Shown: piece by piece, positions 1-64,000 of the stretch
Layout of the letters: every line of letters starts with the position of its first letter
Numbering within the stretch: the first letter of the stretch is position 1
From: Lactonifactor longoviformis DSM 17459
Lineage (GTDB): Bacteria > Bacillota > Clostridia > Lachnospirales > Lachnospiraceae
DNA: 64,000 nt
Direction of reading: 5' to 3'
Assembly: GCF_900129135.1 (NCBI RefSeq)
Contig: NZ_FQVI01000012.1
Coordinates: 30,776-94,775 of the forward strand
Notes under the pieces: model-generated
The model's database searches: none
What the model was told of the DNA's origin: nothing
The model's input: the letters and a program-made list of their open reading frames with translations, nothing else
Position numbers and translations under genes: made by a program

Positions 1-76
1 TCTGCAAGAACAAAGAAATTCATATCACTTCTTGCTAAATAACTATTAATATATTATACTAGATTTTATAAAAATG

Positions 77-116
77 CAAGTATTTCAAAGTACACATTAA
101 AATACTTGATTTTTTT
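77..116 (+). terminator. stem-loop followed by a T run
   Basis: A 9-bp perfect stem (77-85 with 100-108) encloses a 14-nt loop and is followed by a run of T. It would terminate plus-strand transcription entering from the left edge. It also lies downstream of the recombinase gene on the other strand, so it could equally be part of a recombination site. The stretch 1-240 is AT-rich and contains no gene that I can see. Confidence 0.4.
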
Positions 117-185
117 CGTTTATTTGTTATAATAAACCTAGCTAATTTAGCAATATTTGTCGCATTTTGCAGAGTACAGAGAAGT

Positions 186-217
186 GTACATATATAATCT
201 TATATGTACTCTTTTTT
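186..217 (+). terminator. stem-loop followed by a T run
   Basis: A 9-bp perfect stem (186-194 with 201-209) has a 6-nt loop and is followed by CTTTTTTT. It has the form of a Rho-independent terminator on the plus strand, but no plus-strand gene is visible upstream. It lies just past the 3' end of the recombinase gene. Confidence 0.45.
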
Positions 218-240
218 TATTTTCTGCTTTTTTCGCCTGT

Positions 241-843
241 TTATAGTTGAAGCTGCTTAACTTTCTTAAAGAAATAGCTTCTGCTTATGTCTAATTCTTC
301 CAATGCCTCTTCGCAGGTTATTTCTTTTTTTCTCCATTTTTTTACAATATCGGCAAATCCTTCTGGTATTGGCTTTTCGGCTCTTCCGAACCGTACGCCC
401 CGCCGCTTGGCCTCCGCGATGCCCTCGGCCTGGCGCTGCCGGATGTTTTCCCGCTCTGTCTGGGCCACATATGACAGGATCTGGAGGACCAGGTCTGCGA
501 TAAACACCCCGGTTAGATCATTTCCTCTTGTCCGGGTGTCCAGAAGGGGCATATCCAGCACCAATACATTGGCCCTCTTTTCTTTTGTGAGAATCCGCCA
601 CTGCTCCAGGATTTCATCGTAATTTCTTCCCAGACGGTCGATGCTTTTTACCAGCAGCAGATCTCCCGGCTTTATGCGGCGCATGAGCCTTCTGTAAGCC
701 GGCCGGTTAAAGTCTTTGCCGCTTTGTTTGTCAATAAAGAGCTGATTCGGCGGGATGTGGTACTCCTTCAGGGACGCCAGCTGCCGCGCCTCGTTCTGAT
801 CCTTTGATGATACCCTGATATAGCCAAATACTGTTTCTGACAT
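241..843 (-). CDS. small serine recombinase (resolvase/invertase family)
   Basis: A 200-residue site-specific recombinase of the Tn3 resolvase/DNA invertase family. The N-terminal catalytic domain starts with the FGYIRVSS motif, with Ser12 in the position of the catalytic serine. The SIDRLGRN motif and a long dimer helix with TERENIRQRQAEGIAEAKRRG follow at about residue 130. The C-terminal part (about 165-200) resembles the helix-turn-helix that binds the crossover site. The start at 843 is chosen because AAGGAGG lies 7 bases upstream; an in-frame start 21 bases earlier lacks such a site. No transposase, invertible gene or obvious res array was found next to it, so its DNA target is unknown. 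It may be a remnant of an integrated element. Confidence 0.85.
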   Translation of the reverse strand: MSETVFGYIRVSSKDQNEARQLASLKEYHIPPNQLFIDKQSGKDFNRPAYRRLMRRIKPGDLLLVKSIDRLGRNYDEILEQWRILTKEKRANVLVLDMPLLDTRTRGNDLTGVFIADLVLQILSYVAQTERENIRQRQAEGIAEAKRRGVRFGRAEKPIPEGFADIVKKWRKKEITCEEALEELDISRSYFFKKVKQLQL

Positions 844-1013
844 AAAAAACCTCCTTATTACCATGCAATTTATTCCTTATTATATTTCTTTCATAAATTC
901 CTGAAAAATATGCGGATAAACAGGGAAGGCCATATAAGATTCTTTCGCAAATAGTTTACCATGTACAGATAACAATTTTTTTGTATTTATCAAAATATTT
1001 TTGCTAATTCTAT

Positions 1014-1042
1014 TTGGAACTCTCTCTCCAGTATGGTATAAT
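1014..1042 (+). promoter_or_regulatory. sigma-A promoter of the xdhABC operon
   Basis: The -35 TTGGAA (1014-1019), a 17-bp spacer and the -10 TATAAT (1037-1042) are visible. A TG one base before the -10 makes it an extended promoter. It lies 44 bases before the xdhA start codon, which also rules out the longer reading frame that would begin at 1014. Confidence 0.8.
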
Positions 1043-1085
1043 ACCCCTAAGCAATGATTTATTTATAAGAAAGGAAGGGATGTAT

Positions 1086-3362
1086 ATGACCATCGGAACG
1101 AGTATCCCCCGTGTGGACGCCTATGAAAAAGTCACCGGCAGAGCACAGTTTACGGACGATATGATTTTGGATAAATGTCTGGTCGCCAAAGTGTACCACG
1201 CTTCTATTGCAAATGGCCGTGTAGTATCCATTGACACCAGCAAAGCGGAGGCCCTCGAAGGGGTAGTGAAGGTAGTTACCTTCCGGGATGTGCCTGACAC
1301 GAAGTTCCCCACCCCAGGACATCCCTGGTCCGTGGAGCCGGCCCATCAGGATGTGGCTGACCGGAGTCTTCTCACAGACCGGGTCCGCTATTACGGGGAC
1401 GATATTGCAGCCGTTATTGCGGAGGATGAGGTAGCTGCTTCCAGGGCCTTAAAGCTCATTGAAGTTGAATATGAAGAGTATCCTCCTGTCACGGACCCCC
1501 TCACTGCCATGAAAGGCACCACGCCTCCGGTGCACGAGGAAAAGCCGGATAATATTCTGGCACAGAGCAATTATGAGCTGGGAAAGGTGGACGAGGCGCT
1601 GGAAGCTTCTGATGTCATTGTACGCGGAACCTACGACACTCCCATCATACAGCACTGCCATATAGAGAATCCTGTTTCCTACGCATATATGGACAAGGGA
1701 CGGATCGTGGTAGTGACCTCCACCCAGATTCCTCATATTGTAAAGCGGGTCATCGGCCAGGCTCTGGGGATTCCCTGGGGGAAGGTGCGGGTGATCAAGC
1801 CTTACATTGGCGGGGGCTTTGGAAATAAGCAGGATGTGCTCTACGAACCCCTGAATGCCTTTCTCACCACCCAGGTGGGGGGACGGACCGTAAAGCTGGA
1901 GCTTACCCGTGAGGAAACCTTCTGCAACACCAGAACCCGCCATTCCATCCACTATGACCTTGTTATGGGGGTTCGTAAGGACGGCCGGATTCTGGCCAAG
2001 GATATGACCGCCGTCTCCAACCAGGGGGCGTATGCCTCCCACGGCCATGCCATTGTAGCAAACGGAGCTACCGCCTGGAGGCATATGTATGAGGTAGAGA
2101 ATGTGCGCGCTTCTGCCTATACGGTGTACACCAACTGCCCGGTGGGCGGCGCTATGCGCGCGTATGGAATTCCCCAGTTTGCCTTTGCAGGGGAATGCTT
2201 TATGGACGATGCAGCTTACAAGCTGCAGATGGACCCCCTGGAATTCCGTAAAATGAATGTGTACAAAGGGTTCTTTGCCGATCCCTTCCTCACCCCCATT
2301 GCAGCTAATACGAATCACGTAGTGGACTGTATGGAGAAAGGCGCAAACTATATTCACTGGAAAGAAAAGAGAGCGGCCTATGCCCGCCAGACCGGCCCTA
2401 TCCGCCGGGGCGTGGGGATGGCAATCTTCAGCTATAAAACCGGCGTATGGCCGATTTCCCTGGAAATCTCCGGCGCCCGGCTGGTGCTGAACCAGGACGG
2501 CAGCGTGCAGCTGATGGTGGGCGCCACAGAGATCGGCCAGGGCGCGGATACTGTATTTACCCAGATGGCAGCGGAGACCCTGGGCCTTGACCCTGCCGAT
2601 GTACATATCCAGACCAATCAGGATACGGACGTGACGCCCTTTGACACAGGGGCCTACGCTTCCCGCCAGTCCTATGTCACCGGGAATGCGGTAAAGCAGT
2701 GCGCCCTTCAGCTGAAGGAAAAGATTCTGGCCTATGCCAGAACACTCCTTAACGATACTGACAGGGAACTGACGCTGGACCGGAAGATGATTTATATGGA
2801 TGGGGAAGAGGCTATTTCTCTGGAGGAAGTGGCTATGGAGAGCTATTACAGTCTTACGAACTCTTCCGCTATCACCGCAGAGGTATCTCTGCAGACAAAA
2901 GACAACGCCCTCTCCTTCGGCGCCTGCTTTGTGGAGGTGGAGGTGGATATGAAGCTGGGTAAGGTGAAGGTTCTGGATATTATCCAGGTTCACGACAGCG
3001 GCACGCTTTTAAATCCCCAGCTGGCCACGATGCAGGTCCACGGCGGAATATCCATGGGGCTGGGCTACGGACTGTCGGAGCAGATGCTCATAGATCCCAA
3101 GACCGGCCGGGTGTTAAACGGCACCCTTCTGGACTACAAGCTTCAGACGGCTCTGGACGCACCGGATCTGGCCGTGGAATTTGTAGAGGAGCCGGATCCC
3201 ACCGGACCTTACGGGAATAAAGCCCTGGGCGAGCCTCCGGCTATTCCCACAGCTCCAGCCATCCGCAATGCGGTGCTCCACGCCACAGGGGTTGCTGTCA
3301 ACGCGAATCCTCTGACACCCCAGAAACTCATTGATGCCTTTGACCAGGCAGGATTACTATAG
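1086..3362 (+). CDS. xdhA: molybdenum hydroxylase large subunit (xanthine dehydrogenase XdhA type)
   Basis: A 758-residue molybdopterin-binding subunit of the xanthine dehydrogenase/aldehyde oxidase family. It binds the molybdenum cofactor and hydroxylates purines or related heterocycles. Visible landmarks are the N-terminal a/b hammerhead domain (about 20-130), GGGFGNK near residue 243, the MRAYGIPQ arginine motif, TEIGQGADT, and the catalytic glutamate Glu716 in LGEPPA. The ATG at 1086 is preceded by AAGGAAGG at good spacing; an ATG six bases earlier sits too close to that site. FAD and iron-sulfur subunits follow in the same operon, in the order of E. coli xdhABC. No XdhC/PucA-type maturation factor or purine-catabolic neighbour is present, so xanthine as the substrate is inferred, not shown. 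Confidence 0.88.
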   Translation: MTIGTSIPRVDAYEKVTGRAQFTDDMILDKCLVAKVYHASIANGRVVSIDTSKAEALEGVVKVVTFRDVPDTKFPTPGHPWSVEPAHQDVADRSLLTDRVRYYGDDIAAVIAEDEVAASRALKLIEVEYEEYPPVTDPLTAMKGTTPPVHEEKPDNILAQSNYELGKVDEALEASDVIVRGTYDTPIIQHCHIENPVSYAYMDKGRIVVVTSTQIPHIVKRVIGQALGIPWGKVRVIKPYIGGGFGNKQDVLYEPLNAFLTTQVGGRTVKLELTREETFCNTRTRHSIHYDLVMGVRKDGRILAKDMTAVSNQGAYASHGHAIVANGATAWRHMYEVENVRASAYTVYTNCPVGGAMRAYGIPQFAFAGECFMDDAAYKLQMDPLEFRKMNVYKGFFADPFLTPIAANTNHVVDCMEKGANYIHWKEKRAAYARQTGPIRRGVGMAIFSYKTGVWPISLEISGARLVLNQDGSVQLMVGATEIGQGADTVFTQMAAETLGLDPADVHIQTNQDTDVTPFDTGAYASRQSYVTGNAVKQCALQLKEKILAYARTLLNDTDRELTLDRKMIYMDGEEAISLEEVAMESYYSLTNSSAITAEVSLQTKDNALSFGACFVEVEVDMKLGKVKVLDIIQVHDSGTLLNPQLATMQVHGGISMGLGYGLSEQMLIDPKTGRVLNGTLLDYKLQTALDAPDLAVEFVEEPDPTGPYGNKALGEPPAIPTAPAIRNAVLHATGVAVNANPLTPQKLIDAFDQAGLL

Positions 3363-3377
3363 AAGGAGGGAAAGGCC

Positions 3378-4253
3378 ATGTATGATATTACAGGCTATTA
3401 TGAAGCAAATACCATCGATGAAGCCGCTGCCCTTCTGGCAGAACACCCCGGCGCCAGGATTATCTGCGGGGGAAGTGATGTGCTGATCAAAACCAGGGAG
3501 GGAAAGATGGCCGGCTGTGAGCTGGTATCCATACGGAAGATACCCGAGCTGTACGGTGTGGTTCTCACAGAGGACAAAGATATCCGCATCGGCGCGGCCA
3601 CTACCTTCAGCCATATTACCGGGGATCCTGTGATACAGAAATATATTCCCGTATTGGGGGAAGCTGTGGACCAGGTAGGCGGTCCCCAGGTGCGCAACAT
3701 CGGAACCATCGGAGGGAATCTCTGCAACGGAGCGGTGAGCGCGGACAGCGCTCCCACGGCCTGTTCCCTTGAGGTGCTTCTGGAGATTGCCAGTCCCAGG
3801 GGGATGCGGACCGCTTCCATTCAGGACTTTTACTTAGGTCCCGGCCGTGTGGATCTGAAGCAGGATGAGATTCTGACCCATATTGTGGTTCCCAGATCCC
3901 ATTACGAGGGTTACAGCGGATACTATATTAAGTATTCCATGCGAAATGCCATGGATATTGCCACCTTAAGCTGCTCTGTCCTCTGCAGGGTAGAGCCTAT
4001 GACCCGGGTGCTGGAGGATGTGAAGATTACCTTCGGTGTGGCCGCACCGGTTCCCCTCCGGTGCAGAGCGGCTGAGGAAAAGCTGAAAGGGCGCGTTGTG
4101 GGAGAAGACCTGTATCAGCTGGCAGAAGACGCAGTGCGTGAGGAAATCAATCCCAGGGATTCCTGGAGGGCTTCGAAGAAGTTCCGCCTTCAGATCGGCG
4201 GGGAGATTGCCCGCCGGGCTCTGGAAAAAGCAGTCAAGAGACAGGAGGGCTAG
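3378..4253 (+). CDS. xdhB: molybdenum hydroxylase FAD subunit
   Basis: A 291-residue FAD-binding medium subunit of a xanthine dehydrogenase-type enzyme (CoxM/XdhB family). It passes electrons from the iron-sulfur clusters to NAD or another acceptor. The family FAD loops are present: ICGGSDVLIK near residues 30-40 and GTIGGNLCNG near 108-117. The C-terminal CO-dehydrogenase flavoprotein domain follows from about residue 175. It begins 15 bases after xdhA behind an AGGAGGG-like site and ends 3 bases before xdhC. The operon layout shows that it works with the flanking subunits. Confidence 0.88.
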   Translation: MYDITGYYEANTIDEAAALLAEHPGARIICGGSDVLIKTREGKMAGCELVSIRKIPELYGVVLTEDKDIRIGAATTFSHITGDPVIQKYIPVLGEAVDQVGGPQVRNIGTIGGNLCNGAVSADSAPTACSLEVLLEIASPRGMRTASIQDFYLGPGRVDLKQDEILTHIVVPRSHYEGYSGYYIKYSMRNAMDIATLSCSVLCRVEPMTRVLEDVKITFGVAAPVPLRCRAAEEKLKGRVVGEDLYQLAEDAVREEINPRDSWRASKKFRLQIGGEIARRALEKAVKRQEG

Positions 4254-4256
4254 ATC

Positions 4257-4751
4257 ATGGATAAACAGATGCAGCTGGTACGATGTACCGTGAACGGAAA
4301 AGAAATCGCTGAGTATGTAGATGTGAGGGAATCTCTGCTGGATATGCTGAGAAACCGGCTGGGGCTTACTTCTGTGAAGAAGGGCTGTGAAGTGGGGGAA
4401 TGCGGCGCCTGTACCGTTATCATCGACGGGGAAACCATTGATTCCTGTATTTACCTGGCAGTGTGGGCCGACGGCAAAAACATACGAACCCTGGAGGGGC
4501 TTGTGGGACCGGACGGAGAGCTCACCCGAATCCAGGAGGCGTTTATCGAGGAAGGGGCTATCCAGTGCGGTTTCTGCACCCCGGGCTTTGTGATGTCTGC
4601 CACAGTTCTCCTGGAACGCGGGGAGAAGCTGACTCGGGAAGCCATCAAAAAGCACATGGCAGGAAATCTCTGCCGGTGCACTGGATACCAGAATATTGTG
4701 AATGCAGTGGAGAAGGTGATGGAGGAGAATCTGGACGGAACCTGCCCGTAA
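4257..4751 (+). CDS. xdhC: molybdenum hydroxylase 2Fe-2S subunit
   Basis: A 164-residue electron-transfer subunit with two [2Fe-2S] clusters. The plant-type ferredoxin cluster is ligated by Cys44, Cys49, Cys52 and Cys64. The second, helical-domain cluster is ligated by Cys104, Cys107, Cys139 and Cys141 (motifs CGFCTPG and NLCRCTGY). All eight ligands are present, so the subunit should be functional. It completes the xdhABC operon, and a strong terminator follows 11 bases after the stop codon. The symbol follows the E. coli naming, where XdhC is this subunit and not the Mo-cofactor insertion factor. Confidence 0.9.
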   Translation: MDKQMQLVRCTVNGKEIAEYVDVRESLLDMLRNRLGLTSVKKGCEVGECGACTVIIDGETIDSCIYLAVWADGKNIRTLEGLVGPDGELTRIQEAFIEEGAIQCGFCTPGFVMSATVLLERGEKLTREAIKKHMAGNLCRCTGYQNIVNAVEKVMEENLDGTCP

Positions 4752-4762
4752 GTGTTCAAAAT

Positions 4763-4807
4763 AAGGAGGAATCCCGCCGCATACAACGGCCGGATTCCTC
4801 CTTTTGT
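4763..4807. terminator. bidirectional terminator between xdhC and the GNAT gene
   Basis: A perfect 12-bp stem (4763-4774 with 4792-4803) is flanked by T-rich sequence on both strands. It separates the convergent xdhABC and cyclase-GNAT operons. Confidence 0.85.
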
Positions 4808-4848
4808 GATTCTCCCTGTTGATTTGGGGTACTTTACGGAATAAATAG

Positions 4849-5286
4849 TCAGTCCAATTTCATGTATAAAAGCGGATAAGGGTTTCCCTGCTCGTCATTC
4901 TCCGTTCTTTTATAGACCTGAAAGCCCATGTGTTCATAAAACCCTTTCGCCAGCGGATTTTGCTCATTTACGGCTAATTCATTGATGGAATAAGTTTTTA
5001 TTCCGTATTGAACCAACCTTTTCCCAAATCCTTTTCCTCTTGCTTCACTGGAAATAAACAGCATTTCAAGTTTTTGTCCATCAATCCCCATAAAAGCAAT
5101 AGGATATTCCGCTTCCAGAACAATCAAATGAGGAATCTCGTTCAATGCTTGCGGAACATAGTCTTTAATTTTCTCTATTTCGCGGTCTGATAAAAACAGA
5201 TGTGTTGCCCGAACAGACCTTTCCCATATTTCTAAGAGCTGTTGTATCAGTAATGGGGTTCGTTCTGTGATTTCAATTATCTTCAT
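4849..5286 (-). CDS. GNAT-family N-acetyltransferase
   Basis: A 145-residue acetyltransferase of the GNAT fold. The acetyl-CoA loop is visible as SSEARGKGFGKRL (about residues 81-93), followed by VNEQNPLAKGFYEHMGF, the usual strand-helix signature near the C-terminus. Such proteins transfer an acetyl group to an amine of a small molecule or protein; the substrate cannot be told. The start at 5286 is set by AGGAGG just upstream. It overlaps the last 14 bases of the diguanylate cyclase gene, so the two are co-transcribed and probably translationally coupled. Confidence 0.85.
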   Translation of the reverse strand: MKIIEITERTPLLIQQLLEIWERSVRATHLFLSDREIEKIKDYVPQALNEIPHLIVLEAEYPIAFMGIDGQKLEMLFISSEARGKGFGKRLVQYGIKTYSINELAVNEQNPLAKGFYEHMGFQVYKRTENDEQGNPYPLLYMKLD

Positions 5287-7222
5287 ATTGTCCTCCTGCA
5301 ATGCCATGGTATAAGGTAAAACTCCCTCTTCCTCTTTTTTTAGTCTCATACAGCGCCGCATCGGCTTTCTGGTAAAGCGTGTCAAAATGAATACCGTCCC
5401 TGGGTGAGAAGGCAACGCCGATACTGGCGGACATATGCCACCGGTTGTTCCCGTCCACATAATCCCGGTCCAGCAGCACGTTCAGTTCCCGGGCTTTTTT
5501 TGCTGCCCACGCAACGTCCGAAACCGGAAGAAAAGCAGCAAATTCGTCCCCGCCGATGCGTCCAAGCAAATCCCCCCGGCGGAAGTTTTCCCGCAGAATG
5601 CCGGTAAAACTGCAGATCACCTTGTCCCCAAATGCGTGGCCGAAAAAGTCATTGGCATCCTTGAAATGATCGATGTCAAATATAAAGAAAGCCGACAGGC
5701 GCTCCGGAGCTTCCTCCAGCCTTTTCTCTACCAGTTTCTGGGTTGCGGCTTTGTTGAGAAGTCCTGTCATCTCATCCGTTCGCGCCAGCTCCAGCATACG
5801 CTGCTCCTGCTTTTTCTCGGCGTCGATGTTTTGACGGTAGACCAGCATATGAAGTGATCCGTCGCTCTCTGAAAGGATCAGCCGGGCAGTGATGCGCATC
5901 CAGTAATAGTTCACACTGTCATTGGAAATCATAAAGTCATAGCTTAAAGATTCTCTGCCCTGCCTGAAGCCTTCCAGTACATTTTGCGGGGAAAAGGTCT
6001 TCAGATAGCCCTGACGAAACTCCGGCATAATCTGTTTTTCTGCGATGATGGACAGCGCTTTGTCGTAGGGTGTTCCGGCAGGCGCACCCAGACTCTCGAA
6101 ATACCGTTCCGTAACCTGATTGGCCGGGCGGTTGTGGGTGACATCCAGCTCATAAATATCTTCAAACAGCTGATTTGTGGCTTTTTCAAACATACTTTTC
6201 CGTTCCTGCTCACAGGCACGTTCCAGGACCACTATTTTTCTGTTGAAGCTTTGTATCACGCGGGTAATAATAAATAAAATTACAGCGATAATAACAATAA
6301 TGACGACTACAGCAATGGTCATCTGCCGGTTCAGCGTACGTATCAGTTCACTGGTATCCCGTTCAACCACCAGATGCCAGCCGATTTCAGGCAGATAACG
6401 GGATACTATATAGTCCCGTTTCCGGCCCGCAGGGTTCAGATCCCAGAAGCTGATCGCTGAGTCATCATCCTTCCAGTTCAGAATATCTTCCTTTGCATCT
6501 TGCCGGCCAGACGTATCAAAAAGGTTGACAGGATCATACCCGGTGTGCTCTACGGAAAGTTCGATTACGCCCTCCTCGTCGATAAAGTAAGGGGTAAGCC
6601 TGAAGTTGTCCTGATATTTCTTCAAAATGCTCTGCAGCTGATCGATACGGACTCCCACGCCCACTACGCCTAAAAGCTTGCCGGCACCATCCTTGATTTT
6701 GCAGTTGACAAACAGCGTAATTGCATTTTCCGCGTTGGCCACCTCATCGTTATCCACATTCATGGCGTACTCTGCGTCTGAGGGCAGCAGTACGTCGTAA
6801 TACCACTTATTTTCCGGGTCGTCCGGTTCCAATACCCGATCCAGACCGTTAAAATTATAATAGCGGGCAGTGGCTGCTGATACCAGGAATACAGAGTCAT
6901 ATCCGTATTTTTTTTGATAGGCCTGCAGATATTCCTGCAGCACCTCTATATAATCCGGATCCTCCAGACGCCCGGACTCCTGGAGAAGAATATCTTTCAG
7001 CAGACTGTCATTGGCCATAGTCTGAGAGACGTTCACAGGCTTGGATAAAATGTTGTTCATCTGGTGATAGATGCCCTCTGAGGTCAGCTTGGAAACCTGC
7101 TCAATGCTTTTCAGGGAAGCGCTGTAGTTTAATCGGTAGCTGAACACAGCGGTCAGTAGAAATCCTGCCGCTATGACCAGGCAGACCATCAGATTCGTTT
7201 TCAGTAAAATACGGTTTTTCAT
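5273..7222 (-). CDS. membrane diguanylate cyclase with Cache sensor and GGDEF domain
   Basis: A 649-residue sensor enzyme that should make cyclic di-GMP. One transmembrane helix lies at about 7-30. An extracellular Cache-type ligand-binding region follows (about 35-300), then a second helix (about 303-325), a PAS-like region (about 345-470) and a C-terminal GGDEF domain. The active-site motif GGDEF is intact. An RxxD product-inhibition site (RRGD) lies five residues before it. There is no EAL domain. The gene is upstream of and overlaps the GNAT gene. A 27-bp-arm palindrome of the repeat family described separately lies about 28 bases before its start codon. Confidence 0.92.
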   Translation of the reverse strand: MKNRILLKTNLMVCLVIAAGFLLTAVFSYRLNYSASLKSIEQVSKLTSEGIYHQMNNILSKPVNVSQTMANDSLLKDILLQESGRLEDPDYIEVLQEYLQAYQKKYGYDSVFLVSAATARYYNFNGLDRVLEPDDPENKWYYDVLLPSDAEYAMNVDNDEVANAENAITLFVNCKIKDGAGKLLGVVGVGVRIDQLQSILKKYQDNFRLTPYFIDEEGVIELSVEHTGYDPVNLFDTSGRQDAKEDILNWKDDDSAISFWDLNPAGRKRDYIVSRYLPEIGWHLVVERDTSELIRTLNRQMTIAVVVIIVIIAVILFIITRVIQSFNRKIVVLERACEQERKSMFEKATNQLFEDIYELDVTHNRPANQVTERYFESLGAPAGTPYDKALSIIAEKQIMPEFRQGYLKTFSPQNVLEGFRQGRESLSYDFMISNDSVNYYWMRITARLILSESDGSLHMLVYRQNIDAEKKQEQRMLELARTDEMTGLLNKAATQKLVEKRLEEAPERLSAFFIFDIDHFKDANDFFGHAFGDKVICSFTGILRENFRRGDLLGRIGGDEFAAFLPVSDVAWAAKKARELNVLLDRDYVDGNNRWHMSASIGVAFSPRDGIHFDTLYQKADAALYETKKRGRGSFTLYHGIAGGQYEDN

Positions 7223-7250
7223 GATAGATCAAACCCTCTTTCTCTGTATC

Positions 7251-7321
7251 AGGGTGCAAAAGGGGACGTGTTCTTTCTGGAAAGAACACGTCCCCTTTTG
7301 CACCCTGCCCTGTCCCTTTTT
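7251..7321. repeat. family palindrome, copy A
   Basis: Perfect inverted repeat 7251-7306 with 27-bp arms and a 2-nt centre. It is followed by the family tail GCCCTGTCCCTTTTT (7307-7321). The core is GGGGACGTGTTCTTTC paired with its complement. It lies between the flavodoxin gene and the diguanylate cyclase. About 50 bp to its right (7331-7380) resemble the right flank of copy B. Confidence 0.9.
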
Positions 7322-7390
7322 GCTCTCTCACTATCATATCATTAATGAATATATTTATACAATAGCTTTTTGGGAAATGGAGCATGCCCG

Positions 7391-8146
7391 TTATTTACCG
7401 GGATATACGTACTGCCCATGTTTCTTTGATTTTTCTCCATACTGGATGGAAAACCTGGGACACCGGTGCAGGCACCCCAGACACATGACACACTTCTCCC
7501 TGGTCCACACAGGGGTTCCTTCTTTCAGGGTAATGGCATCTGCCGGACATTTCTTTTCGCACAGGCCGCAGCCGATGCAGCTGTCCTCCACCCGGAAGTT
7601 GGCTGTCCTGCGCTTTGTATCGTAAGTCTTATAGTAGATCTTGGATGCAAAATCTGGAATTCTGTGACGCATATAGTTCCCCGCGGCCCGCCGGCTGATC
7701 TTATCTGCCGCCTGCCGTATCTCTTCTTCTGCTTTTTCGTTGATTCTTCTCACCTTTTCAGGATCTGACAAATCAAAGACAGGCGTCCAGGAATCCGGCA
7801 TTTTTACTGAATAGTATGCAGCAAAGGAATGGCCTTTTGCTTCCAGGTATTCATTTGCCCGCTTTCCCGACTGGCCTGTGGTGGTTCCGTAGGTGGTCAC
7901 AAAGTAGAAATACGTATTGTCCCCCGCCTCCACCTTCCATTTTTCCAGGAATTCCATTACGATGACTGGCAGCCCCCAGCAATATGTGGGGGATATGATG
8001 CCAACCCGTTCTTCCCCGGATACCTGAAAGGCAAATTGGTTCTCTTTCACACATTCTATGATATCTTTCAGCGTTTCACCCGTTTTCGTTCCAATGACTT
8101 CTGCCGCATGCTTTGAATTACCAGTTGCCGAAAAATAAAAGATCAA
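7391..8146 (-). CDS. flavodoxin-ferredoxin fusion (EFR1 family)
   Basis: A 251-residue redox protein. The N-terminal flavodoxin-like domain carries the FMN phosphate loop SATGNS near residue 6. The C-terminus carries two [4Fe-4S] motifs, CIGCGLCEKKCP and CVMCLGCLHRCP. It should shuttle low-potential electrons; the partner is unknown. The start is a TTG at 8146, behind AGGAGGAG. It follows a paralogous gene by 15 bases, and both sit behind an ArsR gene. The second cluster motif (CxxCxxCxxxCP) has normal spacing, so both clusters should form. Confidence 0.85.
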   Translation of the reverse strand: MIFYFSATGNSKHAAEVIGTKTGETLKDIIECVKENQFAFQVSGEERVGIISPTYCWGLPVIVMEFLEKWKVEAGDNTYFYFVTTYGTTTGQSGKRANEYLEAKGHSFAAYYSVKMPDSWTPVFDLSDPEKVRRINEKAEEEIRQAADKISRRAAGNYMRHRIPDFASKIYYKTYDTKRRTANFRVEDSCIGCGLCEKKCPADAITLKEGTPVWTREKCVMCLGCLHRCPRFSIQYGEKSKKHGQYVYPGK

Positions 8147-8161
8147 TTCTCACTCCTCCTT

Positions 8162-8908
8162 TTACCGGGGACACTGGTAGCGCACTTTATGCACGCTCTT
8201 TGTCCCATATTCAATGGCTTCTGCCGGACATTTACAGATGCAGGCCATGCAGTGAGTACAGGAATTCCCCCACACAGGTTTTTTATCTTTCAGGGAGATA
8301 TTGTTGAGAGGGCACTCTCTGACACACCGGCCGCAGCCTGTGCAGGTATCCTCTGCCCTGAATTTTTTTGCCTTCACGATCAGAGGATAAAATGCATCAT
8401 TTACAAGGGAACTGTCTATTCTGTCCTTTACTGTGATCGTCTTCCGGGGAAACAGCGCTCCTTTTCGGATGATATCTGCTGCCGCCAGGATGGAGGGCTC
8501 AGCCCGTTCTATGATGCGCTTTGCTTCCTCTTCTTTTGGGGCTTCATAGAGGGCAATATAGTTTTCCGGCATAACGATCTCCGCAGCTCCCAGATACCTC
8601 CATTTTTTCTGTTCACAAAGCCGGCGCAGATATTTGCCGGCATTTCCGATGCTGCCCCCGCAGCTCATAACGAAATAGGCACTAGGATTCCCGGTAAATG
8701 GGGTCCTGCGGATCCACTCCTCGGCCACCCTGGGGATTCTCCATGCATATGTGGGCACTACAAACACCAGGCTGTTCTCAGAGTGAATTTCGGAGATATC
8801 TTTCTTCCGGATGCGTTCGTTCATGGAGAGAATGCTGTCTCCTGTGATCCCGGCAATCTTTTTGGCAATGTATGCGCTGTTTCCTGTTCCTGAAAAATAT
8901 AGTATCAT
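8162..8908 (-). CDS. flavodoxin-ferredoxin fusion, paralogue (EFR1 family)
   Basis: A 248-residue paralogue of the gene that follows it. The flavodoxin loop SGTGNSAYIAK is at the N-terminus and two [4Fe-4S] motifs (CTGCGRCVRECP and CTHCMACICKCP) are near the C-terminus. The ATG at 8908 is preferred to an in-frame GTG nine bases earlier, because AGGAGG ends only one base before that GTG. It lies 17 bases after arsR, so arsR and both fusions form one operon. The pair looks like a tandem duplication that has diverged strongly. Confidence 0.85.
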   Translation of the reverse strand: MILYFSGTGNSAYIAKKIAGITGDSILSMNERIRKKDISEIHSENSLVFVVPTYAWRIPRVAEEWIRRTPFTGNPSAYFVMSCGGSIGNAGKYLRRLCEQKKWRYLGAAEIVMPENYIALYEAPKEEEAKRIIERAEPSILAAADIIRKGALFPRKTITVKDRIDSSLVNDAFYPLIVKAKKFRAEDTCTGCGRCVRECPLNNISLKDKKPVWGNSCTHCMACICKCPAEAIEYGTKSVHKVRYQCPR

Positions 8909-8925
8909 ATGGTACACGCCTCCTC

Positions 8926-9282
8926 TTATTCTTCCCCGCTTCTGTCGGGCACTGATTTCATAATTGCCCTAATATGGGCACACAGCTCCATGATCTTTCC
9001 GATTTCATTGTCACAGGGATCCAGATAGTAATAGATGCAGGTCCCTTCTTTTCTGGATTTTACCACGCCGGCATCTTTTAGTATCTGCATATGGTGGGAA
9101 ACTGCCGGCCTGGACAGATTGGTCTTCTCCGCAATATCAATCACTCTGCTGCCGCTGCAGTCGCATTCCAGCATAATGCACAGCAGGTGCTGTCTGTTGC
9201 TGTCTCCCAAAGCTGTCAGAAGCTTTTGGCAGCTGATAAATTCCTGCTGCAGTGTCTTTATGTCGTCTGTCTTATGTTCCAT
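8926..9282 (-). CDS. ArsR-family transcriptional regulator
   Basis: A 118-residue winged-helix repressor. The recognition helix region reads LSRPAVSHHMQILKDAGVV (about 66-84), followed by the wing SRKEGTCIYYYL. A CDC pair near residue 40 lies where some ArsR proteins carry metal- or thiol-sensing cysteines, so metal or redox sensing is possible but unproven. It is the first gene of the operon with the two flavodoxin-ferredoxin fusions. A perfect inverted repeat lies just before its start, which suggests autoregulation of the whole operon. Confidence 0.88.
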   Translation of the reverse strand: MEHKTDDIKTLQQEFISCQKLLTALGDSNRQHLLCIMLECDCSGSRVIDIAEKTNLSRPAVSHHMQILKDAGVVKSRKEGTCIYYYLDPCDNEIGKIMELCAHIRAIMKSVPDRSGEE

Positions 9283-9295
9283 ATTCGGCCCCTTT

Positions 9296-9325
9296 CTGTT
9301 TAAGTGTTTAAACAGTCGTATTATA
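9296..9325 (-). promoter_or_regulatory. -10 element and ArsR-type operator
   Basis: The inverted repeat CTGTTTAA-GTGT-TTAAACAG (9296-9315) has perfect 8-bp arms. It lies immediately downstream of a minus-strand TATAAT (9320-9325). Its position over the transcription start fits autorepression by the ArsR protein. No good -35 is visible. Confidence 0.65.
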
Positions 9326-9397
9326 ACACACTTTTTTTCTGTTGGATCATCGGTAAAGAATTTCGAGACGGAAGGGAAGCGCAGGGGCCGGTCTGTG

Positions 9398-10087
9398 CTA
9401 TTCTTTCAGCTTTCCGTCCCGGACGGTAATAATTCTGCTGCTGCTTTTGGCTGCTTCCGGGGAATGGGTGACCATGATAATCGTCTGTCCCCTCTCCCGG
9501 TTAATCTCTTCCAGCAGGGACATGATCTCTGCCCCGGTCCGGCTATCCAGGTTTCCGGTGGGTTCGTCCGCAAAGAGGATCTCCGGTCTGCTCATTAGCG
9601 CCCGGGCGATGGCCACCCGCTGCTGCTGTCCTCCGGACAGTTCTCTGGGAGTGTGCTTCCGCCTCTGGGTAAGCCCCACAAGCTCCAGCATCTGGGCAAG
9701 CCGGCCGCTGTAATCCTGGGCCCGCTTCCCGTCCAGAAGCAGAGGCAGCATAATATTCTCCTCCGCGTTCAGGTTGGGAATCAGGTTGTAGAACTGGAAT
9801 ACAAATCCTATTTTCTGCCGGCGCATCCTGCTCATAGTTTCATCGGACAGGCCTGAGAGATCCGTGCCGTTTATGCTGACATTCCCCTCTGTCGGTCTGT
9901 CCAGCCCTCCCAGGATATAGAGGAGCGTACTCTTTCCGGAACCGGATTCCCCCATAATGGAGACAAATTCTCCCCGGCAGACCTTCAGGGTGATGCCGTC
10001 CAGCACTCTGACCCCCTCCCCGCCCACGGTGTATTCTTTTACAATATTTCTGCACGCAACGGCTGTCTTTTCTTCAGATACTCTCAT
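9398..10087 (-). CDS. ABC transporter ATP-binding protein (MacB/LolD type)
   Basis: A 229-residue ATPase. It has Walker A GESGSGKST (about 47-55), a Q-loop region, signature LSGGQQQRVAIARAL and Walker B ILFADEPTGNLD. These are the hallmarks of the MacB/LolD/BceA group that pairs with FtsX-like permeases. It follows the 826-residue permease by 20 bases and completes a four-gene unit with the upstream response regulator and kinase. Family members export or sense antimicrobial peptides or move lipids; the substrate here is unknown. Confidence 0.9.
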   Translation of the reverse strand: MRVSEEKTAVACRNIVKEYTVGGEGVRVLDGITLKVCRGEFVSIMGESGSGKSTLLYILGGLDRPTEGNVSINGTDLSGLSDETMSRMRRQKIGFVFQFYNLIPNLNAEENIMLPLLLDGKRAQDYSGRLAQMLELVGLTQRRKHTPRELSGGQQQRVAIARALMSRPEILFADEPTGNLDSRTGAEIMSLLEEINRERGQTIIMVTHSPEAAKSSSRIITVRDGKLKE

Positions 10088-10107
10088 CTTCTATTCCTCC
10101 TGACTGC

Positions 10108-12588
10108 TTATTCAAATGTAATTTCTTCCACGATTTTCATTTTTTTATTTTTAATCAGGGGCACCAGGCACCCTGCCATGTTAACTGCAATTCCCATCGC
10201 TCCGGCCGTCAGAAAAACAGACGCCTCAAGCCTTGGCTGCATGGCAATCTTTGGCCCTGCCACAAGAAAAATGGTCTGTATTTCCATATAGGAGACTGCC
10301 ACTGCGGCAGCGGCTCCCAGAAGTCCGGCTGAGAAGCCTTCGATTAGTGTCATTTTTGTGTACTGGCGGCGGCTCTGGCCCACGGATCTATACATGGCTG
10401 CCGTGCGACGGTTCTGGATATAGTGAATCAGCAGGTTGTTGATTACCCCTGCGGCCGCCAGCAGCAGTATGAAATACGTCATGCTGTGCATAGGCTGAAG
10501 AAATGCCTCCACCGTAGACAGCGCGTCCTGGTTGAATTCTTCTGTCGTCCGGCTCCAGTTGGGGGTTTCTCCGAAGAGATCCCGGATCTGTACCATAATC
10601 CCATCCGGATCCCGGGCGGTATAGGCCAGCAGTCCATACCTCTCTTTGCCGAAATCAGATACGGCACAGGAGGCAGGCAGGATTGCCTCCACATCTGTGG
10701 CCCGGGACTTGAAGCTGCCGGCGACCGTATACGGATACGAAGCGCCTCCGTTGGACAGGGTAAGTGTATCCCCCAAAGACAGGTTCCTTTGCTTCAGCCA
10801 CTCTTCGCTCAGGATCACTGCCCGTTTTTCCCGGAAGGCTGCTGCTGCCTCTGTCTCCATTCCTTTCTCTGTATAAGCCAGCCCGAACATGGAGCTGTAG
10901 ACTTCCAGATTGTCTGTGGCCTCTGCCCGGGACAGAGGCGTCTGATCTGCTGTAATTTCATTGTTGTATACATAGACAGGAACCACACTGCGGATTCCCT
11001 CCATCTGTTCCACCTTCTGCACAAATTCCCGATCCATGGAACCGTCTGCAAATCCCTCCAGTTCCGCGTCCCGGAATACATCCGTGATATAGGCTGTCAC
11101 AAAGTCTCCCACCACCTGGATGGCTATCACTGCGGATATACTGATAAACAGCAGTGTAATGTTCTGGGCAATACTTTTATTTCCCCTGATATTCCGGGCT
11201 GCAAGCCTGCCCTCGTTCCCAAACAGTAGGCCGTACAGGCGTTCCAGCCCCATGGCGCAGAGATCTGCAAAAAGAGAAATCACCAGGATGGCTGCTGCAA
11301 TCAGTCCCAGAAGAGAAAAAACTCCCGCGGCATAGCCCATGGTACCCGAGACCAGCCGGGGCAGGGCGGCAGATACAAGAAACAGGGCTGTGCCGATTCC
11401 CACGGTAAGGCGGACGGGACGGGTCTTCTCTTCTGTTTTCCCCAGCACTACCTCTTTTACGGGCAGACGGCCGGCCCGGGATGCAGGGATCCAGGCGCTC
11501 AGGAGAGAGACTGTGACTGCCGCAGACAGGGACAGGAAAATGCCCAAAGGCGGGCAGACGGCGGGAATCTCAATGCCTCCTGAGAGGGAACTGCCCATCC
11601 CCCGGAGGATCAGCCTCAGCACAAGGATGCCGGCCGGTATCCCCAGCAGTCCCCCGATGCCGCCGTACAGAAGGCTCTCCAGCAGCAGTATGCCTGTCAC
11701 TGTCCTCCTGGTCGCGCCGATGCTCCGGAAGGTTCCGATGACGGGCAGACGTTCCAGAGTGATCACCTTGTAGCTGCTGTAAATGATAAAAACACTCATG
11801 GTCATAGCAAAAAAGCTGATGAGAAAAAAGGGCATGGATTTCTGCCTGGCGCCGGCTTCGATTTGTGCTTCATCTGCCGCCTCGGACACCTCACAGATAT
11901 CCTCCGGGAGGGCCTCTTTCAGATCTGCGATCAACGCTTCCCGGGTTACCCCTTCTGCGGGCTTTACAAGAATCTCGCTGTACCCTGTTGTCTTTCCCAG
12001 GATCCTGGCCAGATCCGGCAGGGATAAAAGTGCGGTAGCCCCTCTCGTCTGCCGCAGAAAAAGGGTATCATAGGCGGCAATTTCTGCCACCGTAAAGTGC
12101 TCAGGGTTCCCATTTACCCTTAGGGTAACGGTATCCCCTCTCTGAATCCTGTACTTTGAGGCAAAACGGTCCGGGAGAACAATCTGCCCGGGGGAGAGGT
12201 CTGACAGCTCTCCCCCGTCAGCCAGGCGGGGTTTGTTGATATTGTCCAGCTGATTCAGGTCTGCAGCGACAAGATCCACGGACTCGTAATACCCGTCCTC
12301 GTGATACAGGGAACTGCCTTTTAGAATTCCCGCTGTTGCCCCCACAGTGGGCAGATCCGGGATCAGAGTGCTGTCTGCACACTCTCCTTCCTCTGCGGGA
12401 CGAACCACAGCGGCTGCATTCCCATAGATTCCCCGGGCCATTTTTCTCTGTGCACTTTCATAGGATGCACTGATGGAACACGAGACAAAGAGCAGGGCGG
12501 ATGACAAAATGACGGATAACAGCATGACAGCTGTTCTCGTTCTGCGCTCTTTCACATTCGTTAGCATGTATTTCACAATAATTTTCAA
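10108..12588 (-). CDS. FtsX-like ABC transporter permease
   Basis: An 826-residue permease with two MacB/FtsX halves. It has an N-terminal helix (about 17-38), a large extracellular domain, three helices at about 255-385, a second extracellular domain, and a final three-helix block at about 700-815. The size matches BceB-like and other two-half FtsX permeases. Translation appears to start at TTG (12588), seven bases after GGAGG. It is placed between its two-component system and its ATPase on the same strand, an arrangement typical of peptide-sensing or detoxifying modules. Confidence 0.88.
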   Translation of the reverse strand: MKIIVKYMLTNVKERRTRTAVMLLSVILSSALLFVSCSISASYESAQRKMARGIYGNAAAVVRPAEEGECADSTLIPDLPTVGATAGILKGSSLYHEDGYYESVDLVAADLNQLDNINKPRLADGGELSDLSPGQIVLPDRFASKYRIQRGDTVTLRVNGNPEHFTVAEIAAYDTLFLRQTRGATALLSLPDLARILGKTTGYSEILVKPAEGVTREALIADLKEALPEDICEVSEAADEAQIEAGARQKSMPFFLISFFAMTMSVFIIYSSYKVITLERLPVIGTFRSIGATRRTVTGILLLESLLYGGIGGLLGIPAGILVLRLILRGMGSSLSGGIEIPAVCPPLGIFLSLSAAVTVSLLSAWIPASRAGRLPVKEVVLGKTEEKTRPVRLTVGIGTALFLVSAALPRLVSGTMGYAAGVFSLLGLIAAAILVISLFADLCAMGLERLYGLLFGNEGRLAARNIRGNKSIAQNITLLFISISAVIAIQVVGDFVTAYITDVFRDAELEGFADGSMDREFVQKVEQMEGIRSVVPVYVYNNEITADQTPLSRAEATDNLEVYSSMFGLAYTEKGMETEAAAAFREKRAVILSEEWLKQRNLSLGDTLTLSNGGASYPYTVAGSFKSRATDVEAILPASCAVSDFGKERYGLLAYTARDPDGIMVQIRDLFGETPNWSRTTEEFNQDALSTVEAFLQPMHSMTYFILLLAAAGVINNLLIHYIQNRRTAAMYRSVGQSRRQYTKMTLIEGFSAGLLGAAAAVAVSYMEIQTIFLVAGPKIAMQPRLEASVFLTAGAMGIAVNMAGCLVPLIKNKKMKIVEEITFE

Positions 12589-12646
12589 ATGAACACCTCC
12601 TGTGCGCTGCTCCTGCTTTTTTGTTTCTCCCGGAAGGATCGGATCA

Positions 12647-12691
12647 AAAAAGGCCGGCAGCTATCATATGATAATGATAAACTGTCAGCCT
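12647..12691 (-). terminator. hairpin with T6 run after the histidine kinase gene
   Basis: On the minus strand a long imperfect stem (GGCTGACAG ... CTGCCGGCC, with an inner TTATCAT/ATGATA stem) is followed by TTTTTT. It lies between the kinase and the permease genes. It probably ends or attenuates the kinase transcript before the permease. Confidence 0.6.
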
Positions 12692-12707
12692 TAAACTGAG
12701 CTTCAGA

Positions 12708-12726
12708 TAACCTTAATTAACCTTAA
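12708..12726 (-). promoter_or_regulatory. direct repeat, probable response-regulator box
   Basis: TTAAGGTTA occurs twice on the minus strand with a 10-bp period (12718-12726 and 12708-12716). This spacing is usual for OmpR-type regulators. It lies upstream of the ABC permease and overlaps the kinase stop codon. Confidence 0.5.
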
Positions 12727-14135
12727 GAAAAGGGAAGACGGATGAGAAAGGTGGTTCCTGTACCCGGAATGCCGAACGCCTCAATGGTTCCCCTGTGAAG
12801 TTCCGCAATCTCTTTTGCGATGGCCAGACCCAGACCTGTGCCTTCTGGGCTTTGATCTCTATCCCTGCCCCGGACGTACCGGTCAAACACTCTGGCGGCC
12901 TCCTCGTCTGTCATTCCCCTGCCATTGTCAGACACTGCAATCTCAAGGCTATCCTCCCCGGCAGATACCTTGAGGGTCAGTTCCGTTTCCGGATCCCCGT
13001 GTACGAAAGCATTTACCATGAGGTTCAAAACGGCCCGTTCCAGAAGCTTTTGGTCAAAGGAAACGGGCAGTTCTTCTTCTGTGCTCACAAAATGAATCGT
13101 CCGGTCCTGGTATTTGGGATCGTTGAGCAGGCAGATGACCAGTTCTCTCAGAAACCGCACCAGGTTCTGTTCCCTAAAATCCATGGGCAGGATCCCGCTT
13201 TCCAGCTGATAGATGACTTTCAGGTCATCCATCAGGCTTTCCATACGGTCCACATTTTGAAGCATTACTTTTGCATAGCGCCTGCAGTCTTTCCCTGCCT
13301 TTTCTCCTTCCTCTGCTAACATCTCTGCATAGCCCCGAATGGGGGACAGAGGGGTTTTCAAATCGTGGGTGATGCCGGCGATCCATGCCCTCTGCCTGTC
13401 CGCGGTCTCCTCCCGGAGGCGGTCGCTTTCCAGAAGCTCCCCGTACATGGCATTCAGGCTCTCATACAGATCCCGGTATGTCCCCCGCTTCTGAACGGGA
13501 TGGTAGCGGCGATCTGAGATATCACGGATGCATCCGGCCAGATGCCTCATGGAGCCGGCAGTCTTAAGCCCGTACAGAAGGCCGGCCACGAGGACTGCGG
13601 CGAAGAGTATTCCCGCGGAGGCCAGAATCATGACTTTTCCCCCGGAGAATCTGTCTTTATTTACATACATGGTGATTTTTTCTACTTTTAAGGGAAAATG
13701 CAGGAGGTACATGCAGGTTTTCTCCCCGCTTCCCGCGGTTCCCACATAGACAGCTGTGTCAGACTGTTCCAGAGCTCCGGCTCTGTCAATCTGCAGAAGC
13801 TCTGCCTGGGTGTAAGCTTCCTGTGCCTTTGCGGGCTTTCGGAAGCTTGCTGACTCCTTTCCCCCGGCATCCAGGATCTGCAGCCCAATCTGATTCTTTT
13901 GGAGCAGCTCCAGGCCGGATGACGTCACACGGAACCCCTCCCCTTCGGGGATGACCTGTTCCTTAAATGCTTCCCCAAAGGCGGCCGGCCAGTCACTTCT
14001 TACAGCCCCTCCCCCTGGTTTCTGCAGGGTAATCAGGGAGCAGGAGAGACCGATTGCCGCCGCAGCTGTCACCAGCAGGGCGGCAAGGAATATCAGATAG
14101 ATATGGAACGTGGTGCGGTAGCCGGATTTTCTCAT
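12723..14135 (-). CDS. sensor histidine kinase
   Basis: A 470-residue membrane kinase. It has a transmembrane helix at about 10-35, an extracellular domain, a second helix at about 165-190, a HAMP-like linker, HisKA with the phospho-accepting His in GITHDLKTPLSP, and an HATPase domain with the DNGRGM and GTGLGLAIAKEI motifs. Its ATG directly follows the stop codon of the response regulator, so the two are coupled. The partner output is very likely the adjacent FtsX-type ABC transporter. The stop codon lies in a direct repeat that looks like a regulator-binding site for that transporter. Confidence 0.92.
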   Translation of the reverse strand: MRKSGYRTTFHIYLIFLAALLVTAAAAIGLSCSLITLQKPGGGAVRSDWPAAFGEAFKEQVIPEGEGFRVTSSGLELLQKNQIGLQILDAGGKESASFRKPAKAQEAYTQAELLQIDRAGALEQSDTAVYVGTAGSGEKTCMYLLHFPLKVEKITMYVNKDRFSGGKVMILASAGILFAAVLVAGLLYGLKTAGSMRHLAGCIRDISDRRYHPVQKRGTYRDLYESLNAMYGELLESDRLREETADRQRAWIAGITHDLKTPLSPIRGYAEMLAEEGEKAGKDCRRYAKVMLQNVDRMESLMDDLKVIYQLESGILPMDFREQNLVRFLRELVICLLNDPKYQDRTIHFVSTEEELPVSFDQKLLERAVLNLMVNAFVHGDPETELTLKVSAGEDSLEIAVSDNGRGMTDEEAARVFDRYVRGRDRDQSPEGTGLGLAIAKEIAELHRGTIEAFGIPGTGTTFLIRLPFS

Positions 14136-14843
14136 TTACTCAGTCCTTTTCTTTAATTTGTAGCCAAGGCCTTTGACTGTGACAAGCTGCCGGGGATCGG
14201 AGGGGGTATCTTCCAGCTTTTCCCGCAAATGACGGATGTGAACCATAATTGTATTATCGCAGATGCTGCTGTATTCTCCCCAGACCTGCTCGTAGAGGCG
14301 CTCTTTGCTGATAATACGATCCGCATTCTCCATCAGACACAGGAGAAGAAGATATTCCCGTCCGGTCAGGTTCATCTCTTCCCCGTTTTTATAGGCGCGG
14401 CAGCTCTCCCTGTCAAGGGTAAGAGGGCCGGCTTTTAAAAGGGCAGACCCCTGGACGGCTGTCTGGTACTGCTGGCGGCGCAGCTGTGCTTTGATCCGAA
14501 AGACCAGTTCTCTGGGACTGAAGGGCTTGGTAATATAATCATCTCCCCCGGCGGAAAGTCCCAAAATCTTGTCTATATCTTCATTTCTGGAGGAGAGAAA
14601 CAGAATGGAGCAGATAGAAAATTCCCGTATTTTTCTGCATAATTCGATGCCGTCGGTGTCCGGAAGCATCACGTCCAGCACTGCGGCATCCGGGCGGAAT
14701 TCCCGGCAGAGACGCAGGGCTTCCTCCCCGGTATACGCTTTTTGTATCTCCCAAAAGCCGTCCTTTCGAAGTACTTCTTCTATCAGGTCCAGCACATCCT
14801 TTTCGTCATCTATTAAAAGGATCCTGCTGTCATTCATGTCCAT
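14136..14843 (-). CDS. OmpR-family response regulator
   Basis: A DNA-binding response regulator of about 235 residues. The receiver domain has the acidic pair IDDEKD and phospho-acceptor Asp in AVLDVMLPD, with the conserved Lys in YITKPF. The winged-helix output domain carries VWGEYSSICDNTIMVHIRHL. The start at 14843 is preferred because AAGGAAGG precedes it, although an ATG six bases later is possible. A still longer frame from 14879 would overlap larE. It is followed without gap by its kinase. Confidence 0.92.
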   Translation of the reverse strand: MDMNDSRILLIDDEKDVLDLIEEVLRKDGFWEIQKAYTGEEALRLCREFRPDAAVLDVMLPDTDGIELCRKIREFSICSILFLSSRNEDIDKILGLSAGGDDYITKPFSPRELVFRIKAQLRRQQYQTAVQGSALLKAGPLTLDRESCRAYKNGEEMNLTGREYLLLLCLMENADRIISKERLYEQVWGEYSSICDNTIMVHIRHLREKLEDTPSDPRQLVTVKGLGYKLKKRTE

Positions 14844-14871
14844 CACCCTTCCTTTTTCCCCATTTTCCCTG

Positions 14872-15672
14872 TTATTCATCCATGCTGCCGGATCGGAAGC
14901 CTTCCAGATCCAGGGTCACGTAAGAAAATCCCAGCTGTTTGATATGTTCTGCCGTCTCCCGGGCTTCCCCCATAAACCGCAGGAAATCTTCCCTGTCAAT
15001 CTCTATTCTGGCTATGGTCCCGTGGACACGGATGCGCACATTGGCATAGCCTTTGTTCCGGAGATATGCCTCTCCCTTCTCAATCTGCCGCAGGACGCCT
15101 GCCTCGATTCTGGCGCCGTAGGGCAGGCGGGTAGCCAGGCAGGGGGTAGAAGGGCGCCTCGCCACAGAGATTCCCATCTCTTCCGCCCACTGACGGATCT
15201 CTTCCTTTGTGAGACCAGCCTGGGCCAGGGGGCTTTGGATGCCCAGCTCCCGGATGGCCTGAAGGCCGGGACGGTACGAAGACAGGTCATCGTGGTTGGT
15301 TCCTTCCAGTACGCAGGAGATACCGTTTTCCCGGGCGTAATCCAGGAGGTGCCCAAACAGTGCCTTTTTGCACAGGTAACACCTGTTTTTGGGATTATCC
15401 AGAATCTCCGGGTTGTCCAGTTCGTTGACTTCTATGATGTGGTGGATGGCGCCTGTCTCTTCTGCCACACGTTTGGCAATCTCCACGTCGCATCGCGGGT
15501 GCAGAACGGTGTCAAAGGTGACTGCGTGAACTTTTGTCCCGTACTTTGCCGCACATTCCGCAGCCAGGCAGAGAAGCAGGCTGCTGTCTATGCCCCCGGA
15601 AAACGCAATGCAGATATCTTCTTTTGCATAAGTGTCTGCAAGCTCTGTGAGCCGTTGTCTCTTCTCTTTCAT
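14872..15672 (-). CDS. larE: LarE, sulfur insertion enzyme for the nickel-pincer cofactor
   Basis: A 266-residue PP-loop ATPase. In the known pathway LarE adenylates the pyridinium dicarboxylate intermediate and supplies sulfur from a cysteine or cluster. The PP-loop FSGGIDSS is at about residues 20-27. The motif RRPSTPCLATRLPYG and a further conserved cysteine in NRCYLCKK are visible. Its ATG overlaps the stop codon of larC (ATGA), so the two are coupled. LarB and the LarA racemase are not in this window. The enzyme using the cofactor must be encoded elsewhere, or LarE may serve another nickel enzyme. Confidence 0.88.
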   Translation of the reverse strand: MKEKRQRLTELADTYAKEDICIAFSGGIDSSLLLCLAAECAAKYGTKVHAVTFDTVLHPRCDVEIAKRVAEETGAIHHIIEVNELDNPEILDNPKNRCYLCKKALFGHLLDYARENGISCVLEGTNHDDLSSYRPGLQAIRELGIQSPLAQAGLTKEEIRQWAEEMGISVARRPSTPCLATRLPYGARIEAGVLRQIEKGEAYLRNKGYANVRIRVHGTIARIEIDREDFLRFMGEARETAEHIKQLGFSYVTLDLEGFRSGSMDE

Positions 15673-17006
15673 CCTTCTGTCCTTTCCCCTGGTTCTGCCG
15701 CCTTTTGTATCTCATGATAGGCTGCCTGTAAGGAAATCCCTGCTTTTTTGCTGATTTCTTTTACGCTGGAGTATTCCGGATAATAGTAGCGCTCACCGTG
15801 ATGGCTGCATACCTTTACTTTTGCGGTTCCCCATGGGGTGTCTGCGTCCGCGAACTCTCTCTCTAGTACTCTGCGGCTTTCCTGATACCGGCGCAGTCCG
15901 ATGCTGGTGGTTTCCTTGAAAATGAGGTTTTCCAGGGATTCTCTCTGGTCCTCCCGGCAGATTACCTGCAGCATATAGGCGGGGCGGTTCTTTTTCATTC
16001 CTACGGGAAAGCAGCCCGCATCCAGAGCGCCTGCGTCCATCAGCTGTTCTATGGTATAGCCCAGCTGTTCCCCGGTACAGTCATCCACATTGGTCTCCAG
16101 CACCCAGACACTCTCCTTGGGTGGGTCTTCTTTCCTGCCTTCTTTTGCTCCTTTTTGACCGGAGAACTCTTTGGTTTCCAGAATCATAGCCCGTAATATA
16201 TTAGCCTGGGCAAACTCCTTTTTTCCCGCCCCCATACCGATTTTTTTCACCACAAACCGCTCCGGCAGTGCAGTCTCCGTGCGCAGAGCCGCCGCAATGG
16301 CAGCACCGGTGGGGGTGATCATCTCACCTTCATTCTCGGTTATCTTTACCGGCAGCCCGTATCTTGCCATCATTTCCAGAACCGCGGGAGCCGGGACCGG
16401 AATTCGTCCGTGCTGGCACCAGATGGTTCCCGTACCTTCATGGAGCACAGAGACCGCCACCCGGGAGATTCCCAGATCGTGAAGGCACACTGCGGCAGCC
16501 ACAATATCGACAATAGAGTCGACAGCCCCCACCTCATGGAAGTGAACCTCCTCCAAAGGCATACGGTGAACCTTGGCTTCCGCCTCTGCTACCACATGGA
16601 AAATCTTTTTGGCCGTCTCAAGAACCGGTTCTTCCAGACTGCTTTCCCGGAGCATCCTGCTGATATCGCCGTAGGTACGGTGCTCATGGGCATGGTGATC
16701 TTCATGAGTATGTTCGTGGGTGTGCATATGGGATTCTCCGTGGATGTGTTCCCCGTGATGGTGATGACCGTGGGGATGTTCCCCATGGGATGGTTCATCC
16801 CGGAGAATCACGTCAAAATCACAGGCGTCAATGCCGCACTTTTTTGTTCTTCCCACTCTGAGATCGTATCCTGTTACCGGAAGCTTTGCCAATTCCCGCC
16901 GGAGGACCTCCTCACTGGCCCCCAGATCCAGGAGTGCGCCTACCGTCATATCACCGCTGATGCCGGAATAGCATTCCAGGTATAGTAACTTGTCAAATTT
17001 GCTCAT
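15669..17006 (-). CDS. larC: LarC, nickel insertase for the nickel-pincer cofactor
   Basis: A 445-residue CTP-dependent cyclometallase that inserts nickel into the pincer cofactor. The N-terminal part begins LYLECYSGISGDM, typical of the family. A long histidine-rich stretch (about 73-112) probably stores or binds nickel. The C-terminal domain contains NVDDCTGEQLGYT. In Lactiplantibacillus plantarum this protein is split into larC1/larC2 joined by a ribosomal frameshift; here it is one uninterrupted frame. The start is set by AGGAGAG. A 76-bp perfect palindrome ends 25 bases upstream of the start codon. Confidence 0.9.
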   Translation of the reverse strand: MSKFDKLLYLECYSGISGDMTVGALLDLGASEEVLRRELAKLPVTGYDLRVGRTKKCGIDACDFDVILRDEPSHGEHPHGHHHHGEHIHGESHMHTHEHTHEDHHAHEHRTYGDISRMLRESSLEEPVLETAKKIFHVVAEAEAKVHRMPLEEVHFHEVGAVDSIVDIVAAAVCLHDLGISRVAVSVLHEGTGTIWCQHGRIPVPAPAVLEMMARYGLPVKITENEGEMITPTGAAIAAALRTETALPERFVVKKIGMGAGKKEFAQANILRAMILETKEFSGQKGAKEGRKEDPPKESVWVLETNVDDCTGEQLGYTIEQLMDAGALDAGCFPVGMKKNRPAYMLQVICREDQRESLENLIFKETTSIGLRRYQESRRVLEREFADADTPWGTAKVKVCSHHGERYYYPEYSSVKEISKKAGISLQAAYHEIQKAAEPGERTEG

Positions 17007-17031
17007 AGAATATTCTCTCCTTTGTATGTTG

Positions 17032-17107
17032 GGGACAGGGCAGGTGCAAAAAGGGGACGTGTTCTTTCTGGAAAGAACACGTCCCCTTTTTGCACCTGCC
17101 CTGTCCC
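17032..17107. repeat. family palindrome, copy B (76 bp)
   Basis: A perfect inverted repeat with 37-bp arms around a TG centre, containing the core GGGGACGTGTTCTTTC and outer GGGACAGGGC. It lies between the divergent larC and DUF362 genes, close to the larC ribosome binding site. Confidence 0.95.
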
Positions 17108-17116
17108 TTTTTATTC

Positions 17117-17145
17117 TTGTACTATCTTATCATTAATGATACAAT
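17117..17145 (+). promoter_or_regulatory. sigma-A promoter of the DUF362 gene
   Basis: TTGTAC (17117-17122), a 17-bp spacer and TACAAT (17140-17145). The spacer contains the palindrome ATCATTAATGAT. The same sequence, with its promoter hexamers decayed, lies beside repeat copy A. Confidence 0.65.
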
Positions 17146-17197
17146 TTATACAATAGCATTTGCGAAATATCGCAATCTAATATATTAGGAGGTTTTT

Positions 17198-18307
17198 ATG
17201 GAAATGTCAAAAGTGTATTATACCAATCTCCGGACTCGTATCGGGGATAACCTTCTTCAGAAACTGGAGCGGCTGATTAAGACAGCGGGAATCGGGGATA
17301 TTGATTTCGAAGACAAGTATACCGCGATCAAGATGCACTTCGGAGAGCCGGGAAATCTGGCCTTCCTCCGCCCGAATTATGCGAAGACGGTGGCTGATGT
17401 TATCAAAGAGCTTGGCGGAAAGCCCTTTCTTACGGACTGCAACACCCTCTACATAGGCGGGCGCAAGAACGCACTGGATCATATTTCCAGCGCATATCTG
17501 AATGGATTTTCTCCTTTTTCTACAGGATGTCATGTGATAATCGCTGACGGTCTGAAGGGGACAGACGATGTCCTGGTTCCTGTGGAAGGCGGGGAATATG
17601 TAAAAGAGGCCAAGATTGGACGGGCCATTATGGATGCGGACGTATTTATTTCCCTGACACACTTTAAGGGACACGAGGCCACTGGATTCGGGGGCGCCCT
17701 TAAGAATATGGGAATGGGCTGCGGCTCCCGGGCCGGCAAGATGGAAATGCACAGTGCAGGCAAACCCCATGTGGCTCAGGAACTCTGTGTTGGCTGTAAG
17801 ATGTGTACCAAAATGTGTGCCCATGACGCCATCACAGTAGCAGAAAAAAAGGCATCCATCGATCACAACAAATGTGTGGGCTGCGGCCGCTGTATCGGTG
17901 CCTGTCCAAAAGATGCGGTAAAGGCGGCAACGGACGAGTCCTACGATATTCTCAACCGGAAAATCGCGGAGTACACGAAGGCTGCCATTAACGGACGCCC
18001 GAACTTTCACATCAGCCTTGTGATGAACGTTTCTCCTTACTGTGATTGTCACGGCGAAAACGATGCGGCCATCGTGCCGGATGTAGGAATGTTTGCTTCC
18101 TTTGATCCGGTGGCTCTGGATGTAGCCTGTGCCGATGCCGTAAACGCACAGCCGGTGCTGGCAAATACATATCTGGCAGAGTGTGACCATGAAGGGCATG
18201 ATCACTTCGGCACCATTTTCCCGGAGACAGACTGGAAAGCCGCCATTGACCATGCGGTGAAGCTGGGTATTGGACAGAAGGAATATGAGTTAGTGGAAGT
18301 AAAATAA
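17198..18307 (+). CDS. DUF362 protein with two [4Fe-4S] clusters
   Basis: A 369-residue protein with an N-terminal DUF362 domain (about 1-185) and a bacterial ferredoxin insert holding CVGCKMCTKMCAHDA and CVGCGRCIGACPKDA (about 190-245). The rest of the DUF362 fold follows. Members are iron-sulfur proteins of unknown reaction, common in strict anaerobes. The ATG lies behind AGGAGG with a 5-base gap. It is divergent from larC and has its own promoter and terminator, so it is monocistronic. Confidence 0.85.
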   Translation: MEMSKVYYTNLRTRIGDNLLQKLERLIKTAGIGDIDFEDKYTAIKMHFGEPGNLAFLRPNYAKTVADVIKELGGKPFLTDCNTLYIGGRKNALDHISSAYLNGFSPFSTGCHVIIADGLKGTDDVLVPVEGGEYVKEAKIGRAIMDADVFISLTHFKGHEATGFGGALKNMGMGCGSRAGKMEMHSAGKPHVAQELCVGCKMCTKMCAHDAITVAEKKASIDHNKCVGCGRCIGACPKDAVKAATDESYDILNRKIAEYTKAAINGRPNFHISLVMNVSPYCDCHGENDAAIVPDVGMFASFDPVALDVACADAVNAQPVLANTYLAECDHEGHDHFGTIFPETDWKAAIDHAVKLGIGQKEYELVEVK

Positions 18308-18318
18308 GGGTATATATT

Positions 18319-18360
18319 GGGAGGGGAGAAGAGCTGTTAGCGTGCTCTTCTCCCCTCCTT
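18319..18360 (+). terminator. terminator after the DUF362 gene
   Basis: A perfect 15-bp GC-rich stem (18319-18333 with 18343-18357) with a 9-nt loop, followed by TTTC. It separates two convergent genes. Confidence 0.8.
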
Positions 18361-18374
18361 TCAGGTCTGCTGGC

Positions 18375-19388
18375 TCACCGCATCTGTTCCCTCATCATTT
18401 GGAGCATCTTGTCCATTGTACGCAGGGAAGATTTTGTCAGTTTAATTCCACAGTATCGGCAGGTTTCCTTTAACGCCGCAGCTATCCATGGATTTCTGTA
18501 CCTTACAGCCTTTGCCCGTCCGTTCTGATCTGTGAATGCGCAGAAAAACTGCAGTGCTTTTTCCGCCAGATCCTCTTCAGGTTTTATCAGCTCCATATGA
18601 ATTATATAATCTGAAATCTCATCCATAATCACAAGCAGCAGAGTATTCACCGGTCTGTCATATGCTTCGTCACGTATAGCGGCATTCATATATACAAAAT
18701 CCATAGAAAGCTCACAGTTGATTTTGGGCTTTTTTCTGAGCCGTGCTTTCTGAATCTCATCTGAAAGCTTATATTCCGGATATTTCCGCTTTGTTATTGG
18801 ACGGGGAACCGCAAATGTATTCCATTCTTCCCTCTCCTTGTTATAGCGTCTGTACATTATCTCTCCGTTGTCCCAGTTAATATGTATCCGATCCTCCCTC
18901 ACTGCACGGACCGACATGAACAAATTTTCAAACGTCTCCACCAAAACCTTTACTTCTCTTTCATCCGGGAGGTACGGCGAATACCGTTTTTTGAAAGACT
19001 CAAAGTAAATCCAGTTACCTCTGCCTCTGAATTTCAGTCCCAGGTTTTTAATAATCTCCTTCTGTTCCCTGGACACTTCCTCGCGGTCCCCAAAGTAACA
19101 AGTAAGACAGTTCTGATCACTCATAGCATATTCCGGGGAGAATCCATCTTTGTCAGAAGTTGCCAGCATATCAAAATCCTCTAACCCTCTAAATCCTTCA
19201 TAGACACTGATTCCGCAGCAGACACCCCCTCTGCCCATAATACTGCAGAAAACAGGTTCCTCCCCCTCCGCAAGCTCAATCGCAACTATATCTGAGTCCC
19301 AAAAATAATTCCATGGTTCCAGGGCTCTCAGATTCTGGGTAACATCATATAACTGCTGCCATAGATCAAGGGATGCTTCTTTTCTCAT
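18375..19388 (-). CDS. conserved hypothetical protein, unrecognised
   Basis: A 337-residue soluble protein with no signal peptide or membrane helix. I do not recognise a characterised family. It is rich in acidic and aromatic residues and has a CRYCGI cysteine pair near the C-terminus (about 307-312), which could bind a metal. The start at 19388 follows GGAGAG at good spacing. The frame stays open for 43 codons further upstream, but that extension runs into repeat copy C and has no ribosome binding site, so it was rejected. The gene stands alone between a terminator and a repeat. Confidence 0.75.
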   Translation of the reverse strand: MRKEASLDLWQQLYDVTQNLRALEPWNYFWDSDIVAIELAEGEEPVFCSIMGRGGVCCGISVYEGFRGLEDFDMLATSDKDGFSPEYAMSDQNCLTCYFGDREEVSREQKEIIKNLGLKFRGRGNWIYFESFKKRYSPYLPDEREVKVLVETFENLFMSVRAVREDRIHINWDNGEIMYRRYNKEREEWNTFAVPRPITKRKYPEYKLSDEIQKARLRKKPKINCELSMDFVYMNAAIRDEAYDRPVNTLLLVIMDEISDYIIHMELIKPEEDLAEKALQFFCAFTDQNGRAKAVRYRNPWIAAALKETCRYCGIKLTKSSLRTMDKMLQMMREQMR

Positions 19389-19464
19389 AATAAACTCTCC
19401 TGCTTCTTTAAAATTTGTCTTTTTTCCATTGTAATCGTTATTCACAGGAATAGCAACAAGTATT

Positions 19465-19548
19465 AAAAGGGACAGGGCAGGGGGCAAAGTGGGACGTGTA
19501 CTTTCTAGAAAGTACACGTCCCACTTTGCCCCCTGCCCTGTCCCTTTT
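19465..19548. repeat. family palindrome, copy C (84 bp)
   Basis: A perfect 84-bp palindrome (42-bp arms) with core GGGACGTGTACTTTC around CTAG. A run of A on one end and T on the other would let it act as a terminator for the kinase gene, whose stop codon lies 3 bases away. Confidence 0.95.
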
Positions 19549-19551
19549 TCA

Positions 19552-20916
19552 CTATCTGCTGATCTCTATTGTCACTCTCCCGCCCTGATCTCTGTTCGCC
19601 AGCACCATCTCTCCTCCATGTGCCCTGGCTATCTGCTGGACGATTTTCAGCCCCAGCCCATGGCTGTTCCCTACCTCCATCTGCTGATCTCCCTGGCGGC
19701 GCAATATTTCTTCCGGGAACCCCGGCCCGTTGTCTGTGATCACAATCTGGCACTGTTGCTCCATGTCTTTTAACTGCACCTCTACCCTGCACACTCCGTT
19801 CTTTCCATTGTGCCGGATACTGTTCTGAATCACATTTCCCACGGCCCGCTCTAATAGCTTTCTGTCTCCCTGCACCTTTAGATTCTGGGCTTCCTCAGGG
19901 ATCTCCACGAGGATCTCCAGCTCCCTGTCCTTGCTCTGGTTCATAAAATCTGCGGCAATTTTCCGCAAAAGCTCTGCCATACGTATGTTCTCCACTGACA
20001 GAGGCTGCATTTCGTACTCCAGTTTAGAGGCCAGATTCAGATCGTTCACCAGCTGCCTGATCTTCAGGCTCTGGGCGCGGATCACCCCGGCCTGCCGGTG
20101 CTCCTCTTCTGTCAGATGGGGGCTTTCCTCCAGCTGGCTGGCATACCCCAGAACCAGAGACAGGGGTGTGCGGATGTCATGAGATACCCCGGCAATCCAT
20201 GTGGTTCTGGCCGTGTCTTTTTTCTCCAGGACAGCATGCTGTCTGGCAAGCTCCCGGGAGGTTCTGTTGATTCTGGCTGCCAGTTCCTCTAGCGGCCCTG
20301 TCTCCTCCAGATTTGTGGGTTCTTTTTCTTCCATTCGTTCTATCCCCTCAGCCAGAGGACGCAGGGACCGGAACAAACGGTATCCCAGCAGCACGGCCAG
20401 CCCCAAAGCCAGAATGATATTTGCCAGAAACAGCCCCAGGACCCCCTGCGGAAAATAGGCGATCACCCGTTCCGGAAGCTCAAGCCTGGTTTTCCAGGTA
20501 CTTCCCTTCGCCTCCCCGTAGACAGCAATCCCGTCCGGATGGACATATGTTTTTACCGGATAGTCCTTAAGATACCATTTAGAAAATACTGCCACATCCT
20601 GAATAGAATATTTCTTCCTCAGTTCCTCCGGCAGCTCCCAGCTCCACACTATATTTCCCGCCTCGTCCAGCAGCATTGCCCAGACAAACTCTTTTTCAAC
20701 GGTTGCCATAGATTCCTCCGGCATATAATACCCGTTCCCTTTTTTAGCAAGGCTGTCCGTAATCTCTCCCATTTTGTAATAGGAGTGTGTAATTCCACGC
20801 TCCCCGTACCGCAGCATATATCCCAGAAAAAAAGTAATATTTAACAGTACCAGCAGCAATGCAATCCCGGCTGCCATTACCCCGTAGCGCATCTGAATCT
20901 TTATTAGACTTTTCAT
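19552..20916 (-). CDS. sensor histidine kinase of a peptide-resistance module
   Basis: A 454-residue kinase. It has transmembrane helices at about 10-35 and 160-185 flanking an extracellular domain of about 120 residues. HisKA has its His in GVSHDIRTPLS, and an HATPase domain contains NSIRHNG, DNGPGFPEE and SHGLGLKIVQQI. It overlaps the response regulator by 4 bases (ATGA). The pair is divergent from a BcrA/CprA-like ABC transporter, the same layout as CprK/CprR with CprABC in Clostridioides difficile. It therefore probably senses a cationic peptide or lantibiotic. Repeat copy C begins 3 bases after its stop codon. Confidence 0.9.
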   Translation of the reverse strand: MKSLIKIQMRYGVMAAGIALLLVLLNITFFLGYMLRYGERGITHSYYKMGEITDSLAKKGNGYYMPEESMATVEKEFVWAMLLDEAGNIVWSWELPEELRKKYSIQDVAVFSKWYLKDYPVKTYVHPDGIAVYGEAKGSTWKTRLELPERVIAYFPQGVLGLFLANIILALGLAVLLGYRLFRSLRPLAEGIERMEEKEPTNLEETGPLEELAARINRTSRELARQHAVLEKKDTARTTWIAGVSHDIRTPLSLVLGYASQLEESPHLTEEEHRQAGVIRAQSLKIRQLVNDLNLASKLEYEMQPLSVENIRMAELLRKIAADFMNQSKDRELEILVEIPEEAQNLKVQGDRKLLERAVGNVIQNSIRHNGKNGVCRVEVQLKDMEQQCQIVITDNGPGFPEEILRRQGDQQMEVGNSHGLGLKIVQQIARAHGGEMVLANRDQGGRVTIEISR

Positions 20917-21617
20917 ACCAGTTTATACCCCAATCCCCGCACTGTAAGAAGATGTGCCGGCGCGGAGGGATTCTCCTCCACTTTTTCCCGCAGCCTTCTC
21001 ATATGCACCATCAGTGTATTCTCAAACCCATAGCTGTCCTCCCCCCAGGCCGCCTGGCAGAGGCTGTCTATAGTAACAATATTTCCTCTATTCTCATAGA
21101 GCTTCTTTAGAAGCGCATACTCCTTGGCAGTCAGAGTCAGACTGACATCCCCAAAATCCACGGTGCCTTTATTCAAATCAACGCTGCGTTCCCCCACCGG
21201 GAATACCGGAAGCCTTCCCTCCCGTTCCATCACCGGAAAATAAACCCTTTTCAGAACAGCCCCCAGTCTCAGCAAAAGTTCCCTGGGCAAAAACGGTTTA
21301 GTAATATAATCATCCGCCCCCAGTCCTAGCCCCAGCAGACGATTCTCATCCTCGTCCCTGGCCGATAAAAAAAGCACCGGCACCTGGGACTCCATACGGA
21401 AATCACGCATCACCTGAAACCCGTCTCCATCCGGCAGCATCACATCCAGAATGACCCCGTCCGGCTTCACCTGCCAGAAGGCCTCCCTGGCCTCCCGGCA
21501 GCAGCCGGCCTTATATATTTTATAATATCCTTCCTGCCGGAGAATCTTTTCTGTCATCTCCAGAATCCCCCGCTCGTCATCCACAATCAAAATCTTGCAC
21601 TCATAAATCGATTCCAT
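20913..21617 (-). CDS. OmpR-family response regulator of a peptide-resistance module
   Basis: A 234-residue regulator. The receiver has IVDDERGI, the phospho-acceptor Asp in VILDVMLPD and the Lys in YITKPFLP. The winged-helix domain carries AWGEDSYGFENTLMVHMRRL. It starts at 21617 behind GAGGG. It is transcribed away from the ABC transporter genes, with 167 bases between the start codons. That gap holds a direct repeat likely to be its binding site. Confidence 0.92.
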   Translation of the reverse strand: MESIYECKILIVDDERGILEMTEKILRQEGYYKIYKAGCCREAREAFWQVKPDGVILDVMLPDGDGFQVMRDFRMESQVPVLFLSARDEDENRLLGLGLGADDYITKPFLPRELLLRLGAVLKRVYFPVMEREGRLPVFPVGERSVDLNKGTVDFGDVSLTLTAKEYALLKKLYENRGNIVTIDSLCQAAWGEDSYGFENTLMVHMRRLREKVEENPSAPAHLLTVRGLGYKLV

Positions 21618-21695
21618 ATACTACCCTCACAGCATTTGCATTATTTTTTCTACATTATACCCCAGAACAGCAGAAAAAACTGCCCGTCCGGCAAA

Positions 21696-21714
21696 ATGTA
21701 AGGTAAATGTAAGG
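21696..21714 (+). promoter_or_regulatory. direct repeat, probable response-regulator box
   Basis: ATGTAAGG occurs at 21696-21703 and 21707-21714, an 11-bp period, in the space between the divergent regulator and ABC transporter operons. This fits binding of an OmpR-type dimer activating the transporter. Confidence 0.6.
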
Positions 21715-21784
21715 CAGTCTTCAGCTTCCCGTAAGCGGGATCTGGTATTCTTTGATTCAGAGATATAAGAAAGGAGTCTGCAAT

Positions 21785-22699
21785 ATGCCATATATGATTA
21801 AAACCAACGGACTGTGTAAAAAATACGGAACGGTTATGACTGTAAAGGACCTGGATCTGGCAGTGCCGGAGGGCTCTGTCTACGGCTTTCTGGGCCCCAA
21901 CGGTGCAGGCAAATCCACCACACTAAAGCTGATTCTGGGACTTGCCATCCCCACCCGCGGCACCATCACAGTCTTCGGAAAAGAAGTCAATTCCCGCAGC
22001 CGTCTGTCCATACTGAAAAATATAGGAAGTCTGATCGAATCCCCCAGCTACTACGGGCACCTCACAGGGGAGGAGAATCTGCGCCTGATACAGACCATCC
22101 GTCAGGTGCCGGACGCTAATGTAAAGGAGGTGCTCCAAACGGTACGCCTGACACAGCAAAAGGACAAAAAAGTGAGCCATTACTCCCTGGGCATGAAGCA
22201 GCGCCTGGGACTGGCAAGCGCCCTTCTGTCCCATCCCCGGCTTCTGATTCTGGATGAACCCACCAATGGCCTGGACCCTGCGGGTATCCAGGAGATGCGG
22301 GAGCTCATCCTCTCCCTTCCCTCCCGTTACCAGATGACAGTAGTAGTATCCAGCCATCTGCTCACGGAGATTGACCAATTGGCCAGTACGGTAGGCATCA
22401 TTCATAAGGGGGAACTCGTATTTCAAAACAGCCTGGAAAGTCTTCATGCCAGAAGCAGCCGCCGTCTCCTGCTGGGCACACTGGACAACAGCCGCGCCGC
22501 TAATATCCTGCGGACCAACGGGATTGCCTTTCAGGAGTCAGAAGACAGGATCGCCCTTCCCTATGCAGAAGACGAAGAGGTAGCTTCCTATGTGCAGCTT
22601 TTAACTGCGGAACACGTGGGGATCTACCGCATCGAAGAAGACTGCAAAAGTCTGGAGGATATCTTCCTGGAATTAACCGGAAAGGCGGTGAGTCTCTGA
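21785..22699 (+). CDS. ABC transporter ATP-binding protein, bacitracin/lantibiotic type
   Basis: A 304-residue ATPase of the BcrA/NisF/CprA group. It has Walker A GPNGAGKST (about 38-46), signature YSLGMKQRLGLASALL, Walker B LLILDEPTNGLDP and the H-loop SSHLL. A C-terminal extension of about 90 residues is typical of the group. The start at 21785 is set by AAGGAG eight bases upstream. Two permease genes follow with a 1-base overlap and a 1-base gap. The three should form a transporter that expels or removes membrane-active peptides under control of the divergent two-component system. Confidence 0.9.
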   Translation: MPYMIKTNGLCKKYGTVMTVKDLDLAVPEGSVYGFLGPNGAGKSTTLKLILGLAIPTRGTITVFGKEVNSRSRLSILKNIGSLIESPSYYGHLTGEENLRLIQTIRQVPDANVKEVLQTVRLTQQKDKKVSHYSLGMKQRLGLASALLSHPRLLILDEPTNGLDPAGIQEMRELILSLPSRYQMTVVVSSHLLTEIDQLASTVGIIHKGELVFQNSLESLHARSSRRLLLGTLDNSRAANILRTNGIAFQESEDRIALPYAEDEEVASYVQLLTAEHVGIYRIEEDCKSLEDIFLELTGKAVSL

Positions 22700-23448
22700 T
22701 GAACACATTCACACTGGAAGCCCGCAAATGCCGCCGCAGGAAGATCTGGGTGATGCCGCTTCTCATTCTGGGATTCCAGCTATTGTGGACCTTATGGACT
22801 ACAGGCCGGATGGACGGGAAGGATTTGAGAGACGGCTGGGCCTTTGTCATCATCGGCACGCAGATGCTGAACTGTCTGACCATGCCTGTTCTGGCCGCTG
22901 TAACCGCTTCCAGAGTCTGGGACATGGAGCATAAAGGCCAGACTCTGAAGCTTCTAAAAACCCTGACTCCCTCTTCTGGAATCTTTCACGGCAAGCTTCT
23001 GTACGGCTATCTGTGGATGTTTCTCTGCGGATTTCTCCAGACTCTGGTGATTGCTGCCGCAGGAAAATTCCAGGGTTTTTACGGACCTGTGCCCGGCAGA
23101 CAGCTGGCCTACGCCTTATTGGTTTGTTCCGGGGTGAATCTGATTATTTATCTCATTTACCAGATTCTCTCTATGATGTATGCCAACCAGCTAATCTCCC
23201 TGACCGCAGGACTTTTGGGCGCATTTATCGGGTTTTTAAGCAACCTTTTTCCGAAAAGTCTGGGACTTTTGATTCCCTGGGGCTATTATTCCCGTCTTTC
23301 CTCTGTGGCTGTCTCTTATGATTTGGAGGCAGTAACTGCTCACTATGCTTTTATCCCTATCCCCTGGAAGGATTGGATCCCGGCAGTCATTCTCCTTGTG
23401 ATTCTTTATCCCGCAGGGCGCATTCTGCTGAGAAAGAAGGAGGTCTGA
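22699..23448 (+). CDS. ABC-2 type permease (lantibiotic immunity, EpiE/CprB type)
   Basis: A 249-residue integral membrane protein with about six predicted helices. It contains no enzyme motif. Its start codon overlaps the stop of the ATPase gene (TGATG), so translation is coupled. Size, topology and position match the first permease of lantibiotic-immunity ABC transporters such as NisE/MutE or CprB. Confidence 0.82.
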   Translation: MNTFTLEARKCRRRKIWVMPLLILGFQLLWTLWTTGRMDGKDLRDGWAFVIIGTQMLNCLTMPVLAAVTASRVWDMEHKGQTLKLLKTLTPSSGIFHGKLLYGYLWMFLCGFLQTLVIAAAGKFQGFYGPVPGRQLAYALLVCSGVNLIIYLIYQILSMMYANQLISLTAGLLGAFIGFLSNLFPKSLGLLIPWGYYSRLSSVAVSYDLEAVTAHYAFIPIPWKDWIPAVILLVILYPAGRILLRKKEV

Positions 23449-23449
23449 C

Positions 23450-24184
23450 ATGAACCGAATCTTAAAAACCGAACGCTGCAAATTAAAACGCTCCTGCATC
23501 TGGCTGGCAGTCCTTGGCATTCCGCTGATCCCGGCTTTTCTGGGGAGTGCCAATTATGCCGGGAACACCGGTATACTTACCAATCAGTGGTATAGTCTTT
23601 GGACCCAGGTCACTTTATTTTACTGCTACTTTTTCTTTCCGGCACTTATTGGGCTCTACTGCGCCTACCTCTTCCGTCTGGAGCATCTGAACCACAACTG
23701 GAATCTGCTGATGACGCTTCCGGTGAGAAGATCTTCCCTCTTTCTGGGGAAATGGATCACTGCAGGAGGCCTGATTTTCATCACACAGATGTTCCTGGTG
23801 CTGCTCTATTTTATAGCAGGAAACTTCCTGGGCCTCACAGTGCCTTTTCCCTGGAGAAAAGTTCTTCTGTGGGCGCTTCTGGGTATTCTGTCCGGAATGG
23901 CAATCGCCTCCTTCCAGCTGCTCTGTTCTCTGATTTTCAGAAGCTTTGCGGTCCCGGTAGCCATTGCTTTTGCCGGGGGACTTGCAGGAATGGGTCTGTA
24001 TCTAAAAGGGTTTGGCCTTTTGTCCCCCTTTTCCCTTATGGCCCTGGGAATGAATGCCAACAATCCAAAGGGTGACCTGCCTTATCCCGCCCCTGTTCTC
24101 ATTGCCGCATGTCTGGGATTCTCTGCTCTCTTCTGTTTCCTGGGAATCCTCTGGATGAGAATTCGGGATGTAAAGTCAGAATAG
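23450..24184 (+). CDS. ABC-2 type permease (lantibiotic immunity, EpiG/CprC type)
   Basis: A 244-residue membrane protein with about six helices, starting one base after the preceding permease stop codon. It opens with MNRILKTERCKLKRS, like many members of the NisG/MutG family. It completes the ATPase-permease-permease set. No lantibiotic biosynthesis gene is nearby, so the role is probably resistance rather than self-immunity. Confidence 0.82.
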   Translation: MNRILKTERCKLKRSCIWLAVLGIPLIPAFLGSANYAGNTGILTNQWYSLWTQVTLFYCYFFFPALIGLYCAYLFRLEHLNHNWNLLMTLPVRRSSLFLGKWITAGGLIFITQMFLVLLYFIAGNFLGLTVPFPWRKVLLWALLGILSGMAIASFQLLCSLIFRSFAVPVAIAFAGGLAGMGLYLKGFGLLSPFSLMALGMNANNPKGDLPYPAPVLIAACLGFSALFCFLGILWMRIRDVKSE

Positions 24185-24286
24185 AGTGACTAGGCCGACT
24201 ATTTTTTTTGGTACTTTGTCCGATTTACTTTCCCGTTCTTCTGTGTTACTCTTTCTATAGGGGGAAATTCAGAAAGGAGAAGATAC

Positions 24287-24844
24287 ATGGAAGATCAAAC
24301 TATCTTACAGGAAATGCTGCAGATCCTGAAATCCTTAGAACGGCGTATGGGTTCCTTGGAAAACAGTATAGATTCCTTGGTAAAGCGCATGGATTCCTTG
24401 GAAAACCGTATGGATTCCTTGGAAAACCGTATGGGTTCCATGGAAAAGCGCATGGATTCCTTGGAAAACCGTATGGATTCCTTGGAAAACCGTATGGATT
24501 CCTTGGAAAACCGTATGGATTCCTTGGAAAGGCGCTTAGATTCCGTAGAGCATTCACTGGAAACTGTGCAGAAGGATATCCGTTCTATGAAACAGGACAT
24601 CGAAACACTGGATACCAGGCAGCGGGCTATGAGCTCTACACTGGAAACCGTGACAAACCGCAATATTTCCATTATAGCTGAGAATCACATAGAGCTGAAC
24701 AAAAAACTTTACCAAATTCTGGAGACAGAAAATGATGTGGTGCTTTACAAAATCACAACCAACCGCCATACCGATCTCCTGGACAACCTGGAACAGAGGG
24801 TAGCTGCTCTGGAAAGTGCTAAAGAGGAACGTTATCCTGCTTAA
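24287..24844 (+). CDS. heptad-repeat coiled-coil protein
   Basis: A 185-residue hydrophilic protein. Residues 21-90 are ten near-identical heptads of the form MDSLENR, with Met/Leu spacing ideal for a parallel coiled coil. A second coiled coil (about 90-130) and a non-repetitive C-terminus follow. There is no signal peptide, membrane helix or catalytic motif. The start is supported by AAAGGAG eight bases upstream. The DNA repeat is 21 bp, so gain or loss of a unit keeps the frame. Open frames on other strands through this repeat are by-products of its regular codons. The function is unknown; a scaffold or length-measuring role is possible. Confidence 0.78.
   Translation: MEDQTILQEMLQILKSLERRMGSLENSIDSLVKRMDSLENRMDSLENRMGSMEKRMDSLENRMDSLENRMDSLENRMDSLERRLDSVEHSLETVQKDIRSMKQDIETLDTRQRAMSSTLETVTNRNISIIAENHIELNKKLYQILETENDVVLYKITTNRHTDLLDNLEQRVAALESAKEERYPA
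24347..24556 (+). repeat. 21-bp tandem repeat, about ten units
   Basis: Ten in-frame units based on ATGGATTCCTTGGAAAACCG lie within the coiled-coil gene. Several neighbouring units are identical at the DNA level, which points to recent slippage or unequal recombination. Confidence 0.9.
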
Positions 24845-24880
24845 CAGGCCAAAAGACAGATGGACATAGGGTTTTTAATA

Positions 24881-24929
24881 GAAAAAGAGAAGGCAAAGTA
24901 ACCGTCCGTTGCTTTGCCTTCTCTTTTTC
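24881..24929. terminator. bidirectional terminator
   Basis: A perfect 18-bp stem (24881-24898 with 24912-24929) has A5 at one foot and T5 at the other. It separates the convergent coiled-coil gene and ilvA and can serve both. Confidence 0.92.
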
Positions 24930-24952
24930 ATTCTCATCTCATGAATCACATG

Positions 24953-26164
24953 TTACAGATTCGCACGGATAAGCTTCGGCCGGTAGCCTTCCTTTTCCAG
25001 TGCGGTTACAATCTGCTTTTTATGCTCTGTTCCAAATGCCTCCAGGGTAATCTTCAGCTCCACTGCCGCGCTTCTGTTCGTGCTTACAAACTGGTTGTGA
25101 TCCAGCTTGATGACATTTCCCCGCTCTCCGGCAATGACACTTGCCACCCGGACCAGTTCCCCGGGCTTATCCGGAAGAAGAACAGATACGGTAAAGATAC
25201 GGTCTCTCTGGATCAAACCGTGCTGTACCACAGACGACATGGTAATCACGTCCATATTGCCCCCGCTTAAGATAGATACTATCTTTTTCTTTTTCACAGG
25301 AAGATGCTTTAAAGCTGCTACGGTCAGCAGGCCTGAATTTTCAACGATCATTTTGTGGTTTTCCACCATGTCCAGGAAGGCAACGATGAGCTCATCGTCC
25401 TCTACGGTAATGATATCGTCCAGATTCTGCTGGATATAGGGGAAAATCACCTCTCCCGGGGTTTTTACCGCGGTGCCGTCTGCGATGGTATTCACATTGG
25501 GAAGAGTTACCACTTCCCCTTTTTCCAGAGATGCCTGCATACAGTTAGCTCCTGCAGGCTCCACGCCGATCACCTTTATATTTGGATTCAGAAGCTTTGC
25601 CAGAGTGGACACTCCAGTTGCCAGGCCCCCTCCCCCGATGGGCACCAGTATATAGTCTACCAGCGGAAGCTCCTTTACAATTTCCATGGCAATGGTTCCC
25701 TGTCCGGTGGCAACCGCCGGATCGTCAAAGGGATGAATAAAGGTATACCCATGTTCCTCTGCCAGCTCATACGCTTTGGCACAGGCCTCATCATACACAT
25801 CTCCGGAAAGCACAACCTCGGCCCCGTAGCTTTTGGTGCGCTCCACTTTAATGAGAGGCGTGGTGGTGGGCATAACAATGACTGCCTTGGCGCCAAAGGC
25901 CTTGGCGGCATAAGCTACCCCCTGGGCGTGATTCCCCGCGGACGCGGTGATCAATCCCTTTTCTCTCTCCTCCTCAGACAGGGTGCTGATTTTGTAATAG
26001 GCTCCCCTGAGCTTGTAGGCCCCTGTAAGCTGCATATTCTCCGGCTTCAGGTATACCTTGTTTCCTGTCTGTCTGCTGAAGTAATCGCTGTAGACTAATT
26101 TTGTCTCCTGGGTTACCTGTTTTACAACTTCCGATGCTTCTTCGAACCTGTCTAATGTTAACAT
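24953..26164 (-). CDS. ilvA: threonine ammonia-lyase with C-terminal ACT domain
   Basis: A 403-residue PLP enzyme that deaminates threonine to 2-oxobutyrate. The PLP lysine lies in TGAYKLRGAY (about residue 50), and the phosphate-binding glycine loop is PIGGGGLATG. The last 80 residues form one ACT domain. One short ACT domain and total length fit the catabolic or single-ACT type (TdcB/IlvA1) rather than the long two-ACT biosynthetic enzyme. The ATG at 26164 is just 4 bases after the ftsY stop codon, so it is the last gene of the ftsY operon. Confidence 0.9.
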   Translation of the reverse strand: MLTLDRFEEASEVVKQVTQETKLVYSDYFSRQTGNKVYLKPENMQLTGAYKLRGAYYKISTLSEEEREKGLITASAGNHAQGVAYAAKAFGAKAVIVMPTTTPLIKVERTKSYGAEVVLSGDVYDEACAKAYELAEEHGYTFIHPFDDPAVATGQGTIAMEIVKELPLVDYILVPIGGGGLATGVSTLAKLLNPNIKVIGVEPAGANCMQASLEKGEVVTLPNVNTIADGTAVKTPGEVIFPYIQQNLDDIITVEDDELIVAFLDMVENHKMIVENSGLLTVAALKHLPVKKKKIVSILSGGNMDVITMSSVVQHGLIQRDRIFTVSVLLPDKPGELVRVASVIAGERGNVIKLDHNQFVSTNRSAAVELKITLEAFGTEHKKQIVTALEKEGYRPKLIRANL

Positions 26165-26168
26165 ATCC

Positions 26169-27116
26169 TTATCCTTCTTCCTGTTTAATATCAAATAATG
26201 CATTTACAAATTCATCTGCATTAAATTTCTGCAGATCGTCGATGCTCTCTCCCACACCTATATACTTCACCGGGATATCAAGCTCAGCCTGAATTGCCAC
26301 AGCAATTCCGCCCTTTGCGGTGCCGTCCAGCTTAGTAAGAATAATTCCTGTAATATCCGCCACTTCCTTAAACTGTCTGGCCTGCACCAGGGCGTTCTGC
26401 CCTGTGGTTCCGTCTAACACAACCAGCGTCTCCAGATGGGCGTCCGCATACTCTCTTTCGATGATACGGTAAATCTTTTTCAGCTCAGCCATAAGATTTT
26501 TCTTGTTATGGAGTCTTCCTGCCGTATCACACAGAAGAACATCTGCATTTCTTGCCTTTGCAGCCGCAATTGCATCATAGACAACAGCTGCCGGGTCCGC
26601 CCCGTTCTGGCCGGTGATAATCTCAACCCCCGCACGGTTCGCCCACTGGCTCAGCTGCTCCGTAGCCGCCGCACGGAAGGTATCTGCGGCTGCCAGGATT
26701 ACTTTTTTTCCCTGATCCTTCAGCTTCCCGGCCAACTTTCCCACAGAAGTGGTTTTCCCCACCCCGTTGACGCCGATCACCAGTACGACAGACTTCTGGT
26801 TTTCGAATTCGTAGGCAGTCTCCCCCACATCCATCTGCGCTTTAATGCTGTCTATCAGGAGCTGTTTGCACTCTGAGGGCTCCTTGATCTTTTTCTCTGC
26901 CACCTGTTCCTTCAGGTTCTGTATAATCGCATTCGTGGTATTAATTCCAATATCGCCCATAACCAGTATCTCTTCGATCTCCTCATAGAAATCATCATCA
27001 ATGCTGGAAAAACCACTGAAAATGGAGTCTATGCCGGATACAATATTGTCTCTGGTCTTGGATAAGCCTTCCACCAGTCTGCGAAAAAAGCCGCGCTTTT
27101 CCTTTTCCTCTGACAT
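26169..27116 (-). CDS. ftsY: signal recognition particle receptor FtsY
   Basis: A 315-residue SRP GTPase that docks ribosome-SRP complexes at the membrane. It has the NG domain only, without the long acidic A domain of E. coli. GTPase motifs are GVNGVGKTT (G1), DTFRAAA (G2), DTAGRLHNK (G3) and [10 protein letters not shown] (G4). It starts 11 bases after smc and has a good AGGAGG, in the usual smc-ftsY pair of Firmicutes. Confidence 0.97.
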
Positions 27117-27127
27117 TCTTTCTCCTC

Positions 27128-30100
27128 CTACTTGTCTAAATCATTTTCTATTAAGTTGACAGACACCAGCGTGGAGATTCCTTTCTCCTGCATGGTGATA
27201 CCATAGAGACGGTCCGCAGCCGTCATAGTACCTCTTCTATGTGTTATAATAATAAATTGTGTATTCTTTGTCAACTTATGTAAATATTGTGCATATCTCG
27301 TTACGTTGGAATCATCCAGAGCAGCCTCGATCTCGTCGAGAAGGCAGAAGGGAGAAGGCTTTAGATTCTGGATGGCAAAAAGCAGTGCAATAGCGGTGAG
27401 GGCCTTTTCCCCTCCGGATAGCTGCATCATATTCTGAAGCTTCTTTCCGGGCGGCTGAGAGATAATCCGTATCCCTGCTTCCAGTACATCGCCTTCCTCC
27501 TCTTCCATCAGTTCCAGGGTTCCCTTGCCGCCCCCGAACAGTTCTTTGAATGCTTTGTCGAATTCCACCTGTATCCGGGCGAATTTCTCGGTAAATTGTT
27601 TCCGCATTCCGCTGTCCAGCTCCTCAATAATTCCCAGAAGTGTTTCCTCTGCCTTTACCAGGTCTTCATGCTGGGCAGCGAGGAAGGTATGGCGCTCCAG
27701 AAGATTTTTATAGTCTTCAATGGCGTTTACATTCACATCTCCCAGCCTGCGGATCTCCTCCTTAATTCCGGCGATGTTCTTCTTGATTGCCCCCCGCTCT
27801 CCCAGCTCTTCGGGCCGGTTCTCCAAGGCCTGTCCCAGCGTAATTTCATACTCTTCCCACATGTAGTTGATCTGATTTTCCTGGAACTCTTCCAGCTTTT
27901 CCTTCTGGCCGTTCAGGCGGAAGCACTCCTTGTCCAGAAGATTCATGCGGCCTGAGAGCTCATCCCGTTTCTGAAAGAAAGACTTGTGGGAACGATTCAT
28001 CTCTTCCTTTTTGGCCAGATATTCCTTCATCTGCCGCTCATCGTCTTCTTCTGTCTGCCGGGCTGCCTCTATGGTTTTCTGAATCTCAGAGATATCTCTC
28101 TCCTTTTTGGCAATATCCTTGGATCCCTCCTCCAGATTCACATCCATATCCGCCAGCTGCTGCTCCAGATTGTCTATTTCCTCTGTGATACGGTTCAGAT
28201 TCTGCACCAGGAAGCCCTTTTTCGAGGACAAATTGGCAGCTTCCAGGTGAATCTTCTCCAGCTCCCTGGAAAGAAGGGCTTCTGCCTCCCGTTTTTCCTC
28301 CAGAAGCTTCTGGGTTTCCTCAATGATCCGGTTCTGTTCCGCCTCTCTCAGATCAAATGCATCGATCTCTCCCTGAATGGAACCGCTGCTGTCCGCAATC
28401 TCAGACATCTGCGTCTCGATCTCTTTGGCCTCCTGGCCCAGTCTGGTATATCGTTCCCGGATCCCCGCATACCGTTCCTCTGCGGAGGTCATGTTCATCC
28501 GGGCAGTATTTTCTGCCAGATACAGTTCCTGAAGCTTCTCCCCCAGGCTGCCCAGATGATCCCGGAGGGTATTTCTGCTGTTTCTGTAATCCTCCAGTGC
28601 TTTCTGCATCTGAACCATATCGGCCTTTAATGCCTTTACGCCGGCCTCCAGTTCTTCAATCTCTCTTCTTCTCCCCAAAAGGTTGCTGCTGTTCTTAAAC
28701 GCGCCTCCGGTGAGGGATCCGCCCGGACTCAGGAGATCTCCTTCCACAGTTACCATCCGGATGGAATAATGATACTTTTTGGAGATGGCGATTCCGTGGT
28801 CCATATGGTCAACCACCAGTGTCCGCCCCAGAAGATGATGGATCATCCCCTGGTATTCCGGCTCTGCCCGCACAAGTTCGCTGGCCACGCCGATCACTCC
28901 CGGCTCCTTTCGGGCCTCCTGGTTCACCATAGCCTTTTTATTCTGAGCCATACTGGTCAGCGGAAGAAAGGTTGCCCTTCCGTACCGGTTCTTTTTCAGG
29001 AAGGAAATCATTGTCTTGGCCGTATTTTCATTGTCCGCTACAATATTCTGAATGCTTCCTCCCAGGGCAGTTTCTATGGCAGTTTCGTATCTCTTGTCTA
29101 CCTTAATGAGATCCGCCACCACGCCTTTGATCCCAGGCTGATTCTTTTTCTGCTCCATCACCCTGCGGATACTGTTGCCGTAGCCGTCATACCGTTCTGT
29201 AAGATTTCTCAGGGATTCCAGTCTGGAAGCCTCTCTGTGATAGGCGGTCTGTCCGATCTCCATCTCCTTGCTGCCCTTGGCGATCAGAGCCTGGAGCTTC
29301 TGAATCTCTGCTTCCGTATTTTGGCTTTCCTTTGTATACTTCTGTATCTCTTTTCCCAGGCGGGCAAGTTCTTCCTCCTGTTCCTTCTGAATCTGTTCCT
29401 GCTCGTTTTCCTGACTCTTTAAGATTAGGATCTGCTTATTCAGCTCTGCCCTGCGGATAGAAATCTGTTCCCGCATAGCCTCAAAGCGCTGCAGTTTTCC
29501 CTTTATGGAAGATTTCTGATTCAGCAGTTCAATAATCTCACTTTTTGCCTCCTCTATCTTCTCCAGAAGCTCTGTGATATCACCGGTCAGGCTGTCGTAT
29601 GCCTTCTGCTTCTCTGTCTGTCCGGCGCTTACCGCTGCGTTCTCTTGTTTCAGCTCTGCCTTCTGCCCTTCAAGCGCGGTGATATCTTCTTTTTTCTTTT
29701 CAATCTCACTTTTGATCTCCAGGGCGCGGTTCCGGAAATGCTCGTCATTCATCCTGGCCGTATTGATCTGCTCCCGGAGAACATTAATCTCTCCTTCCAG
29801 CTGCTGCTTCCTAAGGGCTTTCTGTCCGGCCTCTTCCCTGGCCTTCTCAATCCTGAGATCCAGCTGCTCCAGCTCAGCCTCTGCCTTCTCGTACTCAGCT
29901 TTTGTGGCAGCAAACGCCTCCTGGGTCTCTACAAGGTCGTCCCTGGCAATTTTGTATTTCTCTTCTATCTCCTGCAGCTGGCTCTTACTGTGCTCCATCT
30001 CCAGAAGAAACATATTAATATCCAGCTGTTTCAGCTCTTCTTTTTTCTTCAGGTAGATCCTGGCTGTCTCTGACTGCCGCTCCAGCGGCCCCAGCTGCCT

Positions 30101-30697
30101 GGACAGCTCAGATAAAATATCATTGACACGGGTCAGATTCTGCTGCTCCTCCTCCAGCTTTTTCAGAGCAGTAGCCTTACGTCTCTTGAACTTGACGATT
30201 CCGGCGGCCTCATCGAAGAGTTCCCTGCGCTCCTCGGGTTTTCCGCTTAAGATTTTATCAATCTGTCCCTGGCCGATGATGGAATAGCCTTCCTTTCCGA
30301 TACCGGTATCGTAAAAAAGCTCATTCACATCTTTCAGCCTGCAGGATGTCCCGTTTAAAAGGTATTCGCTCTCACCGGATCGGTACAGACGCCTGGCCAC
30401 CGTCACCTCCTCATAGTCGATGGGAAGCTGATGGTCAGAGTTGTCCAGGGTAATGGCCACATAGGCAAAGCCCAGAGGCTTCCTGGTCTCTGTTCCGGAA
30501 AAGATAACGTCCTGCATGTTCCCTCCGCGAAGCTGCTTGGCGCTCTGCTCCCCCAGAACCCAGCGCACCGCATCGGCCACATTGCTCTTTCCGCTGCCGT
30601 TGGGACCCACAATACCGGTGATGCCGTTGTGGAATTCAAAGGTTATTTTGTTGGCAAAGGACTTGAATCCCTGCACATCGATACTTTTAAGATACAT
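27128..30697 (-). CDS. smc: chromosome segregation protein SMC
   Basis: A 1189-residue condensin ATPase. The N-terminal head has Walker A GPNGSGKSN (about 32-40). Coiled coils run from about 170 to 500 and 670 to 1030, with the hinge between them (about 520-640). The C-terminal head has signature LSGGEKALTAIALLFA and Walker B PFCLLDEIEAALDD. Length and architecture are standard. It lies between rnc and ftsY, the conserved clostridial order. Confidence 0.98.
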   Translation of the reverse strand: MYLKSIDVQGFKSFANKITFEFHNGITGIVGPNGSGKSNVADAVRWVLGEQSAKQLRGGNMQDVIFSGTETRKPLGFAYVAITLDNSDHQLPIDYEEVTVARRLYRSGESEYLLNGTSCRLKDVNELFYDTGIGKEGYSIIGQGQIDKILSGKPEERRELFDEAAGIVKFKRRKATALKKLEEEQQNLTRVNDILSELSRQLGPLERQSETARIYLKKKEELKQLDINMFLLEMEHSKSQLQEIEEKYKIARDDLVETQEAFAATKAEYEKAEAELEQLDLRIEKAREEAGQKALRKQQLEGEINVLREQINTARMNDEHFRNRALEIKSEIEKKKEDITALEGQKAELKQENAAVSAGQTEKQKAYDSLTGDITELLEKIEEAKSEIIELLNQKSSIKGKLQRFEAMREQISIRRAELNKQILILKSQENEQEQIQKEQEEELARLGKEIQKYTKESQNTEAEIQKLQALIAKGSKEMEIGQTAYHREASRLESLRNLTERYDGYGNSIRRVMEQKKNQPGIKGVVADLIKVDKRYETAIETALGGSIQNIVADNENTAKTMISFLKKNRYGRATFLPLTSMAQNKKAMVNQEARKEPGVIGVASELVRAEPEYQGMIHHLLGRTLVVDHMDHGIAISKKYHYSIRMVTVEGDLLSPGGSLTGGAFKNSSNLLGRRREIEELEAGVKALKADMVQMQKALEDYRNSRNTLRDHLGSLGEKLQELYLAENTARMNMTSAEERYAGIRERYTRLGQEAKEIETQMSEIADSSGSIQGEIDAFDLREAEQNRIIEETQKLLEEKREAEALLSRELEKIHLEAANLSSKKGFLVQNLNRITEEIDNLEQQLADMDVNLEEGSKDIAKKERDISEIQKTIEAARQTEEDDERQMKEYLAKKEEMNRSHKSFFQKRDELSGRMNLLDKECFRLNGQKEKLEEFQENQINYMWEEYEITLGQALENRPEELGERGAIKKNIAGIKEEIRRLGDVNVNAIEDYKNLLERHTFLAAQHEDLVKAEETLLGIIEELDSGMRKQFTEKFARIQVEFDKAFKELFGGGKGTLELMEEEEGDVLEAGIRIISQPPGKKLQNMMQLSGGEKALTAIALLFAIQNLKPSPFCLLDEIEAALDDSNVTRYAQYLHKLTKNTQFIIITHRRGTMTAADRLYGITMQEKGISTLVSVNLIENDLDK

Positions 30698-30708
30698 ACT
30701 TCACCTGC

Positions 30709-31398
30709 CTATTTTTTTAGTAAGCGGATGGCATTATAGGCAGCCTGTTGTTCTGCGGCCTTTTTCGTCCTTCCCTGTCCGTGCCCGATGACTCTTCCTT
30801 CCAGCTGCGCCTCCACGGTGAAGGTCTTATTGTGATCCGGGCCTTCTTCCTTTGTCAGTACATATACTACTTCTGATGTGTATTCCCCCTGGACAATTTC
30901 CTGCAGGGTAGTCTTGCTATCATAAAAGAGCTGTTTGTGCTCCACGTCATTCAGCACGTGGGTCAGAATAAACTCTTTTGCATTAGCAAAACCACCATCC
31001 AAATAGATAGCTCCAATGACAGCCTCCACAGCGTCTGAGATAATGGAGTCCCGCGTTCTTCCTCCTGTGGCATCTTCACCCTTTCCCAATCTGAGGTACC
31101 TGCCCAAAGTCAGCTCCCGGCCGCAAAAAGCAAGGGTGGGCTCACATACCAGACTTGCGCGCTTTTTCGTCAGTTCCCCCTCCGGCTGGTCCGGGTAATT
31201 CAGATATAAAAATTCGCTGGTAACCACCTCCAGCACCGCATCGCCCAAAAATTCCAGGCGTTCATTGTTATAAAGCTTATCCATTCTGTGTTCATTGGTA
31301 AAGGAGCTGTGTATCAGCGCCTGGTTCAGAAGCTCCATGTCCTGAAATGTGTATCCGATGATACGCTCCAGCTCCAGCAGTCCGTCGTAACGTCCCAT
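30709..31398 (-). CDS. rnc: ribonuclease III
   Basis: A 229-residue double-stranded RNA endonuclease that matures rRNA and other structured RNAs. The RNase III signature NERLEFLGDAVLE is at about residues 43-55, with catalytic acidic residues also around SDAVEAVIGAIYLD. A double-stranded-RNA-binding domain follows from about 155, ending GRTKKAAEQQAAYNAIRLL. The start is behind AAGGAGAG. It lies 11 bases upstream of smc in the same transcript. Confidence 0.97.
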   Translation of the reverse strand: MGRYDGLLELERIIGYTFQDMELLNQALIHSSFTNEHRMDKLYNNERLEFLGDAVLEVVTSEFLYLNYPDQPEGELTKKRASLVCEPTLAFCGRELTLGRYLRLGKGEDATGGRTRDSIISDAVEAVIGAIYLDGGFANAKEFILTHVLNDVEHKQLFYDSKTTLQEIVQGEYTSEVVYVLTKEEGPDHNKTFTVEAQLEGRVIGHGQGRTKKAAEQQAAYNAIRLLKK

Positions 31399-31436
31399 AA
31401 ATTCTCTCCTTTTTTCTGTTCTTCAGATATCCTTTA

Positions 31437-31471
31437 TCAGAAAAGCTGCTGCACCAAGATAGTGCAACAGC
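31437..31471 (-). terminator. terminator after acpP
   Basis: On the minus strand a 10-bp stem with one G-U pair (31462-31471 with 31445-31454) is followed by TTTTCTG. It separates acpP from rnc and would lower transcription of the downstream rnc-smc-ftsY genes. Confidence 0.7.
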
Positions 31472-31487
31472 CCTGTTCCTCTAAGCA

Positions 31488-31718
31488 TTATCCGATTGCT
31501 TTTTTAATCTGCTCAACGGCATCGCCCACTGAGACAATCTGCTCAGCCTCCTCCGTTGGGATTTCAATATCGAATTCCTCTTCAATCCCCATAATAATCT
31601 GGAAAATGTCAAGGGAATCTGCCCCTAAATCATCTACAAATGTAGTTTCCGGTGTAATCTCCTCCGTATCAACATTTAATACCTCTGCAATAATCTTTTG
31701 TAACTTTTCCAATTCCAT
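31488..31718 (-). CDS. acpP: acyl carrier protein
   Basis: A 76-residue acidic carrier of fatty acid synthesis. The phosphopantetheine serine lies in the DSL motif of [11 protein letters not shown] (about residue 35). It follows plsX by 16 bases, as in many Firmicutes. Confidence 0.97.
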
Positions 31719-31734
31719 GTCATGTAATCCTCCC

Positions 31735-32754
31735 TTAATTTTCTTCTACATTACCAGAAATATGGTCTTTGATTTTGCCGTTGATCTCCTGGTTTTTAAA
31801 TTGAATACATTGGATAATAGAATTCTTGAATTCTGCCGCTTTGGAACTCCCGTGGCACTTTACCACCAGTCCTTTCAGACCCAGAAGCGGCGCGCCGCCG
31901 TACTGGCTGGCATCAAAGCTTTTCAGCACCTTTTTCAGAGAAGGCTTCACCAGAAGTGCCCCCAGCTTGCCTCTGACGCTGGATACCATCGCCCCTTTTA
32001 TCTTGGATATAAGGGTATTGCCCACGCCTTCGTATAATTTCAGTATAACATTTCCCACAAATGCCTCGCAGACAATAACATCGGCATCCCCGTTGGGAAT
32101 GTCCCTGGCCTCAATATTCCCCACAAAATTAATATCGCTGCACGCTTTCAGCAGGGGAAAGGTTTCCTTCACCAGAGCGTTGCCCTTCTCCTCCTCCGCA
32201 CCGATATTGACTATCGCTACCCGGGGATTCCTGATGCCTACGACATGTTCCATATAGATGGACCCCATACGGGCAAACTGCACCAGATGGGACGGCCGCG
32301 CGTCTACGTTGGCCCCGCAGTCGATCAGAAGAGAGACACCGTCTCTGGTGGGAATCAGCGGTGCTAAAGGGGGGCGTTCCACGCCTTTGATTCTCCCTAC
32401 CAGAACCTGCCCGCCGACCAGCACAGCTCCTGTGCTTCCCGCGGACACAAAGGCATCGGCCTCCTGGTTTTTGACCATCTTCATCCCCACTACAATGGAA
32501 GAATCTTTCTTCCCTCTGATGGCTGTTACCGGAGGTTCCCCGGTCTCAATCACCTCTGCTGCCGGTATAATAGTTACTCTTTCCTTTGGGTAGGTGCAGC
32601 CCGCCAGTTCTTTCTCAATCAGCGGTGCCTGTCCTACCAGGAGTACCTGCAGATTCTCTTTTTCATTCACTGCTTCTATGGCACCTTTTACAGCCTCCGC
32701 CGGGGCATTGTCTCCGCCCATGACGTCCACTGCCACTTTTACTAACTCGTCCAT
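31735..32754 (-). CDS. plsX: phosphate acyltransferase PlsX
   Basis: A 339-residue enzyme that converts acyl-ACP to acyl-phosphate for phospholipid synthesis. The N-terminus has the diagnostic [10 protein letters not shown], and [12 protein letters not shown] is at about 95-106. The start at 32754 has AGGAGG six bases upstream; an earlier in-frame start does not. In relatives plsX follows rpmF directly; here about 17 kb separates them. Confidence 0.96.
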
Positions 32755-32830
32755 GTGTTTCCTCCTAATAATACCTACCCACAATATTACTAAACATCGA
32801 AGGAAAATGCAACATTTCCGTTATTTTTCT

Positions 32831-33568
32831 TTATTCCATCTTTCCGTCGCTGCCCAGATGATAGCCTTCCACATCTTTATCTGCAGCCATAGACCCATCT
32901 TCGTTCAGATAATACCAGCTGTCGCCGTCCTGGAACCAGCCGGTTCTGATATAGCCGTTCTCATCAAATGCGTACCATTTGCCCTGAATCTCTTTCCACT
33001 GGCTCTTTATAAAGCTTCCGTCAGCATTTTCAAACCACCAGCCCTTGTCATCCTGCTTCCACTGACCGGCTTCCGCGTTCACTACATCGCCCTCTTCATC
33101 ATTTACAATGACTTCCGCGGTCTCACTGGTGGTTCCCTCCGTAGAATTCTGAACCGTGTTGGTGGCTACTACATAATAATAGTAGGTCCCCGGCTGATCT
33201 GTGGGAGGGGTATACGTATCGTCCGTGGCACCCTCGATTATGGTTCCGCCCCCATTGGTATTGGTCATATTCCGGTACCACTGGTAGGTCAGCGTTCCTG
33301 AATCGCTGACAGAGGCTTCTACCTTCAGGGGCGTTGCTCCCTGGTGCAGGCCGTAGGTCATGCTTCCGCTTAAGTTGGCGGTGAATTCAGGCTTTGCCAC
33401 AGGAACCTCCGGTTCCTCCTGAATCACTTCCTCCTGCACGGATTCCTCCTCGTCTGCCTTCTCTGTGCCCAGTATTTTGTCAATATATTTCTGCGGACTA
33501 CAGGCTGTCAGAGACAGTACGCAGCATCCAAAGAGAATGCCCAGTAACCCCTTTTTTAATTGGTGCAT
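32831..33568 (-). CDS. lipoprotein with Ig-like domain and choline-binding-type repeats
   Basis: A 245-residue secreted lipoprotein. The signal peptide ends in lipobox LTAC (Cys23). An acidic linker follows, then an Ig-like domain (about 65-155) containing LTYQWYRN and GTYYYYVVATN. The last 70 residues hold about four cell-wall-binding repeats of the choline/glucan-binding type (GWWFENADGSF, KWYAFDENGYI, SWYYLNEDGSM). Having both a lipid anchor and wall-binding repeats is unusual. It has its own promoter and lies directly upstream of plsX on the same strand, at the edge of the inserted region. The function is unknown; binding to teichoic acid or polysaccharide is an inference from the repeats. 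Confidence 0.82.
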   Translation of the reverse strand: MHQLKKGLLGILFGCCVLSLTACSPQKYIDKILGTEKADEEESVQEEVIQEEPEVPVAKPEFTANLSGSMTYGLHQGATPLKVEASVSDSGTLTYQWYRNMTNTNGGGTIIEGATDDTYTPPTDQPGTYYYYVVATNTVQNSTEGTTSETAEVIVNDEEGDVVNAEAGQWKQDDKGWWFENADGSFIKSQWKEIQGKWYAFDENGYIRTGWFQDGDSWYYLNEDGSMAADKDVEGYHLGSDGKME

Positions 33569-33630
33569 TATAATTCCTCCTTTTCTCATAGTGAGGGGAG
33601 AATCTCCCGTGATAAATTTATTTCTCCACA

Positions 33631-33659
33631 AGTGTACTCATTCTCGAACAATTTGTCAA
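33631..33659 (-). promoter_or_regulatory. sigma-A promoter of the lipoprotein gene
   Basis: On the minus strand TTGACA (33659-33654), a 17-bp spacer and TACACT (33636-33631). A perfect -35 box makes it strong. Confidence 0.78.
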
Positions 33660-33669
33660 CTGTACAGGG

Positions 33670-33704
33670 GAAAAAAAGAAGCCCCTGACATTATAAGGCT
33701 TCTT
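33670..33704 (-). terminator. terminator of the guanidine/urea operon
   Basis: On the minus strand an 8-bp stem AAGAAGCC/GGCTTCTT (33697-33704 with 33676-33683) is followed by a run of T. It lies 18 bases after the ABC ATPase stop codon and closes the nine-gene operon. Confidence 0.85.
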
Positions 33705-33721
33705 TCCTGCACACAGTAATA

Positions 33722-34555
33722 CTATGCAAACTTTTCATGTTCTATATACCCGTTTACTTCCTTTCTCAACCGGATAAATGCCTCTGTATCCTTCAGTTCC
33801 AGCTCCCGGTGATAAGGAAGAAGGACCGGTACTTCTCTCTTAACCCTTCCCGGCCTGCTGGTGAGAACGTAGATTTTATTAGAGAGAAATACAGCCTCCT
33901 CAATGTCATGGGTTACAAAGAGCACCGTTGGCTTCTCCTCCTGCCAGATCTGCCGCATTAAAAGCTGCATATCTGCCTTTGTCTGAGGGTCCAGGGCGGA
34001 AAACGGCTCATCCATGAGCAGCACCCGGGGGCTGTTGGCCAGCGCCCGGGCTATGGCCACACGCTGCTTCATGCCTCCGGACAGTTCCCCTGGATAACGA
34101 TTGCGGAACTTTTCCAGTTTAATGGTTTTCAGATATTTATCCGCGATTTTTTCCTGCTCCCCCTCCGGCATCTTTTTCAGCTTCAGCCCGAACTTAATAT
34201 TCTCTTCCACAGTCATCCATGGGAATAAGGTGTAGGACTGGAACACCATCCCCCGATCCTCTCCGGGTCCTATAATATCATTATCCTCAATTACAATCCT
34301 GCCCCCGGAGGCTTCCTCAAGACCGGCGACCATCCGTAACAGTGTTGATTTTCCGCATCCCGAGGGACCCACGATGCAGACAAAATCATTTTCCAGTACA
34401 TTGATTTCCACATCCTTCATGGCAGTTACGGCTCCCTTCTTGCCGGGATATTCTTTGTACAGCCCTTTCACATACACGGTACTATTGGCCAGATTGGCCT
34501 CGATATGCCGCTCCCGGGGCGGAAGCTCTTTTTCTTTTTTCTTAAACCATCTCAT
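33722..34555 (-). CDS. ABC transporter ATP-binding protein (NitT/TauT family)
   Basis: A 277-residue ATPase. It has Walker A GPSGCGKST (about 59-67), signature LSGGMKQRVAIARAL, Walker B VLLMDEPFSALD and the H-loop VTHDIEEA. These residues place it with TauB/SsuB/NrtD. It overlaps the permease stop codon by 4 bases and is the last gene of the operon. With its permease and binding protein it should import the nitrogen compound that the operon degrades, most likely guanidine or a relative. Confidence 0.92.
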   Translation of the reverse strand: MRWFKKKEKELPPRERHIEANLANSTVYVKGLYKEYPGKKGAVTAMKDVEINVLENDFVCIVGPSGCGKSTLLRMVAGLEEASGGRIVIEDNDIIGPGEDRGMVFQSYTLFPWMTVEENIKFGLKLKKMPEGEQEKIADKYLKTIKLEKFRNRYPGELSGGMKQRVAIARALANSPRVLLMDEPFSALDPQTKADMQLLMRQIWQEEKPTVLFVTHDIEEAVFLSNKIYVLTSRPGRVKREVPVLLPYHRELELKDTEAFIRLRKEVNGYIEHEKFA

Positions 34556-35346
34556 ACCTGCCTACCTCCTTTTGCCCAGGGAAACAGTTTCTTATTCAGA
34601 AGTGCAAAGATGCGGTCTGTAACCAGTCCCAGAAGCCCAATCAGCAGAATTCCTCCAAAGATAGCATCTGTCTTAAGAAAACGCTGTGATTTCAGTATGG
34701 TATAGCCCAGGCCGGTATCCGCAGCTACCAGCTCCGCACTGACCAGATATGTCCAGGCCCATCCGATCATCATACGCAGGGTTTCCATTAGTCTTGGCAT
34801 CATAGCCGGGATAAGAATTCTGAAAACAGCCTGTTTGGTATCTGCTCCCAGAGTATACCCGGCATTAATGAGATCCCCCGGAACGGATAAGGCGTCGTCC
34901 GCTACCATCAAAACCAGCTGGAAAAAGGTACCGATAAAGATTACCGCAACTTTAGCGCTCTCCCCTATCCCAATCCATACCATAATCAGGGGTACAAAAG
35001 CCGGAACCGGCATATAGCGGATGAATTCACAAAGCGGGCGTACGGCTGCCTCTGTCTTTGCAAAGGTTCCCACAAGAATACCCACGGGAATTCCAAGGAC
35101 AACAGCCATCAGAAATCCCAGGCTGATGCGGATAATGCTGATCTTTGTATTCTCCCAGAGAGTGCCGTCGGAAACAGCAGTGAGATAGTACCTCAGCACA
35201 CTGGATGGCCTGGGAAGGAAAATTTCCTTTACCATCCCCGCGCTGCTGACCGCAGACCAGACCAAAAAAACTGTCAGAAAAGCCGCTGCTGCCAGAAGAA
35301 GGTATTTTTTCCTTGATATTGGTTTTCGGATTTTAACTTTAATCAT
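34552..35346 (-). CDS. ABC transporter permease (NitT/TauT family)
   Basis: A 264-residue permease with about six helices and the EAA-type cytoplasmic loop near residues 165-185 (AGYTLGADTKQAVFRILIPA). The family is SsuC/TauC. It sits between the binding protein and ATPase genes, with a 12-base gap and a 4-base overlap respectively. Confidence 0.92.
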   Translation of the reverse strand: MIKVKIRKPISRKKYLLLAAAAFLTVFLVWSAVSSAGMVKEIFLPRPSSVLRYYLTAVSDGTLWENTKISIIRISLGFLMAVVLGIPVGILVGTFAKTEAAVRPLCEFIRYMPVPAFVPLIMVWIGIGESAKVAVIFIGTFFQLVLMVADDALSVPGDLINAGYTLGADTKQAVFRILIPAMMPRLMETLRMMIGWAWTYLVSAELVAADTGLGYTILKSQRFLKTDAIFGGILLIGLLGLVTDRIFALLNKKLFPWAKGGRQV

Positions 35347-35358
35347 GGGTCCTCCCCC

Positions 35359-36363
35359 CTATTGAATCCATGTGTCATCCAGAATAGAAGCAGTATCCTT
35401 TGGCATTTTATCAATCATCTTTGTATCCAGGAGAAACTCTGCCGATTTCTGCAGCGTATAGTTCAGATGGGTGTAATCGCTGCCTGGTGTAAAGGTTTCC
35501 TGGTTTTTCTGCCTGTCAAACAGCGTAACGCCGTCCAGCATGGCAATATAGTCCTCCTTCTTAAGTTCTGCCCCCTGGCAGACAGCATCGATAAATGCGT
35601 CATCCCTCTCATTGAGCTTCTCCACGCCCTCAAACCAGGAATCTACAATCTTTTGTATTTGCTCTGGGTCTCTGTCCAGAACCTCCTGCCGTACAGCCAG
35701 TGTGTCGGGAATGAGGCCCGGCTCTTCCTTCGTACTATATAAAAGACTGCCTCCTGCCTCTATAGCGGTGGAGAGCGTTGGTTCCCAGAGTACAGCTGCA
35801 TCCACGCTTCCCGCTATAAAGGCAGGCCCTGCATCATTGATTGTCATATTCGTAAAATTCACATCGTCAATGGTCATATTATTGTCTTCCAGGATCTTCA
35901 GCAGAAACATATGCTCCAGTGTTCCCACCTCGGTTGCCACCGTTTTTCCTTTCAGGTCTTGTACAGATGTAATTCCGTCCCGGACTACCAGGCCGTCGGC
36001 ACCGTAAGAATTGTCATTGACCAACACGATTTTAAAGTCCACGCCCTCGTTCAGGGGTGCAATGGCGTCTGAACCGGCAATACAGATTCCATCCACCTGT
36101 CCTGAGTAGAACGCTGTCAGAGAATCACTGTACACAGGGAAGAATTCAAGTTTTACATCTGCCCCGTTTTTTTCAAAAATCCCTGTGCCCTTCACGCCGT
36201 ACCAGCCATACCAGCCGGTCATAGGACTGATCCCCAGTACAAAAGGTTCTTCCTTATCTGTCCCGGCAGTCTCCTTTGTGCTGCCTGCGGCTTCCTGTCC
36301 GCATCCGGCAAGCATTCCGGCTGTAAGAACAGCCGTCAGTAATATTCCTGCTAATTTTTTCAT
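35359..36363 (-). CDS. ABC transporter substrate-binding lipoprotein (NitT/TauT family)
   Basis: A 334-residue lipoprotein with lipobox LAGC (Cys21) and a SsuA/ThiY-like periplasmic-binding fold. It contains MTGWYGWYGVKGTGIF near residue 52, an aromatic-rich stretch at the expected ligand pocket. Such proteins bind small ions or amines (nitrate, sulfonates, cyanate, pyrimidine precursors). Its position in an operon with carboxylase and deiminase-type genes suggests guanidine, urea or a carboxylated derivative. It follows the second PII gene by 27 bases. Confidence 0.88.
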   Translation of the reverse strand: MKKLAGILLTAVLTAGMLAGCGQEAAGSTKETAGTDKEEPFVLGISPMTGWYGWYGVKGTGIFEKNGADVKLEFFPVYSDSLTAFYSGQVDGICIAGSDAIAPLNEGVDFKIVLVNDNSYGADGLVVRDGITSVQDLKGKTVATEVGTLEHMFLLKILEDNNMTIDDVNFTNMTINDAGPAFIAGSVDAAVLWEPTLSTAIEAGGSLLYSTKEEPGLIPDTLAVRQEVLDRDPEQIQKIVDSWFEGVEKLNERDDAFIDAVCQGAELKKEDYIAMLDGVTLFDRQKNQETFTPGSDYTHLNYTLQKSAEFLLDTKMIDKMPKDTASILDDTWIQ

Positions 36364-36390
36364 AATCCTCGCATCCTCTCTCTTATTCCT

Positions 36391-36735
36391 TTACATAATC
36401 GCCTCTAATCCCTGTTCCCCGGTACGGATACGCATGGCATTGTCAACCGGCAGGACAAATATCTTCCCGTCCCCGGCATGGTTGGTTTTGTTGACCTCAA
36501 CTACCGTATCGATCAAATGCTGCACGTCCTCATCCCTTACAAACATATCCACCATTTTTTTCGCGGCCAGACGGTGGCGGATCTCACCGTTCTCCTGGTC
36601 CAGTACATACTGAACCGGTTCCTTTCCCCGTCCGATGACTTCATGGACATTCAGGGAATGAAACCCAGCCCCATCCAGGGCTTCTTTTGTCTTAAAATAC
36701 ATTTTCGGCCGCAGTATAATCAATACTTCTTTCAT
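36391..36735 (-). CDS. PII signalling protein, NifI2-like
   Basis: A 114-residue PII-family protein. It opens MKEVLIILRP, has the VIGRGKEP turn before the T-loop, and ends with NHAGDGKIFVLPVDNAMRIRT. These features match NifI2, one half of the NifI1-NifI2 pair that controls nitrogenase in archaea and clostridia. The T-loop is shorter than I recall for NifI2. No nif genes are present. It follows the NifI1-like gene by 14 bases inside the carboxylase operon. By analogy it would bind ATP/ADP and 2-oxoglutarate and form mixed oligomers with its partner; the target is unknown. Confidence 0.8.
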   Translation of the reverse strand: MKEVLIILRPKMYFKTKEALDGAGFHSLNVHEVIGRGKEPVQYVLDQENGEIRHRLAAKKMVDMFVRDEDVQHLIDTVVEVNKTNHAGDGKIFVLPVDNAMRIRTGEQGLEAIM

Positions 36736-36749
36736 AGCAGCTCTCCTTC

Positions 36750-37076
36750 CTACAGTTCATCTTTCCCGCTGCTGATAGTAACTGCCCGTTCCACACCGCT
36801 GACGAATATTTTTCCGTCCCCGTAGGTTCCGTTTTTTTCTGTCTTCGCAGCATCTGATATAATCCTGACCACGCACTCCTCATCCGAATCCTTCACCACC
36901 AGCATCAGCATTTCCTTGGGTATCTCGTCATAGTAAGTATCGCCCACTTTGAGTCCCTTTTGTTTTCCTCTGCCCAGAACACTTATCTTGGTAGTGGCCG
37001 CAAATCCCTGTTCCATCAGTGCATCCAGAACATCTTCCGCTTTTTCCGGTCTCACAATTGCTTTTATCATCTTCAT
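36750..37076 (-). CDS. PII signalling protein, NifI1-like
   Basis: A 108-residue PII protein. It opens MKMIKAIVRPEK and carries the NifI1-type T-loop GRGKQKGLKVGDTYYDEIPK instead of the GlnB/GlnK T-loop with its uridylylated tyrosine. The ATP-binding YGDGKIFV follows near residue 85. It begins 24 bases after the allophanate hydrolase gene and precedes the NifI2-like gene. The pair is placed between the catabolic enzymes and the importer, so it may tune either one to nitrogen status. The biotin-carrier enzyme is an attractive target, because PII proteins bind the biotin carrier of acetyl-CoA carboxylase in other organisms. Confidence 0.82.
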   Translation of the reverse strand: MKMIKAIVRPEKAEDVLDALMEQGFAATTKISVLGRGKQKGLKVGDTYYDEIPKEMLMLVVKDSDEECVVRIISDAAKTEKNGTYGDGKIFVSGVERAVTISSGKDEL

Positions 37077-37100
37077 GGCATCCGCCTCCTTTATATTTTT

Positions 37101-38459
37101 CTATAACTGGCTCCCCGGCTCTGCTTTCAGAAAGGCATCCGCCAGCCCCAGAACCAGGCTTTCTGCGTCTGCTGTACCGAAAAACGTAATTCCAAAGGGC
37201 AGTTCCTCATCGTTTTTCTTCTGAGGGATCGCTGCCCCGCACAGTTCCAGCAGGTTGCAGTGGTTGGTATACAGCCCCATCTGACTGTTTGTCATTACAG
37301 GATTATCTCTCACCTGCCTGCGGGTAAAGGTTCCTCCCGCAGTGGGAAGCGCCAAAACGGCATCCTTCAATACTTTTTTTGCCTCTCGTCTGAGTTCCTG
37401 CAGGCGGTGTATCGCCCCAAAAGTCTTCGCAGCGGTATATTCTACCCTGTCCCCGTTTCTCAGAATCTCCTCTGTCACAGGAAGCATAACTCCCGGATGC
37501 TGCTCTGCAAAAATTCCCAGATCACACCACCGTTCTGCCACCCAGGGACCCTCGTATAAAAGCTTTGCTGCTTCTGCAAAGATGCCATAGTCCATATACT
37601 GTATTTCCGGCCCGAGCCCTTTCAGCCTTGCGGTCCCCTCTTCCCATTTTTCCCGGTATATCCGGGCATAATCTCCGAAAAAGGTGGGTTCGTCTTTGGG
37701 AATGCATATCCTTTGGGGAAGCTTTGCTTTTGGCTCCGGGTACTCCCGGGACCAGCAGCAGTCTTCGTCATAGCCCCTGGCCAGACGGTTTATCTCAGCC
37801 GCATCCTCCAAATTGTTGGCAAATACGGTCACACAGTCCAGGCTGGCGCAGGCCGGGACTACCCCTCTAACGGACCAGGCCCCCAGAGGGGGTTTATATC
37901 CCACAAGCCCATTTAAGGCTGCCGGGACTCTTCCGGATCCTGCCGTATCTGTCCCCAGGGAAAAGGCCGCCATGCCAAGAGCCGCCGCCACCGCTGAGCC
38001 GGAGCTGGAACCTCCGCTGATAAGCTTTGGGTTGAGGGCATTTTTCACCTCCCCATAGGGACTCCTGGTTCCCACCAGCCCTGTGGCAAACTGATCCAGA
38101 TTAGTCTTTCCCACCGGAAACGCTCCGGCATCTATGAGCTTTTGTACTACCGCAGCATTCTCTTTTGGTATATAGGCGTATTCCGGGCAGGCGGCAGTCG
38201 TGGGCACACCCGCCAGGTCAATGTTGTCCTTTACCGCAAAAGGGATTCCCCACAGGGGGAGTGAATTTCTTTCTTTGGGAAGGCGGTCTGTGTATGCCTT
38301 CATTTTCTCCCGGGAGGGCTTATCAATCCATATATGGTAGGATGCATATTGTTCCGCCCTTCGCGCGATTTCCTCTGCCAGTTCACAGGGGGTGAGTTCT
38401 CCTGCTGCATAGCTGTCCCTCAGCCATGCAAAGGTAAGTCTGTTGGGAAACCTTTTCAT
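37101..38459 (-). CDS. atzF: allophanate hydrolase (amidase domain only)
   Basis: A 452-residue amidase-signature enzyme expected to hydrolyse allophanate to ammonia and CO2. The catalytic triad is visible: Lys77 in FAVKDNID, a serine in the GGSSSGS loop (149-155) and nucleophile Ser175 in GTDTAGSGRVPA. Well-studied AtzF is near 600 residues with a separate C-terminal domain; this protein ends after the amidase domain. It lies 25 bases after the carboxylase gene, and the start at 38459 follows AAAGGAG. If the missing domain matters for the final step, another enzyme may supply it. Confidence 0.85.
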   Translation of the reverse strand: MKRFPNRLTFAWLRDSYAAGELTPCELAEEIARRAEQYASYHIWIDKPSREKMKAYTDRLPKERNSLPLWGIPFAVKDNIDLAGVPTTAACPEYAYIPKENAAVVQKLIDAGAFPVGKTNLDQFATGLVGTRSPYGEVKNALNPKLISGGSSSGSAVAAALGMAAFSLGTDTAGSGRVPAALNGLVGYKPPLGAWSVRGVVPACASLDCVTVFANNLEDAAEINRLARGYDEDCCWSREYPEPKAKLPQRICIPKDEPTFFGDYARIYREKWEEGTARLKGLGPEIQYMDYGIFAEAAKLLYEGPWVAERWCDLGIFAEQHPGVMLPVTEEILRNGDRVEYTAAKTFGAIHRLQELRREAKKVLKDAVLALPTAGGTFTRRQVRDNPVMTNSQMGLYTNHCNLLELCGAAIPQKKNDEELPFGITFFGTADAESLVLGLADAFLKAEPGSQL

Positions 38460-38484
38460 GTCAATCTCCTTTCTTCCCCGCCTG

Positions 38485-41400
38485 TCACTGTCTGATCCGT
38501 ATACAGGCTGCCATCTGGCCCGCATTCACCTGCTCCCCGGGGGTCAGGTAAATCCGCTCAATGAGTCCGGCATGCTCTGCCTCCACAGGGAACTCCATTT
38601 TCATACTCTCCAGAACAATCAGGGTTTCCCCTTCTTTTACTTCCTGTCCTTCCTCTACCAATACCTTCCAGACGCTGCCCGGAATGCTGGTCCTGGCAGC
38701 CTCGCAGCCCCCGGGTATCTCTTCCTCGGCAATTGCCGGGGCGTCCTGCATCTGAGAGTCGAATTCATCCAGTCCTTCCCTCTTCCACATCTGCCGTTCT
38801 TCCTCAAATGCGGCTTCCTGCCTGGTTTTAAACCGGGAAATGGACTCCCTGTTCTCCTCCAGAAACTTTTGATATTCTCCCAGATGAAAGGTGGTTTCTT
38901 CTATTTTTATGGGGAATTTCCCTCTCAGGAAATCCTCCCTGTCTTTCAATATTTCTTCCGCACTTACCGGATAGAATTTTATCTGGTCAAAGAAGTCCAG
39001 AAGCCACGGTTTTCCTGGTTTAAACTGTTCGGTCTCGCAAAGAGAATTCCACATCTGGATGGTCCTGCCCACAAACTGATAACCTCCCGGGCCCTCCATC
39101 CCATAGACACACAGGTAGGCTCCTCCGATCCCAACCGCATTTTCAGGCGTCCAGGGCCGGGCCGGGTTATACTTGGTGGTAACCAGACGGTGCCGGGGAT
39201 CAACCGGTGTGGCGACAGGAGCCCCCAGATACACATCTCCCAGTCCCAGCACCATATAATTGGCACCAAATACAATACGCTTTACTTCCTCCAGGCTATC
39301 AAGCCCGTTCACCCGCCTGATAAATTCCGGGTTGCTGGGACACCAGGGAGCATTCGGCCGCACCGTCTGCTGATACCTTTGTGCAGCAAGCTGTGTCTGG
39401 GGATCATCCCAGGACAGAGGCAGATGGACAATCCTGGAGGGAACCGTGATGTCCCACAATTCAGGAAGCCGGGTATTGGCGCCCACCACAGCTTCAGCCA
39501 TCTCCTCTGCACTGATTTTATCTGCATCAAAGTGTACCTGCAGAGAGCGGATGCCCGGCGTAAGGTCTATGATGGGAAGCTTTGCCTTCTGAAGTTCCTG
39601 CATTAGAATATGTACCCGGAAGCGAAGTTCTATCTTCAGCTCCATCTCACCGTATTCCACAAGAATATTTTCTTCTCCGTCCAGTCTGACCACCATTCTG
39701 ACTTGGTCTGCCTCTGTTTCCGCCAGAACCGCGTAAGAAGGATTGAGATTCTCATGCTCCGGCACAGGAAGTCCTTTGTAATCCTGCTTCAGATTTTCCT
39801 CCTGAACCCTCCGGATGTCTTCCGCCTGTTTCAGACTCATCAGGCGAAAATGTACTTTGTCTCCCGGATGCAGCTGCCCCAGCTTCCACCTTTCTCCCCT
39901 GGCGGTGGTAACCGGGCATACAAAGCCTCCCAGACTGGGGCCGTCCGGACCCAGCAGGATGGACTGATCTCCTGTCAAATCCAAAGTTCCCACCGCATAA
40001 GCATTGTCATGGATGTTCGACGGATGAAGCCCTGCTTCTCCTCCGTCCTCCCTGACCCACTCAGGGACAGGGCCGTTCAGCCGGATCCCCGTTCTGGCAC
40101 TGTTAAAATTCACCTCATACTCTGAATTCACCAGGGTATGCAGATATTCTTCCCTCAGATATTCTCCGGTAGGCTGCGGACCTGGAATCACCCCGAGTAC
40201 CCAGCGGTTGGTGAGTCTCGGCCTGGATTTCTCAGGAAATGACTCTATAGAGTCAATCAGGCAGTGTTTCTGCAGTCTCAGAACATCCCCAGCCCTTAAA
40301 ACCCTGCCGTTATGCCCTCCGAATTTTCCGTCAATAAAGGTTGCACTGCTGTCCATAACTTTGGGCATATCCAGCCCTCCCGCCACCAGCAGATAGGTGC
40401 GCATCCCCTTTTTGCATTCCTTAAATCTCAGCACCTGGAGGGGGGCTGCATGGATTACCTGGTACATGCCCACAGTCTCCCCGTCCAGAGTCGCGCGCAT
40501 ATCTGCCCCTGTAATGCAGAAACTTACACTGGTCCGGAAACGGAACCTGCCGCCGCGCAGAGTCATCTCCAGTCCCGGGGCATCCTCCGGGTTTCCCAGA
40601 AGGCTGTTTCCTATCCGGAAACTATAATCGTCCATGGGACCGCAGGGGGGGACTCCCACAAACCAGTAACCGGTTCTTCCCGGATAATCCTGGACAGTGG
40701 TCTGTACACCCCCGTCCAGGACCTCCAGAGCTGCCTCCTGGGGAGAAAAGCGCTTCAGCATCCCTGTGGAGAGAAGTCCGTTTCTGTAATCCTCTGTCTG
40801 CAGAAGGGCCTCCAGGTACTGCAGATTGGTTGTCACACCATAGATCCTGGATTCTCCCAAAACTTTCTGCATTTTTTCCACTGCATCTGCCCTGTCTTTT
40901 CCGTGTACGATGAGCTTAGCCAGCATGGGATCGTAGAGGGCAGTAATCTCCGCTCCCTTCTGAATCCAGGTTTCAACCCTGGCTTCAGGGGCAAAAGAAA
41001 CTTCATCAATCTTTCCTGTACCAGGTCTGAAGTCATTCAGACAGTCCTCTGCGTACACCCGTACTTCTATGGAATGTCCCTCACTGCAGCCTGTCAGGGT
41101 GTTCAAATCCCGAAGTTCCCCTGCCGCCTCCTTTACCATCCACTCTACCAGATCGATCCCATACACTTCCTCTGTGATGCCATGCTCTACCTGCAGCCTT
41201 GTGTTCACCTCCAGGAAATAAAAGGATTCTGTCTCCTCCTCATACAGAAATTCTACCGTTCCGGCACTCCGGTAGCCGACACTTTTAGCCAGGCGCCGGG
41301 CAGCCTCGTGCATCTGCCGGCGGACTTCGCCGCTGAGGTTCGGCGCGGGGCTTTCCTCCACCACCTTTTGGTTTCTCCTCTGTACCGAACAGTCACGCTC

Positions 41401-42072
41401 TCCCAGTGCCGCTGCTTCCCCATACTCGTTGCCGAAGATCTGTACCTCTACGTGCCTGGAACGGGGGATATATTTTTCCAGAAATACACCGTCATTTTTG
41501 AAGTTTGCCCCTGCCAGGTGACGGACACTTTCATATGCCATCTCCAATTCCTCCCGGGAATACAGAATCCGCATGCCGATTCCTCCGCCTCCCGCAGTAC
41601 TTTTCAGGATTACAGGATAACCGATCCTCTCTGCCGCTCTCACTGCTTCCCGTATTCCGCGCAGCAGTCCTGTGCCCGGAAGGAGAGGCACCTGTGCCGT
41701 CTCAGCCAGCTCTCTGGCAGAATGCTTTAGTCCGAATCGCTCGATCTGCTCCGGTGCAGGACCGATAAATGTAATACCCTTTGCCCGGCACTGTCTGGCG
41801 AATTCCGTATTTTCACTGAGGAATCCATACCCCGGATGGATGGCTTCTGCGCCGGTCCGCAGGGCAGCCTCCAGAATCTTCTCCGTATCCAGATAAGTTT
41901 CTTTCGGTGAACCATCACCCAGGAAAACCGTCTCATCTGCGTTCTTTGTATGAAGGCTGTCCCGGTCTGCGGCTGCGTAAACTGCCACGCTGGCAATGCC
42001 CATCTTTTTCAGGGTTCTCTCAATGCGGACTGCAATTGCCCCGCGGTTTGCTATTAATATCTTCTGAAACAT
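38485..42072 (-). CDS. biotin-dependent urea/guanidine carboxylase
   Basis: A 1195-residue enzyme. It has biotin carboxylase (1-450; STAGGGGIGMR, EKYIPRSRHVEVQ and VNTRLQVEHGITE), carboxyltransferase halves of the allophanate-hydrolase-subunit type (about 460-1080), and a biotinyl carrier with Lys1158 in ESMKMEFP. This is the urea carboxylase architecture. Many such enzymes prefer guanidine, and those are found with paired DUF1989 genes, as here, so guanidine carboxylase is the favoured reading. The product would be carboxyguanidine, passed to the DUF1989 deiminase and then to allophanate hydrolase. It starts 16 bases after the second DUF1989 gene. Urea as the substrate is not excluded by sequence reading alone. 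Confidence 0.88.
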   Translation of the reverse strand: MFQKILIANRGAIAVRIERTLKKMGIASVAVYAAADRDSLHTKNADETVFLGDGSPKETYLDTEKILEAALRTGAEAIHPGYGFLSENTEFARQCRAKGITFIGPAPEQIERFGLKHSARELAETAQVPLLPGTGLLRGIREAVRAAERIGYPVILKSTAGGGGIGMRILYSREELEMAYESVRHLAGANFKNDGVFLEKYIPRSRHVEVQIFGNEYGEAAALGERDCSVQRRNQKVVEESPAPNLSGEVRRQMHEAARRLAKSVGYRSAGTVEFLYEEETESFYFLEVNTRLQVEHGITEEVYGIDLVEWMVKEAAGELRDLNTLTGCSEGHSIEVRVYAEDCLNDFRPGTGKIDEVSFAPEARVETWIQKGAEITALYDPMLAKLIVHGKDRADAVEKMQKVLGESRIYGVTTNLQYLEALLQTEDYRNGLLSTGMLKRFSPQEAALEVLDGGVQTTVQDYPGRTGYWFVGVPPCGPMDDYSFRIGNSLLGNPEDAPGLEMTLRGGRFRFRTSVSFCITGADMRATLDGETVGMYQVIHAAPLQVLRFKECKKGMRTYLLVAGGLDMPKVMDSSATFIDGKFGGHNGRVLRAGDVLRLQKHCLIDSIESFPEKSRPRLTNRWVLGVIPGPQPTGEYLREEYLHTLVNSEYEVNFNSARTGIRLNGPVPEWVREDGGEAGLHPSNIHDNAYAVGTLDLTGDQSILLGPDGPSLGGFVCPVTTARGERWKLGQLHPGDKVHFRLMSLKQAEDIRRVQEENLKQDYKGLPVPEHENLNPSYAVLAETEADQVRMVVRLDGEENILVEYGEMELKIELRFRVHILMQELQKAKLPIIDLTPGIRSLQVHFDADKISAEEMAEAVVGANTRLPELWDITVPSRIVHLPLSWDDPQTQLAAQRYQQTVRPNAPWCPSNPEFIRRVNGLDSLEEVKRIVFGANYMVLGLGDVYLGAPVATPVDPRHRLVTTKYNPARPWTPENAVGIGGAYLCVYGMEGPGGYQFVGRTIQMWNSLCETEQFKPGKPWLLDFFDQIKFYPVSAEEILKDREDFLRGKFPIKIEETTFHLGEYQKFLEENRESISRFKTRQEAAFEEERQMWKREGLDEFDSQMQDAPAIAEEEIPGGCEAARTSIPGSVWKVLVEEGQEVKEGETLIVLESMKMEFPVEAEHAGLIERIYLTPGEQVNAGQMAACIRIRQ

Positions 42073-42088
42073 GATGATTCACTCCTTC

Positions 42089-42745
42089 CTATTGTCCGGC
42101 GTCCCAGATCAGCAGCCTTACGGGGGTTGGATGGTAGGCATTGCAGGGATTATTGAGCTGAGGGCAGTTGCTGATCAGCACCATAGTGTGTTCCAGAGCC
42201 TTCATCTCCACATATTTCCCCGGGGCCGACACTCCGTCGTCAAACTTCAGTCCCCCTTCTCTTGTTACCGGCACATTCATAAAAAAGTTAATATTGGGGG
42301 CCAAATCCCGCTTTCTGATGCCGTTAGTATCTTCGGAAAGCTGGAGCATAAAGCTGTCCCTGCAATTGTGCATATCTATCTTTTCCCTGGCATATCTGAC
42401 CGTGTTGCTTTGGGCGGAACAGGCGCCCCCCAGAGTGTCATGCCTTCCGGTAAGGTCTCCGGTAATCTCCAGAAGGGGTTTTCCTGACTCCGTCCTCAGA
42501 ATGCTTCCTGTGGTCAGATAAATATTTTTCTGTGCCACAATAGTGGCAATTGCTCCGTAGTGGTCCTCCGGATTTGTCATATCATAAAAGGTGGTATCCA
42601 CAGCCTGGTTCCCTTCCAAATCCTGAATTCGGAAGTACTGCCCCGGAAGCAGTTCATGCATCCATCCTTTTCCGGCCTCCAGAGTTTCATCCCATACTGC
42701 ATCCTCTGTCTTTAAACTGCTTTCTTTTCTGATAAAACCATACAT
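42089..42745 (-). CDS. DUF1989 protein, probable carboxyguanidine deiminase subunit (UAAP2 type)
   Basis: A 218-residue DUF1989 protein. Conserved motifs are GRHDTLGGACSAQSNT (about 98-113), HNCRDSF, NINFFMNVPV and CPQLNNPCNAYHPTP near the C-terminus; the Cys and His residues suggest a metal site. Proteins long annotated as urea-amidolyase-associated have been shown to act as a two-subunit carboxyguanidine deiminase (CgdAB), releasing ammonia from carboxyguanidine to give allophanate. This one matches the second subunit type. It follows its paralogue by 46 bases and precedes the carboxylase. Confidence 0.83.
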   Translation of the reverse strand: MYGFIRKESSLKTEDAVWDETLEAGKGWMHELLPGQYFRIQDLEGNQAVDTTFYDMTNPEDHYGAIATIVAQKNIYLTTGSILRTESGKPLLEITGDLTGRHDTLGGACSAQSNTVRYAREKIDMHNCRDSFMLQLSEDTNGIRKRDLAPNINFFMNVPVTREGGLKFDDGVSAPGKYVEMKALEHTMVLISNCPQLNNPCNAYHPTPVRLLIWDAGQ

Positions 42746-42791
42746 TGCTCTTTTCCTCCTGTCTTTTGGTTCTCCATCATCTTTTCCTCTG

Positions 42792-43508
42792 TCAGTGCAG
42801 CAGATTCAGATAATCCCAGGTATTTTCATACGCTCTAAAGTTCTCTGGCCTGTGAGTAACACATTTATCTGTAAGTTCCGTCTGCGGGGCCCGGTAAACT
42901 TCCATAATTACCGGCACCGCGGGATATTCCCCGGAAGGATTCAGAGGATTGGGGGTATTGGATACTATCAGTATTACATCCATCTCTGTCCTCAGAGTTA
43001 CCGATGCCCCTTCGGTGCAGTGACCCTTCTCATAATGCATGCTTCCGTCCTCCTCCACATAAACCTTGGAAAACAGGTTAACGCATGGAACCAGATCTCT
43101 GGCACTCATGTTGTTTCTTACCAGCTCAATCCTGAAATTCTCCTCCCCGCAGCGAAGCCATTCGTTCTGTTTTTCCTGGTACGTGGTTTTTCCATACTTC
43201 TCGTCTGTCATAGCTCTTGTAGTATATCCAGTTATGGTATCGTGCCATCCCAGACTATCCTCCACAATGCCGGCCAGCACTCTCCCATTGTCGCTCATCA
43301 GCACGTTGCCCCTGGTCAGACGGGAGGTATACTGTGCCTTCAGGGTATCCGGCATGTTATATCTCTCCGAGGTATCATACATGTTATACAGCAGCAGGGA
43401 TACGTTGGCATCTTCCCCAAGAGCTTTAAAACGGATATATTTTCCCCTGCCTATATTTCCCGACCACTTTTCACCAGGTTTTAATTGTTTGCTCCAAATT
43501 TTTTTCAT
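42792..43508 (-). CDS. DUF1989 protein, probable carboxyguanidine deiminase subunit (UAAP1 type)
   Basis: A 238-residue DUF1989 paralogue and first gene of the nine-gene operon. Motifs are LYNMYDTSERYNMPDTLKAQ, GWHDTITGYTTRA, ARDLVPCVNLFSKV and SNTPNPLNPSGEYP. Together with the next gene it should form the CgdAB-type deiminase. The ATG at 43508 lies 8 bases after GGAGG. A terminator-like hairpin sits between its promoter and this start, so expression of the operon is probably controlled by attenuation. Confidence 0.83.
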   Translation of the reverse strand: MKKIWSKQLKPGEKWSGNIGRGKYIRFKALGEDANVSLLLYNMYDTSERYNMPDTLKAQYTSRLTRGNVLMSDNGRVLAGIVEDSLGWHDTITGYTTRAMTDEKYGKTTYQEKQNEWLRCGEENFRIELVRNNMSARDLVPCVNLFSKVYVEEDGSMHYEKGHCTEGASVTLRTEMDVILIVSNTPNPLNPSGEYPAVPVIMEVYRAPQTELTDKCVTHRPENFRAYENTWDYLNLLH

Positions 43509-43534
43509 TCTGCTTTCCTCCTTTTTCCACAAAA

Positions 43535-43570
43535 TAAAAAATGCAGGGGTACCATATGCACCCTTGCATT
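43535..43570 (-). promoter_or_regulatory. terminator-like attenuator in the guanidine-operon leader
   Basis: On the minus strand AATGCA-A-GGGT (43570-43560) pairs with ACCC-C-TGCATT and is followed by TTTTTATTTTG. It ends about 27 bases before the first start codon and lies downstream of the operon promoter. An alternative hairpin, ATGCA-AGGG-TGCAT, would break the terminator stem. The leader does not match guanidine-I, -II or -III riboswitches by eye. Confidence 0.65.
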
Positions 43571-43613
43571 CGTCTCACATCATCTGTTTTCTATTTTTCT
43601 TTGGATGTCATGT

Positions 43614-43642
43614 ATTGTATCACTTTCATTTTTCCTGTGCAA
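43614..43642 (-). promoter_or_regulatory. sigma-A promoter of the nine-gene operon
   Basis: On the minus strand TTGCAC (43642-43637), a 17-bp spacer and TACAAT (43619-43614). The transcript would have a leader of about 100 nt. Confidence 0.75.
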
Positions 43643-43667
43643 TTCTACAAAGTAAGGATTTTGCAGA

Positions 43668-43698
43668 AAAAAATTAGAACTTTCTTACCGAAAGTTCT
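43668..43698 (-). terminator. terminator of the LuxR-type gene
   Basis: On the minus strand a perfect 9-bp stem AGAACTTTC/GAAAGTTCT with a 5-nt loop is followed by AATTTTTTTC. It lies 22 bases after the LuxR stop codon. Confidence 0.85.
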
Positions 43699-43720
43699 AT
43701 AAAAGTTCTATTCTTTTTTC

Positions 43721-44479
43721 TTACATTTTATCCAGGGCAGCCAGAAGCTGTGTTCTTGTATTCACTTCCGTTTTCAGGAATACATTATACACATGCTTTT
43801 TTACCGTGGATTCGCTGATGGACAGCTTTTCACTGATTGCCGCATTTGAACAGCCTTTTACAATACACCGAACCACCTCTTTTTCTCTCCGGGAAAATCC
43901 ATATACTCCTGCAGCCCGTTCCAGGCTTTTCCCTGAACCGGAACCCGAAGCCTCCCCCAGATAATGCACATGATTGGCCAGATGATCTTTCATAATCTCC
44001 AGTATGTACAAATCCTTATCTGAAAAATCCCCCAGTTCCCTGCTGCGGAACAGGTTTGCAATTCCCAGAAGTCTGCCCTCCCGCCTGAGAACAATTCCCA
44101 GACCATATGGGATATTGTTTGGACTGAGAAATTCCCGGTAGAACTCTGTTTTCTTCCGCATAGTTTCATCCATAATATCGGTGTCCCGGTAGGTCACCGT
44201 CGCGTCTGCCAGCTCAAATACATATTTTAGATAATCTTTTTCATAATATTGGTTCACATATACCTCAAAAGCCTTGGGCGCCATCTCCAGGAAGGAAGAA
44301 TCCGAGGTATTTATCTCTCCTTCACTGTCATAGATCAGAAAATATCCCTGGGAATAGGGAATCAGCATCCGGAAGATCCTCAGTACCTTCTCTGTCAGCC
44401 TGGGAAGATCCTTAATCTCGTAGAGTTCCATCAAAACCCGACTGATGGTGTTCCATTCCGTTTCCTTTAATACAGACAT
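43721..44479 (-). CDS. LuxR-family transcriptional regulator
   Basis: A 252-residue regulator. The N-terminal 170 residues look like a GAF-type sensor, with no receiver motifs. The C-terminal LuxR helix-turn-helix starts at FSRREKEVVRCIVKG and contains ISEKLSISESTVKKHVYNV. The start at 44479 is favoured by GAGGG upstream; a longer frame to 44590 would include a hairpin. It has its own promoter and terminator and lies just before the guanidine operon on the same strand, so it is a good candidate regulator of that operon. That link is inferred from position only. Confidence 0.85.
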   Translation of the reverse strand: MSVLKETEWNTISRVLMELYEIKDLPRLTEKVLRIFRMLIPYSQGYFLIYDSEGEINTSDSSFLEMAPKAFEVYVNQYYEKDYLKYVFELADATVTYRDTDIMDETMRKKTEFYREFLSPNNIPYGLGIVLRREGRLLGIANLFRSRELGDFSDKDLYILEIMKDHLANHVHYLGEASGSGSGKSLERAAGVYGFSRREKEVVRCIVKGCSNAAISEKLSISESTVKKHVYNVFLKTEVNTRTQLLAALDKM

Positions 44480-44542
44480 ATATCCATCCCTCTTTCCGCT
44501 ATATATTTGCAGTGCATTCCCGGCGGATGCCTGAAACATAAT

Positions 44543-44572
44543 AAGGGAGCACAGCCGAAGCTGCACTCCCTT
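44543..44572 (-). promoter_or_regulatory. UUCG-capped hairpin in the LuxR leader
   Basis: A 13-bp stem (44572-44560 with 44555-44543 on the minus strand; two G-U pairs) is capped by a C(TTCG)G tetraloop and followed by ATTATGTTTC. It lies between the LuxR promoter and start codon. It may be an attenuator or an mRNA stabiliser; the T run is weak. Confidence 0.55.
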
Positions 44573-44599
44573 GTGCACTTTGATATTCAAATCGGGATT

Positions 44600-44628
44600 A
44601 TCTTATCACATTAACCATAAGATTGCAA
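44600..44628 (-). promoter_or_regulatory. sigma-A promoter of the LuxR-type gene
   Basis: On the minus strand TTGCAA (44628-44623), a 17-bp spacer and TAAGAT (44605-44600). The leader to the start codon is about 115 nt. Confidence 0.65.
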
Positions 44629-44651
44629 GTGTTATCCCGCTGACCGCAGTC

Positions 44652-44951
44652 CTACAGCAAACGCCAGATGTGTTCGCTGATCTCATAGAGCAGCTTCACC
44701 TGCTGCTGCCTGTCCCCCACTGTCACCAGGCACTGAAACACAATGGTATCCGTCCACTCAGACTGGCAGGAAAGCACACGGTCAATGCGGACATCAAATT
44801 TCTCTTCCTCTGTCTCGAACCGGAGTGCTACCGGCTCCATCCTTCCCAGCTTGTTAAAGGTAGCAATCACACAGACAGAGCGGTACATATGAGCTTTGGG
44901 ATTCCTGACCTGGTGGAGGGTCATAGCATCCATATTAAAATTCTTGGACAT
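44652..44951 (-). CDS. small conserved-looking protein, unrecognised
   Basis: A 99-residue soluble protein that I cannot place in a family. It has mixed charge, no signal peptide or helix-turn-helix, and four Trp/Cys residues in the C-terminal half. GGAG lies 10 bases before the ATG. It stands between the hybrid kinase gene (122 bases upstream) and the LuxR promoter. It is probably real because it has a ribosome binding site and nothing stronger overlaps it. Confidence 0.6.
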   Translation of the reverse strand: MSKNFNMDAMTLHQVRNPKAHMYRSVCVIATFNKLGRMEPVALRFETEEEKFDVRIDRVLSCQSEWTDTIVFQCLVTVGDRQQQVKLLYEISEHIWRLL

Positions 44952-45073
44952 TGCAAGTCATCTCCTTCCCGTTTTCGAACATTTGTTCTTTTCTCAGTTT
45001 TATTATACGGAATCTCCCCCTATACTGCAAGAGGAAAAAATATCCACACATCGGCTGAGATACAAACACATGC

Positions 45074-48000
45074 CTAAGCCCCGGAATCCGATAAATATTG
45101 ATCCAGCAGCTGATTCAGCACCTCTGTGTCAATGGGCTTGGAGACATGGGCATTCATCCCCATATGAAGAGCCATCCGCACATCCTCCTCAAATGCATTG
45201 GCTGTCATGGCCACAATGGGAATGGTTCTCACATCCCTGCGGTTCATGTTTCGAATCACTCTAGTAGCCTCATAGCCGTCCATATTAGGCATCTTTATAT
45301 CCATGATTATCATGTCATAATAGCCTTCTTCTGAGGCCTCCACCTTTTTCACCGCTTCCTCTCCGTCGCAGGCTTCTTCTATCTGCACGCCTGTACTGCC
45401 AATAAGCTCCACAGCAATCTCCCTGTTGAGTTCGTTATCCTCCGCCAGCAGAAGGCGCTTCCCGGAATAATCCGGGACTCTCTCTTCTTGCTGCTCAGGC
45501 AGTCTTTTGCCGCTGTCCAGTTCTTTCAGGAGATGGTAAACCTTAGACCGATAAAAGGGCAGAGATAAAAATGCTGCGGCATCCGTCTCTTTTCCCTCAT
45601 ATTGTATCTCTGCCCATTCTCCTGCAGCGAGTACCAGCGCAGGCCCCTTAGGACCACATTTTTTTCGGATAAGCCGGACAGCTTCTGCACCCTGGCCGTC
45701 TCCGGAAGAACAGTTAATAAATACCAGGCCGCATGGGTTCCCGGAGTCCCGGGCTTCCATAATAAAGGAGACTGCCTCCTCTCCTTCCCCCACAGCCTCT
45801 GCCGGAAGTCCCATATCCGCCAGAAGCCGGGCAGTGCTCTCCCGGGAACAGATATCCCCATCTACAATCAGGGTGCGTATTCCCATCCAATGGGCAGGGA
45901 CTTTCTCTTCAGGAGCATCCTGCACCTTCAGAGGAATCCTTACGGTAAACACAGATCCTATGCCCGGCCTGCTTTCAACCTGGATCTCCCCATTCATCAG
46001 ATCTACAAGATTCTTCGTGATTGCCATACCCAGTCCGGTCCCCGCAATCTTACTGCTGGTAGAATCCTTGGCACGCTCAAACGGCTGAAAAATCACCTTT
46101 AAAAACTCTTCCTCCATGCCGATTCCTGTGTCCGCACAGCGGAAAACATAACATTGATAGCCAAACCCTGCACTATCCTCCTGACTGACCTCAATGCTTA
46201 TCCTTCCCCCTGAGGGCGTATACTTAACCGCATTGCTCAGAATATTCAGGCACACCTGCTGAAGACGCAGGGGGTCCCCTGTTACATTCTCATTTTTCAG
46301 CGCAGTCAGGCAGACATCAGTCTGCAGCTGCTTCCCATAGGCCTGCGGCCGTATTAATTCTGCGGTCTCTGTCACTAATTCGGCAAAATTAAATGACTCC
46401 TCCCGGAGTGTCAGTTTTCCGCTCTCAATTTTTGACATATCCAGGACGTCGTTGATCAGTCCGAGAAGATGCCTGCTGGAAAGCGCAATTTTCTTCAGAC
46501 ATTCCTCCACCCGCCTGGTATCGTCCAGATGGGCAGCGGCAATGGAAGTCATGCCTGCTATGGCGTTGATGGGAGTTCGGATATCATGGCTCATATTAGA
46601 CAAAAACTGGCTTTTCCCCCTGTTTGCGGCATTTGCATTGTCCAAAGCGCTCTGAAGGGCCTGACGCCTCTGCTCCTCCTCGTAACGCTGTTCATCGCTT
46701 CGTCTGGATATGAGGATTGCCAGCTCATCCCCGGAATAGGGATTATCCACATAAATAATCTGCGTAGAGATCCAGTGATACCGGCCGTCTGCAAGTATTT
46801 GCTTTGCCTCTATGAAAACTTCATTTTTCCTGTGCCCGAGAGTAGCATATAGATTTTCAGGGGCAAAATGAAGCCGGAACTTAGTCACATAATCCGGATG
46901 AACGGTAGCTGCCATATCTTCATAGAGCTCACTGTACACTTTTTGTCTGCCAAGATCCAGCATCAGACCGGGCTGTACATAGATAAAACTGAGCTTTTCA
47001 TTGGTGAGATTCACCTGGATAATAACCGGGTAAGCATTGGCAAGTGCTCCTACCAGCGTAATACGCTCCTGGAGCTGTTCTTTTTCTTTTGCCTCTTCTG
47101 CCGCTTTTTCCTCCGTGATATCATGAAAAGCCGCAATCAGGACAGGTTCACCATTTTCGTCCTGTGTCTTTTCCACAATGCATCCGGCCCAAAAATAGAT
47201 GTCCCCTGCGCGTTTTAATCTGGCTGTAAATACATGCTTCCGGCCGTCCTCGGAGATTTCCTGAAAAAGCTGTGCGGCCTCCCCATAGTCCTCCGGATGA
47301 ATCATATGTCTGAGCGAAGCCTCCTCTGGCACATCCCTTTGAGAACTCTCCTGGTATCCCAGCAGGCGCAGGCCTTCTTCGTTGATCTGATGAAAACGAT
47401 ACGGCGGATCCGCAGTAATCAGTGCAATCCCCTCAGGAATAACATTGTACAGATGCACAATATACTCCGCCTGGTGATCCAGCTTTCTTTTCGCCTTAGC
47501 TGCAGACTGGAGGTAAAATAATACCAGAAGAATGATTCCCAGAATTATGCTGGCGATAAGGACCATCGAGCGCCTTAGAATATCCCTGCTCTGTTCACTT
47601 ACCACTTTTTCCGGAATAATGGAAATCAGATACCAGTCTGACTCCAGCTTCAGAGGTGTATAGCAGAAAACCGTATCTTCTCCCTGGTAGCGGAATACTG
47701 CCCAGCCCGTACGGAACTCCTGGAGGGAGGCGGCAAATGCCTCCAGGCTATCCGGCTGATTCTGTGATTCCGGCAGCATATCAAACAGATTTTTAACCGT
47801 TTTATTACTGTTCGGATGAGGAGAGCGGATAAGAACATCCCCCTTGGTATTGATAATATAGGAGAATCCGGCATCCTTGTAGAAGGACAAGCTGAAGCTG
47901 TCCGCGATGCTGACTACCTCATACTCTTTCACAAGACAGCCCTCTGTACCGTCAGCCATAATTACTTTTACGTACAAATCAAATACATTCATTCCGGTTG

Positions 48001-48424
48001 CACTGCTGATATGGGGATTCAGAATTCCTTCCTGCCTCTCCCCCTCCCACAGCTCCGCCTCTGCCCGGCTGTCCTTCTGCAGCCCCTCCGGATAGCTGCT
48101 TCCATCTCTCAGATACAGACTGACATTGCTTTCTATGCGGCTATACTGTTCCATCATCCCGGCCGCCTGCTCCATCTGATCCCCGGAAAATTCACTGAGT
48201 TTTTCAGCGGCGGCTTCCATAGCCGCAAAGTCGTGCTGGAGCTGCATTTGCAGCCCATTGCATCCCTGACTGGTGCTCTCCATGATAGCATTGACCGATT
48301 GTTCCCAGAGCTGCTTTTTGACATACTGTATAAAAGAAAAAGTAAAGAGCATAAGAACAGCTCCCATGAGGACAGCTGCCAGAGCAATTTTCCTCTTTGA
48401 GCTTCTGCTTTCTTCCCTGGTCAT
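45074..48424 (-). CDS. hybrid sensor histidine kinase with Cache, PAS and receiver domains
   Basis: An 1116-residue kinase. It has a helix at about 13-32, an extracellular Cache-type domain (about 45-280), a second helix (about 287-307) and two PAS domains (about 325-440 and 455-580). HisKA has phospho-accepting His613 in NMSHDIRTP, and HATPase contains NAVKYTPSGG and GTGLGMAITKNL. Two receiver modules follow. The first (about 840-960) has lost its phospho-acceptor, with LVFINCSS where an Asp is expected. The second is intact (LLLAEDNELNRE, MIIMDIKMPNMDG). No HPt or DNA-binding output is encoded nearby. The ATG overlaps the stop of the solute-binding protein gene, so the two are made together. 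Confidence 0.92.
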   Translation of the reverse strand: MTREESRSSKRKIALAAVLMGAVLMLFTFSFIQYVKKQLWEQSVNAIMESTSQGCNGLQMQLQHDFAAMEAAAEKLSEFSGDQMEQAAGMMEQYSRIESNVSLYLRDGSSYPEGLQKDSRAEAELWEGERQEGILNPHISSATGMNVFDLYVKVIMADGTEGCLVKEYEVVSIADSFSLSFYKDAGFSYIINTKGDVLIRSPHPNSNKTVKNLFDMLPESQNQPDSLEAFAASLQEFRTGWAVFRYQGEDTVFCYTPLKLESDWYLISIIPEKVVSEQSRDILRRSMVLIASIILGIILLVLFYLQSAAKAKRKLDHQAEYIVHLYNVIPEGIALITADPPYRFHQINEEGLRLLGYQESSQRDVPEEASLRHMIHPEDYGEAAQLFQEISEDGRKHVFTARLKRAGDIYFWAGCIVEKTQDENGEPVLIAAFHDITEEKAAEEAKEKEQLQERITLVGALANAYPVIIQVNLTNEKLSFIYVQPGLMLDLGRQKVYSELYEDMAATVHPDYVTKFRLHFAPENLYATLGHRKNEVFIEAKQILADGRYHWISTQIIYVDNPYSGDELAILISRRSDEQRYEEEQRRQALQSALDNANAANRGKSQFLSNMSHDIRTPINAIAGMTSIAAAHLDDTRRVEECLKKIALSSRHLLGLINDVLDMSKIESGKLTLREESFNFAELVTETAELIRPQAYGKQLQTDVCLTALKNENVTGDPLRLQQVCLNILSNAVKYTPSGGRISIEVSQEDSAGFGYQCYVFRCADTGIGMEEEFLKVIFQPFERAKDSTSSKIAGTGLGMAITKNLVDLMNGEIQVESRPGIGSVFTVRIPLKVQDAPEEKVPAHWMGIRTLIVDGDICSRESTARLLADMGLPAEAVGEGEEAVSFIMEARDSGNPCGLVFINCSSGDGQGAEAVRLIRKKCGPKGPALVLAAGEWAEIQYEGKETDAAAFLSLPFYRSKVYHLLKELDSGKRLPEQQEERVPDYSGKRLLLAEDNELNREIAVELIGSTGVQIEEACDGEEAVKKVEASEEGYYDMIIMDIKMPNMDGYEATRVIRNMNRRDVRTIPIVAMTANAFEEDVRMALHMGMNAHVSKPIDTEVLNQLLDQYLSDSGA

Positions 48425-49698
48425 GGCACGCTCCTTTCTTCCTCCGCTCTTTGATCCATCCAGTCCAAAACCGAATCCAATGCCTCCCCTGCAAGCAGCT
48501 TCTCCGATGCCTGGGCTGTCAGATCCCAGATAGGAAGATTCAGCATTCCGTCTGCGCCAATCACCGTCCTGCCTGACTGGTAACAGGCAATCAGAGGCTG
48601 AATTTCTTCCCTGGAGGACGGGCTTCCCTCCTTTAAAGGACTGAAGGAGGATTGCTGATCCGCAAATTTTTGAATATTCTCTCTCTGCGTAAAATACTCC
48701 ACAAACTTTTTGGCCGCAGCTTCATTTTTGCTGTGCGCATTTACACTCAGACGTGTATCCGCATTGATTACCATAAGCGCACCGTTCTCCAGTACCGGAA
48801 TGGGAACTACCTGAAATTCAAATCCCGGTTCCATATCCCTGGTCCGTCCGGCAGCCCATGCCCCTGTGAGCATAAACGGAGCCTCTCCCTTCACAAACTC
48901 TTCCAGATCATCCGAGGTCTTTTTTGTATGCACTGCCCTCTCTCCGTCAATATACCCCTTGCGGATAAAGCGATCCGCCAGTGAAAACCCCTCAGTCAGA
49001 TACTGGCTTAAGCTGTCTTCTCCCCGGTTCAGCCGGGAAAACACCTCTTGCTGGCGCCCCTCCTGATACACAGGATAAAATCCGGCGCCAATTGCCAGTG
49101 TTTTTAAGGAGATATCATTGTTGGCGATAATAGGCGTGATTCCCTGCCCCTTAAAATACCCGCAGACCTCTTCCCACTGAGAAAGATTTTCCGGGATCTT
49201 TTGCTTATGCTTCTCCAGCAGATCCAGATTACAGTAAAGACCGAAGGCCGACACCGTGGTGGGGACCCAGAAAATCTTTCCTTCACGGTCCATCTGACTG
49301 AGCATCCGGTCCGTATACTCAGAGATAGCGGTAAGCTCCGAGAGATCCGCCAGCTGTCCCTCTGCCCCCAGTCTCAGCACAGCATCATGATTTACCATAA
49401 AAACATCGTCTCCCTTTCCGGCAGACATCCTTTTCTCCAGGGCCTCATAATATTCTGTCCCCTTCAGACTTTCATAGGAAACCCTTATTTCAGGATTTTC
49501 ACTCATAAAATCCGATATAATCTCTTCAATAACCGTAACATTCTCCGGTTCATACTTATTCCCGAAAAATGTAATGGATGCAGCCTCTTCTTTTGCATCC
49601 CCATAGTTTACCACCTGGTTTTTGCTTCCACATCCCGGAAGCACCAGGGAGAACATGAGCAGCACCGAACACATACCCGCAATCTTTTTCCTTTTCAT
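48421..49698 (-). CDS. extracellular solute-binding lipoprotein, probable kinase co-sensor
   Basis: A 425-residue lipoprotein of the ABC sugar-binding type (family 1, MsmE/UgpB-like). The lipobox is LPGC (Cys23), followed by ITFFGNKYEPE and a typical two-lobe fold with ETFAN-type tail motifs (FVEYFTQREN, FADQQSSFSPLKEG). No permease or ATPase gene is near. Instead its stop codon overlaps the start of the hybrid kinase. It therefore probably binds a ligand outside the cell and presents it to the kinase rather than feeding a transporter. The ligand is unknown; oligosaccharides are usual for the family. Confidence 0.87.
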   Translation of the reverse strand: MKRKKIAGMCSVLLMFSLVLPGCGSKNQVVNYGDAKEEAASITFFGNKYEPENVTVIEEIISDFMSENPEIRVSYESLKGTEYYEALEKRMSAGKGDDVFMVNHDAVLRLGAEGQLADLSELTAISEYTDRMLSQMDREGKIFWVPTTVSAFGLYCNLDLLEKHKQKIPENLSQWEEVCGYFKGQGITPIIANNDISLKTLAIGAGFYPVYQEGRQQEVFSRLNRGEDSLSQYLTEGFSLADRFIRKGYIDGERAVHTKKTSDDLEEFVKGEAPFMLTGAWAAGRTRDMEPGFEFQVVPIPVLENGALMVINADTRLSVNAHSKNEAAAKKFVEYFTQRENIQKFADQQSSFSPLKEGSPSSREEIQPLIACYQSGRTVIGADGMLNLPIWDLTAQASEKLLAGEALDSVLDWMDQRAEEERSVP

Positions 49699-49777
49699 CT
49701 GCAGCCTCTCTTCTTATTTCAGACATGCCGGACTCCCTTCCTGAACAATATTCCCTTCCATCAGGTGTACGGCACTC

Positions 49778-49806
49778 ATTATACAGTAAAGTATAACATA
49801 CTTAAC
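49778..49806 (-). promoter_or_regulatory. probable promoter and inverted repeat before the solute-binding gene
   Basis: On the minus strand a TATAAT (49783-49778) is preceded at 17 bp by a weak -35 GTTAAG. An inverted repeat AAGTAT-GTT-ATACTT (49789-49803) fills most of the spacer, a common operator position. Confidence 0.5.
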
Positions 49807-49850
49807 TATAGTAATCCATTATTTCCAGCCGGGTATGACGCTTTCCCATG

Positions 49851-49899
49851 CAAAAGAAGACCGGGAAAAAGCAATTAGCCTTTTCCCGGTCTTCTTTTG
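49851..49899 (-). terminator. terminator after rpmF
   Basis: A perfect 19-bp stem (49851-49869 with 49881-49899) with an 11-nt loop starts 11 bases after the rpmF stop codon. The descending arm ends in CTTCTTTTG. It closes the yceD-rpmF transcript at the point where plsX would be expected. Confidence 0.88.
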
Positions 49900-49910
49900 C
49901 ATTCCCAGAA

Positions 49911-50090
49911 TTAATCCATGGAAATGATTTCTTTTTTGTTGTAAGAGCCGCATGCCTTGCATACTCTGTGAGGCATCATTAATTCTCCGCATTTGCTGCA
50001 TTTAACTAAATTCGGAGCGCTCATTTTCCAGTTTGCTCTTCTTTTATCTCTTCTAGCTTTAGAAGTTTTATTCTTTGGACAGATGGACAT
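49911..50090 (-). CDS. rpmF: 50S ribosomal protein L32
   Basis: A 59-residue basic ribosomal protein. It begins MSICPKNKTSKARRDKRRAN. It carries the zinc-ribbon cysteines CSKCG and CKACG near residues 31-48. AAGGAGG lies 9 bases before the ATG. It starts 3 bases after the yceD stop, the near-universal yceD-rpmF pair. It was found by reading the minus strand; it is short and easy to miss. Confidence 0.97.
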   Translation of the reverse strand: MSICPKNKTSKARRDKRRANWKMSAPNLVKCSKCGELMMPHRVCKACGSYNKKEIISMD

Positions 50091-50093
50091 TGT

Positions 50094-50621
50094 TTACACC
50101 TCCTTAAACTTGCTGAATATATCACTGATTACCGCCATTCTGGGATCCAGGTTCTCGACCCTGCAGTCACAGGGACCCTGATTCAAATTCTTTCCACAAT
50201 GGCTACAGATTCCTTTGCAGTCATCTTTGCACAGTACCCGTAAGGGCCAATTGATTAAAATCTCATTATAAACTAACTGCTCTACATCCAGGTTTCCGCC
50301 TGTGATATAGTTGCTTTCATCCAAATCTTTTATCCGTTCTTCTTCTGACTGCTTCATATCTACTTCCCGTTCAAAATCAAACACAAACTCTACAGGCACG
50401 TCCGAAAGACAGCGCCCACAGGGAATCAACAGAGTCAGACTTCCTTCTCCATTAATCTGCAGTACTTTTTTTCCTTTGTTTTTAATGGTAAAATGTACCG
50501 GTGTTTTCTTTTGTACAGGGAACGTTCCCAGCCTGGAGGTGAAGTTTTCCATGTCCACCATGGCTTCCACACGTTGTGTTTCTCCCTCTTTGGATAAAAT
50601 ATCTGATAAATTAATTAGCAT
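50094..50621 (-). CDS. yceD: YceD family protein (DUF177)
   Basis: A 175-residue protein of the DUF177 family, linked with 23S rRNA accumulation in some bacteria. The conserved core CGRCL (about 68-72) and the C-terminal cysteines (CKDDCKGICSHCG, QGPCDC) suggest a metal site. The translation start is TTG (50621), downstream of a consensus promoter. It is followed by rpmF. Confidence 0.92.
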   Translation of the reverse strand: MLINLSDILSKEGETQRVEAMVDMENFTSRLGTFPVQKKTPVHFTIKNKGKKVLQINGEGSLTLLIPCGRCLSDVPVEFVFDFEREVDMKQSEEERIKDLDESNYITGGNLDVEQLVYNEILINWPLRVLCKDDCKGICSHCGKNLNQGPCDCRVENLDPRMAVISDIFSKFKEV

Positions 50622-50647
50622 AACAGTCTCCTAATCACACCTTATTG

Positions 50648-50676
50648 ATTATACCTGGGGCATGGCCATTTGTCAA
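50648..50676 (-). promoter_or_regulatory. consensus sigma-A promoter of yceD-rpmF
   Basis: On the minus strand TTGACA (50676-50671), exactly 17 bp, and TATAAT (50653-50648). Both hexamers are perfect, which fits strong growth-linked expression. Confidence 0.92.
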
Positions 50677-50727
50677 CTATTTTTTCCAGAATAGAACAAT
50701 TCCGGTTTTGGATGTAGAAGCGGCAAA

Positions 50728-50767
50728 AGGGAGATACACTGGTATTGTGCATTCTCCCTTGTCTTTT
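50728..50767. terminator. terminator after ackA
   Basis: An 8-bp stem AAGGGAGA/TCTCCCTT (50728-50735 with 50754-50761) has T-rich sequence on both sides. It closes the pta-ackA transcript before the yceD promoter. Confidence 0.65.
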
Positions 50768-50787
50768 TTATCAAAACATACGGATTC

Positions 50788-51981
50788 TTATTTTACCAGC
50801 CCAACAGTCTCCCTGCAAATTGCAAGTTCTTCGTTGGTAGGAATGGACACTACTGTAACCTTGGAGGATTCTTTGGTGAGAACTCTCTCAACGCCTCTGC
50901 AGTTGTTTGCCTCTTTGTCGAATTCCACACCCAGATATTCCAGACCTTCGCATACACCTTCGCGGATGGCTGCTGCGTTCTCTCCCAGTCCTGCTGTGAA
51001 AGCAATGACATCCACCCCGTTCATGGCTGCAGCATATGCACCGATGTATTTTTTAACGCGGTAGCAGTAAGCTTCCAGGGTGCTGATGGCAGCTTTATTG
51101 CCTGCATCTGCAGCTTCCTGGATGTCGCGGCAGTCGCTGGAGATTCCGCCGGATAAGCCTAACATACCGGATTCTTTATTTAATACATTCATGACCTCTG
51201 ACAGTGTCAGATTTTCTTTTTTGCTGATAAACTCAAGGATCGCCGGATCCAGATCACCGGAACGTGTACCCATAATCAATCCTTCCAGAGGAGTAAGCCC
51301 CATGGAAGTGTCTACGCATTTGCCGTGGTCTACTGCGGATACAGAAGCGCCGTTGCCTAAATGGCATACGATAATCTTCAGATCTTCTGCCTTTTTGCCC
51401 AGGAACTCTGCTGCTCTCTTGGATACAAAGCTGTGGGAAGTTCCGTGGAATCCATATCTTCTCACCCCGTACTGCTCATAATATTTGCGGGGAAGTCCGT
51501 ACAGGTATGCTTTCTCAGGCATTGTCTGATGGAAGGCTGTGTCAAATACACCTACCATTGGCGTGTTCGGCATAAGTTCCTGGCATGCGCGGATACCGAT
51601 TAAGTTTGCAGGGTTGTGAAGAGGAGCCAGATCGTTGCACTCTTCCACTGCTTTTAAAACCTCGCCGTCGATAACAACGGAGGAAGCAAACTTCTCGCCG
51701 CCGTGTACGATACGGTGGCCTACAGCATCTACCTCTGTCAGGCTCTTGATTACACCTGTCTTCTCATTCATCAGCGCGTCCAGAACCATCTGAATGGCTT
51801 GTTTGTGTGTAGGCATGGCAGCTTCTGTCACTTCTTTTTCACCGTCTGCCGGCTGGTACACCAGGCGGCCGTCGATACCGATTCTTTCGCAGAGGCCTTT
51901 GGCAAGCACTGCCTCTGTATCGGAATTGATTAACTGGAATTTCAGGGAAGAGCTTCCGCAGTTGATTACTAATACATTCAT
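50788..51981 (-). CDS. ackA: acetate kinase
   Basis: A 397-residue enzyme that makes ATP and acetate from acetyl-phosphate. Signatures are NCGSSSLKFQL at the N-terminus, HRIVHGGEKF (about 88-97), the GFHGTSHSFVS motif near 173-183 and GLGENAAAIRE near 324. It follows pta by 31 bases and is the energy-conserving end of mixed-acid fermentation in this organism. Confidence 0.97.
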   Translation of the reverse strand: MNVLVINCGSSSLKFQLINSDTEAVLAKGLCERIGIDGRLVYQPADGEKEVTEAAMPTHKQAIQMVLDALMNEKTGVIKSLTEVDAVGHRIVHGGEKFASSVVIDGEVLKAVEECNDLAPLHNPANLIGIRACQELMPNTPMVGVFDTAFHQTMPEKAYLYGLPRKYYEQYGVRRYGFHGTSHSFVSKRAAEFLGKKAEDLKIIVCHLGNGASVSAVDHGKCVDTSMGLTPLEGLIMGTRSGDLDPAILEFISKKENLTLSEVMNVLNKESGMLGLSGGISSDCRDIQEAADAGNKAAISTLEAYCYRVKKYIGAYAAAMNGVDVIAFTAGLGENAAAIREGVCEGLEYLGVEFDKEANNCRGVERVLTKESSKVTVVSIPTNEELAICRETVGLVK

Positions 51982-52012
51982 TTTCTAATTTCCTCCGTAG
52001 ATTTATTATTCC

Positions 52013-53065
<1,053 letters not shown>

Positions 53066-53098
53066 CTACCAATTCCCTGGAAAGCCTCACTTATCACA

Positions 53099-53127
53099 AT
53101 TATACAACCTTTTATTTGCAGGCACAA
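53099..53127 (-). promoter_or_regulatory. sigma-A promoter of pta-ackA
   Basis: On the minus strand TTGTGC (53127-53122), a 17-bp spacer and TATAAT (53104-53099). Confidence 0.75.
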
Positions 53128-53239
53128 GGCTTTCAGCCCCCTTAATCCTCCACAAAATTGTATTTAATTCAATACATGGATTATTTCCTGGGTTTTCCAA
53201 ATTTATACACCCCAAAGGCGGCAGACTTCTTACTTTCTC

Positions 53240-53268
53240 TTGATTTTTATTCCGGTTCTGCGTATAAT
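53240..53268 (+). promoter_or_regulatory. sigma-A promoter of tmcAL
   Basis: TTGATT (53240-53245), a 17-bp spacer and TATAAT (53263-53268), 48 bases before the start codon. Confidence 0.8.
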
Positions 53269-53316
53269 GCAGTCAAATAAAAGATACCATAATTTTAGAG
53301 GGGAGCCTGCACGCCT

Positions 53317-54573
53317 ATGAAAACAGTAGCTCTGATTACAGAATATAATCCATTTCACAACGGACATGCCTATCATATGAACCAGGCCAAAGCTCTGACC
53401 GGGGCCGACTATGTGCTTGTAGTAATGAGCGGCGATTATGTACAGCGGGGCGTACCTGCAATATTCGACAAATATACCCGCACCCGTATGGCACTGGACT
53501 GCGGGGCGGATCTGGTTCTGGAGCTTCCCGTCTGCTACGCTTCCGGAAGCGCTGAGTACTTTTCGAGAGGAGCGGTTTCCCTTCTGGACAGTCTGGGGGT
53601 GGTAGACGCCCTTTGCTTTGGAAGCGAGGCCGGAGACCTCCGTCCGTTTAACACTGCGGCGTCCATCCTTCAGGAGAATCCGGCCACTTACTCTGAGTGT
53701 TTAAAATCCGCCTTAAGAGAAGGGAAGTCCTTTCCCGCCGCCCGCCAGGCAGGTCTGGAGGCATACCTCGCCGAACAGGGAGAGGATTCCGGCTGGATCA
53801 GGGATTTCATCACTGCCCCGAATAACATCCTGGGGATTGAATACTGCCGGGCTTTAAAGGCGCTGAATTCTTCTATTAGCCCCTGCACCATACAGCGCAG
53901 AGGAAACGGATATCACGATGAGGCCCTTCAGGAGACCATGAGTTCTGCCAGCGCCATCCGAAAGGCCATGGATACCGGGAAGGGGCTCTCTTTGCTGGAG
54001 GGGCAGATGCCTTCAGCTGCTTACCGGATTTTTGCCGATGCCCTGGGGGTACACGGCCCTGTAAATGAGGATGACTTTTCACTTCTGCTCCGGTATAAGC
54101 TTCTTCTGGAAACATCCGCCTGCCCCCGGGAGGATGCCGGACGGCAGCTTCTTCGCTACTGCGATGTGTCTCCGGATCTGGGACAACGGATCCTCCGTCA
54201 GATCAACCAGTGCGACAGTGTTTCCTATTTTACGGAGATTCTGAAAACCAGGGATATGACGTATACCCGCATCAGCAGGGCCCTGCTCCATATCCTTCTG
54301 GAGATCACGGCAGGTGATATTCCTCCCCGGGCTCCCTATGCCCGCATCCTGGGATTTCGAAAAGAGGCCTCCTGCCTTTTGTCAGCCATAAAAAAAGCAG
54401 GGGGGATTCCGGTGATTTCCCGCCCTGCTGCGGCAAAAGACATTCTCTCAGATACAGCGTATCGGGTATTTGAAAAAGAGATTTTTGCCTCTAACCTATA
54501 TGAAAGTATTCTGGCCGCCAAATATCGCAGGCCATTCTGCCATGAGCTTACCCGGGGGATCCTTATCTCCTGA
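53317..54573 (+). CDS. tmcAL: tRNA(Met) cytidine acetate ligase TmcAL
   Basis: A 418-residue nucleotidyltransferase-fold protein (YlbM family). It acetylates the wobble cytidine of elongator tRNA-Met, using acetate and ATP. The HxGH-type motif reads NPFHNGHAYH (about 11-20), followed by VVMSGDYVQRG and RGNGYHDEALQETMSSASAIR. It is divergent from pta-ackA, a frequent neighbour in Lachnospiraceae. It ends 7 bases from the convergent dehydrogenase gene. Confidence 0.93.
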   Translation: MKTVALITEYNPFHNGHAYHMNQAKALTGADYVLVVMSGDYVQRGVPAIFDKYTRTRMALDCGADLVLELPVCYASGSAEYFSRGAVSLLDSLGVVDALCFGSEAGDLRPFNTAASILQENPATYSECLKSALREGKSFPAARQAGLEAYLAEQGEDSGWIRDFITAPNNILGIEYCRALKALNSSISPCTIQRRGNGYHDEALQETMSSASAIRKAMDTGKGLSLLEGQMPSAAYRIFADALGVHGPVNEDDFSLLLRYKLLLETSACPREDAGRQLLRYCDVSPDLGQRILRQINQCDSVSYFTEILKTRDMTYTRISRALLHILLEITAGDIPPRAPYARILGFRKEASCLLSAIKKAGGIPVISRPAAAKDILSDTAYRVFEKEIFASNLYESILAAKYRRPFCHELTRGILIS

Positions 54574-54580
54574 TCCCGGT

Positions 54581-55570
54581 TTAGGCCGACACTTCGTTGC
54601 CGTTTTGGATTCCCTTTTGGAAAGCCACAGCATTGTCCAGGGTTGTTCCTGAGATTGCCGCCAGTGCCTCCTGGGTGAAGAATCCCTGGTGTGAGGTAAT
54701 CATCACATTGGGGAAGGATAACAGTCTGGCAGTAGTGGAATGTTCCAGGATTTCATCGGAGCGGTCTTCAAACACATTGTTGGTCTCCTCCTCGTACACA
54801 TCCAGGCCTACTCCAAAGAACTTCCGGGCGCGGATGCCCTCGATGAGGTCCGCTGTCTTCACCAGCCCTCCTCTGGAGGTATTGACCAGGATTACCCCGT
54901 CCTTCATCTTGGCAATGGTGTCCCTGTTGATTAGGTGATAGGTGCTGTCCATCAATGGGCAGTGAAGTGAGATAAGGTCACTTCTTGACAGCAGTTCATC
55001 CAGGCTCACATACTCCGCAAAATCCAGCTCCGGATTCCGGTGTACATCATAGGCAATTACCTTCATACCGAATCCACGGCAAATCTTTGCCATAGCCGCC
55101 CCAATCTTACCAGTTCCCACAATCCCTGCCGTCTTCTCATAGAAATTAAATCCCATCAGGCCGCTTAAACTAAAGTCATTTTCCCTTACCTTAACATAAG
55201 CCTTGTGAATCCTGCGGTTAGCCGTAAGAGCCAGGGCCATGGCATGCTCTGCCACCGCCTCCGGGGAATATCCCGGCACACGCATCACCTTGATGCCATA
55301 CTCCTCAGCCTTTTCCAGATCCACATTGTTGTATCCGGCACAGCGCATCAAAATAAGCTTAATTCCGGCTTCCCGGAGCGCATCCATAGTCTCAGAGCCC
55401 ACATCAGAGCTTACAAACCCGCAGACCGCGTCATATCCCTTAGCCAGAGGCGCCGTTCTGGGGGCCAGATCCGCCTTCAGGTACTCAATCTCAATCTCCG
55501 GGTAATGCTCCAATTGTTTATTAAACGATTCTTTGTCGTAAGTTTTGGTATCAAAAAATAATATTTTCAT
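54581..55570 (-). CDS. D-2-hydroxyacid dehydrogenase (D-lactate dehydrogenase type)
   Basis: A 329-residue NAD-dependent enzyme that would reduce pyruvate or another 2-oxoacid. The nucleotide-binding motif is GTGKIGAAMAKICRGFG (about 149-165). The catalytic Arg lies in NTSRGGLV, Glu in VYEEE and His in SHQGFFTQEAL (about 295). The start at 55570 is set by GGAGG. Its close match to the fermentative LdhA pattern supports D-lactate. A perfect inverted repeat upstream suggests regulation. Confidence 0.88.
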   Translation of the reverse strand: MKILFFDTKTYDKESFNKQLEHYPEIEIEYLKADLAPRTAPLAKGYDAVCGFVSSDVGSETMDALREAGIKLILMRCAGYNNVDLEKAEEYGIKVMRVPGYSPEAVAEHAMALALTANRRIHKAYVKVRENDFSLSGLMGFNFYEKTAGIVGTGKIGAAMAKICRGFGMKVIAYDVHRNPELDFAEYVSLDELLSRSDLISLHCPLMDSTYHLINRDTIAKMKDGVILVNTSRGGLVKTADLIEGIRARKFFGVGLDVYEEETNNVFEDRSDEILEHSTTARLLSFPNVMITSHQGFFTQEALAAISGTTLDNAVAFQKGIQNGNEVSA

Positions 55571-55628
55571 ATGAATTCCTCCTCGTGTCCTTGCTGACAT
55601 ACTTTATAGTTTAGTCTTTCCAGTTATA

Positions 55629-55657
55629 GGTTAGATCATTCTAACCATTTTTGTCAA
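55629..55657 (-). promoter_or_regulatory. -35 box and operator-like inverted repeat before the dehydrogenase gene
   Basis: On the minus strand a perfect TTGACA (55657-55652) is followed by GGTTAGA-ATGA-TCTAACC (55646-55629). These are perfect 7-bp arms covering the expected -10 region. A TATAAC lies just beyond at a long spacing. Confidence 0.6.
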
Positions 55658-55675
55658 GTTAAACTTTTAACGAAA

Positions 55676-55713
55676 TTTGGGACGTGTACTTTCTAGAAAG
55701 TACACGTCCCAAA
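55676..55713. repeat. family palindrome, copy D (degenerate)
   Basis: A perfect 38-bp palindrome with core GGGACGTGTACTTTC around CTAG. The outer arms are decayed: only a right-side CCCTGTCCCCTTT (near 55744-55756) survives. Confidence 0.9.
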
Positions 55714-55758
55714 ATAGGCAAGGGGTGTCCCAAACTCAGACAGCCCTGTCCCCTTTCA

Positions 55759-57123
55759 TTAATTTTTAAAGCTGTGAATCGGCGCAGGAATTCTTCCTCC
55801 CCTGTTGACAAATGCCTCACAGGAGTACGGATTCACCGGCATAACCGGCGCATATCCCAAAAGTCCGCCGAATTCCACGGTATCTCCCACGGTTTTCCCT
55901 ATCACGGGGATCAGCCTTACCGCGGTGGTCTTCTGGTTTACCATACCGATAGCGCACTCATCAGCAATGATTCCGGATATGGTGGACGCCTTGGTATCTC
56001 CCGGAACGGCAATCATATCCAGTCCTACGGAGCAGACGCAGGTCATGGCTTCCAATTTTTCCAGAGTGAGGGCATTGGCCAGCACTGCATCGATCATGCC
56101 CTGATCCTCACTTACAGGGATAAATGCCCCGCTTAAGCCCCCTACATAGGAGGATGCCATTACCCCGCCTTTTTTCACCTGGTCATTGAGAAGGGCCAGG
56201 GCGGCTGTGGTTCCCGGTGCCCCGGCATATTCCAGGCCGATTTCCTGGAGAATTTCCGCCACGCTGTCACCGATCGCCGGAGTCGGTGCCAGGGACAGAT
56301 CAATGATACCAAAGGGTATCCCCATCTTTCTGGATGCTTCCTGAGCTACCAGCTGTCCAACTCTCGTAACTTTAAAGGCTGTTTTCTTAATTGTCTCACA
56401 CAGAACCTCAAAGTCTTTCCCCCGGACAGCTTCCAGTGCGGTCTTCACAACACCTGGTCCGCTGACCCCCACATTGATGATGGCATCTGCCTCTGTGACG
56501 CCGTGGAATGCCCCTGCCATAAAGGGATTGTCGTCCGGCGCATTGCAGAACACCACCAGCTTGGCACATCCTAAGGAATCCTGCTCTTTGGTATACTCTG
56601 CAGTTTCCAGGATAATCTCACCCATAAGCTTTACCGCATCCATATTGATTCCTGTCTTGGTGGATCCCAGGTTCACGGAACTGCACACCCGCTCTGTCAC
56701 AGAAAGAGCCTTGGGAATTGACCGGATGAGCATCTCGTCCGCAGGGGTCATCCCTTTGGACACCAGCGCAGAGTATCCCCCGATGAAATTCACTCCCACC
56801 TCTTTTGCCACTTGATCCAGCGTACGAGCAAGGGTCACAAAATCCTCCGGTGTTTTGCAGGCGGCAGCTCCCACAAGGGAGATCGGAGTAATAGAAATTC
56901 TTTTATTTACAATGGGAATCCCGTATTCTTTTTCAATCTCATCCCCTGTGCTTACCAGATTTCTGGCCAGACGGGAGATCTTCTCATACACCTTCCGGTT
57001 TACCTCCTCCAGACTGGAGTCAATACAGTCCAAAAGGCTGATTCCAAGGGTTATGGTACGTACATCCAGATTCTCCTGTTCGATCATCTTGTTGGTTTCA
57101 TGTACTTCAAATATATTAATCAT
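55759..57123 (-). CDS. UPF0210 / DUF711 family protein
   Basis: A 454-residue protein of the DUF711 (UPF0210, PFL) family, related in fold to pyruvate formate-lyase-like proteins but of unknown activity. It contains [17 protein letters not shown], the glycine-rich [11 protein letters not shown] and [17 protein letters not shown]. It follows the ACT-domain gene by 38 bases; this pair is widely conserved in Firmicutes and is presumed functional together. A degenerate family palindrome lies about 46 bases past its stop codon. Confidence 0.92.
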
Positions 57124-57161
57124 GTACTTATCCTTCCTTTGTTCATCCTGTATCTTCCGTC

Positions 57162-57434
57162 TCAGATCCGGTGCATTTTGTTAAAAATATCCTCATGCTG
57201 GCAGCGAATCATAACACCAATCTCTTCTCCCACCTTTTCCAGCTCTTTTCCCATCTCCCCGATTTCTTTGGGAGATTTGGTCGCGTCTGTAATCATCATC
57301 ATATTAAAAAATCCATCCAGAATCGTCTGGGAGATATCCAGGATATTTACCTGATTCTCCGCAAGGTACGTACATACTTTTGCAATAATTCCAACAGTAT
57401 CTTTTCCTACAACAGTAATAATGGTTTTTTTCAT
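57162..57434 (-). CDS. ACT domain protein (UPF0237)
   Basis: A 90-residue stand-alone ACT domain, beginning [20 protein letters not shown]. Stand-alone ACT proteins usually bind an amino acid and regulate a partner. Its constant neighbour is the UPF0210 gene that follows. AGGAGG lies just before the ATG. Confidence 0.93.
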
Positions 57435-57462
57435 TTTCTCACATCCTCCTATGTATGAAAGC

Positions 57463-58260
57463 TTAAAAGCAGATCATTTCTGATGCCTGTTCTCTGTGCG
57501 CCACCTGTATGGGAAAATCTTTGGAGTGGTAGGGATTATCTCCCATGGTCACCTCCGCACATACGGTTTCATAGGCCAGTTTCTCGTAGTTGTTTTCTTT
57601 GCTCAGATGCCCCAGCATCACAGACTTCAGGTTGTCGTGGAGCAGTTCACACAGAAGCCGCCCGGCCAGCTCGTTGGACAGATGGCCCCGCTCTCCCAGT
57701 ATCCTCCGTTTCAGATAGTAGGGATACGGCCCCACCTGAAGCATGTTCACATCATGATTTGCCTCCAAAAGCAGCACATCCGATCCGGCCAGCTTTTCCA
57801 CAATATAATCCGTGTATTTTCCCAGGTCAGTGGCAATCCCCACTGACTTGTCCTGATGGCGGATCCTATATCCCACAGGCTGGGCTGCGTCATGTGAAAT
57901 AGTAAACGGCTCTACCTTCAAATCCTCTATCTCAAAATTCTCATCCGCCTCAATGGGACGGAAAATGCCTTCCGGCAGTTTTCCCAGGGAACTGCATCTT
58001 TTGATCTCTTCAATGGTTCCCGGCGTAGCGTACACAGGCACCTCGTACTTCCGTACAAATACTCCAAGTCCTTTGATATGGTCCGAGTGCTCATGGGTAA
58101 TCAGAATCCCGTTCACATCCCGCCCCGTCATATCAATGGTATTGAGCCCTTCCTCTACTTTTTTCTTGCTGATGCCTACATCTACCAGCAGGGTAGTTTT
58201 GTCACTGCCTACACAGATACAGTTCCCGCTGCTGCCGCTGGCTATACTACATAGTTTCAT
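57463..58260 (-). CDS. MBL-fold metallohydrolase (YycJ/WalJ family)
   Basis: A 265-residue metallo-beta-lactamase-fold hydrolase. The metal-binding motif is THEHSDHIKG (about 55-64). Further ligands lie in LLLEANHDVNML and RGHLSNE. The family (YycJ/WalJ) is thought to act as a nuclease linked with DNA repair. It overlaps the end of coaE by 14 bases, so the two are coupled. Confidence 0.9.
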   Translation of the reverse strand: MKLCSIASGSSGNCICVGSDKTTLLVDVGISKKKVEEGLNTIDMTGRDVNGILITHEHSDHIKGLGVFVRKYEVPVYATPGTIEEIKRCSSLGKLPEGIFRPIEADENFEIEDLKVEPFTISHDAAQPVGYRIRHQDKSVGIATDLGKYTDYIVEKLAGSDVLLLEANHDVNMLQVGPYPYYLKRRILGERGHLSNELAGRLLCELLHDNLKSVMLGHLSKENNYEKLAYETVCAEVTMGDNPYHSKDFPIQVAHREQASEMICF

Positions 58261-58846
58261 ATTTTCTCATCCTTCGGTCGATTTGTAAATGGGTATGCTC
58301 CACATCCTCGCTGTTGTAAAGTACAAAGTCTGCGGCAGCTTCATATTCATCATCGCTGAGCTGATTGGACAGAATCTCATCGATTCTCTGATCCGTATAC
58401 CCCCGGTCATTCCGGAGGCGCTCCCTGCGCACCTGGGGCTCACAGTATACCACCCAGAGCTCATCGTAGATTTCATCGTATTTTTCCTCTATCAAAAGAG
58501 CGGCCTCTATAAAGAAGTAAGGAACATCTTCCTTTCCTGCCCTGGCCACTTCCTTTTTTATGTATTCCTTCACCGCCGGGTGGATAATACCGTCCAGCCG
58601 GTCCAGCATCTCTCTTTTCTGAAATACAATCTCTGCAATCTTCATTCTGTCCAGAGTGCCGTCTTCCATCACAATCCACTCACCGAACAGCTCTATTACC
58701 TCCTGATAGCAGTCACCGCCGGGAAGCATCAGCAGATATCCCACTTCATCTGCCTGCACCACACGGGCATCATAATTCTCTTCTATATAGTTCAGCACGG
58801 AACTTTTTCCGGAGCCCACACCTCCGGAGATTCCAATCACTCTCAT
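58247..58846 (-). CDS. coaE: dephospho-CoA kinase
   Basis: A 199-residue enzyme for the last step of coenzyme A synthesis. The P-loop is GGVGSGKSS (about 7-15). The LID and CoA regions are seen in DRLDGIIHPAVKEY and RRERLRNDRGYTDQRI. The start at 58846 follows GGAGGAGG; a longer frame to 58915 is rejected. It lies about 100 bases after polA, the usual neighbour. Confidence 0.95.
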   Translation of the reverse strand: MRVIGISGGVGSGKSSVLNYIEENYDARVVQADEVGYLLMLPGGDCYQEVIELFGEWIVMEDGTLDRMKIAEIVFQKREMLDRLDGIIHPAVKEYIKKEVARAGKEDVPYFFIEAALLIEEKYDEIYDELWVVYCEPQVRRERLRNDRGYTDQRIDEILSNQLSDDEYEAAADFVLYNSEDVEHTHLQIDRRMRKYETM

Positions 58847-58949
58847 ACTCTTCCTCCTCCTGCCGGGGTGCCCCGCCCTTCCCGGCTTCGGACACCCACG
58901 AAAGCATTTTATCATAAGTTACAGCGGAATTCTACCTTTATTTCACGGC

Positions 58950-61595
58950 CTATTTGGCCTCATACCAGTTTCTTCCGGTATGCATATCAATCTCCAGAGA
59001 CACTGCAAGGTCCGCAGCCTGCTTCATTTCCTTTTCCAGGATACGGGACACCTCCTCCAATTCTTCTTCATACACCTCCAGGAGAAGCTCATCGTGAACC
59101 TGGAGAATCAGCTTTGTCTCAAGTTTTCTCTCCTTAAGCGCCTCATTGACCCGGATCATAGCAATCTTAATAATATCTGCCGCAGTTCCCTGAATAGGCG
59201 CATTCATCGCCACCCGCTCCCCAAAGGATCTCTGCATAAAGTTGCTGGACTTTAGCTCCGGAACCGGACGCCTTCTTCCGAACAGTGTGGTCACATACCC
59301 CTGTTCCTTTCCCTGCTTCACCAGACCGTCCAGAAACCCTTTGATTTTGGGATACGTTTCAAAATAATTCTCTATATACTGGGCAGCCTCTTTTCTCGTA
59401 ATACTCAGGTCCTGACTCAGGCCAAAGGAACTGATGCCGTATACGATTCCAAAGTTTACTGCCTTCGCATTCCGCCGCTGAAGATCCGTCACCTGGTCAA
59501 AAGGCACGTGAAAGACCTGAGAGGCCGTCATACGGTGAATGTCCTGGGCCTCGCTGTATGCCTGTATGAGTTTTTCATCCCCGGACATATGCGCCAGAAC
59601 CCGCAGTTCGATCTGGGAATAATCTGCATCCAGAAAGATGCAGCCCTCTCTGGGCACAAATACCTTTCGAATCAGACGCCCAAGCTCCATGCGCACCGGA
59701 ATATTCTGAAGATTAGGCTCTGTGCTGCTGATACGCCCCGTTGCCGTTATCGTCTGGTTAAAATTCGAGTGAATCCTTCCGTCCTCACCAATATAATTTG
59801 CCAGCCCGTCCGCATAGGTGGACTTTAGCTTGGTCAGCTGGCGGTATTCCAGAATATCCGCAACCACAGAGTGATCCGGCGCCAGTTTGTCCAGGACATC
59901 CGCAGCCGTGGAATAGCCGGTCTTCGTCTTCTTCCCCCCGGGAAGCTGCATCTTCTCAAATAGGATGACCCCCAGCTGCTTGGGAGAATTGATATTGAAT
60001 TCCTCTCCTGCTTTCTGGTAAATAATGCTCTCCAGCTCTTTGATCCTGACCTCCAGACGGCTTCCGTACTCCTTCAGTTCCTCCCCTTCCACCTGGATCC
60101 CCGCAGCCTCCATGTCATGCAGGGTGAACAGCAGAGGCATCTCCATCTCGCGGAAAAGGGAAAGCATCCCCGTCTCCTCCAGAGCCTTTGTCAAAGGCTC
60201 TATACCGGCCAGTGCCACATACGCCATGTAGCAGCAGCTCACCGTCACTTCCTCTTCTTTTTCCTCCAGCCCCTTTTTATAGGAAACTTTTCCCAGCAAA
60301 TCTTCCCGGGCAGGCACCATAAGCCCGAGGTACTCCTTGGCAATGTCGTCGTAGGTATAGGCAGATTTCAGAGGATTCAGAAGGTAAGCGGCGATCCCTC
60401 CGTCGAACATCCTTGAGTGTTCCTCAATCTGTATCCTACTGAGCATCTCCTTCACGTTCAGTGAAGCGGTCTGTCCCGCCCCTCTGCAGATCCCTTCCAG
60501 CTGTTCCAGAAGATATCTTTCTGTGAGAAATCCCTCCACAGGGAAAAATGCTGCTTCTATTTTCTCTTTTTCCCCCAGGGCCACCCCAAGCCCCAGAACC
60601 TCTCCCTTCTCCAGAAGAAGGTGCACTCCGGCCCGGTCAGCCTTTTTTGCCTTAGACAGAAAGGCATCTGCCTGTGAAAGATCAGTAACTCTCTGAAAAT
60701 GCTCCTCTGCCTTGTTTTTTGATGAAGTATTCTCAAAACGGTTTAAAAGGTTTTTGAATTCCAGTTCTTTAAACCATTCATAGGCCTCCTGGGTAAACAA
60801 ATCCTTCAGTCTGGCCTCCTCAAAGCTGTAGTCCAGCGGACAGTCTGTACAGATGGTTGCCAGCTCCTTGCTCAGCTTAGCCAGATCATAGTGTTCTTTT
60901 AAGGATTCCTTTGCCTTGTTGGGTTTGATCTCCTCCACATGGGCATAGGCATTTTCAATAGTGCCGTACTCCAGCAGAATCTTAGTGGCTGTTTTCTCTC
61001 CTACCCCCGGTATTCCCGGTATATTATCAGAAGAATCCCCCATGAGGGCCTTTAGCTCAATAATCTGGGGCGGTGTCAGCTGATAGGCCTCCAACACCCC
61101 CCTGCCGTCATAGTCCTCTACGGTTGTCTTACCCCCTCTGGTCTTGGGAATCCGTATTTTTACGTGCTCCGTGGCCAGCTGCAGCAGATCCCGGTCCCCC
61201 GAAAGCACGGTGACTTCCATACCTGCCGCCTCTCCTTTTCTGGCCAGGGTGCCCAGGATGTCATCTGCCTCGTACCCCTCCCTGGAAACAATCGTTACGC
61301 CCATAGCCTCCAGGACATCCCTGATAATAGGAACCTGCTCCCGCAGTTCCTGGGGCATAGGTTTTCTCGTCCCCTTGTAGGCCTCATACATATTGTGCCG
61401 GAAGGTGGGTGCGTGTTCATCAAAGGCAACCGTGAGATACTGGGCGTTCTCCTCCTCCAGCGTCTTAAATAATATAGTTAAAAAGCCGTAGATGGCGTTG
61501 GTGTGCAGACCCTCCGCGTTGGTAAGGTCCGGCAGACCGTAAAAAGCCCTGTTCAGTATACTGTGTCCGTCAATTAGTACAATTTTTTCACTCAT
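58950..61595 (-). CDS. polA: DNA polymerase I
   Basis: An 881-residue polymerase. The N-terminal 5' nuclease (about 1-290) opens LIDGHSILNRAFYG. Polymerase motifs A (DYSQIELRVLAHMSGD), B (RRNAKAVNFGIVYG) and C (LQVHDELLLEV) are intact. In the middle domain (about 310-480) the DxE metal motif expected for proofreading is absent (HLLLEKGEVLG stands in that place). The 3'-5' exonuclease is therefore probably inactive, as in Bacillus stearothermophilus Pol I. AGGAG precedes the ATG. Confidence 0.96.
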   Translation of the reverse strand: MSEKIVLIDGHSILNRAFYGLPDLTNAEGLHTNAIYGFLTILFKTLEEENAQYLTVAFDEHAPTFRHNMYEAYKGTRKPMPQELREQVPIIRDVLEAMGVTIVSREGYEADDILGTLARKGEAAGMEVTVLSGDRDLLQLATEHVKIRIPKTRGGKTTVEDYDGRGVLEAYQLTPPQIIELKALMGDSSDNIPGIPGVGEKTATKILLEYGTIENAYAHVEEIKPNKAKESLKEHYDLAKLSKELATICTDCPLDYSFEEARLKDLFTQEAYEWFKELEFKNLLNRFENTSSKNKAEEHFQRVTDLSQADAFLSKAKKADRAGVHLLLEKGEVLGLGVALGEKEKIEAAFFPVEGFLTERYLLEQLEGICRGAGQTASLNVKEMLSRIQIEEHSRMFDGGIAAYLLNPLKSAYTYDDIAKEYLGLMVPAREDLLGKVSYKKGLEEKEEEVTVSCCYMAYVALAGIEPLTKALEETGMLSLFREMEMPLLFTLHDMEAAGIQVEGEELKEYGSRLEVRIKELESIIYQKAGEEFNINSPKQLGVILFEKMQLPGGKKTKTGYSTAADVLDKLAPDHSVVADILEYRQLTKLKSTYADGLANYIGEDGRIHSNFNQTITATGRISSTEPNLQNIPVRMELGRLIRKVFVPREGCIFLDADYSQIELRVLAHMSGDEKLIQAYSEAQDIHRMTASQVFHVPFDQVTDLQRRNAKAVNFGIVYGISSFGLSQDLSITRKEAAQYIENYFETYPKIKGFLDGLVKQGKEQGYVTTLFGRRRPVPELKSSNFMQRSFGERVAMNAPIQGTAADIIKIAMIRVNEALKERKLETKLILQVHDELLLEVYEEELEEVSRILEKEMKQAADLAVSLEIDMHTGRNWYEAK

Positions 61596-61644
61596 AAGTT
61601 CTCCTATATCTGTCTGGTTTTATTTTCTGATACTCTCTTTTCTT

Positions 61645-62478
61645 CTACACAATTTTATTCATAGCCAAAATACTTTCCGTAATCAGCTTTTTAAACATGG
61701 GGGCAGCCTTGTCGGCAATTTCCTGGACCTCCAGATGGCTGAGAGGCTGATCCGTCATCCCGCATCCCAGATTGGTAATGCAGGAAATTCCGCAGATTTT
61801 CATGCCCATATGGTTTGCGGCCATAGCCTCGCAGGCAGTGCTCATTCCCACAGCATCCGCTCCCAGAATCCGGCACATTTTCACCTCGTGAGGGGTCTCA
61901 AAATTAGGACCTGTAAGCTGGATGTACACGCCTTTCTGCAGTGGGATCTTCTGTTCTGCCGCCGTACGTTCTATGATTTCCTGAAGCTCTCTGTCATATA
62001 CCTGGCTCATATCACTGAACCGCTCCCCAAGCTCGGGAATACTTTCCCCTATCAGCGGGGAAGGAACAAAGTTTGAAATATGATCCGTGATCATCATAAA
62101 GTCTCCTGCCTGAAACTCAGTATTCACACCCCCTGCCGCATTGGTGAGAAACAGAATCTCTGCCCCCATAAGCTTCATCAGACGGACCGGCAGCACCACA
62201 TCCTCAATAGAGTATCCCTCATAATAATGGACTCTTCCCTGCATAATCACTACAGGTACCTCCCCCACATATCCAAAGACGAACCTGCCTCTGTGTCCCG
62301 GAATTGTGGAAACCGGAAATCCCTCGATCTCTTTGTAGTCCAGTGTATCTGCAATTTGAATCGTTTCTGCGTAATCTCCCAGCCCAGAGCCCAGAACCAA
62401 TGCTGCCCGGGGCTTAAAATTTATCTTTTTCTGAAAACAGTCATAACATTTCATAAGCTTTTTATATGCTGGATTCAT
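61645..62478 (-). CDS. punA: purine nucleoside phosphorylase (trimeric type)
   Basis: A 277-residue enzyme that phosphorolyses purine nucleosides. Visible are LVLGSGLGDYAE (phosphate loop), GHRGRFVFGYV, MQGRVHYYEGYS, LTNAAGG and GPNFETPHE. The purine-site region reads CITNLGCGMTDQPLSH. Length and motifs fit the trimeric PunA/PNP type for inosine and guanosine. It precedes polA on the same strand, 49 bases upstream. Confidence 0.92.
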   Translation of the reverse strand: MNPAYKKLMKCYDCFQKKINFKPRAALVLGSGLGDYAETIQIADTLDYKEIEGFPVSTIPGHRGRFVFGYVGEVPVVIMQGRVHYYEGYSIEDVVLPVRLMKLMGAEILFLTNAAGGVNTEFQAGDFMMITDHISNFVPSPLIGESIPELGERFSDMSQVYDRELQEIIERTAAEQKIPLQKGVYIQLTGPNFETPHEVKMCRILGADAVGMSTACEAMAANHMGMKICGISCITNLGCGMTDQPLSHLEVQEIADKAAPMFKKLITESILAMNKIV

Positions 62479-62529
62479 TCTGACACTCTCCTTTTGGCAC
62501 TCTTTTCCCTTAAGTATACCCTGTAATAG

Positions 62530-62610
62530 AAAAAAGTTCCACCTGTCCTTTGCTGTTTTTTAGGATAAAGCCCAAAAAACTGCATAAAGTATCAGGTAGA
62601 ACCTTTTATA
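62530..62610. repeat. long imperfect hairpin in a divergent intergenic region
   Basis: AAAAGTTCCACCTG (near 62532) pairs with the complement near 62593-62607, and an inner TGCTGTTTTTTAGG pairs with CCCAAAAAACTGCA (62571-62584). The arms pair over about 30 of 40 positions. On the minus strand it is followed by a T run. It may be an attenuator before the phosphorylase gene or a decayed mobile repeat. Confidence 0.6.
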
Positions 62611-62654
62611 GTTTGCTTCGTTCTGTTTTACTTTGAAGAAAAGAGGAGAAACCT

Positions 62655-63176
62655 ATGCACCGGAAAATCAAGTATCTTCACTGGGCCGGCTTTCTGTTTG
62701 CCGCCGCAGCGGGAAGCCTCCTGCACTTTTTATACGAATATTCAGGCCAGAATCCCCTGGCTGCCTTTATCTCACCAGTCAATGAATCCACCTGGGAGCA
62801 TCTGAAGCTGTTATTTTTCCCCTATCTCGTCTTTCTTTTTATAGAAAGACTTCTGCTCAGAGGCACATATCCGCGCTTTTTCACCGCTCATCTGTTAAGC
62901 CTCCTTGCCGGACTGTGCGCCATCCCTGTTCTTTTTTATACCTATACAGGTATCCTGGGCAAAAACTATCTGGCAGCCGACATTGCCGTATTTCTCATCT
63001 CCACAGGTCTTTCCTGTTTTCTCAGTCAGCGCCTGCTTACGCATTCGCCGTTCCAGAGAAAAGGAACAGAGGCAGGAGCGTGGATTTCATGTGCCGTCCT
63101 GGCCGCCCTGTTTCTCTTCTTTGTATATGCTTCCTTCTTTCCTCCGGATCTTGCCCTCTTTCAGCCTCCGGCATAA
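62655..63176 (+). CDS. small integral membrane protein (DUF6512-like)
   Basis: A 173-residue membrane protein with about five hydrophobic helices. It carries a conserved-looking SPVNESTWEHLKLLFFP motif (about 41-57) between the first two helices, reminiscent of DUF6512 proteins; the family name is from memory and not checked. AGAGGAG precedes the ATG. It is divergent from the phosphorylase gene and ends 7 bases from the convergent thioesterase. No function is known. Confidence 0.72.
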   Translation: MHRKIKYLHWAGFLFAAAAGSLLHFLYEYSGQNPLAAFISPVNESTWEHLKLLFFPYLVFLFIERLLLRGTYPRFFTAHLLSLLAGLCAIPVLFYTYTGILGKNYLAADIAVFLISTGLSCFLSQRLLTHSPFQRKGTEAGAWISCAVLAALFLFFVYASFFPPDLALFQPPA

Positions 63177-63183
63177 ATTCAGG

Positions 63184-63654
63184 CTAATATCCTTCTTTTC
63201 TTCTCTGCTTTCTGAGTGCGTAACGCTTCATACCGCTCTCCCACTCGGCTTTTTGGGACTCTGTCTCAATTGCAAGGCCGGGGACCGGTATGGGGTTATT
63301 GTTCTCGTCCACAGACACCATAACAAGATATGCCCGGTTAATCATCTTCCGGAGTCCGTTTAGATCCTCCACATAGGTATCCACCCGGACCTCCATAGAG
63401 GTTGTCCCCACATATGTCATCTTTCCCCGAAGCACCAGCATATCCCCCGTCTTGGCGCTGGCCTTAAAGTTCAGATTATCAATACAGGCTGTAGTGGTCT
63501 CTGTCTGGCAGTGGCGGCGGGATACAATCCCCGCCATCTCATCAATCCACTCTACCAGCTTTCCTCCAAACAGCCTTCCATATCCATTGCTGTGCTTAGG
63601 CATCAGCAGATACGTCTGCTCTGTCAAAGAATCCTCCACACGTTTTACTTCCAT
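63184..63654 (-). CDS. acyl-CoA thioesterase (hotdog fold, YciA-like)
   Basis: A 157-residue single hotdog domain. The active-site helix region reads HSNGYGRLFGGKLVEWIDEMAG (about 21-42), with Asp in WIDEMA as the likely catalytic residue. Family members hydrolyse short- to long-chain acyl-CoAs. The ATG at 63654 is chosen over an in-frame start 24 bases upstream because a GGATGG site precedes it at better spacing. Confidence 0.85.
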   Translation of the reverse strand: MEVKRVEDSLTEQTYLLMPKHSNGYGRLFGGKLVEWIDEMAGIVSRRHCQTETTTACIDNLNFKASAKTGDMLVLRGKMTYVGTTSMEVRVDTYVEDLNGLRKMINRAYLVMVSVDENNNPIPVPGLAIETESQKAEWESGMKRYALRKQRRKEGY

Positions 63655-63731
63655 ACATCTTCCATCCTTTAGTATCAATTATAATCACATCACACGGGAT
63701 CTATTATATCATAAATTGGATGGAATAAAAC

Positions 63732-64000
63732 CTATTCCTTATTTTTCTTCTGGCTGTTAATTCCGGCAAAGGATATTATCATTCCGGCAGAAAAAGCGAG
63801 CAAAAGAATCCAGAGGCCCATATTGGAAGTATCACCTGTTTTTGCAGCGGTCGCGTTGTCTTTCTTCGTATCTGTTTTCTTTTCATCTGTTTTTTGGGAT
63901 TCTGTCTTCTCTTTGGTTGTTACTTTCAAGGCTTCACTGTTTTTACTTGCATAATGGGTATCTGTTTCCTTGATTCGAGTTATGATTTCATATTCTCCAG
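63732..64000 (-). CDS. C-terminal part of a surface protein with sortase-type anchor (partial)
   Basis: The frame is open from the right edge of the window and ends at 63732, so only the last 89 residues are seen. It begins with a strand-rich piece (GEYEIITRIKETDTHYAS), followed by a Lys/Thr-rich spacer. A sorting signal follows: AKTGDTSNMG, a hydrophobic helix of about 20 residues, then QKKNKE. The anchor motif is AAKTGD, not LPxTG, so it needs a sortase with relaxed specificity or is a variant signal. The upstream domains are outside the window. Confidence 0.7.
   Translation of the reverse strand, partial: GEYEIITRIKETDTHYASKNSEALKVTTKEKTESQKTDEKKTDTKKDNATAAKTGDTSNMGLWILLLAFSAGMIISFAGINSQKKNKE

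Follow-up and report, generated by a model that had tools for sequence, protein, structure and literature searches.

The stretch of DNA analysed here (the window) comprises 64,000 nt of Lactonifactor longoviformis DSM 17459 (NZ_FQVI01000012.1, positions 30,776 to 94,775). Its minus strand carries nine close-packed genes at 33722-43508, encoding UAAP1, UAAP2, a carboxylase, an allophanate hydrolase, the PII proteins PIIa and PIIb and a NitT/TauT-type ABC importer, and both coordinates and profile matches agree with the gene families named in the original prediction. The genes and their flanking elements are the following:

43721..44533, minus strand: LuxR-type (GerE) regulator gene just upstream of the operon, start codon uncertain (PF00196)
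43539..43571, minus strand: terminator-like hairpin in the 5′ leader, starting with an ANTAR-like hexaloop hairpin (ATGC-AAGGGT-GCAT); -17.8 kcal/mol, z -4.1
42792..43508, minus strand: UAAP1 (DUF1989), putative carboxyguanidine deiminase subunit (TIGR03425 287.9 bits, cut-off 205.95; PF09347)
42089..42745, minus strand: UAAP2 (DUF1989), putative carboxyguanidine deiminase subunit (TIGR03424 292.0 bits, cut-off 284.7)
38485..42072, minus strand: putative biotin-dependent guanidine (urea) carboxylase, 1195 aa (TIGR02712 1703.9 bits, cut-off 1303.85; Asp698)
37101..38459, minus strand: allophanate hydrolase, amidase domain only, 452 aa (PRK08186 528.5 bits, cut-off 487)
36750..37076, minus strand: PIIa, NifI1-type PII, 108 aa, short T-loop (PF00543 79.0, cut-off 25; NifI1 clade)
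36391..36735, minus strand: PIIb, NifI2-type PII, 114 aa, T-loop span 21 (PF00543 73.5, cut-off 25; NifI2 clade)
35359..36363, minus strand: substrate-binding protein (SBP) of the ABC importer, NMT1/SsuA-like (TIGR01728, SsuA_fam, 167.1 bits, cut-off 163.5)
34552..35346, minus strand: permease of the ABC importer (PF00528)
33722..34555, minus strand: ATPase of the ABC importer, suggested target of the PII pair (PF00005; divergence tracks the PII pair)
33660..33705, minus strand: terminator-like hairpin followed by a T run, after the last operon gene; -12.3 kcal/mol, z -1.95

Intergenic gaps amount to 46, 16, 25, 24, 14, 27 and 12 bases, and the permease and ATPase genes overlap by 4 bases. The allophanate hydrolase covers positions 6-447 of the 600 in the PRK08186 profile and is devoid of the C-terminal domain; against TIGR02713 it reaches 491.2 bits, under the cut-off of 511.05. 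Likewise, the SBP stays under the cut-off of TIGR03427, 'putative urea ABC transporter' (118.9 bits, cut-off 333.9). Where a terminator was proposed after the last gene, there is a terminator-like hairpin with a T run at 33705-33660, which has 11 pairs and is matched in folding by 8 of 200 shuffles. Promoter-like sites are about as frequent as chance predicts (16 seen, 13.4 expected).

The leader hairpin at 43571-43539 is a second terminator-like element, absent from the original prediction. Its core, GCANNGNNGC, is present in 12 of 28 leaders, compared with 0.99 in shuffles. In targets of the ANTAR type, a terminator is preceded by two hexaloop hairpins in tandem. A dual-hairpin target was not found in the window leader, which holds one hexaloop hairpin (A1/G4) and no second one within 35 bases upstream of it; among the sites listed, two such hairpins occur only in L098. 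The leader terminator with its ANTAR-like hairpin hints at a possible second nitrogen control.

In regard to ancestry, the two PII proteins are of the NifI1/NifI2 type, as originally proposed. In a tree with 24 nif-linked copies of each type, PIIa clades with NifI1 and 9p1x_H (support 100/99) and PIIb with NifI2 and 9p1x_G (99/92). These chains are also their best solved relatives (3.9e-26 and 6.3e-20, respectively), in a structure entry that also contains a nitrogenase alpha chain. The joint group of PIIa and PIIb (99/85) leaves outside 17 single PIIs, Amt-linked and others, and 12 of the PIIc type. Neither protein falls with GlnB/GlnK, the placement that had been named beforehand as speaking against the prediction. 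Position 51, the uridylylated tyrosine in the column numbering of what we take to be the E. coli GlnB sequence, is occupied by Thr and Ile in the window PIIs. Furthermore, the residue losses in the two proteins are complementary: PIIa retains the 2-oxoglutarate half of the PII site (Arg9, Gln39, Gly41, Lys58) and is without Arg101/Arg103, while PIIb is without Gln39/Gly41 and retains Arg101/Arg103. Consequently, only a PIIa-PIIb interface would hold both halves of the site. The T-loop of PIIa is nearly identical to that of nitrogenase-linked NifI1 and thus does not look retargeted, a point against a new target. The long T-loop of NifI2 is missing from the window PIIb, and in general the PIIb T-loop spans 19-26 residues in 15 guanidine copies versus 28-40 in the 24 nif copies.

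NifI1 and NifI2 are known from methanogens and anaerobic bacteria, in nitrogenase operons of the order nifH-nifI1-nifI2-nifD, where they bind and inhibit nitrogenase, an inhibition reversed by 2-oxoglutarate. The window pair shares with them the tandem arrangement, the two clades and largely the same complementary losses, yet it does not lie beside nifH or nifD, and no nif gene was found among the profile matches of the nine-gene operon. Since the near relatives of both PIIs are nitrogenase regulators, and G026, G576, G615 and G1021 also have nif or nif-like clusters, the pair could be a mere hitch-hiker in the operon, acting in trans on nitrogenase or on a general nitrogen target. We regard this as very improbable. 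The window's genome, 97.75% complete, has no match to PF00148 (nitrogenase family), so the pair hardly serves nitrogenase there, and its best NifH-like match reaches 272.8 bits, under the cut-off of 394.35. In the four genomes named, the nif-type clusters have NifI1-type genes of their own in addition to the pair, and the PII copies from guanidine loci form a group of their own in the tree.

The tandem pair was found in 16 distinct guanidine loci, which lie in genomes of the Clostridia type, in a single genome from a different class of the phylum and in Treponema, so that the conservation in related operons, whose absence was to count against the original prediction, is present. Its linkage to the importer is conserved, as in all 16 loci the pair is followed directly, on its own strand, by a gene of the importer (SBP in 14, permease in two). 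The preceding gene is the allophanate hydrolase in five, UAAP2 in five and no pathway gene in six. In L092 and L103, the pair and the importer lie on the strand opposite to the pathway genes. PIIa and PIIb are adjacent in the window, with a 14-base gap, and in every pair locus listed. Such a combination also extends to other settings. L212 has the pair with a homologous importer (61% for permease and ATPase) beside a ureohydrolase and urease; in L073, another NifI-type pair lies between urtABCDE-type genes, with UrtA, UrtB and UrtE above cut-off, and urease genes, with urease alpha likewise above cut-off; and in L057 and L070, a NifI-type pair precedes a taurine-like importer. The L212 ureohydrolase was considered as a possible guanidinase: among solved structures it is closest to metformin hydrolase and 'agmatinase' entries, but the Trp expected from the portion of PMC11410670 consulted was not found at the expected spacing. 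In eleven Bacilli loci, importers whose permeases are 53-59% similar occur without any PII, so such importers work without the pair, a point against gating.

The pathway looks like one for guanidine rather than urea, in line with the assimilation operon originally predicted. According to the excerpted text of PMC12186494, Asp at the carboxylase specificity site marks the guanidine type and Asn does not. Asp698 aligns with Asn1330 of the K. lactis urea amidolyase and is the sole conserved Asn-to-Asp column in the fragment compared, and we infer that it is the specificity position; this presumed site is Asp in 74 of the 75 carboxylases compared. The window holds the Asp site, two DUF1989 subunits and the allophanate hydrolase, and no guanidine riboswitch; Guanidine-I gave no match in the genome among the 103 of 352 candidates scored. 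The guanidine reading draws on the Asp in those 74 carboxylases and on the guanidine-I riboswitch found beside pathway genes in 3 of the 16 pair-bearing loci. Alternatively, importer and pathway could handle urea or another guanidino compound. The missing riboswitch of the window, an SBP family name that refers to sulfonates or urea, and the joining of NifI-type pair and importer with urease in L212 and L073 would agree with such a substrate; Asp698, UAAP1 and UAAP2 matches above cut-off, and the guanidine-I riboswitch, present also in all six Bacilli loci searched, make it quite unlikely.

As to the protein on which the pair acts, the original prediction favoured the biotin-carrier enzyme. 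PII proteins elsewhere bind the biotin carrier of acetyl-CoA carboxylase, and the pair could regulate the guanidine carboxylase in this way: both are in the same operon in the window and in several relatives, and their divergence correlates (raw r 0.69; partial r 0.45, p 0.0002, with SBP controlled). However, the correlation is gone once the ATPase is controlled (partial r 0.08, p 0.23, 16 loci). In L039, L092 and L103 carboxylase and pair are on opposite strands, the stretches of L212, L073, L057 and L070 have no carboxylase, and in ten type-B loci a homologous carboxylase occurs together with an APC-type permease and a single PII of a different kind. A carboxylase target is therefore disfavoured, since the pair keeps its place beside the importer even where the carboxylase is encoded on the opposite strand or missing, and since its divergence follows the ATPase, although the SBP control points the opposite way; we consider it unlikely.

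The ATPase, on the other hand, is the target we infer. With the carboxylase controlled, the partial r between PII and ATPase divergence was 0.67 (0 of 5000 permutations; 16 loci, the related ones not being independent). The SBP does not follow the pair (r 0.04, p 0.37, carboxylase controlled), and the tracking result thus rests on the ATPase and the permease (0.48). For UAAP2, with the ATPase controlled, the value was 0.32 (p 0.02). A PII-docking signature in the ATPase was also considered, comprising an N-terminal I/L-E-A motif and a small number of positions, 13, that at least 90% of the 15 PII-linked copies conserve and none of 6 Bacilli copies shows, a contrast confounded by phylogeny; it was unconvincing, and the PII-linked ATPase of L057 is without the motif.

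In other bacteria, transcription factors are among the partners that PII proteins bind, and the pair could likewise control transcription of the operon, through the LuxR-type regulator or an antitermination protein, instead of an enzyme or transporter. LuxR relatives adjoin many, not all, clostridial copies of the operon, and the leader terminator with its ANTAR-like hairpin would fit such control. Nevertheless, we find it improbable: type-B loci have LuxR without the pair, LuxR was not seen in pair loci L083, L100, L101, L155 and L199, and it is the importer genes, rather than LuxR, that the pair directly adjoins.

We therefore favour, as reasonably probable, a guanidine operon with a dedicated NifI1/NifI2-type heteromer that gates the NitT/TauT-type importer at its ATPase. 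Judging from family membership, guanidine brought in by the importer would be carboxylated, then deiminated by UAAP1/UAAP2 to allophanate, which would be hydrolysed to ammonia. PIIa and PIIb would form a heteromer that, when nitrogen is plentiful and 2-oxoglutarate low, may bind the ABC ATPase and shut uptake, which would save the ATP that import and carboxylation cost and keep ammonium from being lost. Under nitrogen shortage, the heteromer would be released by 2-oxoglutarate together with Mg-ATP. Heteromer formation, ligand response, the ATPase as target and the inhibitory sign are all putative. The recruitment of the pair to gating by nitrogen status, as originally proposed, is thus retained as the best explanation on the uptake side and disfavoured on the carboxylation side.

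Among other points, ATPase gating draws on a cyanobacterial precedent, as Synechocystis PII binds the ABC ATPase subunits NrtC/NrtD and UrtE, according to the sections of PMC6603209 consulted. The action of PII on ATPases of importers for nitrogen compounds, demonstrated there for NrtABCD/UrtABCDE, is proposed here; in the same sections, one general PII serves several targets, whereas here a dedicated NifI-type pair is encoded with the importer. GlnK-AmtB likewise joins a nitrogen transporter to a dedicated PII whose gene lies next to it, yet this PII is a single one of another clade, the transporter is not ABC, and the window PIIs are without Tyr51. The Vreelandella operon of gca, cgdA/B and atzF resembles that of the window in its carboxylase, two deiminase subunits, allophanate hydrolase and ABC importer. 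As far as the consulted text of PMC12508155 goes, it has guanidine riboswitches and PII is nowhere mentioned, while the window operon adds the PII pair, the LuxR gene and the ANTAR-like leader. A PII/NifI pair with guanidine, urea carboxylase, urea amidolyase or allophanate hydrolase was unreported among the best-matching titles and abstracts, a set mostly outside the subscription literature.

It is also conceivable, with odds that we put slightly below even, that NifI1/NifI2-type pairs in anaerobes are general gates of importers for organic nitrogen, among them those for guanidine, urea and taurine-like compounds, and that they were recruited repeatedly, the NifI2-like T-loop being an exchangeable target-specifier and nitrogenase inhibition one use of a modular pair. 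If the proposed gating is true, guanidine would be a controlled nitrogen source in such bacteria, dedicated PII proteins may commonly gate their nitrogen importers, and the operon would offer a nitrogenase-free system for studying how a heteromeric PII senses 2-oxoglutarate. Besides the pairs, lone NifI1-like genes were found in L231, L243 and L253, and at C35 (L058) the window's genome has a PII gene next to an Amt-like one.

The guanidine operon of the window consists of nine closely spaced genes, and the gene content given in the original prediction was borne out, as the families were matched by both NCBIfam and Pfam profiles.

43508-33722, minus strand: the nine genes, in the order UAAP1, UAAP2 (DUF1989 proteins, putative carboxyguanidine deiminase subunits), carboxylase, allophanate hydrolase, PIIa, PIIb, importer substrate-binding protein (SBP), permease, ATPase
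within the operon: urea/guanidine carboxylase, 1195 aa
within the operon: amidase-type allophanate hydrolase
within the operon: PIIa (NifI1-type), 108 aa, and PIIb (NifI2-type), 114 aa
within the operon: NitT/TauT-type importer (SBP, permease and ATPase)
upstream of the operon: LuxR-type gene
43539-43571, minus strand, ahead of UAAP1: terminator-like hairpin that incorporates an ANTAR-like hexaloop

In regard to the substrate, UAAP1, UAAP2 and the carboxylase pass the curated NCBIfam cut-offs. A passage of PMC12186494 gives Asp as the mark of guanidine carboxylases and Asn as that of urea carboxylases. Residue 698 of the window carboxylase, aligned to Asn1330 of the K. lactis urea amidolyase, is Asp, and the same column holds Asp in 74 of 75 carboxylases of at least 900 aa, a set made up of the window copy and those of the loci selected for comparison, and Asn in one (L106, Adhaeribacter). 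The sole other Asn-to-Asp column in the compared carboxylase fragment is variable, and the column of Asp698 is probably the specificity site meant in that paper.

Among solved structures, PIIa matches best to chain H (3.9e-26) and PIIb to chain G (6.3e-20) of 9p1x, an entry that lists 12 H and 6 G chains and also contains a nitrogenase alpha chain. In a careful tree of 117 rows, including 15 of the 16 guanidine pairs, every PIIa-type row grouped with 9p1x_H (44 rows, branch supports 100/99) and every PIIb-type row with 9p1x_G (44 rows, 99/92), while Amt-linked and single PIIs fell outside both clades. The predicted NifI1/NifI2-like character thus agrees with the tree, and by this placement the pair is NifI-type. 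Guanidine PIIa proteins, together with that of a further locus, L044, formed one group (100/98), as did guanidine PIIb proteins (91/81; 95/84 with L044); the inner forks are weak because only 112 columns were usable. When L199 and L212 were added in a quick tree, both large clades persisted (99 and 93), and their PIIa proteins fell into the guanidine group (93), which their PIIb proteins joined weakly (79).

Outside the window, 61 of 66 NifI1-type matches in the phylum sample (67 matches in 63 of 398 genomes) lie near nif-type genes, and five lie away from them (L199, L212, L231, L243, L253). The class sample held 32 NifI1-type matches in 26 of 391 genomes; among the 30 examined, 27 were near nif-type genes, two in guanidine operons and one was a GlnK adjoining Amt, the window being a further guanidine case and G093 being left out. 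PIIb was matched in 63 of 295 genomes of the order sample, where 40 regions, picked from these matches and our own genome, held 18 nif-linked, three guanidine-linked and four other pairs. Neighbour labels (Nif, Amt, Pot etc.) are BLAST matches to reference genes, of which NifH, NifD, Urt, urease and PotA-like were named by family search and the rest by eye. Solitary NifI1-like genes lacking a NifI2 partner were observed in L231 (5654-5980), L243 (7148-7501, adjoining genes that look phosphate-related by eye) and L253 (7119-7466, adjoining a branched-chain/Urt-like ABC importer).

From the pathway side, the suggested survey for PII genes drew on 564 confirmed UAAP2 loci, of which the best 80 were kept; 12 of these have the pair, nine a different, single PII (PIIc) and 59 no PII. 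PII was absent from all 48 Bacilli loci among these 80, 11 of which have a permease 53-59% like that of the window. Among the 11 other loci without PII, seven stop at or just past the pathway genes (L078, L084, L094, L095, L105, L108, L112), L086 and L087 have Pot-like importers, and L091 and L106 show neither feature. In the class sample, UAAP2 exceeded the cut-off in 4 of 391 genomes, with the pair in our own, G576 and G615, and PIIc in G341 (L188). With duplicates L093, L158 and L162 removed, the pair is present in at least 16 distinct guanidine loci (the window, L038, L039, L040, L079, L081, L082, L083, L092, L097, L099, L100, L101, L103, L155, L199), in hosts including Ruminiclostridium, Clostridium tyrobutyricum and Treponema ruminis (complete genome). 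A guanidine-I riboswitch, searched in all 16 at the gathering threshold, adjoins pathway genes in L039, L155 and L199 (3/16) and was not found in the window; it occurs in 6/6 Bacilli loci searched, and no match appeared among the 103 of 352 candidates scored in our own genome. Two UAAP1/UAAP2 sets are present in L097, L099, L100 and L101, the second 47-54% like that of the window. Our own genome also has a third DUF1989-type match under the UAAP2 cut-off (C36:63003-63575), a NifH-like protein under the nifH cut-off (C23:38716-39519) and zero PF00148 matches.

The same-strand gene 3' of the pair belongs to an importer in 16/16 loci (SBP in 14, permease in two), and the gene 5' of it is allophanate hydrolase in five and UAAP2 in five, with no pathway gene there in six. 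The pair and importer lie on the strand opposite to the pathway genes in L092 and L103, and in L155 and L199 the pair-importer block is followed by the riboswitch and then UAAP1. Similar linkage occurs elsewhere. L212 (G1021, 7076-14501) has the pair and a similar NitT-type importer, followed by genes for a ureohydrolase, another PII-like protein (the third in the locus), PucR and urease; that stretch lacks a carboxylase. In L073 (550-11275) a NifI-type pair lies between a urea ABC importer (UrtA, UrtB and UrtE above cut-off) and urease genes, and in L057 (6549-13271) and L070 (5400-12038), which also carry a PucR-like gene, between aminotransferase/iron alcohol dehydrogenase and a taurine-like importer that is under the taurine cut-off. 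In a second type of guanidine operon (L080, L085, L088, L089, L090, L096, L098, L102, L104, L188), PIIc accompanies an APC-type permease, which replaces the ABC importer; the two are adjacent in 7/10 loci, and the other three (L096, L102, L104) have the permease gene upstream, read from the opposite strand. L074 has a PIIc-like gene and an APC-type permease without pathway genes. Single PIIs also lie immediately 5' of polyamine-type (PotA-like) ABC importer genes in L059 (contig C29 of our own genome), L056 and L069; one private PII for each nitrogen importer may be a common arrangement.

Divergence was compared by distances over the 16 pair loci (5000 permutations). Given the carboxylase, PII correlated with the ATPase (0.67) and the permease (0.48; 0/5000 permutations for each), and not with SBP (0.04, p 0.37). 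PII and carboxylase gave 0.08 given the ATPase (p 0.23), 0.14 given the permease (p 0.09) and 0.45 given SBP (p 0.0002), and PII and UAAP2 0.32 given the ATPase (p 0.02). For the whole importer the values were 0.42 given the carboxylase, and 0.09 for PII and carboxylase given the importer. The importer parts that track PII best are therefore those facing the cytoplasm, and the SBP control points in the opposite direction.

The MtGlnK2 ligand site, as a passage of PMC8395244 describes it, comprises Gln39, Gly41, Arg9 and Lys58 of one subunit plus Arg101' and Arg103' of the neighbouring subunit. Guanidine PIIa has Gln39 in 14/15 and Gly41, Lys58, Thr at 101 and Ser at 103 in 15/15; guanidine PIIb has Arg101, Arg103 and Lys58 in 15/15, Gln39 in 2/15 and Gly41 in 3/15. 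Arg9 is present in 15/15 and 14/15, respectively. Because nif copies split the residues in largely the same way, a heteromer logic common to nif and guanidine pairs appears likely from the alignment. All PIIa rows have 16 residues across the span 38-57. For PIIb, the 24 nif copies have 28-40 there (9p1x_G 28) and the 15 guanidine copies 19-26 (the window 21); L044 has 26, and the urea-linked copy and both copies with taurine-like importers have 20.

In Synechocystis, according to PMC6603209, PII interacts with NrtC, NrtD and UrtE, holding back uptake. Combining this precedent with the NifI-type evidence, we propose that at low 2-oxoglutarate the pair would inhibit the importer ATPase; beyond gene content, ancestry and linkage, all steps of this mechanism are ones we infer. 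NifI pairs, the guanidine pathway and PII control of importers have each been described before, and no report combining a NifI pair with the guanidine pathway was found in the literature searched, whose coverage was limited. The combination conflicts with a published statement by which the nitrogenase operon is the invariable location of nifI genes.

A second control may lie in the leader, where the hairpin is stronger (z -4.1) than the terminator-like hairpin 3' of the final operon gene (z -1.95). At its start is a hairpin whose hexaloop has A in position 1 and G in position 4, a form which a passage of PMC3369931 describes as an ANTAR protein target; described targets have two such hairpins, and a second was not found in the window leader. 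The core GCANNGNNGC occurs in 12/28 leaders vs a shuffle mean of 0.99 and maximum of 4 (300 rounds), and a looser hairpin test (stem of at least 4) gave 16/28 vs 7.9 in shuffles (maximum 15), comparisons that are not probabilities because the leaders are related; of 30 intended leaders, L100 and L101 were left out as having no start. The sole ANTAR protein above cut-off in our own genome (L255) is encoded directly 3' of the glutamine synthetase gene (glnA).
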